NCBI GenBank assembly: GCA_947588755.1
Contig: CANPZB010000017.1
Span: forward strand, 1 to 32,793
Source of the DNA: Candidatus Gastranaerophilales bacterium
GTDB taxonomy: Bacteria; Cyanobacteriota; Vampirovibrionia; Gastranaerophilales; Gastranaerophilaceae
DNA length: 32,793 nucleotides
Direction: 5' to 3'
Below, in pieces: positions 1-32,793 of this stretch. The notes under the pieces were generated by a model. The model searched no databases. It was not told the DNA's origin and saw nothing but the letters and a program-made list of their open reading frames with translations. A program made the translations under genes and the position numbers. The number at the start of each line of letters is the position of its first letter. Positions within the stretch are counted from its first letter, which is position 1.

Positions 1-2135
1 GTAACTGGAATATGGCAATAGCGGGGAATTCTTTACAGGCATTGACTTCGGGCTGGGGAAACTTAGCCATAGGCGGGTCGGCGTTACAGCACTTACCCGG
101 CGGTAGTACAAACATAGCACTGGGAGTTCATGCAAATATGAATGCAAATAGTGCTGCAGACAATACAATAGCTGTCGGATATGAGACTTTAGCGAGTGCA
201 AATAATGCTATATCTATGGGTAATGCTGCACAATCAACAGCAGATAATACAATAGCCATAGGAGCTAATGCAAAAGCAAAACATTCAAATACAATAGCAA
301 TCGGCTATAATGCTTTAACCAATTATAATCCCGGTGCTTCTGAAACTAAAGGCGGGAATTTAGCACTGGGATATGAATCAATGAAAAATATAAAACACGG
401 TGGTTCTAACTTAGCAATAGGTTCAAATTCACTTTCACTTATTGATGGTATTTCACAATCAACCGGTGATTATAACTGGAATACTGCCGTAGGTCATGAT
501 GCATTGCGGCGTCTTCAAGCCGGTTGGTTTAACGTAGCTCTTGGCGGGGGAGCATTATCATACTTGCGTGACGGCAGCAGGAACATAGCAATAGGAACGA
601 ATTCAAATCAGGCAATAAAAGATAACTTAGGAAGTCCTGTTGACGGTTCAATAGCTATCGGTTCAGAAACATCTGCAGCAGCGAATTCCGCAATAGCTAT
701 CGGTACAAGCACGTCTGCAAGAGAAAATTCGGGAGTAGCTATAGGGTCTAATTCCGCTAGTACCGGTGAAGGTGCAATAGCTATCGGTAATGTTGTTGAA
801 GCTGAAGCAAAGCAGTCAATAGCTATTGGTTCTCAAGCTTCGGGTAATATTAAACATACACAAGCTACAGGCTCCTTCTCAATAGCGATAGGTAGTGTTG
901 CGGAAGCTGGTGGTAACTCTGCAACAGCAGTAGGTTCGTGGGCAGAAGCAAGTGAAAATGAATCCGTAGCACTAGGTAGTGGTGCAGATGCTACTGAAAG
1001 AGGAGCAACTGCTCTGGGGTATGGTGCCGGTAGTTCTGCTAAAGGTTCTATAGCCTTAGGCTACCTTACTATAGCTAGCGGAGCTCAGTCAATAGCAATA
1101 GGTTCTTCTAATCCGGGTCTGATGATGGGAAATACTAAAGCTTCAGGTGAAACTTCTATAGCAATTGGTAACCTTGCAAACGCAAGCGGTAAAAGTTCTA
1201 TTGCAATAGGTTCTGCCGGTAGTACTAGTTCTACCGAATATGCTAATGCTACAGGTGAAGATGCTATAGCAATAGGGAGAGGGGCAGCAGCAAATAGCAA
1301 AAATAATGTTGCAATAGGTGCGGGTGCATGTCATGGAGTAACCATAAATAATGCTACTTGCATAGGCAAAAATTCAGGCTATAACTTTAGTAGTCCGTCT
1401 GCCAAAGGTTATGTAGAAGACGATAATTCCAATAATTATGAAGCAGTATTTATCGGTTCATCAGGGGGGTTCAAAAGACACGGTGCTGAGGGTTCAGATA
1501 GTACGAATGGTATAATTGAACTTTATAAAAACAATAATACTAACCAAGCAATTATGGTTGTGAATGCCGACTTAATAGTTAATGGTTTTACTTGGTTAAC
1601 TACTATGGATCATGAAGATTGGAAAGAGAGCAAAAGTTCATTTGGGCTTTTAACTTCTAAAGGCTATCAAGGGGTTGAGATAAGAAAAGGTTATGATAAT
1701 AAATCAAGAGGAGGTTTCCCAACAATTTCAAAAAGTGACCGCAGGTTGAAATATGTCGGGGCTGAACTTAAAACAGGACTTGACAAAATCAGGCAGTTAC
1801 GGGTTTACAATTACACCTTCAAAAAAGACCCGAAAAAGACTCCGCATGTCGGCGTTATTGCCCAAGACCTGCAAAAAGTCTTTCCGAACGCGGTAACTAC
1901 GGGTTCTGACGGGTATCTGGAAATCCGTATGGAAGATATGTTCTACGCGTTAATTAATGCGGTCAAAGAACTTGACGCAAAGGTTACTGCTTTGACCGTT
2001 GCGATTAAGGAGCATACGCAAACACTTCAACAAATTCAAAAAGATAACAAAGCCAAAGAGTCAAGGATTAAGGCTTTGGAAAGCAAAAACAAAGATTTGG
2101 AAGCAAGACTTCTTAAGCTTGAAGCAAGGAAGTAA
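1..2135 (+). CDS. YadA-head-like repeat protein with C-terminal peptidase S74 chaperone (5' end missing)
   Basis: The reading frame is open from the first base, and the residues before the first ATG (N-W-N at 3-11) fit the internal repeat, so the gene begins upstream and the ATG at 12 is internal. Numbering from that ATG, residues 1 to about 470 are dozens of short repeats built on A-I-A-I-G followed by small residues, the left-handed beta-roll pattern of YadA-type adhesin heads. Residues about 570-655 are an intramolecular chaperone of the S74/endosialidase type: the motif S575-D-R-R-L-K580 gives the Ser and Lys of the self-cleavage site, followed by GVIAQDLQKVFP. A Lys/Glu-rich coiled coil ends the protein. 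Known S74 domains trimerise fibres and then cut themselves off. No YadA membrane anchor is present. It is probably an exported or phage-like trimeric fibre; the export route is not visible. Confidence 0.85.
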   Translation, partial: NWNMAIAGNSLQALTSGWGNLAIGGSALQHLPGGSTNIALGVHANMNANSAADNTIAVGYETLASANNAISMGNAAQSTADNTIAIGANAKAKHSNTIAIGYNALTNYNPGASETKGGNLALGYESMKNIKHGGSNLAIGSNSLSLIDGISQSTGDYNWNTAVGHDALRRLQAGWFNVALGGGALSYLRDGSRNIAIGTNSNQAIKDNLGSPVDGSIAIGSETSAAANSAIAIGTSTSARENSGVAIGSNSASTGEGAIAIGNVVEAEAKQSIAIGSQASGNIKHTQATGSFSIAIGSVAEAGGNSATAVGSWAEASENESVALGSGADATERGATALGYGAGSSAKGSIALGYLTIASGAQSIAIGSSNPGLMMGNTKASGETSIAIGNLANASGKSSIAIGSAGSTSSTEYANATGEDAIAIGRGAAANSKNNVAIGAGACHGVTINNATCIGKNSGYNFSSPSAKGYVEDDNSNNYEAVFIGSSGGFKRHGAEGSDSTNGIIELYKNNNTNQAIMVVNADLIVNGFTWLTTMDHEDWKESKSSFGLLTSKGYQGVEIRKGYDNKSRGGFPTISKSDRRLKYVGAELKTGLDKIRQLRVYNYTFKKDPKKTPHVGVIAQDLQKVFPNAVTTGSDGYLEIRMEDMFYALINAVKELDAKVTALTVAIKEHTQTLQQIQKDNKAKESRIKALESKNKDLEARLLKLEARK

Positions 2136-2142
2136 GATTATG

Positions 2143-2425
2143 CTGTCATGCTTTCCATGACACCACCCATGTCATGCTGAACTCGTTTCAGCATCTTAGC
2201 CTTATCAAGTCTAACATGGCTTATAATCCTGCCCGTATCAATGCTGTATGTAAAAGATACTGAACCAATGCCACGAAATAAGACCCTGAAATAAATTCAG
2301 GGTGACGTGAAGGGTTTAGAATGACATAGGAATAGTGCATTGTTTGTCATAAACGGACAAAATGCCACGAAACAAGATCCTGAAACAAGTTCAGGATGAC
2401 ATGAAATGTTCAGGATGACATGTGT
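2143..2425 (+). repeat. Tandem long repeat unit, copy 1
   Basis: This roughly 280-base unit starts at CTGTCATGCTTT and holds, in order, a TGCTGAA palindrome, an ATGGCTTA segment, GTATCAATGCTGTATG, a CCTGAA palindrome, the TTTGTC/GACAAA hairpin and a second CCTGAA palindrome. Copy 2 starts 324 bases later and keeps the same order with point changes and short insertions. Confidence 0.75.
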
Positions 2426-2466
2426 GGTTTACCCTGACAAAAATGAATGACATGTACACGAAAATT

Positions 2467-2776
2467 CTGTCATGCTTTTCCATGTCACCCCCGCCATGTC
2501 ATGCTGAATTTATTTCAGCATCTGAGCCATATCAAGTCTTACATGGCTTAAAACCTTCCCGTATCAATGCTGTATGTAAAAGATACTGAACCATGCCACG
2601 AAATAAGATCCTGAAACAAGTTCAGGATGACATGTTGGTATTCAGGATGACATGTTGAGAGTTTAGGGTGACATGTGGGTAGTGTATTGTTTGTCATAAA
2701 CGGACAAAATGCCACGAAACAAGATCCTGAAACGAGTTCAGGGTGACATGGGGGTGTTCAGGGTGACATGTGTAGG
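2467..2776 (+). repeat. Tandem long repeat unit, copy 2
   Basis: This is the second copy of the unit at 2143-2425, with the same order of palindromes and spacers. It is slightly longer because extra TTCAGGATGACATG-type half-copies lie at about 2641-2675. The stretch 2672-2750 is also almost identical to 21235-21313 in the second repeat block, so the unit is dispersed as well as tandem. Confidence 0.75.
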
Positions 2777-2898
2777 TGTCACTTCCCCCGCCCTCGCCCT
2801 TTCACTCCGTCCGTCCGTAAATCCGCAGTTCAGGATGACATGTTATTGTTCTTGTATGCCGAAATTTGTGTGTCACAGAATTTTCACTTTTACAAGTT

Positions 2899-3585
2899 TT
2901 AATCCGTAAATCGATATCTTATTAATGCTATAATTGCCGATATACCGTCACGCCAGGTGATTTTTTTACCTTCCGAAAATTCTCTGCCGTAATAAGAAAT
3001 AGGGATTTCGTACAGTCTTGCCCCCTTTTTCAAAACTTTTGCGGTAATCTCGGGTTCAATATCAAATCGGTTTGATTTAATTTCTATCCCTTGGATAAAA
3101 TCCCGTCTGAATGCTTTATAACAGGTTTCCATATCCGTCAAAGTCGCACCGTAAAGAATATTTGTTAATAGCGACAGAAATTTGTTACCTAAAAGGTGAT
3201 GAAACATAAACGAACGTGACGGTTTTCCGCCCGTAAGCCTTGAACCGTAACAAACATCCGCTCTGCCTTCAACTATAAGTTTTATTAACGGCTCATAATC
3301 AACGGGGTCATATTCCATATCAGCATCCTGAATTGCTATAATATCACCTGTAGCTTCTTTTAAACCCGTTCTTAATGCTGCACCCTTGCCCTGATTATAT
3401 TCATGGTACAAAACTTTATGCGGAATTTTTGAATATAAATCACGTGTTCCGTCTGTAGAATAATCGTCTATTAAAATAATTTCCTTTTCCAGCCCGCAAA
3501 AATTAGCATCTTCCACTTTTTTTATGATTTTTTCAAGTGTATTAAATTCATTATATACCGGTATTAATATCGTAATCTTTTTCAT
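2899..3585 (-). CDS. GT2 family glycosyltransferase, DPM1/GtrB-like
   Basis: This 228-residue protein has the GT-A fold signatures of polyprenyl-phosphate hexose synthases, which move a sugar from a nucleotide sugar to a lipid phosphate at the inner face of the membrane. It shows PVYNE at 9-13, IDDYSTDGT at 39-47, NQGKGAAL at 64-71, the metal-binding D87-A-D89 followed by MEYDP, then TCYKAF, RFDIEPE and a W-R-D-G near the C-terminus. It has no C-terminal membrane anchor, so it matches the short, soluble DPM1 form. The start has AGGG 5 bases upstream. It stands alone on the minus strand, diverging from the HD-GYP operon and converging on the fibre gene. The sugar and lipid acceptor cannot be read from the sequence. 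Confidence 0.88.
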   Translation of the reverse strand: MKKITILIPVYNEFNTLEKIIKKVEDANFCGLEKEIILIDDYSTDGTRDLYSKIPHKVLYHEYNQGKGAALRTGLKEATGDIIAIQDADMEYDPVDYEPLIKLIVEGRADVCYGSRLTGGKPSRSFMFHHLLGNKFLSLLTNILYGATLTDMETCYKAFRRDFIQGIEIKSNRFDIEPEITAKVLKKGARLYEIPISYYGREFSEGKKITWRDGISAIIALIRYRFTD

Positions 3586-3631
3586 CTTAACCCTTCGGCT
3601 TAAAAAATCTTCATTAGTTATGTTTAAAATT

Positions 3632-3660
3632 TTGTCATATTTGTAAATATATTGTACAAT
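3632..3660 (+). promoter_or_regulatory. Sigma70-type promoter for the HD-GYP operon
   Basis: The -35 hexamer TTGTCA (3632-3637) and the -10 hexamer TACAAT (3655-3660) are 17 bases apart. Transcription would start near 3667, giving a leader of about 38 bases before the ATG at 3705. The -10 lies inside the palindrome ATTGTACAAT (3651-3660), which could be an operator. Confidence 0.7.
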
Positions 3661-3704
3661 AAAAACATACAGTTATACAATATGGTAAGTAACGGTAAAA
3701 TTTA

Positions 3705-5438
3705 ATGGCAAATACAAACATTATCGACGAAAAAACGGTTGAATACGGAAAAGATTTAATCCGCAAAGGCATTGTCTGCCTTGAAAATACCGATTACGAC
3801 AGTGCGGCTAAGAGTCTTTCTCAGGCTGCCGAAATTTTAAAAAACCAAAATTTAAGCGGCTATATTTCGATATGTTACAGTTTGACCGCTCTGGTTAATT
3901 ATCTTGCCGATACAAAAAATTATAAAGATGCGTTAAAATTGATAAATGATGCGGTGTTTCTTGCGGGTTATTCAAAAGATTTATCGGCACAAATGTTTTG
4001 TGAATATGCATTAGGTTCAATAAATTATAGCGAAGGACTTAACGATACGGCATTACTTCATTATGAAAACGCAAAAAATATTGCTATTGACTCGGGTGAT
4101 GAATTTTCATTTGCAGGTTATATTTTATCAGGCATTAAGCGGATTAATGAAGGTAAAAAGTTCTCAAAGTCCATAAAAAGTGACCCTTTGATTTCACTTG
4201 TAAAAATAGGGCGTTCGATTACCGCACAAACTGATATTAACGTATTGCTTAAAGTTATAGCCGAAGAAACTAAAATAGCCATTCAGGCTGACAGATGTAC
4301 AGTGTTTCTGCTTGACAAAGATAAAAATGAAATTTGGTCAAAAGTTGCTTTGGGTATGGAAAATCAAGAAATACGTTTTCCTGCCGATAAAGGGCTTGCC
4401 GGTTACGTTATAAAAACAGGGGAATCGGTTAATATCGCCGATGCTTACAAAGACGAAAGATTTAATCCGAATGTTGACTTGAAAACAGGTTACAAAACCA
4501 AAACAATTCTATGTATGCCCATAAAAAATAATAATCAGGAAATTATCGGTGCTTTTCAGGTATTAAATAAACTTAACGGCAAATTCTCAAAAAGTGATGA
4601 AGATTTGCTTGTGGCAATAGGCGGGAGTGCAAGTATAGCAATAGAAAATGCCCAGTTGTTTGAACAGCAAAAAGAATTGTACAAAGAACAAAAAGCACTT
4701 TTTGAAAGCTTTATTGATACTCTCGCAACTTCTATCGATGCCAGAGACAAGATTACGGCAGGTCATTCAAGCAGGGTTAAATTATATTCAATGCTGATTG
4801 TCGATGAACTTGGTTGTGACAAAAAGTTTAAAGAACTTGTGGAAAAAGCCGCAACACTTCATGACATAGGTAAAATCGGTATAAGAGATGCCGTTTTGCA
4901 AAAAGAAGGGAAATTGACCGAAGAAGAATACAGGCATATTCAGGAGCATGTTAAGATAACACACAATATTCTTGAAAAGATTTACATGTCCGAAGATTTT
5001 AAAATTATAACGGAAATAGCTTGTTCACACCATGAAAAATACGACGGTTCAGGTTATTACAGACATTTGAAAGGTGAAGATATTCCTTACGGCGGCAGAA
5101 TTCTTGCGGTTTCGGATGTTTTTGATGCCATTACCTCCAAAAGACACTACCGTGATAAAATGCCGATAGCTAATGTAATCGGTATTCTGATTAAGGATTC
5201 GGGTACTCACTTTGACAAAAATATCGTTGATGTTTTTCTTAAAATTCCCGTCAACAAAATCGTAAAAGTCTTTTTGACGGAAAATCATCATTCGCTTAAA
5301 GCGGAAGATGAAGAAATTTTGAGTCATTACAATTTGTCGGATATTTATAATTTTATAAACAATAAAAATGCCGACGAAAAACAGCTTCAAGCGGTAAATC
5401 TTTTTAACGCTTATTATTGCGGGAATTCTGAGGGGTAA
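3705..5438 (+). CDS. TPR-GAF-HD-GYP signalling protein, probable c-di-GMP phosphodiesterase
   Basis: The 577 residues read as three parts. Residues 1-150 are helical TPR-like repeats. Residues about 165-320 are a GAF sensor domain (DRCTVFLLDKD, GLAGYVIKTGESVNIADAYKDERF). Residues about 335-515 are an HD-GYP hydrolase, with H386-D-I-G-K, H442-H-E-K-Y-D-G-S-G-Y-Y and DVFDAITSKRHYR. The family opens and degrades cyclic di-GMP. The signature GYP triad reads G-Y-Y here, with Pro replaced by Tyr. No membrane segment or signal peptide is seen, so it is cytoplasmic. It is first in an operon with the TPR protein six bases downstream. The GAF ligand is unknown. Confidence 0.9.
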   Translation: MANTNIIDEKTVEYGKDLIRKGIVCLENTDYDSAAKSLSQAAEILKNQNLSGYISICYSLTALVNYLADTKNYKDALKLINDAVFLAGYSKDLSAQMFCEYALGSINYSEGLNDTALLHYENAKNIAIDSGDEFSFAGYILSGIKRINEGKKFSKSIKSDPLISLVKIGRSITAQTDINVLLKVIAEETKIAIQADRCTVFLLDKDKNEIWSKVALGMENQEIRFPADKGLAGYVIKTGESVNIADAYKDERFNPNVDLKTGYKTKTILCMPIKNNNQEIIGAFQVLNKLNGKFSKSDEDLLVAIGGSASIAIENAQLFEQQKELYKEQKALFESFIDTLATSIDARDKITAGHSSRVKLYSMLIVDELGCDKKFKELVEKAATLHDIGKIGIRDAVLQKEGKLTEEEYRHIQEHVKITHNILEKIYMSEDFKIITEIACSHHEKYDGSGYYRHLKGEDIPYGGRILAVSDVFDAITSKRHYRDKMPIANVIGILIKDSGTHFDKNIVDVFLKIPVNKIVKVFLTENHHSLKAEDEEILSHYNLSDIYNFINNKNADEKQLQAVNLFNAYYCGNSEG

Positions 5439-5444
5439 AACTTT

Positions 5445-6980
5445 ATGCAAAAATATAAAAAATATATTTTTATATTGGCTTTATTAATAAGTGTTTTGCC
5501 TGCTTTTTCGCAAGATACCGTCGTTACTCCCGCCGACAGGAATTTGGAACTTTATCAGCCCGTTGACTTTGATACATCCGGCCCGAAACGGGCAACGCTT
5601 ACTCACAACGATATTCATAACCAGTATTCGTTTGCTCTGGACAGATTTGTTCAGAGTAATGTAAAGTATGCATACAGAGATTTTGCGGTTCTTATAGAGA
5701 CTATGAAACCTACCGATTACGGTTACATGCAGATAGCGAACAGAATGTCGGAGTTGGGACTTTTTAATTTGGCTGATTCCGCTGTTTCTAAAATTTCCGA
5801 TAAGGATATATCTTCAATAATTGTCGAAGATATGAAAAGATTTTATTACCCCGTAAAAAAGTTAAAACCCGCTGATGAAATGTATTTGGCTGAAGTATTT
5901 TCAAATATTGTTTACAATGACCAGAGTCTTGAAGCTACGACCGAACTTGTTAAAAATACCGATTTATTAACACATTCCGATTATGCAAATTATGTTGCGG
6001 CTCTGGGATATTTGAGAGCGGGTGATTTGATTTCTGCCGGAAAATATATTGATTATGCCATTTCGTTAAACAGTGAAAATTTGAATTATAAAAAATTAAA
6101 AGCTGAAATTCTGGTTTCCGGTAACAAGCCGAAAGATGCCTTGAAAATCGCACAGTATATAAAACAACAGAGGTTATATTCAACTGATTTCGCTAACAAA
6201 GGCGGTTCACTCGAACAGTTTTTGCTTTATAAATCACAAAAAAACGAAAATAAAAAATTGTATCATCTCGGATATTATTATTATCTTGAAGGTGATTTAA
6301 ACAAATCGGTCAGAACTTTACAAGGTGCGGTAAGCTCAAAAAAATCACTTAACAGAGATGTTTATGCACTTTTGGCAAGAGTATATTTTGATAATAATGA
6401 TTTTGAGAAAGCAAAAGATACCGCGGCAAAAGCACTTAAAGCGGGAAGTAAAAACTATCAGGCATACCTCGTTTTAGGTGATTGTGCATACAGGAACAAC
6501 GATTATAAAGAAGCCTTAAAGTATTTTAAAACTGCGGAAAGTATTTCGCAAAACATATCTTTACCGCTCGTAAGGCTTGCTCAGACTTATGAAAAGCTGA
6601 ATAAAGAAAAGAAAGCTTACGAAATATATGAAAAAATATTGAAAACGTATTCAGATGCTTATATGGCTTACTACAAAATCGCTTTGAAGGACAAATCAAA
6701 AGAAATTGCATATTTAAAAAAATCGCTCGCTATAAACATACGTTTTAAAGATGCATGGATAGATTTGGGCAGAGTCGAGTCAGAACGCCACAATTACGAA
6801 GAAGCCAAAAAATATCTTGCTGTCGCAAATTATATTGACGAAAATGATTTTAGATATTATTATTATCAAGGGCTGATATATAAAAATCAGGGGTTAAAAG
6901 AGAATGCTGAAAGGTTTTTTAAAAAAAGTCTGCTGTTAAATCCCGATTATCAGCCGGCAAAAGAGGAATTAAGTATATGA
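5445..6980 (+). CDS. Exported TPR-repeat protein
   Basis: This 511-residue protein begins with a clear signal peptide: KKYKK-type basic residues, the hydrophobic stretch IFILALLISVLP and a likely cut after AFS at about residue 22. The rest is helical. Tetratricopeptide repeats are clearest from about residue 270 to the C-terminus (YYYLEGDLNKSVRTL, LARVYFDNNDFEKAKD, LGDCAYRNNDYKEALKYF, YYYQGLIYKNQGLKENAERF). TPR arrays act as protein-binding scaffolds, and this one would work outside the inner membrane. It lies 6 bases after the HD-GYP gene, and its stop overlaps the start of the next gene (ATGA at 6977-6980), so the three are very likely co-translated. No enzymatic motif is seen and the partner is unknown. 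Confidence 0.85.
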   Translation: MQKYKKYIFILALLISVLPAFSQDTVVTPADRNLELYQPVDFDTSGPKRATLTHNDIHNQYSFALDRFVQSNVKYAYRDFAVLIETMKPTDYGYMQIANRMSELGLFNLADSAVSKISDKDISSIIVEDMKRFYYPVKKLKPADEMYLAEVFSNIVYNDQSLEATTELVKNTDLLTHSDYANYVAALGYLRAGDLISAGKYIDYAISLNSENLNYKKLKAEILVSGNKPKDALKIAQYIKQQRLYSTDFANKGGSLEQFLLYKSQKNENKKLYHLGYYYYLEGDLNKSVRTLQGAVSSKKSLNRDVYALLARVYFDNNDFEKAKDTAAKALKAGSKNYQAYLVLGDCAYRNNDYKEALKYFKTAESISQNISLPLVRLAQTYEKLNKEKKAYEIYEKILKTYSDAYMAYYKIALKDKSKEIAYLKKSLAINIRFKDAWIDLGRVESERHNYEEAKKYLAVANYIDENDFRYYYYQGLIYKNQGLKENAERFFKKSLLLNPDYQPAKEELSI

Positions 6981-7624
6981 AAAAAAACATCCTGATAGTT
7001 GAGGACCATGAATTAACAAGATTTGGCTTAAAAACCGCATTTGACGGAGTTGATTATGTAGGGGAAATTTACGAGGCGGAAAGTGCCGAAACTGCTATTG
7101 ACATTTTCAACAACAATCCGGTTGACATTGTTATAATGGATTTGGGTTTACCCAATATGAACGGTATTGAGGCAACAAAAAAGATAAAAAATTCCGGTAA
7201 AGATGTTAAGATAGTAATACTTACTTCTCATAATGATGAAAAAGAAGTTCTGAACAGTCTCCGTGCAGGGGCTAATGCATACTGTTCAAAGGAAATAAAT
7301 CCTCAAAGGCTGATAGAAGTTGTTCATTCCGTATCGGAAGGCGCGGCATGGTTTGACCCGAGTGTTGCACATATAGTTTTGAAGGCGGGAGCCAATGCCG
7401 ATAATTCAGATAATACGACAAACCATAAAGATTACGATTTGACCTCAAGAGAAGCTCAGATTTTGAAGTTAATGACAGAAGGATACAGCAATATGGAAAT
7501 TGCTCGTTTACTGGTTATAAGTATTAACACTACAAAAGCACATGTTGCAAGTATTTTGCAAAAGTTAGAAGTTGATGACAGATTACAGGCGGCTTTAAAA
7601 GCCTTAAAAAATAAAATAGTATAA
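6977..7624 (+). CDS. NarL/FixJ-family response regulator
   Basis: The 215-residue protein has a receiver domain (residues 1-120, acidic pair E9-D10, phospho-acceptor D55 in MDLGLPNMNG, then LTSHND and the switch Lys in YCSKEI). It ends in a LuxR-type helix-turn-helix (about 147-210: LTSREAQILKLMTEGYSNMEIARLL). Such regulators bind DNA as dimers once phosphorylated. The ATG overlaps the stop of the TPR gene, so translation is coupled. No sensor kinase lies in this operon, so the phosphate donor must be elsewhere; the kinase at 23980 is one candidate within the window but nothing ties the two together. Confidence 0.9.
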   Translation: MKKNILIVEDHELTRFGLKTAFDGVDYVGEIYEAESAETAIDIFNNNPVDIVIMDLGLPNMNGIEATKKIKNSGKDVKIVILTSHNDEKEVLNSLRAGANAYCSKEINPQRLIEVVHSVSEGAAWFDPSVAHIVLKAGANADNSDNTTNHKDYDLTSREAQILKLMTEGYSNMEIARLLVISINTTKAHVASILQKLEVDDRLQAALKALKNKIV

Positions 7625-7641
7625 CATTAAAAAGGAAAAAT

Positions 7642-8253
7642 ATGTCTGAAACCGCAAATGTTTTAATTGTAGATGATAATTGTAAATATTTAAAAGATGC
7701 ATTACCTTTTTACGGTTATGATGCGGATTTGGCTTCGGACGGTATTCAGGCATTAAAGCTTCTCACTTCGGATAAAAATTACGATATGGTTCTGCTTGAT
7801 GTAATGATGCCTAAAATGGACGGCTGGCAGACATTAAAAGCCATAAGAAACAATGATAAAATTAAAAATATTCCCGTTATAATGCTGACTGCGGTCAGTG
7901 ACGAACAGAAAGTTATTTCGGGTTTGAAAACGGGTGCAGATGATTATATTATCAAGCCTTTTGTCCTGCCAAACCTTCTGGCACGCATGGAAGCAGTTTT
8001 AAGACGTGTGAAAAGGTATCAAACAGATAAACCCGCCGCTAATGACGATAATATAAAATTAATAAATACTTTGACCGAGCGTGAATATGAAGTTTTGAAA
8101 ATGGCTTCCAAAGGCGAAAGTAACAAGCAGATAGCCGATAAGCTTTATGTAAAAGAAGTTACGGTAAAAACGCATTTGAACAATATATTTAAAAAGTTGA
8201 AAGTCCAAAACAGAACTCAGGCAACTTTAATAGCTTTGGAAATGAATATATAA
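7642..8253 (+). CDS. Response regulator, receiver plus LuxR-type HTH
   Basis: The 203-residue protein has a receiver domain with D11-D12, phospho-acceptor D53 (LLDVMMPKMDG), T in MLTAVSD and K in YIIKPF. A LuxR-type helix-turn-helix follows a short linker (LTEREYEVLKMASKGESNKQIADKLYVKEVTVKTHLNNIFKKL). The receiver resembles OmpR-type receivers, especially the DDYIIKPF and ARMEAVLRR region, more than NarL ones, so the architecture is a receiver of one type joined to an output domain of another. It follows the first regulator by 17 bases with AAAAGGAAAAAT as the ribosome-binding site. The two adjacent regulators are only moderately similar, so a recent duplication is unlikely. Confidence 0.9.
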   Translation: MSETANVLIVDDNCKYLKDALPFYGYDADLASDGIQALKLLTSDKNYDMVLLDVMMPKMDGWQTLKAIRNNDKIKNIPVIMLTAVSDEQKVISGLKTGADDYIIKPFVLPNLLARMEAVLRRVKRYQTDKPAANDDNIKLINTLTEREYEVLKMASKGESNKQIADKLYVKEVTVKTHLNNIFKKLKVQNRTQATLIALEMNI

Positions 8254-8273
8254 TAACATTAAAAGGAGAATTT

Positions 8274-8804
8274 ATGATTGACTATACCAAGGAAGAATTG
8301 GCAGACATATTAAGAAAACATCCCGAAAAGTTCAATGAATGGAAAGCGGAGCAGGAAGAAGTCGACTTATCGGAAATTGATTTTTCGGGGATTAATTTAT
8401 CTGAAATTGATTTCAGTGATGCTGACTTAAATTCAAGTTCATTTGCGGACTGTAATCTTTCGTTTGTGAATTTTAACGGTGCAGATTTGACTTCAGTGGA
8501 TTTTACCCGTGCAAGAGTTCTGGAGTGTGACTTTTCGGAAGCTTTGCTGACGGGTGCCGATTGTAGTTATGCGGAAATGACTTATTGTAATTTTTCTGAA
8601 TGCGATTTGGCGGGGTGTGTATTTTCGGAAGCGGATTTGAGTAATTCTGATTTCTCCGCGAGTGAAAATCTTCATGCAAGCCGTTATGATGATGATACCG
8701 TATGGCCTGATGATGATTTACTTCCCGAAAACTTCGATTCAACAAGTCACAAGGATTTGTCCGCATTGGAAGATGAAGAAGACTCTTTCGGTTCTGATTA
8801 TTAA
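8274..8804 (+). CDS. Acidic pentapeptide-repeat protein
   Basis: Residues about 30-130 of this 176-residue protein are pentapeptide repeats of the A-D-L/F-x-x type (INLSEIDFSDADLNSSSF, FNGADLTSVDF, YCNFSECDLAGCVFSEADL). They would form a right-handed square beta-helix. The N-terminal 27 residues (EELADILRKHPEKFNEW) look like a short helical cap, and the last 45 residues are very acidic (YDDDTVWPDDD, ALEDEEDSFGSDY). The AAAAGGAGAA ribosome-binding site is strong. It is the last gene of the signalling operon. Some pentapeptide proteins mimic DNA and protect gyrase, but nothing here points specifically to that, so the role stays open. Confidence 0.85.
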   Translation: MIDYTKEELADILRKHPEKFNEWKAEQEEVDLSEIDFSGINLSEIDFSDADLNSSSFADCNLSFVNFNGADLTSVDFTRARVLECDFSEALLTGADCSYAEMTYCNFSECDLAGCVFSEADLSNSDFSASENLHASRYDDDTVWPDDDLLPENFDSTSHKDLSALEDEEDSFGSDY

Positions 8805-8830
8805 TATATTTTTTTTTAAATATTAAAAAG

Positions 8831-8859
8831 TTGTCATAATTTTTACTTTCACCTATAAT
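8831..8859 (+). promoter_or_regulatory. Sigma70-type promoter for glyA
   Basis: TTGTCA (8831-8836) and a perfect TATAAT (8854-8859) are separated by 17 bases. The start of transcription would be near 8866, leaving a leader of about 34 bases. It shares its -35 sequence with the HD-GYP promoter. Confidence 0.8.
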
Positions 8860-8899
8860 CACATTATTGAGATGTATTCGGTTAGGGTGAGAGGTGAAA

Positions 8900-10144
8900 A
8901 TGAATTTAGAAAATATAAAAAAAATTGACCCCGAGGTTGCCGCACAAATTGAACTTGAGTTTGAAAGGCAGCAAAATACCATAGAACTTATAGCCAGCGA
9001 AAATATTACTTCGCTTGCAGTCATGGAAGCATGCGGGAGTGTTTTGACCAACAAATATGCGGAAGGAAAACCGTATAAAAGATTTTATAACGGTTGTGAG
9101 CATGTTGATGTCATAGAAGAAATAGCTCAAAAAAGAGCGTGCAAACTCTTTAACATGGCTCATGCCAATGTTCAGCCTCACAGCGGAGCACAGGCAAATA
9201 TGGCGGTATTTATGTATCTTTTGAAGCCTGGTGATAAAGTTCTTGGCATGGATTTGTCAAATGGCGGACACCTTTCCCATGGTTCGCCCGTAAATTTTTC
9301 AGGCATGTATTTTGACGTAAAAAGCTACGGAGTTGACGCTGAAGGAAATATAGATTATGAAAATGTCCGTAAAATGGCTGCGGAACATAAACCGAAACTC
9401 ATTGTCTGCGGTGCAAGCAATTATTCAAAAATTATAGATTTCAAAAAATTCAGAGAAATCGCTGATGAGGTCGGTGCTTATCTTCTTGCCGATATTGCCC
9501 ATATAGCGGGTCTGGTAGCAGCCGGCTTACATCCCTCACCTTCGGGATATGCTCAATTTGTTACCACAACCACGCATAAATCATTACGCGGGCCACGCGG
9601 CGGGATTATTATGTGTGATGAAGAACATGCTCAGGGAATTGATAAAGCAGTTTTCCCGGGCATGCAAGGCGGGCCTTTGGAACACATTATCGCGGGCAAA
9701 GCGGTAGCGTTATATGAAGCTTCAAAACCTGAATTTAAAGAATATGCCGCACAGATTATAAAGAATGCAAAAGCACTTGCACAGGGACTTGCAGATGAAG
9801 GCATGGATATTGTGGGCGGTATGACCGAAAACCACCTTATGACGCTCAATTTAAGAAAGACGGGAAAAACAGGTAAAGATATGGCTAATGTTCTTGAACG
9901 TGTCGGAATTACCGCAAATAAAAATACCGTACCAAATGACCCTCAGAGTCCTTTTGTTACAAGCGGAATAAGGCTCGGTACACCCGCAGTTACCACAAGA
10001 GGTTTTAAGGAAGATGATATGACGGAAACGGCAAAGATTATTTCGTCCGCAATATATTCTTCGGATAACGAGTTAGGGTTGAAGAATTTACGTGAACGCT
10101 CGTTAAAATTATGTAAAAAATATCCTTTATACTTGAATGTGTAA
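8900..10144 (+). CDS. glyA: Serine hydroxymethyltransferase
   Basis: This PLP enzyme interconverts serine and glycine and feeds one-carbon units into folate. Counting from the ATG at 8900 it is 414 residues, the normal family length. Diagnostic stretches are LIASENITS, the [20 protein letters not shown] region, [13 protein letters not shown] and [14 protein letters not shown] with the PLP-binding K227. The family usually has YGG where this protein has YNG. The frame also offers a GTG at 8894; I prefer the ATG because AGAGG sits 5 bases before it, although AGGG before the GTG is possible too. It is followed after 27 bases by the WecA-type gene, probably in the same transcript. Confidence 0.95.
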
Positions 10145-10171
10145 ATGATATATTTGTAAAAAGGAAAGGTT

Positions 10172-11209
10172 ATGTTAATAAAATTAACACATGCACATAT
10201 AATCGGCACAGTTATAGCATATTTGATAGGAGTATGTTTAGTTCCGCTTGTAATAAGTTTTTCCAAACGGGAAGGTCTTGTTGATTTGCCCAACGAAAGG
10301 AAAATTCATACCAAACCTATTTCCAGAATAGGCGGAGTGGCGATCTGGGCAAGTACGATGTTAACTTTTCTCTGCCTTGTATTTATGAGTTATTATCCAT
10401 ACGGGAGTTTGCTTTCGGGGATTTTGCTCGGAAGTTCGTTAATGTTTTTACTAGGACTTGTTGATGATATATACAATCTCAATGCGAAATTTAAGTTGTT
10501 TATACAAATAGCTATTGCGACTCTGGTTTATCTTCTGGGGGTTCAAATTAATACCGTACCGTTTTTCGGCGGTATTGATTTAGGATTATTTTCATATCCC
10601 ATAACATTATTATGGCTTGTGGGAATATCCAATGCATTTAACTTTATAGACGGAGTTGACGGTCTTGCGGGTTCGGTTGTAACCATAAATGCAATTACTC
10701 TGGCAATTATAGCTGTTGCAATGACACCTTCTAACCCTATGAGTGCCTTAATAGGATTTATTTTGGCGGGAGCCATGCTGGCGTTTTTAACTTACAATTT
10801 TAATCCTGCAAAAATATTTATGGGTGACAGCGGAGCATTATTCTCGGGCTTTTTGCTTGCGGCAATATCAATAACGGGAGTTATGAAGGCTGCAACACTG
10901 GCGATATTGCTTCCTTTTGTTGTTCTTGCGGTTCCCATTATGGATATTACTTATTCAAGTTTAAGAAGAATTTTTAAAGGTCAGTCGCCGTTTGTTGCGG
11001 ATTCCGAACATATTCATCATAAACTTCTTCATGCGGGATTTTCACAGAAAAAAACCGTGGTAATACTTACTTCCGTTGCCATAATCGCAGGTGCATTAGC
11101 TTCATTGTTTATGGGTTCTGCTACCATAAAACATTATTTTATATACATTATTGCAATAGTTTTTATAATGTTGTTACTAAATTTTATAAAAGTATTGACA
11201 AAAAAATAA
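10172..11209 (+). CDS. wecA: Undecaprenyl-phosphate GlcNAc-1-phosphate transferase, WecA/TagO-type
   Basis: A 345-residue polytopic membrane protein with about ten hydrophobic segments. It transfers a sugar-1-phosphate from a UDP-sugar to undecaprenyl phosphate, the first lipid-linked step of surface polysaccharide or cell-wall polymer synthesis. WecA/TagO rather than MraY is indicated by PNERKIHTKPISRIGG near residue 40, LVDDIYNLNAKFKL, NAFNFIDGVDGLAG, NFNPAKIFMGDSGALF and the HIHHKLL histidine motif. AAAGG precedes the ATG. The exact sugar is not shown by sequence alone. The final codons overlap the -35 of the next promoter. It may supply the lipid-linked substrate for glycosyltransferases such as the GT2 at 2899, but that link is a guess. 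Confidence 0.88.
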   Translation: MLIKLTHAHIIGTVIAYLIGVCLVPLVISFSKREGLVDLPNERKIHTKPISRIGGVAIWASTMLTFLCLVFMSYYPYGSLLSGILLGSSLMFLLGLVDDIYNLNAKFKLFIQIAIATLVYLLGVQINTVPFFGGIDLGLFSYPITLLWLVGISNAFNFIDGVDGLAGSVVTINAITLAIIAVAMTPSNPMSALIGFILAGAMLAFLTYNFNPAKIFMGDSGALFSGFLLAAISITGVMKAATLAILLPFVVLAVPIMDITYSSLRRIFKGQSPFVADSEHIHHKLLHAGFSQKKTVVILTSVAIIAGALASLFMGSATIKHYFIYIIAIVFIMLLLNFIKVLTKK

Positions 11210-11223
11210 TTATGTGATATTAT
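11195..11223 (+). promoter_or_regulatory. Consensus promoter with a long leader
   Basis: A perfect TTGACA (11195-11200) and TATTAT (11218-11223) are 17 bases apart, and the -35 lies inside the last codons of the WecA-type gene. Transcription would start near 11230, about 170 bases before the next ATG. That leader holds the hairpin CATCGG-5 nt-CCGATG (11329-11345) but matched no riboswitch or RNA class I could recognise. Confidence 0.75.
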
Positions 11224-11401
11224 GCACGTGGATTTAATTACTCAGTTTTGAAACGATGCTGTAAATCAGGATGAGCGTTCAAAATATTTAAGTGTAAATC
11301 TGCTATATATATTCTTAACAAGGAAATACATCGGATTTCCCGATGACAGTCCGCAGGAATATATGATACGTGTAGGTTAGTTAAGTAAAGGTTTATTAAC
11401 T

Positions 11402-11944
11402 ATGACAGTAAGAGCAGTAGAAAATTACAATCGAGACAGAAGAGCATTCCCGACGGTTTTAGCAAGTACGGCAATAGGTGCCGGTGCAGGCTTTGCAATG
11501 AAATATGCATTTCCTGTAATTGATTCCGAAACCGAATTCAGGAAAAAAACAGTTGTTTTATCAAGCAGAAAGGTTGCGAACCAGAATATTGTTGATAAAA
11601 TTAAAAATTCAACAAAAGAAGGTTCTAAGCCTATGACATTGGCTCAGGATACTTTTGTTAAAGTTATCGAAAACAAAAAGGGAAATACCGAATTTTTACC
11701 TGATGCCATAGCGAAAAAAGTTAAGGAATTAAACAAATTACTTCCTAACGCGGGTGAAGAATACCGCAATCTTATTCATGCCGCTAATGAAGCAGCAAGA
11801 AAGGATTCGGAAAGTATCATCAGAGCTTGCAGATACATGATTAAATCCGACAGAAGCCTTGCCGGATTTTTAATCCCCGGTTCGGTTGTCGGTTTAATGG
11901 CAGGTATCTTTGCAAACGTATTCAGAGACAACAAACAAGCATAA
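11402..11944 (+). CDS. Conserved-looking membrane-associated protein of unknown function
   Basis: I do not recognise a named family in this 180-residue protein. It has a short basic N-terminus (NYNRDRRAF), then a Gly/Ala-rich hydrophobic segment at about 18-37 (TVLASTAIGAGAGFAMKYAF). A charged helical middle rich in Lys and Asn follows, and a second hydrophobic segment sits near the end (AGFLIPGSVVGLMAGIFANVF). That suggests two membrane passes with a soluble domain between them. It has its own strong promoter with a 170-base leader, AAAGG about 10 bases before the ATG, and a strong terminator after it, so it is an independent single-gene unit. Such independent, strongly promoted expression suggests an abundant protein. 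Confidence 0.7.
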   Translation: MTVRAVENYNRDRRAFPTVLASTAIGAGAGFAMKYAFPVIDSETEFRKKTVVLSSRKVANQNIVDKIKNSTKEGSKPMTLAQDTFVKVIENKKGNTEFLPDAIAKKVKELNKLLPNAGEEYRNLIHAANEAARKDSESIIRACRYMIKSDRSLAGFLIPGSVVGLMAGIFANVFRDNKQA

Positions 11945-11976
11945 AACTCAGGTTTTTGGCTTGAATGTTGCTTTTT

Positions 11977-12010
11977 ATAAAGCACCGCCCCCTATGGTGC
12001 TTTATTTTTC
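11977..12010 (+). terminator. Rho-independent terminator
   Basis: The 10-base perfect stem ATAAAGCACC (11977-11986) pairs with GGTGCTTTAT (11996-12005) across a 9-base loop and is followed by TTTTC. The T-run is on the plus strand, so it ends the 11402 transcript. It overlaps the stop codon of the converging miaB. Confidence 0.85.
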
Positions 12011-13336
12011 TTTCAATTCACCTTTCAAATACCATGTTTTGGCATCGGTTATTTTTACGTTGACAAATTTACCCGTTAAATCTTCATGACAAGGTATATG
12101 AACGGTTTTGAAATTTCTTGTTTTACCTGAATTTATTTTTTTGCCCTTGTGTTCATAAAAGCTTTCAATAAGCACTTCCATTTCGCGGTTAAGATATTTT
12201 TTGTTGGATTTTAAACAATTTTCCTGAATTTTTTTATTAAGCCTTTGAAATCTTTCATTTTTTATATTTTCGGGAACAAATTTATCAGTCCATTTTGCGG
12301 CAACCGTTTTTTCGCGTGGTGAATAAGCTGCGACATTGCAGTAATCAAGTTCAAATTCATCAATGGCGGTAAGCGTATCGACAAATTGTTCTTCGGTTTC
12401 TCCGGGAAATCCTGCAATAAAGTCGCTTGTTATTGTAACATCAGGTATCATGGAACGAACTTTATTGATGATTTTAGAGTAAGTTTCTCTGTCGTAGCGT
12501 CTGTTCATGGCTTTTAAGACTTCCGAGTTTCCGGATTGCATGGGGATATGAAAGTATTCGCATACCTTATCCAGTTCAAGTGCCGTTTTTATTAAATCAT
12601 CAGTAATATCCGTCGGATAAGACGTAACAAAACGAATTCTGAATTTCCCCGACAAGCCGTTCAATTCTTTTAATAAATCGGCGAGACGGTAATTTCTGTC
12701 TTTAAAATCTTTTCCGTAACTGTCAACATTTTGTCCCAGAAGTGTAATTTCTTTATAACCTGAACTAAGTGCCTCTTTTGCTTCATGAATTATAATTTCG
12801 GGCAGTCTTGAACGCTCTCTGCCGCGGGTATAAGGTACAATACAGTAAGTACAAAAATTATTACAGCCTTCGCTAATCGGTATCCAGGCATTTACGCCTT
12901 TGACTCTGTTTATTTTGTAGTTTTTTGCCGTTATATCTTCCGTTTTATTGGTTTCTGTGCATTCACATACTTTTTCACCGTTATTTATTCTTTCTAAAAT
13001 TTCGGGAAGCGAATAAATTTTGTGTGTTCCCAAAACAAAATCCACATAGGGTGCTCGTTTAAATATTTCTTCGGCTTTTTGTTGTGCCACACATCCGCAA
13101 AATCCGATTTTAATATTTTTTTTGTATTCTTTTTTCCATTTTCCCCATGTACCGACGGCACTGAATGCTTTATCTTCGGATAACTGCCTTATAGAGCAAG
13201 TATTAACTATTAAGAGGTCAGCTTTCTGAGGAGATTTTGTTTCCTCATATCCGAAATTTAACAGCATGCCAAGCATGCGTTCGGTATCAGATTTGTTCAT
13301 TTGACAGCCCATTGTGTCAATATATACGTATTTCAA
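12002..13336 (-). CDS. miaB: tRNA-2-methylthio-N6-isopentenyladenosine synthase
   Basis: This radical-SAM methylthiotransferase modifies A37 of tRNAs that read UNN codons, acting on the isopentenylated base. The 444 residues show the N-terminal UPF0004 domain with its three cluster cysteines C11 (GCQMN), C47 (NTCSIR) and C82 (FCGCVAQ). The radical-SAM motif is C158-NNF-C162-TY-C165, with VPYTRGRERSR next to it that favours MiaB over MtaB or RimO, and the protein ends in a TRAM RNA-binding domain. The start codon is TTG (13336-13334 on the minus strand), supported by GAGGGT 7 bases upstream and by the conserved distance to the first cysteine. A matching MiaA is not in the window. Confidence 0.95.
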   Translation of the reverse strand: MKYVYIDTMGCQMNKSDTERMLGMLLNFGYEETKSPQKADLLIVNTCSIRQLSEDKAFSAVGTWGKWKKEYKKNIKIGFCGCVAQQKAEEIFKRAPYVDFVLGTHKIYSLPEILERINNGEKVCECTETNKTEDITAKNYKINRVKGVNAWIPISEGCNNFCTYCIVPYTRGRERSRLPEIIIHEAKEALSSGYKEITLLGQNVDSYGKDFKDRNYRLADLLKELNGLSGKFRIRFVTSYPTDITDDLIKTALELDKVCEYFHIPMQSGNSEVLKAMNRRYDRETYSKIINKVRSMIPDVTITSDFIAGFPGETEEQFVDTLTAIDEFELDYCNVAAYSPREKTVAAKWTDKFVPENIKNERFQRLNKKIQENCLKSNKKYLNREMEVLIESFYEHKGKKINSGKTRNFKTVHIPCHEDLTGKFVNVKITDAKTWYLKGELKEK

Positions 13337-13420
13337 GTTTTTACCCTCAGCTATAGTGTATTAATCTGATTATATTACAAAAAATCGGTTTTTCATAATA
13401 AAATTTTACAGTTAATATAC

Positions 13421-13449
13421 TTGACTTTCGCCTCAAAAAATATTATTGT
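13421..13449 (+). promoter_or_regulatory. Promoter for the acyl-CoA synthetase gene
   Basis: TTGACT (13421-13426) and TATTGT (13444-13449) are 17 bases apart, and the -10 is extended as TATTGTAATATAA. The same hexamers, spacing and extension occur before the rubrerythrin gene. Confidence 0.6.
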
Positions 13450-13476
13450 AATATAACACGGTATCGGGGATAAGAT

Positions 13477-15150
13477 ATGGAAGGAAAAAAACAAAGTATA
13501 TTAACACTATTACAGGAAAGAACCGAAAAATACTCTGAAAGAGTTGCTTTGGGAATGAAAAATCAGTACGGTTGGAAAGAACTTACTTACGGAGGTATAA
13601 GTTTTTTAACCAGAAGACTTGCCTGTTATCTTATTAATGAGTTGAAAGTCGAAAAAGGCGACAGACTTGCTATTTTGTCGGAATCTAAACCCGAATACGG
13701 GGCATGCGTTTTTGCTTCGATTATAGCAGGCATGATTACTGTTCCGCTGGATGTTAAGCTGACTAAATATGAACTTAAATCTATTTTGTCGGATTGTAAA
13801 CCGAGTGTTATTCTGGTTTCCCGTAAACATCTTGAAATGGCAAAATTCCTCAGGGAAGAAATAGACTCGCTTAAAAATATTCTTGTTATGGACGAAGCTT
13901 ATCACAATATTGAATACACAAGTATTTATCAGCTTCCCGACAATTACGAAACAAAATGGAGAGTCAGAAGTTCCAAATCGACTTGTTTTTATATTTACAC
14001 TTCGGGTACGACGGGAAAACCGAAGGGCGTCGAAACGACTTTTTCAAATATGCTTTCACAGCTTGACGACTTGAAATATGCACTTGATAAAATTTTGCCG
14101 TTTAAAAATATTAATCTCTTATCAATATTGCCGATGAACCATTTGTTCGAAATGACGGTAGGATTTGCAACATTTTTGAACTTCGGCTGTTCGATATATT
14201 ATACCCAAAGTCTTAAACCGAAAGACATTTTAAGCATAATGAGAGAAAAACGGGTTCATTTCATGATTGTTGTTCCCGCATTTCTTAAATTGCTGAAAAC
14301 AACAATTGAGTCTGATATGAACAGTTGGTCTCAGCGTGAAAAGTTATGGTTTGATTTTAAATTTAAACTTGCGAAATTCGTACCTTCATACAGATTAAAA
14401 AAATGGATGTTTAGAAAAGTTCACGCAAAATTCGGCGGAAGATTTATGGGTTGTATTTCAGGGGGAGCTCCGCTTGATTTGGCGGTTGGTGAATTCTTTG
14501 AAAGGATAGGTATTCACGTATATCAAGGTTACGGTCTGTCCGAAGTCAGCCCCGTTGCTTCAATTAATGTTGACAGACCGGGGGATATCGCATCCGTCGG
14601 ACACGCACTTAAGAGTTACGAATACAAAACCGATTCTGAAACGGGTGAATTGATGCTTAAAGGCCCTGCGGTTATGAAAGGATATCATAACCAGCCCGAA
14701 TTGACTGCAGAAGTTATTGAGCCTGACGGCTGGCTGCACACGGGCGATATTGCCGAAATCAAAAACGGCGGTCATATTTATATTACGGGCAGAATAAAGA
14801 ATATGATAGTTCTTTCGGGCGGTAAAAAAGTATTCCCAGAAGAAGTCGAATCCGTTTTGGAAAAGAGTTCATATTTTGCGGAAGTTTGTGTGCTTGGGAC
14901 ATCAAGAACTTTCGGGTCAAAAGATGGCACGGAAGAAATTACTGCGGTAATAGTTCCTACTGAAGATTTATGTTCAAAATATGATTGGACAACCGTTGAA
15001 AAGCTGATAAAAGACGAAGTGAAAAAGCTTTCACAGCGTTTGACAGCCTATAAACGTCCGATTAACATTGTTGTCAGAAAAGAAGCTTTACCGAGAACCG
15101 CCACAAATAAGGTTAAAAGAAAAGAAGTTAAGCAGCTTGTATCGGTTTAA
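13477..15150 (+). CDS. AMP-binding acyl-CoA/acyl-ACP synthetase (FadD/Aas-like)
   Basis: This 557-residue adenylate-forming enzyme activates a carboxylic acid, most likely a fatty acid, to an acyl-AMP and then a thioester. Motifs in order are the P-loop TSGTTGKPKGVE at 175-186, the middle motif YQGYGLSEVSPV, GWLHTGDIAE, KNMIVLSGGKKVFPEEVE and the C-terminal catalytic Lys region NKVKRKEV. The overall form fits the long-chain fatty acid ligase / acyl-ACP synthetase branch, in which cyanobacterial Aas recycles free fatty acids; chain length and whether CoA or ACP is the acceptor cannot be told. It has its own promoter and the small exported-protein gene starts 13 bases after it, so the two are probably co-transcribed. 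Confidence 0.88.
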   Translation: MEGKKQSILTLLQERTEKYSERVALGMKNQYGWKELTYGGISFLTRRLACYLINELKVEKGDRLAILSESKPEYGACVFASIIAGMITVPLDVKLTKYELKSILSDCKPSVILVSRKHLEMAKFLREEIDSLKNILVMDEAYHNIEYTSIYQLPDNYETKWRVRSSKSTCFYIYTSGTTGKPKGVETTFSNMLSQLDDLKYALDKILPFKNINLLSILPMNHLFEMTVGFATFLNFGCSIYYTQSLKPKDILSIMREKRVHFMIVVPAFLKLLKTTIESDMNSWSQREKLWFDFKFKLAKFVPSYRLKKWMFRKVHAKFGGRFMGCISGGAPLDLAVGEFFERIGIHVYQGYGLSEVSPVASINVDRPGDIASVGHALKSYEYKTDSETGELMLKGPAVMKGYHNQPELTAEVIEPDGWLHTGDIAEIKNGGHIYITGRIKNMIVLSGGKKVFPEEVESVLEKSSYFAEVCVLGTSRTFGSKDGTEEITAVIVPTEDLCSKYDWTTVEKLIKDEVKKLSQRLTAYKRPINIVVRKEALPRTATNKVKRKEVKQLVSV

Positions 15151-15163
15151 GGAGAAGTTATCG

Positions 15164-15565
15164 GTGAAAAAATATTTAATTCCGTTTTTTGTGATGGTTT
15201 GTATAGCAGGCATATCGTTTGCCGAAGAAGAAGTAAAATTGATTAATATGAACCCGAGTACGGGTATTCCCAAATGGGAAGAATTTTGCGAGCCGGGTTA
15301 TGCAAATGTTAAAAAAACTGACCGTAATGATATATTAAATATTTTCAGCTTTGTGAAAGCGGAACGAGTAAAGAGAAATTATTGGGCAGGAAGAAGAACG
15401 GCTTTTGAAAATTATTTGAATTATTGTCAGAGTCTGCCCTCTGAGACCGAAAAAAGTTCTTGTTATTCCGATTTAAGAAAAGCCGAGAACGAGAAAAATG
15501 TTCTTTACAAAGAAAAAAGAAATTTTATTCTTTACGAAAATAACATAGAGCGTCACAGATATTAA
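15164..15565 (+). CDS. Small exported protein of unknown function
   Basis: The frame is open from 15068, but the likely start is the GTG at 15164: AAGGAG lies about 8 bases upstream and the sequence that follows is a signal peptide (KKYLIPFFVMVCIAGISFA, cut before EEE). That gives 133 residues and removes an 82-base overlap with the synthetase. The mature part is charged, has three cysteines (EEFCEP, YCQSL, SSCYSD) and a helical Lys/Glu/Arg-rich C-terminus ending in NIERHRY. No family is recognised. It follows the acyl synthetase closely and ends at a strong terminator, so the pair forms one unit, which hints at a lipid or envelope role without proving it. Confidence 0.75.
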   Translation: MKKYLIPFFVMVCIAGISFAEEEVKLINMNPSTGIPKWEEFCEPGYANVKKTDRNDILNIFSFVKAERVKRNYWAGRRTAFENYLNYCQSLPSETEKSSCYSDLRKAENEKNVLYKEKRNFILYENNIERHRY

Positions 15566-15598
15566 AAAAATGACCTCTTTTTAAAGAGGTCATTTTTT
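15565..15598. terminator. Bidirectional rho-independent terminator
   Basis: A 16-base perfect inverted repeat around AATGACCTCTTT / AAAGAGGTCATT with a two-base centre, flanked by A-runs on the left and T-runs on the right. It therefore works in both directions and serves both the exported-protein gene and the converging rubrerythrin gene. Confidence 0.9.
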
Positions 15599-15617
15599 CT
15601 TTGTTTAAATATTTATA

Positions 15618-16157
15618 CTATGAAAAATATCTTTTCAAAAGTCCGTCAAAACCTTTACCGTGGCGAGCTTCATCTTTTGCCATTTCGTGAACTGTGTCGT
15701 GAATAGCATCGTAGCCCAATTCTTTGGCACGTTTAGCGATATGAAGTTTGCCTTCGCAAGCACCATGTTCTGCATCAGCACGAAGTTCAAGGTTTTTCTT
15801 TGTGGAATTTGTAACAACTTCACCGAGCAATTCGGCAAATTTTGCGGCATGTTCAGCTTCTTCAAATGCATATCTTTTGTAAGCTTCCGCAACTTCAGGA
15901 TAACCTTCTCTTTCCGCAACTCTTGACATTGCAAGGTACATCCCGACTTCGGTACATTCGCCGTTAAAGTTAGCTCTCAAACCTTCCATGATTTCTTTAT
16001 CTTCAACAACGCCGTCACCTACATTGTGTTCGCAAGCATAAACTTTCTTACCGCCTGCTATTTCGTTAAAAGTTGTTGCTCCGCATAACGGGCATCTTTC
16101 GGGAGCACTTTCGGCTTCTGTTGACCAACCGCAAACCGTACATACATATTTTGACAT
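15618..16157 (-). CDS. Reverse rubrerythrin (rubredoxin domain first)
   Basis: This 179-residue protein reduces hydrogen peroxide, a typical oxygen-defence enzyme of anaerobes. Unlike classical rubrerythrin, the rubredoxin domain is at the N-terminus, with C6-x2-C9 and C22-x2-C25 binding iron. The ferritin-like di-iron domain follows, with [20 protein letters not shown] and [10 protein letters not shown] supplying the Glu/ExxH ligands. This order matches the reverse rubrerythrins of clostridia. GAAAGGCGG precedes the ATG, and a good promoter lies about 50 bases upstream. Its electron donor is not encoded beside it. High expression under oxidative stress would be expected from family knowledge. 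Confidence 0.92.
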
Positions 16158-16204
16158 TTTTTACCGCCTTTCTTCTAAAAAAAAATATTTAACGCATTTA
16201 TATT

Positions 16205-16233
16205 ACAATAACGAACAGTTTTTGTAAAGTCAA
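16205..16233 (-). promoter_or_regulatory. Promoter for rubrerythrin
   Basis: On the minus strand TTGACT (16233-16228) and TATTGT (16210-16205) are 17 bases apart, and the -10 is extended as TATTGTAATATAA. It repeats the layout of the promoter at 13421-13449. A PerR- or Fur-like operator overlapping the -10 is possible, but the palindrome is imperfect. Confidence 0.65.
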
Positions 16234-16242
16234 ATTTTCGGC

Positions 16243-16267
16243 AAAAAAAAGACCTCATGTTGAGGTC
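16243..16267 (-). terminator. Minus-strand terminator with no obvious upstream gene
   Basis: GACCTCA-3 nt-TGAGGTC is followed on the minus strand by eight U residues. It lies upstream of the rubrerythrin promoter and downstream, in minus-strand sense, of a 130-base gap in which no minus-strand gene is seen. It may insulate rubrerythrin or end a small RNA. Confidence 0.7.
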
Positions 16268-16402
16268 AAGGTTGGTTATTTTGGTTATGTTATAGTAATT
16301 ATGAGATTAGAATTCCTTTTGCATTTTTTTAAATGGTTGTGAAGATTTAGATTTGACTTTTTATTATAAAAAATTTACAAAACTTTATGATAGAATATTG
16401 AT

Positions 16403-16834
16403 ATGATTTCAGTGATTAAAAAATTTATATTATCAAAACTGTTTGGCAGAAAGTATTACAGAACTGGGAAATGTAATGCTTGCGGTAAATGCTGTACTCA
16501 AATTTATGTAAAGCATTTCAGACATGTTTTGTGTGATGAGAAGGAATTTGAAAAATTAAAATATCTGCACAGGTTTTATACATATCTGAAAGTTATAGGC
16601 AAGGATGATACGGGATTAATTTTTGAATGTACAAATCTTGATAAGACTACGGGAAAATGTAAAATTCACAAAAAGCGTCCCGGTATTTGCCGTCGTTATC
16701 CGCAGGAGGAACTGTTTAGCATGGGCGGAGCATTGTCTGACAATTGCGGTTACAAAATGGAACCCATAATTTCTTTCAGTGATGTTTTGAAAAAACAAAG
16801 GAAAAAGAGTTTAAAAACTTTATTTTTTAATTAA
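16403..16834 (+). CDS. YkgJ-family cysteine-cluster protein
   Basis: This 143-residue protein has the Cys pattern of the YkgJ/UPF0153 family: C24-NA-C27-GK-C30-C31 near the N-terminus, FECTNL, GKCKIHKKRPGICRRYP and a last Cys in DNCGYK. The family is thought to bind a metal or Fe-S cluster, and its biochemical role is not settled. The basic N-terminus (KKFILSKLFGRKYYR) could touch membrane or nucleic acid. There is no clear Shine-Dalgarno sequence before the ATG; an AT-rich TTGACT (16353-16358) with a weak -10 is the only promoter candidate. Its last 15 bases overlap, tail to tail, the end of the gene on the other strand. Confidence 0.85.
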   Translation: MISVIKKFILSKLFGRKYYRTGKCNACGKCCTQIYVKHFRHVLCDEKEFEKLKYLHRFYTYLKVIGKDDTGLIFECTNLDKTTGKCKIHKKRPGICRRYPQEELFSMGGALSDNCGYKMEPIISFSDVLKKQRKKSLKTLFFN

Positions 16835-17416
16835 TTCTTCCGATTTGTGAGTATTATTTACAAAATTCACGTTAGAGGTTTCAACATAATCAAACATATC
16901 TTCCAGACTTTCATGATTTTTGCCGTGGAGAATTAATTCGGTTGAATTTTTTGTATTGTGCATTAAAAACAAATGTTCCTGATTTTTTATTCCGCATAAT
17001 ATTGATGTATCAATGTCGGGTTTATCCGCAATAACTTCGGCTAATTTATTTAATGTGTTCATTGAATTTCCTTTATCAATATTATAAGGAGAACCGCCTA
17101 TTATCCATGCGGTAAGATTTTCATGTGCTTTTTGTTTAAGTTCGGAAGTCTTTTCCGCTAATTTTTTCAGTTGTTTTGTAATATTTCCAATAATAGGTAC
17201 GGTCATCGCAAAACCGTCGTCCTCATTTTTTACGATTACCGTAAAACTGTCTTTTGAACAAGGCAGAGAGTACATTTTGGATTTTGTTAATTTATTATTC
17301 TCATATTTGGGATTAATATATGCGTACATAGGAGTACTTTTAGTGGTTTCAGCATATTTTATGAGTTTATCGCTTCTAAAAATATTGGTTCGGCCCGTAA
17401 AATTAACATTTTGCAT
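16820..17416 (-). CDS. Hypothetical protein with N-terminal N-F-T-G motif
   Basis: No named family is recognised in these 198 residues. The start MQNVNFTGRTN carries the N-F-x-G motif that I associate with many short hypothetical proteins of Gastranaerophilales; this is recall, not a search. The middle (residues about 85-140) is predicted mixed helix and strand, with AWIIGGSPYN, ADKPDIDTSILCGIKNQEHLFLMHN and ELILHGKNHESLEDMF, which suggests a small globular domain. No signal peptide or membrane segment is seen. AAGGAGAA lies before the ATG. It overlaps the 3' end of the YkgJ gene by 15 bases. The function is unknown. Confidence 0.7.
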   Translation of the reverse strand: MQNVNFTGRTNIFRSDKLIKYAETTKSTPMYAYINPKYENNKLTKSKMYSLPCSKDSFTVIVKNEDDGFAMTVPIIGNITKQLKKLAEKTSELKQKAHENLTAWIIGGSPYNIDKGNSMNTLNKLAEVIADKPDIDTSILCGIKNQEHLFLMHNTKNSTELILHGKNHESLEDMFDYVETSNVNFVNNTHKSEELIKK

Positions 17417-17557
17417 AATATTCTCCTTTTTTTTTTGTATAAAACTTGTAAGAAAATTTTTTTGCTAAAAGATTAAGAAAAATTAAACTTTATGGTAATG
17501 AAAAAATCGAAGATGTTGTTTAATCTGATAATGTAAAACTATGAAAGGTTGGTAATT

Positions 17558-17893
17558 ATGAAAAAGATTTTGATAATTTTAGGAATATCTGTAGTTTCTT
17601 CGATAAGTGTTTATGCATCCTGCCCTATTGATGAGGGTGTATGTTCGGCATCTTCGGTTTGGGACAGAACTCCTATACAGCAGAAATATCTTCCCGACAG
17701 ACTGCAGGACATTCAAAAAAGTGATGCATTCCGTCCTAATTATATTCAGCCCTATGACGACATGATGCTTAATACCGAAGGTGAATCAGTAAATTCATCA
17801 CTTCCTCAAACACGTGATTACAATTCAAACTGTCAATTCGGTGTATGTTTGCCCGAACAATCAACAGGTGCGGGGGCAAATATCGGGGAATAA
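17558..17893 (+). CDS. Small exported protein of unknown function
   Basis: The protein is 111 residues from the ATG at 17558; a TTG nine bases earlier is less likely because AAAGG is placed correctly for the ATG. It begins with a signal peptide (KKILIILGISVVSSISVYA, cut before SCPID). The mature part is hydrophilic and Pro/Asn/Gln/Ser-rich with four cysteines in two pairs (SCPIDEGVC and NCQFGVC) that could form disulfides or bind metal. The tail is Gly-rich. It stands alone, has no strong promoter I can point to, and is followed by a strong terminator. No family is recognised. Confidence 0.75.
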   Translation: MKKILIILGISVVSSISVYASCPIDEGVCSASSVWDRTPIQQKYLPDRLQDIQKSDAFRPNYIQPYDDMMLNTEGESVNSSLPQTRDYNSNCQFGVCLPEQSTGAGANIGE

Positions 17894-17913
17894 ATTTTCT
17901 CGTATTGAGGACG

Positions 17914-17942
17914 AAAGACGGGCTTTTTTGCCCGTCTTTTTT
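17914..17942 (+). terminator. Rho-independent terminator
   Basis: A 10-base stem AAAGACGGGC (17914-17923) pairs with GCCCGTCTTT (17930-17939) across a T6 loop and runs into TTT on the plus strand. It ends the 17558 gene. Confidence 0.9.
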
Positions 17943-18023
17943 GAATATATTTTTCTTAAATTTTGTAGAGTTTTTCTGTTTCAAGCCATTTAGGGAAATA
18001 ATTTGTCACCCCGAACAACTTGT

Positions 18024-18491
18024 TTAATAATTAACTTTTGACATAAAACCCTTATTTTTATTTTTAAGGGCATTTACTATGGTTCTTATTTCATTACATT
18101 TTGCCTGATATGATTTCATAAGTCTTGTATTGGCTTTTTGTAAACTGTCTTTATCAATATTAAAAAATGCTTCCGAAAGGCTTTTGCCTTTTGAGGGGAT
18201 AACTTCTTTTTCAAGAGGTGCAACTCCCTGCGGTATTCTCAAGTCGGAAACATCCAGTAAAAATTCATAATTCCCGTTTTCATTACGTTTTGCGGCTTGA
18301 AGAATAAACGGTTTTTCATTTACGTTAAATATTTCGCAAATTTTCTCAAAAATTTTAGCGGTGCTTTTTTCTTCTTTTGATAATTCGTGCATAAGTCTGG
18401 AGCTTATACCGCCTTCAAAATTCTGCCGGCATGTCCTTTTGCAGTTAAGTGTGCTGTTTAAGCCGTATGAGCCGATACTGTTTACTATCAT
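18024..18491 (-). CDS. Hypothetical protein with N-F-E-G motif near the N-terminus
   Basis: A 155-residue protein with no recognised family. After a Cys-containing start (LNSTLNCKRTCRQNFEGGISSRLM) comes an N-F-x-G motif like that of the protein at 16820, then a helical segment (LSKEEKSTAKIFEKICEIF). A short beta region follows (KPFILQAAKRNENGNYEFLLDVSDLRIP), and the C-terminus is Lys-rich and helical. CAGGAG lies before the ATG, and a TATAAT-like -10 is seen at about 18551-18556 on the minus strand without a good -35. It has no signal peptide. Sharing the motif with the gene at 16820 suggests a common sorting or binding tag, but the bodies of the two proteins are not alike. Confidence 0.7.
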   Translation of the reverse strand: MIVNSIGSYGLNSTLNCKRTCRQNFEGGISSRLMHELSKEEKSTAKIFEKICEIFNVNEKPFILQAAKRNENGNYEFLLDVSDLRIPQGVAPLEKEVIPSKGKSLSEAFFNIDKDSLQKANTRLMKSYQAKCNEIRTIVNALKNKNKGFMSKVNY

Positions 18492-18584
18492 TTGTAACTC
18501 CTGTTTTTCTTGCTAATATTTATTTAACACGGCTAAAACATTTTTTTGCTATTATAATACATAATTTTACAAAAATTTACATCA

Positions 18585-18869
18585 TTATTTGAAAATATTT
18601 TTAATTTTTCCCGATATTTCCGAATTTGTTGTCTCAAATAAAATCAATTTATCTTTTGAAGTTTCGCCTTTGATGATTTTAATCGACGTTTTAGGAATTT
18701 TAATCAATTTTGCCAGATATTCCGTTAATGCTTTATTGGCTTTTCCTTCAACGGGTTGGGCGGTAATTTTAACTTTTATAATTCCGTCTTTTTTAATAAT
18801 TTCGTTTTTGGATGAGTTTGGAACAATTCTTATTTGAACTGTAATTCCCTTATTATTTTCTTTTGGCAT
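18585..18869 (-). CDS. DUF167 / UPF0235 (YggU) family protein
   Basis: A 94-residue protein with the YggU signature: VQIRIVPNSSKNEI near the N-terminus, IKVKITAQPVEGKANKALTEYLAKLI in the middle and IIKGETSKDKLILFE at the end. The family has a small alpha/beta fold and is widespread, and its role is still unknown. AAGGA stands a few bases before the ATG. It diverges from the rel gene, with only 73 bases between the two starts, so their promoters must sit close together. Confidence 0.9.
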   Translation of the reverse strand: MPKENNKGITVQIRIVPNSSKNEIIKKDGIIKVKITAQPVEGKANKALTEYLAKLIKIPKTSIKIIKGETSKDKLILFETTNSEISGKIKNIFK

Positions 18870-18904
18870 TTGTAATCCTTATGTATGAAATTAAATCGTA
18901 TTAC

Positions 18905-18933
18905 TTGATAAAAATCGATAAAATCTGTATTAT
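18905..18933 (+). promoter_or_regulatory. Promoter for rel with almost no leader
   Basis: TTGATA (18905-18910) and TATTAT (18928-18933) are 17 bases apart. The start of transcription would fall near 18940, only about 3 bases before the ATG at 18943. No Shine-Dalgarno sequence is present, so a leaderless mRNA is likely. Confidence 0.6.
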
Positions 18934-18942
18934 TATTATATC

Positions 18943-21165
18943 ATGTCCGAAAAACCTCTTTTTGATGAAATTAAACAAAAGCTTACAGCCCAGAACAGGG
19001 AAGAAAGCGATATTGCTCAAATCGAGAAGGCATACCAATTCGCCAAGAAACTTCATGAAGGTCAATACAGAATATCTGAAGAACCTTATATAATTCATCC
19101 CGTGGAAGTTGCAAAGATTTTAGTTGACTTAAAGGTTGATACTCACACTTTAATTGCGGCGTTTTTGCATGATATTCTTGAAGATACGGATACAAAGCCC
19201 GAAGAAATCGAAAACCTTTTCGGTAAGGATGTACTTAATCTTGTTCAGGGGGTTACAAAGCTTAGTAAATTACAGTTTAAGTCGAATGAGGAGCGTCAGG
19301 CAGAAAATTTTCGCCGTTTGCTTATCGCAATGGCTAACGATATAAGAATAGTTTTTTTGAAACTTGCCGACCGCCTGCATAACATGCGTACTTTAAATTT
19401 TATGGCGGCAAACAAACAACAAAAAATAGCACGTGAAACTCTTGATATATTTGCACCGTTGGCAAACCGTCTCGGGATTTATAAGATAAAAGCGGAATTG
19501 GAGGATTTATCGCTCAGGTATCTTGAACCCGACAAGTATTTTGAAATAGTTCGTCTTGTATCTCAAACAAAAGCCGACAGGGAAGAAACCGTAAGAATAC
19601 TTATTGACAAAATAACGGCAGATGTTAAAAAAGCGGGTATAAACGCACAAATTACAGGCAGAGCAAAACATTATTACAGCATATACAGTAAAATGAAACG
19701 CTTAAACATAACTTTCCATGACTTATATGATATTACGGCGGTGCGTGTCATAGTAGATTCCGAGAAAGAATGTTACGAAGTTTTAGGGCTTATTCATTCG
19801 CAATTCAAGCCTATCCCCGGCAGATTTAAAGATTACATTGCCATGCCGAAAGGCAACATGTATCAGTCTTTGCACACTTCCGTGATAGGCCCGCGTTCAA
19901 AGCCTTTGGAGGTTCAAATAAGAACATGGGAAATGCATGAAGTCGCCGAATACGGTGTTGCCGCTCATTGGCGGTATAAAGAAAAAGGCTCGCAAAAAGC
20001 TGATAATCCTGCCGATATGCAGTTTTCATGGATGCGTAAACTTGTCGAATATGATAAAGATATGGCAAATGCCGAAGATTTTGTTAATTCGGTAAAATTG
20101 GATTTATTTTCGGATCAGGTTTTTGCTTTTACGCCTAACGGTGATGTGTTTGATTTGCCGATAAACGCCACTCCCGTGGATTTTGCTTACCGAATACATA
20201 CGGAAGTCGGTCATAAAACCGTCGGGGCTTTAATTAACGGCAGAATAGCCCAGCTTGATACCAAACTTAACAACGGTGATATTGTTGAAATTTTAACCTC
20301 CAAAACCCCGTCGCCGCGGTTGGACTGGCTTAATTTTGTGGTTACGAAGCAGGCATCCTCTAAGATAAAACAGTGGTTTAAAAAGAATAATCGTGAAGAA
20401 CATATTGAAGCGGGTCGTTCAAACCTTGAACACGAACTGACAAAGGCTGTTTTTGATGAATATATGAAGCAGGGCGAGTTTGAAAAAACCGCCAGGCAGA
20501 TGAATTATATTTCCGCAGACGATTTGTTTGCCGCTCTTGGTTACGGTGAGACGACATTAAACAAAATTATTAATAAACTTAAAAAGCCTGAAATGAAATC
20601 CGCCGAGTCCCAGTATCATTCTTCGTCAAGAAGAAAATCCGAAAAAGATATTGTCGGACTTGAAGGGCTTTTGTACGGTATAGCCAAATGTTGTTCTCCT
20701 ATTCCGGGTGAGCCTATAGTCGGTGTTGTAACCCGTTCCAAAGGGGTTTCTGTTCATCGTATAGACTGCAAAACCCTTGAAAATATTGAACCTGAAAGGT
20801 TAATGGATATTCACTGGTCAGGGAATAACACAAATAAGACTTACGTAACCACGATAAGAGTTGAAACAGCCGAAAAAATGGGGCTTTTAAAGGATATTAT
20901 TTCAGCGGTTTCCGATAACAACACGAACATAAATTATGCCAATGTCAAGTCGAAAAACAACAAAATAGGGATAATAGAACTCGGTATTGAACTTGATAAT
21001 ATAGAAACGCTAAAGAAAGTAATACTTTCAATACAGGCTATACCTGATGTTTACAGCGTAAAACGTATTCAAACCTCTTATAATCCTGGGTCACAGCGTA
21101 CTTCGGCAAAGTCTAAGCAAAAACAGTCAAAGCAGGGCAAACAAAAGGGGTCAAAAGGCAGATAA
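18943..21165 (+). CDS. rel: Bifunctional (p)ppGpp synthetase/hydrolase
   Basis: This 740-residue protein makes and degrades the alarmone (p)ppGpp. The N-terminal HD hydrolase is intact (H76-D77-I-L-E80-D81), so degradation should work. The synthetase domain has RAKHYYSIYSKM, and the loop R294-F-K-D297 is the RxKD form of bifunctional Rel rather than the ExDD of single-function RelA; YQSLHT follows. A TGS domain (about 395-455, VFAFTPNGDVFDLP), a conserved Cys region (AKCCSPIPGEPIVG) and a C-terminal ACT domain follow. The last 25 residues are a Lys/Gln/Ser-rich tail. It is monocistronic, and downstream lies a block of palindromic repeats rather than a normal terminator. Confidence 0.95.
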   Translation: MSEKPLFDEIKQKLTAQNREESDIAQIEKAYQFAKKLHEGQYRISEEPYIIHPVEVAKILVDLKVDTHTLIAAFLHDILEDTDTKPEEIENLFGKDVLNLVQGVTKLSKLQFKSNEERQAENFRRLLIAMANDIRIVFLKLADRLHNMRTLNFMAANKQQKIARETLDIFAPLANRLGIYKIKAELEDLSLRYLEPDKYFEIVRLVSQTKADREETVRILIDKITADVKKAGINAQITGRAKHYYSIYSKMKRLNITFHDLYDITAVRVIVDSEKECYEVLGLIHSQFKPIPGRFKDYIAMPKGNMYQSLHTSVIGPRSKPLEVQIRTWEMHEVAEYGVAAHWRYKEKGSQKADNPADMQFSWMRKLVEYDKDMANAEDFVNSVKLDLFSDQVFAFTPNGDVFDLPINATPVDFAYRIHTEVGHKTVGALINGRIAQLDTKLNNGDIVEILTSKTPSPRLDWLNFVVTKQASSKIKQWFKKNNREEHIEAGRSNLEHELTKAVFDEYMKQGEFEKTARQMNYISADDLFAALGYGETTLNKIINKLKKPEMKSAESQYHSSSRRKSEKDIVGLEGLLYGIAKCCSPIPGEPIVGVVTRSKGVSVHRIDCKTLENIEPERLMDIHWSGNNTNKTYVTTIRVETAEKMGLLKDIISAVSDNNTNINYANVKSKNNKIGIIELGIELDNIETLKKVILSIQAIPDVYSVKRIQTSYNPGSQRTSAKSKQKQSKQGKQKGSKGR

Positions 21166-21510
21166 GCCCGCAGAGGTAAGATGCTGAAACCGTCTTGAAT
21201 TTAGTATAAAAGATTTTGAAACGAGTTCGGGGTGCATGTGGGTAGTGTATTGTTTGTCATAAACAGACAAAATGCGACTAAATAAGATCCTGAAACGAGT
21301 TCAGGATGACATGGGGGGGGGTAGGTTGACATGACATGTTATTCGGCATGACAATGTCACGAAAATTCTGTCATGCTGAATTTATTTCAGTATCTTAGAA
21401 TTTTCGTGGCTAAAATGATTTAAGATACTGAACCAATGTGACTAAATAAGATCCTGAAACGAGTTCAGGATGACATGGCGGGGGTAATGGTGGGTGTCAT
21501 GCAAATGACA
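21166..21510. repeat. Gene-free block of short palindromic repeats, convergent gap B
   Basis: These 345 bases hold the same repeat family as 2136-2898. ATCCTGAA-5 nt-TTCAGGAT palindromes are at 21287-21307 and 21451-21471, a CTGAA-5 nt-TTCAG palindrome is at 21376-21390, and a degraded copy lies near 21213-21230. The TTTGTC hairpin motif recurs near 21252-21270. The stretch 21235-21313 is almost identical to 2672-2750. No gene is seen, and the gap lies between the converging 3' ends of rel and the gene at 21511. Confidence 0.85.
21358..21408. repeat. Compound hairpin in the repeat block
   Basis: A perfect 12-base outer stem, CACGAAAATTCT (21358-21369) with AGAATTTTCGTG (21397-21408), encloses the inner CTGAA-5 nt-TTCAG palindrome. 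It is the longest inverted repeat in either block. Confidence 0.8.
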
Positions 21511-23826
21511 TTATGAAAATGCTTTGAATGAACGTTCTACGTTTTTGTCAATTACACTTTTAACCGAGTCATATTCCGTTTGAAGTGCAGTATGTTCGGT
21601 TTCAAGACGTTTTAAATCAGAATCGTATTTTTTATCTTCTATTTCAATTTCATTTAACGCATTTTTGTACTTGGTTTCAGCTTTTGCAATGGCAATTTCA
21701 TTTTGAGTGGTGGAAATATCTGCCGCATTGCCGTATTCAATTGAAGTCCAGTCATAAGTACCCATTTTCGGGTAGGTTATTGAACCTTTTTCGTTAAACG
21801 ATACCTGTTCAAGCGTAATTACACCGTGTTCAAGTGCAAATTGAATCCATTCAGCATTATTCATAAGGTTGGAATCAAGTTCTTTGCATTTATTGACTGT
21901 TGATTTAGTGTTTTCATCAATTCCGCCCATTCTGTACCAGAGGTTTTTGTACCATTGATATTTCGGGTTGCCGGTGTTGAAACCATAATTTTCCTCAGGT
22001 CTCAGTCCTATGCTATCCATTATTTTTTGCAGTAAATTTTGAGCTTCTGTTTGCTTGTTTCTAAGGTCGTTTATCGCATTTTCTAATTCTGTTTTTAGTG
22101 CTTCTATTTGAGTCTTTATATCATTGTCAAATGCTTCTTTTGCCTCTGCGTATATTGTGAACAATGCATCATATTGTTGTTTAAACGTGTTATATTTCGT
22201 ACATTGATTTTGTGCCCAATTATATTTATTATTTTTATATTCTTGTAATTTTTTCTTATATTTTCCAACCGGACTGGTACTGTCAAAGGCATCTTTTATT
22301 TTGTTGCTGAAATCGCTGGGGTCAACCATTCCTCTATCAGCTATCCATTGACTTAGAGATTCATAGAAGCAATCTTCCCCAATTTCTACTTTTCTTGGGT
22401 CTTTTATATTTTCCGGATTTTCCGGATCGCTCGGGTCTTCTTTATATTTAACATCAACTGCCAACTCATCATAACCCTTGCTGTCATAAGTATTAAACGT
22501 TGTTTTTCCTTCAACGACATATAACAAGTCAAATGCTTCCATAATATATGCAAAAGCATCAATTATAGCAACTTTTTGTTCATTAGTTATGTTATTCATA
22601 AAATCTACAAATCCGGGATCTGATGCATAATTGGCATAAATACTTTTATCGCCGTATATAAGTGGAACACTTCCATGTATATCAGATGGTCTTCTGTCAG
22701 CTCTATGCCATTTAATTGATGTTAATGCTCCCGTACCATAATAACCCTTATTTTCCGGGACACCGAGTTCTGCTGCAATATCTTCAAAGTTTATTGTTGA
22801 CATTCTGTAATCATATCCGTATATTTGATCCAAAATCCCCTGATATGATTCATCATGTTGTAGTGTTGTGTGATCACATCCGAATATCATGGCAGCTAAC
22901 ATATTGGCAACTTGCCCCATGTATTCTATGGTTTCACTTGTCCAACCACTATAAAAGTCCATATTTTCAAATTCACTTGCCAAACGATTCCATTCATTAC
23001 TAAAGTATTCAGGATGACCGGAAACATCGTTAAAATAATATGTTCCGTCTACATCCTTCATTGTAGGTTCTGTCTCGTTAAATGAATCAAAGTTAAGTCC
23101 GGGGCGTTTTAATTTTTCTGCAAGTTCGGGATTAGTTTCCTTTATGCTTGCAAGATAATTATTATATTCTGTTGCCCATGTACTATAACCATTTTCAATA
23201 TCTGATATTTTATTTTCAAAATTTGGTATATCGCTATAAGCTTCACATTTCAATTCGTCAGGGAATTTATCGCTTGTTGGCGGTTCATCTACAAATTTTT
23301 TGTTTTCTAACTCTTTTATTTCAGCATTTATTTCGTTTGTTTTAAGCTCTATTGCAGCTTCTGTACCGTCATCTGTGGCTTTTAATTCTTCAAATGTTGT
23401 ATCAGGTATAATTTCTTTTAATTTTTTATCATACTCATCCAATGTATTTTTATTGAGAAGCGTTTCTTCAAGACCGTATTTTGCTAAAAAGTCGTTTAAA
23501 GTGGCACTGTTTGTGTAATTGTTAAAATCCTGACTGCTTACGAGAAGCTGACCTTGTGAATTTACAATACCGTACTGGTTTTTGAGTTCGCCGTAACTAG
23601 TTAATATTGAAGGAGTTAACAATTGATTTGTTCTCAAACCGTTTTGGTCATAGCTTACGTAAGTAAACTGTGTGTCGTTCAATGCAGCCATATAATCTCT
23701 GCTGGCTTCGCTTGATTTGTCGGCAAGACGAAGTTTCGAATTCGTTATCAATTGAGAACGCATTTCGTTGTCCGTTAAACGGGCCGTTATGCTTAATAAT
23801 CTTGCTTGTGCTGCCGACATTCCCAT
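21511..23826 (-). CDS. Large hypothetical protein with conserved-looking N-terminal helix
   Basis: The frame can be extended to an ATG at 23856, but the ATG at 23826 is preferred because an AAAGGAAA ribosome-binding site lies inside that extension; this gives 771 residues. The first 45 residues (MGMSAAQARLLSITARL then a Ser/Leu/Arg-rich helix) look like a dedicated N-terminal segment; I associate it with large proteins of Gastranaerophilales, from memory. There is no signal peptide. Residues about 130-230 and 570-630 are coiled-coil-like (Glu/Lys/Asn/Leu), the C-terminus is a long helix (EIEIEDKKYDSDLKRLETEH), and the middle has aromatic and Asp/Gly-rich globular stretches. No enzymatic motif is seen. 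It may be a secreted structural protein. Confidence 0.75.
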   Translation of the reverse strand: MGMSAAQARLLSITARLTDNEMRSQLITNSKLRLADKSSEASRDYMAALNDTQFTYVSYDQNGLRTNQLLTPSILTSYGELKNQYGIVNSQGQLLVSSQDFNNYTNSATLNDFLAKYGLEETLLNKNTLDEYDKKLKEIIPDTTFEELKATDDGTEAAIELKTNEINAEIKELENKKFVDEPPTSDKFPDELKCEAYSDIPNFENKISDIENGYSTWATEYNNYLASIKETNPELAEKLKRPGLNFDSFNETEPTMKDVDGTYYFNDVSGHPEYFSNEWNRLASEFENMDFYSGWTSETIEYMGQVANMLAAMIFGCDHTTLQHDESYQGILDQIYGYDYRMSTINFEDIAAELGVPENKGYYGTGALTSIKWHRADRRPSDIHGSVPLIYGDKSIYANYASDPGFVDFMNNITNEQKVAIIDAFAYIMEAFDLLYVVEGKTTFNTYDSKGYDELAVDVKYKEDPSDPENPENIKDPRKVEIGEDCFYESLSQWIADRGMVDPSDFSNKIKDAFDSTSPVGKYKKKLQEYKNNKYNWAQNQCTKYNTFKQQYDALFTIYAEAKEAFDNDIKTQIEALKTELENAINDLRNKQTEAQNLLQKIMDSIGLRPEENYGFNTGNPKYQWYKNLWYRMGGIDENTKSTVNKCKELDSNLMNNAEWIQFALEHGVITLEQVSFNEKGSITYPKMGTYDWTSIEYGNAADISTTQNEIAIAKAETKYKNALNEIEIEDKKYDSDLKRLETEHTALQTEYDSVKSVIDKNVERSFKAFS

Positions 23827-23942
23827 TGTTTTAAATTTCCTTTCTTTGATACACATGGTTTATCGGCATTTAAGGTTAATTTCTTTAAATTTACAACAGA
23901 AATTGTTACAAAAGTTAATAATAATTAAAAATATTAACGGAT

Positions 23943-23970
23943 TTGCTATTTATTTTTATCCTGCTACCAT
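23943..23970 (+). promoter_or_regulatory. Possible promoter for the sensor kinase, near-leaderless
   Basis: TTGCTA (23943-23948), a 16-base spacer and TACCAT (23965-23970) preceded by TGC as an extended -10. Transcription would start near 23977, three bases before the ATG, and there is no Shine-Dalgarno site. The hexamers are weak, so this is a suggestion. Confidence 0.4.
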
Positions 23971-23979
23971 ATTAACAGT

Positions 23980-25677
23980 ATGATAAAGATTTTATTTGTT
24001 TCGGACAGGCAAAAAAAAATTAACGAATTCGCAGGGTTTTTCAACAAAAACACTTACGAATTTATTGTTTCTGCCGATGAAACATATATTTGCGATATTA
24101 TGGAGGTTGATACTCCCGATATAATTATTGAGGATGCAAATACTAAATCCGTTGATTTTAAAACTTTAAATAAAAAAATAAAATCAATTTATGAAAACGC
24201 GGTTATTTTAGTTTTGACTTCCGGTAATGTTGTCGAAAAGGAGCTGGTTAAATATTCCAATGCTTTTATAACCGACGATATGCCGCAAAATCTTGTTTTA
24301 TCCACCGTGACAATGAATTTGAGAACAAAAAATTCACTCGATATGCTCGCAAATTCAAACAAAGATTTGGCTGACAGTTTGTACAGGCTGAATGCCTTAT
24401 ATACCACAAGTTCAAAATTCGCGGGAACTCTTGATAAAACAAAGCTTTTGGATTACATGGTCGAAGGTCTGGATAAAGCTTTATCGTTTTCTTTGACTTG
24501 CACTCTTTCTTTTTGTTCGGGGGAAAAACCCGTTCTTATGCTGAATTCTTTGTATGATATTTCGGATGAACTTTTGACCGCAATAAAACTTAGAACCGTA
24601 TTGAATTATAAATCAATATTTGAAGGGAAAAAACCGCCGTATGAAATTAATGCGGAAAATTTGAAGGTTGTTAAAAATATTAAATATCCCGCAAGCAAGT
24701 TTACTTTCACTTTATTTCAGTATGACAACATGTTTACGCCAATAAGTCTCGGTAATAATTTCTTCGGGTGTATTGAAATATTTAAAGAAACACCGTTTTC
24801 TTCTGAAGATGCAACCTGTTTTCAGACTATCGCACAACAGGTTATTCTGCCGTTAAAAAGTGCCTCGCTTTATCAGGAGCTTAAAGAGACAAATCACAAA
24901 CTTGAAAAATTGGAAAGGTTGAAATCGGAATTTATTTCAATAGTTTCCCACGAACTCAGAACACCGCTGACTTCCATAAAAAATTCCCTTGATATACTTT
25001 TGAGCGGCAGGTGCGGTGAAATTACGGCTGCAGCCGATAAATTTATATCAATGGCAAAGCGTAATGCTCAAAGGCTTTCGGGAATTATAAACGATTTGCT
25101 TGATATTTCAAAAATTGAAGCGGGTAAAATGGATTTCAATTTTAAAGAAATGAATATTCATTCCGTAATCGATTACGTCAAGTCTACTCTTAATGAAGTC
25201 GCAAAAAATAAAAATATCAGTCTGCTTACCGAAGAAACGGAAAACCTGCCGCTTATCAAAGCTGATTCGCAAAGACTTGAACAGGTGCTTACAAATTTGG
25301 TGTCCAATGCCATAAAATTCACGCCCGAGGGGAAAAAGATTATTATAAAATCTTCTCTCGCTGATGCCCGTGATATTAAAATTAATGAAAACTTTAAAAG
25401 TTCCATGCGTAAACTTGAAGGTGAGTATGTTATGGTCAGCGTAATCGATGAAGGTATCGGGATAGAAGAAAAAAATCTCCTTCATGCATTTGACAAGTTC
25501 GCACAGATAGAAAATTCTCTATCAAGAAAAGCCGGCGGTTCAGGACTCGGACTGCCTATCGCAAAACAGCTTTTGGAAGCACATGAAGGTGCTATTTGGT
25601 GTGACAGCGAAATTAATAAGGGTTCAAAATTTTATTTCGTCGTTCCCGTATGTCCCAAGGCACTTTGCACTAAATAA
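23980..25677 (+). CDS. Sensor histidine kinase with pseudo-receiver and GAF domains
   Basis: The 565 residues start with a receiver-like domain (1-115: ILFVSDRQ, PDIIIEDAN, LVLTSGN) in which the phospho-acceptor Asp is replaced by Glu, so it is probably not phosphorylated. A helix and a GAF-like domain (about 140-300) follow. Next come HisKA (FISIVSHELRTPLTSIKNSL, with the phospho-His) and HATPase_c (NLVSNAIKFTP, DEGIGIEEKN, GGSGLGLPIAKQLL). There is no membrane segment, so it senses a cytoplasmic signal. The single-domain regulator 127 bases downstream is the natural partner. The gene diverges from the large hypothetical gene at 21511. Confidence 0.9.
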   Translation: MIKILFVSDRQKKINEFAGFFNKNTYEFIVSADETYICDIMEVDTPDIIIEDANTKSVDFKTLNKKIKSIYENAVILVLTSGNVVEKELVKYSNAFITDDMPQNLVLSTVTMNLRTKNSLDMLANSNKDLADSLYRLNALYTTSSKFAGTLDKTKLLDYMVEGLDKALSFSLTCTLSFCSGEKPVLMLNSLYDISDELLTAIKLRTVLNYKSIFEGKKPPYEINAENLKVVKNIKYPASKFTFTLFQYDNMFTPISLGNNFFGCIEIFKETPFSSEDATCFQTIAQQVILPLKSASLYQELKETNHKLEKLERLKSEFISIVSHELRTPLTSIKNSLDILLSGRCGEITAAADKFISMAKRNAQRLSGIINDLLDISKIEAGKMDFNFKEMNIHSVIDYVKSTLNEVAKNKNISLLTEETENLPLIKADSQRLEQVLTNLVSNAIKFTPEGKKIIIKSSLADARDIKINENFKSSMRKLEGEYVMVSVIDEGIGIEEKNLLHAFDKFAQIENSLSRKAGGSGLGLPIAKQLLEAHEGAIWCDSEINKGSKFYFVVPVCPKALCTK

Positions 25678-25734
25678 GTTTGAGCAAACGGCTTTTATTA
25701 CGAAAGTTAACAAAATAGAAGAAGTTTTTTATTA

Positions 25735-25743
25735 TGTTATAAT
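25735..25743 (+). promoter_or_regulatory. Extended -10 promoter element
   Basis: TGT immediately before a perfect TATAAT (25738-25743) fits an extended -10. No good -35 is found at the right distance. It would start a transcript near 25750 for the CheY-like gene. Confidence 0.5.
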
Positions 25744-25804
25744 AAGTATTAATGGTAGTTCTTCAATATTTATAATCGGATAACAGGGGAATTAGAAAAA
25801 AATC

Positions 25805-26167
25805 ATGAAAAAAATTCTGATAGTTGATGATGAGCAGGATATAGTTGAAAGTTTGAAATTCGTTCTTGAAGCGGCGGATTATACTTGTTTTACGGCGTAT
25901 AACGGCGAGGACGGACTCAGACTCGCAAAAGAAATTATGCCTGATTTGATTATTCTTGATGTTATGATGCCTAAGATTAACGGCTATAAAATAAGCAGAT
26001 TACTGAAATATGACAACAAATACAAAAATATTCCCATATTGATGCTTACCGCCCGTTCTCAGGAACAGGATAAAATTATCGGTGAAGAAACAGGTGCCGA
26101 TGAATATATTACTAAGCCCTTTGAGTTGGATGACATTGTGAATAAGGTTCATGAGTATTTAAAATAA
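25805..26167 (+). CDS. Single-domain (CheY-like) response regulator
   Basis: The whole 120-residue protein is one receiver domain: D8-D9, phospho-acceptor D52 in ILDVMMPKINGY, T in LMLTARSQ, and K in EYITKPFEL. It has no output domain, so it would act by protein contact or as a phosphorelay carrier. It lies between the sensor kinase and the PilB-like gene, ending just one base before the latter's ATG, which makes co-translation very likely and suggests the PilB-like protein or its complex as its target. The ribosome-binding site is weak: GGGGAA lies about 12-14 bases before the ATG. An extended -10 promoter could express the last two genes apart from the kinase. Confidence 0.9.
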   Translation: MKKILIVDDEQDIVESLKFVLEAADYTCFTAYNGEDGLRLAKEIMPDLIILDVMMPKINGYKISRLLKYDNKYKNIPILMLTARSQEQDKIIGEETGADEYITKPFELDDIVNKVHEYLK

Positions 26168-26168
26168 A

Positions 26169-27563
26169 ATGGAAACCACCGTAACTAACAAAACGCTTGA
26201 AAAATTAAAATATGATTTGGTAAGAGCAGGTCTTGTGCCTTATGAAACTATTGAACAGGCAGACGAAATCGCTACTGCACAAAATATTAACATAGGACAG
26301 GCACTTATTAATTCGGGCGTTTTGTCGGAAGAAACAATTTTGAAATTTTTGGAAGCCAAACTCCATATCCCTTACGTTAATCTTGACGATTATACGCTTG
26401 ATACGGCATGTTTGAAATTCGTCAGCTATTCCGATGCAAAAAGATATCGGATTATACCGCTTTTTAAAATTGAAGATACTTTGACGGTAGCAATGGCTGA
26501 CCCGTTGGATTTGTTTGCCATAGATAAAATAATCGAATCGGCAGAATGCTCTATTGAACCCGTTATTTCTTCAGAATCATCCATTTCAAAAAAAATAGAG
26601 GAGTATTATAAATCGGAAGCGGAAACCGTCGGGGAAATATTTACTGGTGAAAATAATACCGATTATGACTGGCGTGATGAATTGCACAGCGAAGATTTGT
26701 CCGACAACCATATTCAAAAAATTATACGTGCCATTCTTAAACAAGCTATTCTGGAAGGCGTACATGAAGTTACTTTCCAAAGAGAAAATGACGGTTTTAC
26801 GGTTGTGTTTAAGAAAAACGGTGAAATATCGGAAAAAGGAAATATTCCGGCTGTTTTAACTTCTTCCTTTGTCGCAAAATTAAAAGTTCTTGCCGAGCTT
26901 GACCCTTCGGTTTCGGAAGTTCCACAGCTGGGTAAATTGTATTTTACCGTGGATGATATTGAAGTCGTCGCAAGTATTTCTACTTTCCCCACAATAATGG
27001 GAGAACGTATTTTCCTTAAAATATATAAACCTCCGACTCTTTTGAATAAAATTATAACATCTGATAAAAATCTTGCCGTGGTGAGAAATTCACTCGCTAT
27101 TCCGGGAATTATTCTTGTCTGCGGGTCGCCTTTGAGCGGAAAAACACATATTATATACTCTCTGCTTCTTGAAGCTGCCGCTAAAGACGGAAAGAAAAAT
27201 ATTATGACTCTTGAAAGTATTGCAAAATATAATCTTAAAGGGGTTAACCAATGCGAACTTAACGAAAATACGGGATTTAATATGGACAAGGCGGCAAGAT
27301 TTATTGAATTTCAATCTCCGGATTTGATTTACCTTGAAGGGATTAAAACAAAAGAATCTTTCGATTATTTTTCTAATCTCGTTTTTGATAATAAAACAAT
27401 TATCATGGAGTTTTTGGCAAATAACATGGAAGATTTACGCAACAAAATGTCTTTCTCCGATTTTGAAACTCTTAAATCACTTATCTCTTGCATGATATTT
27501 ATTCATTCAAAAGATAGTATTGAAGTTTTTGACAAAAGCACTGCCCAAAAATATCTGGCATGA
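26169..27563 (+). CDS. Degenerate PilB/GspE-like ATPase with MshEN-like N-terminus
   Basis: Residues about 10-150 of this 464-residue protein match the N-terminal domain of type II secretion / type IV pilus ATPases (GSPII_E_N, MshEN). This includes NIGQALINSGVLSEETILKFLEAK, close to the nucleotide-binding R-L-G-x-x-L pattern, and a second half around IIPLFKIEDTLTVAMADPLD. Residues about 190-440 resemble the PilB/GspE core, with P-loop G319-S-P-L-S-G-K325-T. The Walker B region reads D385-L-I-Y-L-E-G, where family members have G-E; the usual Asp and His boxes are not obvious and the zinc-binding Cys pairs are missing. It is about 100 residues shorter than PilB. ATPase activity is doubtful; a regulatory role is more plausible. 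Confidence 0.75.
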   Translation: METTVTNKTLEKLKYDLVRAGLVPYETIEQADEIATAQNINIGQALINSGVLSEETILKFLEAKLHIPYVNLDDYTLDTACLKFVSYSDAKRYRIIPLFKIEDTLTVAMADPLDLFAIDKIIESAECSIEPVISSESSISKKIEEYYKSEAETVGEIFTGENNTDYDWRDELHSEDLSDNHIQKIIRAILKQAILEGVHEVTFQRENDGFTVVFKKNGEISEKGNIPAVLTSSFVAKLKVLAELDPSVSEVPQLGKLYFTVDDIEVVASISTFPTIMGERIFLKIYKPPTLLNKIITSDKNLAVVRNSLAIPGIILVCGSPLSGKTHIIYSLLLEAAAKDGKKNIMTLESIAKYNLKGVNQCELNENTGFNMDKAARFIEFQSPDLIYLEGIKTKESFDYFSNLVFDNKTIIMEFLANNMEDLRNKMSFSDFETLKSLISCMIFIHSKDSIEVFDKSTAQKYLA

Positions 27564-27586
27564 TTATTAAAAGATTTTAAAATGTC

Positions 27587-27615
27587 TTGCCAAGTTTCGG
27601 TGTGCGTTATAGAAT
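27587..27615 (+). promoter_or_regulatory. Promoter for the hydrogenase operon
   Basis: TTGCCA (27587-27592) and TAGAAT (27610-27615) are 17 bases apart. Transcription would begin near 27622, followed by GAGGAA and the ATG at 27641, which leaves a short leader of about 19 bases. Confidence 0.65.
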
Positions 27616-27640
27616 ATATTTGGTATGCGAGGAAAAATTA

Positions 27641-27883
27641 ATGGCTAAAATGAATATAACGGTATGTATGGGCAGTGCATGTTTTGCCCGCGGAAACCAG
27701 CAAAACCTGTTATTCTTGGAAAATTATATACAAGAACATGGTTTGGATGCACAAATAAATCTTGCGGGTACAAGATGTGATAATAAATGTTCAAAAGGCC
27801 CGAATATTATAATCGACGATGTTGAATACAACAACATTGATGAAAAAAAATTGGAAGAAATTCTTTCCAAATGCAGTAATTAA
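27641..27883 (+). CDS. Thioredoxin-like [2Fe-2S] protein (NuoE/HydC-type), first copy
   Basis: The open frame reaches back to 27587, but GAGGAA a few bases before the ATG at 27641 and the start MAKMNITVCMG fix the gene at 80 residues. It is a minimal thioredoxin-like ferredoxin domain: C9-x4-C14 and C46-x3-C50 would hold a [2Fe-2S] cluster, as in the C-terminal half of NuoE and HydC. It lacks the helical N-terminal half of NuoE. Being first in the operon, 29 bases before the sensory hydrogenase, it is probably an electron carrier for that protein. The second small copy at 30895 is its diverged relative. Confidence 0.85.
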   Translation: MAKMNITVCMGSACFARGNQQNLLFLENYIQEHGLDAQINLAGTRCDNKCSKGPNIIIDDVEYNNIDEKKLEEILSKCSN

Positions 27884-27912
27884 GAATGGTTTTTTAAAAC
27901 GGGAGTTTATAA

Positions 27913-29625
27913 ATGAATAATCAATATCCGGTCTATACGTTAACAAACGAATGCCACGACTGCTACAAGTGTATACGTGAGTGTCCCGTTAAAGCTATAA
28001 GAATTGAAAACGGGCATGCTTCGGTAATTCCCGAACGGTGCGTTGCCTGCGGCAGTTGTGTTAAGGCTTGTCCTTCTAATGCAAAACGCGTCAGAACAGA
28101 TATCGATAAAGCTAAAAATCTTATTTTGTCCAAAAAAGACGTGTATGTATCTCTTGCACCTTCCTGGCGTGCGTCTTTTGAAAATTCCGCAGAAAAAATG
28201 ATAGCACTTTTAAAACAACTAGGGTTCAAAGATGTTTCGGAAACCGCACTGGGTGCTCAGGAAGTTTCGATAAAAACTGCTCAAATGCTTAATGAATGTG
28301 AAAAAGGGTTGTTTATATCAAGTGCCTGCCCCGTAATTGTGGATTATATAAGACTGTATATGTCAGAATTTACCAAATATATTACACCTATCGGTTCTCC
28401 GTTAATGACTCATGCCAAGATGTTAAAAGAAATTTACGGTGATGATATCGGGATAGTCTTTATCGGTCCTTGCATAGGAAAGAAAAACGAAGTTACCTAT
28501 TCCGGCTTGTTTGATGTCGCATTAACATTTGAAGAATTGAGAATGTGGGTTAATGACGAAATAATTGATATTTCAAAAGTTGTGAAAGACGATAAGTACA
28601 AATTTGTACCGGAATCCGCTTATGAAGGTACTTTATATCCTATCGACGGCGGTATGAATAAAACAATTAAAAAATCGGGTGTGAACGATAATGTTCAGCT
28701 TTTAGAGGTTTGCGGACTTACATCTTTACCGAGAGCATTGAACAATCTTGACGTTGAAAAACTTGATAAAACCATATTTATAGAAGCATTGGCATGTGAC
28801 GGCGGATGTGTCGGCGGGCCTTGTATATCTTCTGAAAAAGCAGGTATTACGATGGTTTCGGATATTCTTACGAAGGAAAAAAAACGTGATAAAATACCGT
28901 CAGAACCAAAAGTTGTCGTTAAATACAATATAGAACCCAAAAAAGTTGTAAATTCGGATTATCCTATCGAAGATATTTTAAAAACGCTGAAAAAAATAGG
29001 TAAACACAGTGTGGACGATGAACTTAACTGCGGAGGGTGCGGTTATGCCACTTGCAGGGATTTGGCAAAAGCACTTCTTGACGGCGATGCGGAAACATCA
29101 ATGTGCGTTTCTTACATGAGAAAAATAGCGGTAAGAAAGGCTGCCGCTATGATTCGCTGTATGCCTGCCGCCATTGTAATGGTTGATAACAACTTAAATA
29201 TTCTTGAAGCCAATGACAGCTTTATGAAAATGTTTACGGGCGATATGTACGAAGTCTTTAAATCACGTCCTGACGGGTTGACGGGTGCAGCACTGGACAG
29301 AATTGTCGATTTCGCGGATTTGTTTAAAACAATTTTAAAAACAGGCAAAGACTTACATAAAGAACGGTATCATGTAAAAAACAGGCTTTATGATATATCG
29401 GCATTTACGATAGAAGAAAATGAAATTGTCGGTGCTGTCATAACTGATGTTACATCTGCGGAAACCAACAGGGAAAAAATTTCGCAAAAAGCACAGGAAG
29501 TTATATCAAAAAATATTTCCATTGTTCAGGAAATTGCCTGCCTGCTTGGTGAACACATGGTTGAGACCGAAACTCTTTTGAGTTCAATAGCTAATGACTA
29601 TGATGAAAAGGAGGATAGCGTATAG
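27913..29625 (+). CDS. Sensory [FeFe] hydrogenase, HydS-like, with PAS domain
   Basis: In order along 570 residues: two [4Fe-4S] motifs (C14/C17/C20/C24 and C43/C46/C49/C53), an H-cluster domain, an extra [4Fe-4S] motif (C373-x2-C376-x4-C381-x16-C398) and a PAS domain at about 415-520. The H-cluster motifs are S137-A-C139-P, G-P-C187-I-G-K-K and A-C295-D-G-G-C299. In catalytic enzymes the first motif reads T-S-C-C-P; the proton-relay Cys is Ala here, as described for HydS-type proteins. Such proteins are taken to sense H2 or redox state rather than make H2. The phosphatase gene 39 bases downstream fits a sensor-output pair. Maturases HydE, HydF and HydG are not in this window. Confidence 0.88.
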   Translation: MNNQYPVYTLTNECHDCYKCIRECPVKAIRIENGHASVIPERCVACGSCVKACPSNAKRVRTDIDKAKNLILSKKDVYVSLAPSWRASFENSAEKMIALLKQLGFKDVSETALGAQEVSIKTAQMLNECEKGLFISSACPVIVDYIRLYMSEFTKYITPIGSPLMTHAKMLKEIYGDDIGIVFIGPCIGKKNEVTYSGLFDVALTFEELRMWVNDEIIDISKVVKDDKYKFVPESAYEGTLYPIDGGMNKTIKKSGVNDNVQLLEVCGLTSLPRALNNLDVEKLDKTIFIEALACDGGCVGGPCISSEKAGITMVSDILTKEKKRDKIPSEPKVVVKYNIEPKKVVNSDYPIEDILKTLKKIGKHSVDDELNCGGCGYATCRDLAKALLDGDAETSMCVSYMRKIAVRKAAAMIRCMPAAIVMVDNNLNILEANDSFMKMFTGDMYEVFKSRPDGLTGAALDRIVDFADLFKTILKTGKDLHKERYHVKNRLYDISAFTIEENEIVGAVITDVTSAETNREKISQKAQEVISKNISIVQEIACLLGEHMVETETLLSSIANDYDEKEDSV

Positions 29626-29646
29626 GAATATAACCGATTTATATTC
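29626..29646 (+). promoter_or_regulatory. Hairpin between sensory hydrogenase and phosphatase genes
   Basis: GAATATA (29626-29632) pairs perfectly with TATATTC (29640-29646) across a 7-base loop. It sits directly after the upstream stop codon and 18 bases before an ATG that has no Shine-Dalgarno sequence, so it may affect coupling or mRNA processing. It has no T-run, so it is not a terminator. Confidence 0.5.
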
Positions 29647-29664
29647 GGCTGTTACTGAAAAAAT

Positions 29665-30828
29665 ATGTTTATAGATATAGATTGTAACCAAACAAAGAAA
29701 TATAACCAGAATGCATACGGCGATTATTTTGTATCAAAAAGATATCCTGATGAAGCAAAGTTGATAGCCGTATTATCGGACGGTCTGGGAAGCGGAATAA
29801 AAGCGAATATTTTATCTTGCATGACGGCAACAATGCTTCTGAAATTTATAGAAGGCGACCAAATACCTATAAGCAAAGCGGCTGAAATAGTAATGAACTC
29901 ACTTCCCGTTTGTCAGGTGCGTAAGATTAGTTACTCTACCTTTTCGGCGATAGAAGTCGATGATGAAGGCAATGCGATGATAGTCGAAGAAGGTAATCCC
30001 GAATTTATATGGATTCGTGATAACGAGGTAATGAAACCTGACTTTATTTCTGTCCCTTCAAAAACTTTCAAGAACAGATGTATGAAGGTTTATAAGGTTA
30101 AAATGCAGCTTGGTGACAGAATAGTATTTTGTTCGGACGGAGTTACACAGTCGGGACTCGGCGGAGGCAGACTTAAACTGGGGTTAAGACGAGAAGGCTT
30201 GATTGTGCTTTTGAAAGATAAGTTGAGCGAACATCCCGACATATCAAGTTCGGAGCTTTCCCAATATATCGTTAATCAAGCCAGAAATATTGAAACCGAC
30301 AGAAACCCTAAAGATGATATTTCGGCTTGTGTCTTGTATTTTAGAGAGCCGAGAGAGGCATTAATATTTACCGGTCCGCCTTATCATCAGGAAAAAGATG
30401 CGGAATATGCAAAACTTTTTGATAATTTTAAAGGCAAAAAAGCCATTGCGGGCGGTACTACCGCGAATTTAATATCGAGAGAACTTAATCGTCCCATTAC
30501 GATGGATAACACGATAAGTATCGGTAAATTACCTGCCTGTTCATTTATGGATGGTGTCGATTTGGTTACGGAAGGAATTTTGACACTTACCAAAACTCTG
30601 GAATATCTTGAAGCAAATAATTCCGATATTGACAATGCCGCCGGGAAGCTGGTAAAATTTTTATTGGATAGTGACTGTATTAATTTTATGGTCGGTGCTA
30701 AACTTAATCAGGCTCACTACGATCCGGCATTACCAATAGAAATTGAAATTCGTAAAAATATAATCAAAAAAATGGCGGAAGTGCTTCAAAGCAAATATTT
30801 TAAAAAAGTTAATATACAATACATGTAA
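29665..30828 (+). CDS. SpoIIE/PP2C-type protein phosphatase with C-terminal extension
   Basis: Residues 1-230 of 387 form a SpoIIE-like PP2C phosphatase domain with the metal-binding acids D20 (YGDYF), D39 (VLSDGLGSG), D158 (FCSDGVTQSG) and D217/D218 (NPKDDISACVLYF). Such enzymes remove phosphate from Ser/Thr, often on regulators such as anti-sigma factor antagonists. Residues about 232-387 are an extra domain (IFTGPPYHQEKD, KKAIAGGTTANLISREL, FMVGAKLNQAHYD) that I cannot name. An in-frame stop lies just upstream, so the ATG is the only possible start, although it lacks a Shine-Dalgarno site. The gene order, HydS-like sensor then phosphatase, is known from hydrogenase operons of other anaerobes. 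Confidence 0.87.
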   Translation: MFIDIDCNQTKKYNQNAYGDYFVSKRYPDEAKLIAVLSDGLGSGIKANILSCMTATMLLKFIEGDQIPISKAAEIVMNSLPVCQVRKISYSTFSAIEVDDEGNAMIVEEGNPEFIWIRDNEVMKPDFISVPSKTFKNRCMKVYKVKMQLGDRIVFCSDGVTQSGLGGGRLKLGLRREGLIVLLKDKLSEHPDISSSELSQYIVNQARNIETDRNPKDDISACVLYFREPREALIFTGPPYHQEKDAEYAKLFDNFKGKKAIAGGTTANLISRELNRPITMDNTISIGKLPACSFMDGVDLVTEGILTLTKTLEYLEANNSDIDNAAGKLVKFLLDSDCINFMVGAKLNQAHYDPALPIEIEIRKNIIKKMAEVLQSKYFKKVNIQYM

Positions 30829-30894
30829 AAATACGGTGAAGCGAGTACAAATTAAGAAAAAGTAACGGAAAATTCAGATAAAAAAGGAGAAAAA

Positions 30895-31152
30895 ATGGAC
30901 AAAAAAGTTAGTGTAAAAGTATGTTTAGGAACAACCTGTTTTGTTATGGGTTCATCAAATCTTCAGGAATTAATAGACACTGTACCCGCTAAATACGGTG
31001 ACAGAGTTGAGGTTTCAGGAGTTCCATGTTTGGGTTTATGCTCTATTGATTGGGAATTTTCCAAAGCACCTTATGTAAAGGTAGATGACGAGGTTATTAA
31101 AGAAGCCACGGTCGAAAAAGTTCTTTCTGCAATTGATGAGAAGTTAAAATAG
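30895..31152 (+). CDS. Thioredoxin-like [2Fe-2S] protein (NuoE/HydC-type), second copy
   Basis: An 85-residue thioredoxin-like ferredoxin: C10-x4-C15 and C45-x3-C49 for a [2Fe-2S] cluster, in the contexts VCLGTTCFVMG and VPCLGLCSI. It differs widely from the copy at 27641 outside the cysteines, so the pair is old. AAAGGAGAA before the ATG is the strongest ribosome-binding site of the operon, which suggests a higher dose of this carrier. It comes 74 bases before the group-B-like hydrogenase and is probably its electron partner. No NuoF-like NAD(P)H-binding subunit lies between the two. Confidence 0.85.
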   Translation: MDKKVSVKVCLGTTCFVMGSSNLQELIDTVPAKYGDRVEVSGVPCLGLCSIDWEFSKAPYVKVDDEVIKEATVEKVLSAIDEKLK

Positions 31153-31167
31153 ACTTCTGTTTTTTAA

Positions 31168-31196
31168 TTGGATAAAATTTCGTTTTGTGCAATAAT
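31168..31196 (+). promoter_or_regulatory. Possible internal promoter for the group-B-like hydrogenase
   Basis: TTGGAT (31168-31173), 17 bases, then AATAAT (31191-31196) preceded by TGC as an extended -10. This would give a transcript from about 31203 and a leader of about 24 bases, allowing the last gene to be expressed separately. Confidence 0.45.
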
Positions 31197-31226
31197 GGGA
31201 TTACAAACAGATAAGGAATCGAATTT

Positions 31227-32696
31227 ATGTCAATAAATACACCCAAGCAGACATCTCATTTAAAAAGAGAAATACTCGTAAGATTAATAAAAGCATTTTT
31301 AAGCGATAATTTTGAAGAAAGAACAAGACTTATCCCCTATGATATGCGTCCGAAAGGTCATGAAGTACCTTACAGATGTTGTATATATAAGGAAAGGGCA
31401 ATTCTTCGCGACAGAGCAATAGCAGGTTTAGGCTGTTCCATTGAAGATACTGACGACAGTATGCTTTTATCGGAACTTGCGGCAAAAGCCTTAAAAAGAG
31501 AAAAACCTGATGAAAAGCCGCTTACTGTTCTTACAACGGCTTGCAAGGGCTGTGTTCCCGCAAGGATATATGTTACGGATTTGTGTCAGGGCTGTGTTGC
31601 AAGACCTTGTGAAAATACCTGCAAATTCGGTGCGATAAAAGTTATAAACGGAAAATCCATTATTGATTCCTCCAAATGCAAAAACTGCGGAATGTGTGCT
31701 CAGGTTTGTCCTTATCAGGCAATACAAAAAATTATCGTTCCGTGCGAAAGTGCCTGCCCTGTCAGTGCAATTGAAAAAGACGAAAACGGAAACGCAAAAA
31801 TCGATTTTGACAAGTGTATTTCGTGCGGGAAATGCGTTGCCGCATGTCCTTTCGGTGCGGTTCATGAAAAAAGCCAGATTATTGACGTTTTAAAAAGTAT
31901 TAAGAGTAAGAAAAAAGTTATAGCAATGGTAGCCCCCGCTATAATGGGTCAGCTTCCCTGTACACCGCAGCAATTAAAGCAGGCGATATTAAATCTGGGA
32001 TTTTCGGAAGTTTATGAAGTTGCCCAGGGTGCGGATATTACCACAAAGAATGAGTCGGAAGAATTTGTTGAACGGTTGGAAAATGGCGAAGAATTTATGA
32101 CAACTTCCTGCTGTGCGGGCTACAATGAACTGGTTGAAAGACATATTCCCGAAATGAAACCTTTCCGCTCGGATACAAAAACACCTATGTATTACACGGC
32201 AGAAATTGTAAAACGTGAACATCCGGATGCCATAACGGTATTTTTGTCACCTTGCGTTGCAAAGCGTCGTGAAGCATTGAAAAATCCCAACGTGGATTAT
32301 GTAATTAATTACGAAGAACTCGGTGCGTGGATGGTAGCGTTAGGAATTCAGGTAGCTGAATGTCAGGAAAGTGAATTTAAAAATGAAGCTTCAGCGGAAG
32401 CCAGAAATTATGCCGTTATAGGCGGTGTTGCAAAAGCCGTTCAAACACTTTTGCCCGAAGAAATTCCCGCACATCCCGTAATTATTGACGGTCTGAATAA
32501 GCAGTCAATAAGAGATTTGAAAAAATATGCCAAAAACGGTATGTGTGAACTCGGCAATTTAATTGAGGTTATGGCATGTCAGGGCGGTTGTTTAGGCGGT
32601 AACGCAACGGTTAACGCATATAAGCCCGCACTTAAACAACTTACAAATTACGTTAATTCAAGCAAACCGCTGGTTGAACAACACGAAAAAGTTTAA
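31227..32696 (+). CDS. [FeFe] hydrogenase, group-B-like
   Basis: The 489-residue protein has a Cys-rich N-terminal half with several [4Fe-4S] motifs (CKGC, LCQGCVARPCENTC, KCKNCGMCAQVCP, PCESACP, KCISCGKCVAACPFGA), then the H-cluster domain. The motifs are T-T-S-C295-C296-A-G-Y, S-P-C343-V-A-K-R-R-E and M-A-C451-Q-G-G-C455. The proton-relay Cys (C295) is kept, unlike in the neighbour at 27913. The variants AGY for PGW, SPCVAKR for MPCxxKK, and the N-terminal cluster order point to the little-studied group B of anaerobes rather than group A. Direction of catalysis and partner are unknown. A consensus promoter 22 bases after the stop starts the next unit. Confidence 0.88.
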   Translation: MSINTPKQTSHLKREILVRLIKAFLSDNFEERTRLIPYDMRPKGHEVPYRCCIYKERAILRDRAIAGLGCSIEDTDDSMLLSELAAKALKREKPDEKPLTVLTTACKGCVPARIYVTDLCQGCVARPCENTCKFGAIKVINGKSIIDSSKCKNCGMCAQVCPYQAIQKIIVPCESACPVSAIEKDENGNAKIDFDKCISCGKCVAACPFGAVHEKSQIIDVLKSIKSKKKVIAMVAPAIMGQLPCTPQQLKQAILNLGFSEVYEVAQGADITTKNESEEFVERLENGEEFMTTSCCAGYNELVERHIPEMKPFRSDTKTPMYYTAEIVKREHPDAITVFLSPCVAKRREALKNPNVDYVINYEELGAWMVALGIQVAECQESEFKNEASAEARNYAVIGGVAKAVQTLLPEEIPAHPVIIDGLNKQSIRDLKKYAKNGMCELGNLIEVMACQGGCLGGNATVNAYKPALKQLTNYVNSSKPLVEQHEKV

Positions 32697-32718
32697 ATAG
32701 AAATGTGCATGTTATTTC

Positions 32719-32747
32719 TTGACAAAACTTAAAGAAAATGTTAGAAT
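32719..32747 (+). promoter_or_regulatory. Consensus promoter for the gene running off the window
   Basis: A perfect TTGACA (32719-32724) and TAGAAT (32742-32747), 17 bases apart. Transcription would start near 32754, about 34 bases before the ATG at 32788. Confidence 0.8.
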
Positions 32748-32787
32748 TCGTCTGTACATGGGAATAATATAAATAGGGGGTCATGAA

Positions 32788-32793
32788 ATGGCA
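32788..32793 (+). CDS. Start of a gene cut by the window end
   Basis: Only the codons for Met-Ala are present. The ATG at 32788 has AGGGGG 7 bases upstream and a consensus promoter before it. The nearby ATG at 32783 is too close to that site. Nothing can be said about the product. Confidence 0.5.

Follow-up and report, generated by a model that had tools for sequence, protein, structure and literature searches.

The 32,793-nucleotide stretch analysed here (the window) is part of a Candidatus Gastranaerophilales genome, from a gut bacterium related to cyanobacteria, and encodes, at positions 23980-27563, a soluble histidine kinase (HK), a CheY-like response regulator (RR) and a protein with the PilB fold (PB). 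In our favoured and reasonably well-supported reading, PB is a pseudo-ATPase derived from PilB and serving a dedicated phosphorelay as output or scaffold. The parts needed for ATPase activity have been lost, and PB is kept in relatives devoid of pili; its role is therefore probably one in signalling rather than that of a motor. This agrees with the signalling-adaptor role put forward in the original prediction, made from the sequence alone. Neither of the two findings that would have refuted that prediction was obtained: the catalytic residues are incomplete, and PB has other pilus ATPases beside it in the genome. The retention of PB without pili and the joint loss of kinase, regulator and PB in two genomes lend the adaptor role further support, although it is inferred from such patterns.

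Gene layout, kinase and regulator

All three genes lie on the forward strand. HK (23980..25677, 565 aa) comprises a pseudo-receiver, a helix, a GAF-like domain, HisKA and HATPase_c; RR (25805..26167, 120 aa) is a single-domain CheY-like response regulator, and PB (26169..27563, 464 aa) a predicted PilB-fold pseudo-ATPase. The stop codon of RR (TAA, 26165-26167) and the start codon of PB (ATG at 26169) leave a single base between the two genes. Both the open reading frames and the Pfam domains thus agree with the predicted cluster of a kinase, a single-domain regulator and a PilB/GspE-like protein, the last two one base apart.

The kinase core is recognised by HisKA (4.3e-18) and HATPase_c (7e-25), both over the Pfam cut-off, and in the AF2 model (pLDDT 81.7) it matches DivL, ZraS and HK853 (Z 21-24) in a structural comparison covering mainly residues 305-560. 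The HisKA domain (24922..25125, forward strand) carries the phospho-acceptor His324 (codon 24949-24951) in the motif SHELRTP, and H324, N443, D490, G492 and G494 are invariant across 49 HK rows. Residues 1-117 (23980..24330, forward strand) have a receiver fold devoid of the acidic pair and of the conserved Lys, and an alignment of this N-terminus (15 rows) with the RR family (28 rows) reaches an hhalign probability of 97.4 (E 1.3e-11). Between them, residues about 150-290 (24427..24849, forward strand) may form a GAF-like alpha/beta domain, a label that is tentative because its basis is the AF2 secondary structure and a Pfam GAF match is absent at E<=1; the sensory region received no Pfam name. 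RR matches Response_reg alone (7.9e-29), with no output domain attached; its phospho-acceptor Asp52 (codon 25958-25960) is invariant in 28 rows together with D8, D9, T82 and K104. By their residues HK and RR would constitute a two-component system, with phosphotransfer from the one to the other expected from the families to which they belong.

PB and the pilus machine

Pfam recognises in PB an MshEN domain (residues 66-152, 70.8 bits) and T2SSE (89.6 bits, cut-off 24.9), the latter match covering profile positions 4-226 of 370 only. The best PDB profile match is to the PilB/GspE assembly ATPases (1.2e-60), and the nearest solved fold to the AF2 model (pLDDT 83.3) is PilB 5zfr (Z 24.3, rmsd 3.2, 281 aligned). 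The MshEN (N1D) domain, in which the c-di-GMP-contacting Arg and Gln are replaced, extends over residues 9-152 (26193..26624, forward strand); residues 8-147 fold like MshE 5htl (Z 18.8), and the N-terminus also matches 7lko (Z 14.8). N2D and the RecA-like C-terminal domain follow at residues 178-464 (26700..27560, forward strand). As modelled, PB has the overall fold of the PilB/GspE family, and it stops directly after the RecA-like fold, before the PilB zinc motif and C-terminal extension, which accounts for the shortness pointed out in the original prediction. PB scores 185.7 bits against the PilB equivalog TIGR02538, below the curated cut-off of 675.65; in a search of the genome its own canonical PilB also falls under that cut-off, at 547 bits.

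PB is present in 128 of the 130 genomes searched in one family (f1), and 80 relatives at 76-87% identity occur in named genome contigs; in one genome, G100, PB covers residues 91-464 only. Its median dN/dS of 0.034, for which 60 of 213 pairs were sampled and 30 proved usable, with synonymous sites often saturated, indicates strong purifying selection. Such a value and such prevalence rule out a chance open reading frame as well as a decaying or recent pseudogene. The sets of 113 rows used for dN/dS, for linkage and for the MshEN counts hold one gene twice (L107 = L131); for residue counts we removed this duplicate and added two rows of a second family of the same order (f2), obtaining 114 PB rows (111 f1 and 3 f2) for comparison with seven canonical PilBs.

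Is PB part of the pilus machine? It is not the sole pilus ATPase of its genome, which encodes elsewhere a canonical PilB of 669 aa adjoining PilC and a secretin, as well as two PilT-like genes; its pilus set is full. In most genomes PB occurs together with a full pilus system, and at 41 of 99 loci the flanks examined contain a member of a prepilin-like (N_methyl) family (Pfam was run on one member). In the sister genera g21 and g130, none of the 15 genomes yielded PilB, PilT, PilC or secretin, nor any PF00437 match over cut-off apart from PB. PB is kept in 14 of these genomes, and in the 15th the contig ends within the kinase gene; PB consequently does not need the pilus machine. Its dN/dS there is likewise about 0.03 (values obtained for 9 of 21 pairs in g21 and 13 of 15 in g130). 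As the two genera group as sisters in the tree of PB, the loss of pili with PB kept may represent a single event. The presence of PB is independent of the pilus genes, and in these genera it does not follow the pilus machine as a component of it would.

These distributions bear on the possibility that PB regulates the type IV pilus as one of its subunits, entering mixed hexamers with PilB or competing for PilC/PilM while HK and RR tune piliation. The shared fold and the full pilus set of the genome would fit such a role, and an excerpt of one study describes an inactive PilT that works with PilU in V. cholerae (PMC11656802). We nevertheless consider it unlikely: PB is under strong purifying selection in the 14 genomes that lack PilB, PilT, PilC and secretin, two pilus-bearing genomes have no PB, and no f1 row keeps the trans-acting arginines that link one subunit to the next (in Geobacter numbering, R271 is replaced by Ser and R286 by Lys, each in 111/111).

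Catalytic residues and inheritance of the unit

The Walker A motif, or P-loop, of PB (GSPLSGKTH, residues 319-327, 27123..27149, forward strand) is kept, with G319, G324, K325 and T326 of GxxxxGKT present in 111/111 f1 rows and lost in 3/3 f2 rows. The remaining nucleotide-handling motifs, all on the same strand, are degenerate. In the Asp box (TLESIAK, residues 347-353, 27207..27227), Lys353 takes the place of the Mg-binding Glu in 114/114 rows, as mapped by alignment to E357 of Geobacter PilB (excerpt of PMC5424180). In the altered Walker B (PDLIYLEGIK, residues 384-393, 27318..27347), Gly391 stands at the position of the catalytic Glu (Geobacter E395), which is Gly in 110 of the 111 f1 rows, Ser in one, and Lys or Thr in f2. 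A Glu right after Walker B is found in 7/7 canonical PilBs and, according to the same excerpt (PMC5424180), is conserved across the PilB/GspE family; the swapped end (E-G for G-E) reported in the original prediction is plain from SPDLIYLEGIK in PB against DPDIILVGEIR in the genome's own PilB. In the His box (residues 409-419, 27393..27425), the PilB histidines H413 and H420 have given way to Lys409 (111/111 f1 rows) and Leu416 (Leu or Met in 110/111, with one gap). The tetra-cysteine zinc motif, whose Cys pairs had already been noted as missing, and the C-terminal extension are absent in 114/114 rows. The seven canonical PilBs retain R271, R286, E357, E395, H413, H420 and the zinc Cys, all 7/7. 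The loss of the Asp-box Glu, of both His-box histidines and of the two arginines, as well as the retention of the P-loop, go beyond what had been noticed before.

Catalytic residues are thus lost in every relative compared, and PB is best read, from its sequence, as a PilB paralogue that has kept the fold and is predicted to have lost ATP hydrolysis. The P-loop, fully kept in f1, makes some nucleotide-dependent activity possible, and PB might accordingly be imagined as an active, unorthodox NTPase in which the shifted E390 or the kept Asp-box E349, both invariant in 114/114 rows, takes over catalysis. The two glutamates are equally invariant in f2 despite its missing P-loop, which indicates that something other than nucleotide chemistry keeps them conserved; moreover, the Mg-binding Glu is now a Lys, and the trans arginine and the gamma-phosphate His are gone. 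An active enzyme of this kind appears improbable.

At 113/113 loci (one gene counted twice) in two families, the gene immediately preceding PB, in the same orientation, is RR. The two f1 genomes without PB, G148 and G277, are both near-complete and also lack the kinase and the regulator: their best matches score no more than 146 bits (kinase) and 118 bits (regulator) in the one and 98 and 91 bits in the other, whereas orthologues in the other genomes reach 462-845 bits for the kinase and 180-226 bits for the regulator. HK, RR and PB are inherited and lost as one unit, the joint loss being seen in these two genomes. In f2 the three genes are kept in 3 of 4 genomes with the P-loop of PB lost; in the fourth, G376 (66% complete), a PB match is absent. 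The targets of single-domain regulators may be encoded at distant loci, and gene neighbourhood by itself does not prove interaction; PB could be merely co-transcribed with the two-component system and work apart from it, RR acting elsewhere in the manner of CheY. Given the linkage across two families, the joint absence of all three genes from both PB-less f1 genomes and the lack of any other output domain in RR, we regard this as quite improbable.

In a sister order (f3), 11/11 genomes match PB only over residues 178-418, in frames of 497-588 aa; these matches cover the same region as canonical PilB does. A possible precursor operon, in which an active PilB would adjoin a regulator, was sought in nine regions around the best distant matches. 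In the eight with an assigned PilB ORF (all but L171) there was no regulator match, and one had a kinase-like ORF a few kb away. The commonest neighbours of the PB locus (MlaE permease, a trypsin-like protease, an aminotransferase, DUF561 and the prepilin-like family) differ from clade to clade and gave no functional hint. A tie to the [FeFe]-hydrogenase genes located 3' in the window was rejected, as queries from the hydrogenase cluster matched 0/80 loci. We found no description of PB or of the HK-RR-PB unit in the open-access literature, and a paper on Gastranaerophilales that mentions pilB treats it, in the excerpted text, as an ordinary pilus gene (PMC5877343).

The c-di-GMP motif of MshEN contains RLGxx...LxxxLxxQ twice, each half supplying one Arg and one Gln (excerpt of PMC5013675). 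In PB the first Arg is Lys in 111/113 rows and kept in 1/113, the second is Asn in 113/113, and in 113/113 one Gln position holds Ala/Ser and the other Lys/Arg; the score against the NCBIfam c-di-GMP_motif is 22.1 bits (cut-off 38), and by its residues PB would not qualify as a c-di-GMP receptor under the published motif. That PB senses c-di-GMP through MshEN, with the phosphorelay as a second input, is accordingly very improbable, since the required residues are replaced and the motif score is under its cut-off, even with a clear MshEN fold and with GGDEF genes in 21/21 genomes searched. MshEN (residues 66-152) is the part of PB most alike between f1 and f2, at 55-59% identity as against 24-27% for residues 301-420, and RR would most likely dock there.

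Proposed mechanism and known systems

How might the phosphorelay operate with PB as its output? The GAF-like and pseudo-receiver domains of HK would sense a signal in the cytosol; HK would autophosphorylate at His324, and the phosphate would pass to Asp52 of RR; the residues are intact, and the chemistry is that of the families. RR, having no output domain, would use the protein encoded one base downstream as its output partner, docking most likely on the N-terminal MshEN domain. In f1 the kept P-loop would allow a nucleotide to be held as a fixed ligand or switch without hydrolysis; in f2 this option is gone. As scaffold or adaptor, PB would then work on something other than the type IV pilus machine, because it is kept where that machine has been lost.

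On balance, we lean towards a history in which the ancestor of the order Gastranaerophilales duplicated a motor for pilus extension, and the copy lost catalysis and became a dedicated phosphorelay output subunit separate from pili. Secretion and pilus NTPases are generally viewed as motors; here evolution has apparently produced one that is no longer a motor and is attached to a phosphorelay. If true, PB would exemplify a class of signalling scaffold derived from a secretion NTPase, with one lineage having dropped the pilus and another the P-loop while both kept the unit. That the job of PB is not piliation is tested cleanly, by nature itself, in the relatives without pili. Whether PilB signalling is separable from the motor role, for which the evidence so far comes from mutants in M. 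xanthus, would be directly testable with a protein capable only of signalling. Almost every member of this gut lineage, most of it uncultured, carries the unit.

PB shares with PilB/GspE (Geobacter PilB 5tsg, 5zfr) the fold and the order MshEN, N2D and RecA-like C-terminal domain. Unlike them, it lacks the catalytic Glu, the Mg-binding Glu, the His-box histidines, the trans arginines, the zinc Cys and the C-terminal extension, is encoded beside a kinase and a regulator instead of pilus genes, and is kept without pili. A functional parallel concerns Myxococcus xanthus, where, according to an excerpt of PMC5544727, an ATPase-dead PilB signals to exopolysaccharide production without pili; a non-hydrolysing PilB can thus signal in their absence, as we propose for PB. 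In M. xanthus a single PilB serves as motor and as signal, and its inactive form was made in the laboratory by mutation, whereas PB would be a separate, naturally dead and dedicated paralogue. In the same phylum, the Synechocystis regulator PixE has been proposed to bind PilB1 (in part of PMC7690835), so that a response regulator would address a PilB-type protein, as suggested here for RR and PB; PixE has a PATAN domain and targets an active motor in phototaxis, whereas RR is a bare receiver and its putative partner a pseudo-ATPase. Docking of RR on MshEN is suggested because PilB MshEN domains bind regulatory proteins in other systems, as in the PilB-PilZ-FimX complex of Xanthomonas, in which PilZ docks on the PilB N-terminal domain (excerpt of PMC8389850; 7lko). 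In both cases MshEN/N1D would be the docking site for a small regulatory protein, which in Xanthomonas is PilZ and not a phosphorylatable receiver as proposed for PB.

A conserved three-gene unit

The window carries a compact cluster (23980-27563) of a 565-aa histidine kinase (HK, 23980-25677, +), a 120-aa single-domain response regulator of the CheY type (RR, 25805-26167, +) and a 464-aa MshEN + T2SSE protein (PB, 26169-27563, +), with one base between RR and PB. The original prediction of a kinase, a single-domain regulator and a PilB/GspE-like protein one base further on proved correct in all details checked. The source genome (1.83 Mb, 99.8% complete) has other Candidatus Gastranaerophilales MAGs as its closest relatives.

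RR lies directly upstream of PB at all 113 loci compared (one gene being counted twice), most frequently at gaps of 1 nt and 2 nt, 23 loci each, and an HK-family gene is present in 81 of 99 loci, the contigs of some stopping close by. PB was found in 128 of the 130 genomes searched within the window's family. The exceptions are G148 and G277 (99% and 97% complete). There the top-scoring hits for HK, at 146 and 118 bits, fall on the kinase cores of different proteins, orthologues elsewhere reaching 462-845 bits, and the best RR matches reach 98 and 91 bits (180-226 for orthologues in other genomes). Since PB is absent and these scores fall far below those of orthologues, all three genes are gone from both genomes. 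HK, RR and PB are one unit. At L073, L078 and L107 (genome G192) the kinase gene is on the opposite strand to the RR-PB pair, yet adjoins it, which indicates that the unit survives local inversion.

In 41 of 99 loci (e.g. L031:6701-7573), HK and RR are separated by a gene on the opposite strand that encodes a member of a 285-aa family lacking any Pfam match. The 781-aa protein at 21511-23856 (-), likewise without a Pfam match over the cut-off, belongs to an unnamed family of the Gastranaerophilales lineage; at 25 of 99 loci a related family is found close to HK, and a similar N-terminus begins an ORF at L005:1-873 (-). Directly downstream of PB is an [FeFe]-hydrogenase cluster (27587-32696) encoding a thioredoxin-like 2Fe-2S protein, an Fe-hydrogenase with FeS and PAS regions, presumably of the sensory type, a SpoIIE-type phosphatase, a second thioredoxin-like protein and a second Fe-hydrogenase; no hydrogenase match was found across 80 related loci. 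Elsewhere in the window, a 707-aa protein (12-2135) combines YadA head repeats with a C-terminal Peptidase_S74 intramolecular chaperone, which suggests a self-processed surface adhesin, and a second signalling cluster (3705-8253) comprises a GAF + HD (HD-GYP-like) protein, a TPR protein and two LuxR-type response regulators.

A probable phosphorelay and a degenerate ATPase

HK and RR look functional. The H-box and ATP-binding motifs of HK are intact, and D8, D9, D52, T82 and K104 of RR are kept in 28/28 rows. The N-terminal 117 residues of HK form a receiver-like domain (hhalign probability 97.4%, E 1.3e-11) that lacks the acidic pair and the Lys and is therefore a pseudo-receiver, tentatively followed in the model by a GAF-like domain.

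PB is predicted to have the PilB fold: in an AF2 model built from 53 sequences (pLDDT 83.3), residues 176-464 match Geobacter PilB (Z 24.3, rmsd 3.2, 281 aligned) and residues 8-147 match MshE-N (Z 18.8), and PilB is the top PDB match of the family profile (1.2e-60). We aligned 111 PB rows from the window's family, three from a second family of the same order and seven canonical PilBs of that order, and transferred Geobacter numbering through a further alignment, with residue roles following PMC5424180, where E357 holds Mg and E395 is catalytic. PB lacks a complete set of catalytic residues in this comparison. Position E357 is Lys in 114/114 PB rows and the zinc cysteines are missing from all of them; within the window's family, E395 is replaced by Gly (110/111), bearing out the predicted Walker B change and cysteine absence, R271 by Ser, R286 and H413 by Lys (111/111 each), and H420 by Leu or Met (110/111, one gap). 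Position T411 varies among Asp, Glu, Asn, Lys and Ser. Every residue lost here is kept in 7/7 canonical PilBs. Judged from its sequence, PB is unable to hydrolyse ATP by the established mechanism. The P-loop GxxxxGKT is retained in 111/111 rows of the window's family, so that nucleotide binding there stays possible. Glutamates E349 and E390 (PB numbering) do not vary even across the second family, which has lost the P-loop, so their conservation has another cause.

According to PMC5013675, c-di-GMP binding depends on two 24-residue motifs that both contain an Arg and a Gln. PB has Lys in place of the first Arg (111/113 rows), Asn in place of the second (113/113), and Ala/Ser and Lys/Arg where the two Gln should be (113/113); its MshEN domain is, on these motifs, not a standard c-di-GMP receptor. 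GGDEF proteins occur in 21/21 genomes searched, so the ligand is probably available, but the binding site is not.

Age of the unit and independence from the pilus

HK-RR-PB is kept in three of four genomes of the second family and is thus older than the window's own; in the sister order, outside, 11 genomes contain canonical PilB only. The second family's PB has 408-413 aa, and in the single one scanned Pfam did not recognise T2SSE, while MshEN scored 70.7 bits (70.8 in the window). Identity between the window PB and these proteins is 44-46% at residues 9-65, 55-59% at 66-152, 27-32% at 178-300 and 24-27% at 301-420; by this measure, it is the N-terminal half that is conserved between the two families. 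The second family's kinases (L159:3241-5217, L160:5025-7058; 658-677 aa) extend about 90 residues past the ATP-binding domain.

True pilus ATPases exist elsewhere in the source genome, which has a canonical PilB next to PilC and a secretin as well as two PilT-like genes, and PB is not its sole pilus ATPase. Among 191 genomes of the family searched for pilus genes, two genera, g21 (eight genomes) and g130 (seven), yielded no PF00437 protein over the cut-off other than PB, no PilC (0/15) and no secretin (0/15), the same searches being positive in pilus-bearing genomes. PB is present in 14 of these 15, the exception being G345, whose contig ends inside the HK gene, and its dN/dS there is still about 0.02-0.05 where computable. 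PB needs no pilus. As the two genera are sisters in the PB tree (support 100/96), a single pilus loss may lie behind them, PB then having been long retained across 14 genomes.

A probable PilB-derived output

The catalytic loss, the joint loss with HK and RR and the retention of PB without a pilus machine support the proposed signalling adaptor derived from a pilus motor, and we consider it fairly probable that HK-RR-PB is a two-component system whose unusual output protein derives from PilB. HK would phosphorylate RR, which would dock on PB, most likely at the MshEN domain, and PB, without ATP cycling, would serve as a scaffold toward a non-pilus target. We found no description in the open-access literature of the known precedents combined in one dedicated paralogue, but separately each step has one: PixE is a regulator proposed to bind PilB1, a precedent for the RR-to-PB step (PMC7690835), the N-terminal domain of PilB is a dock for PilZ (PMC8389850), and an ATPase-dead PilB signals without pili (PMC5544727).
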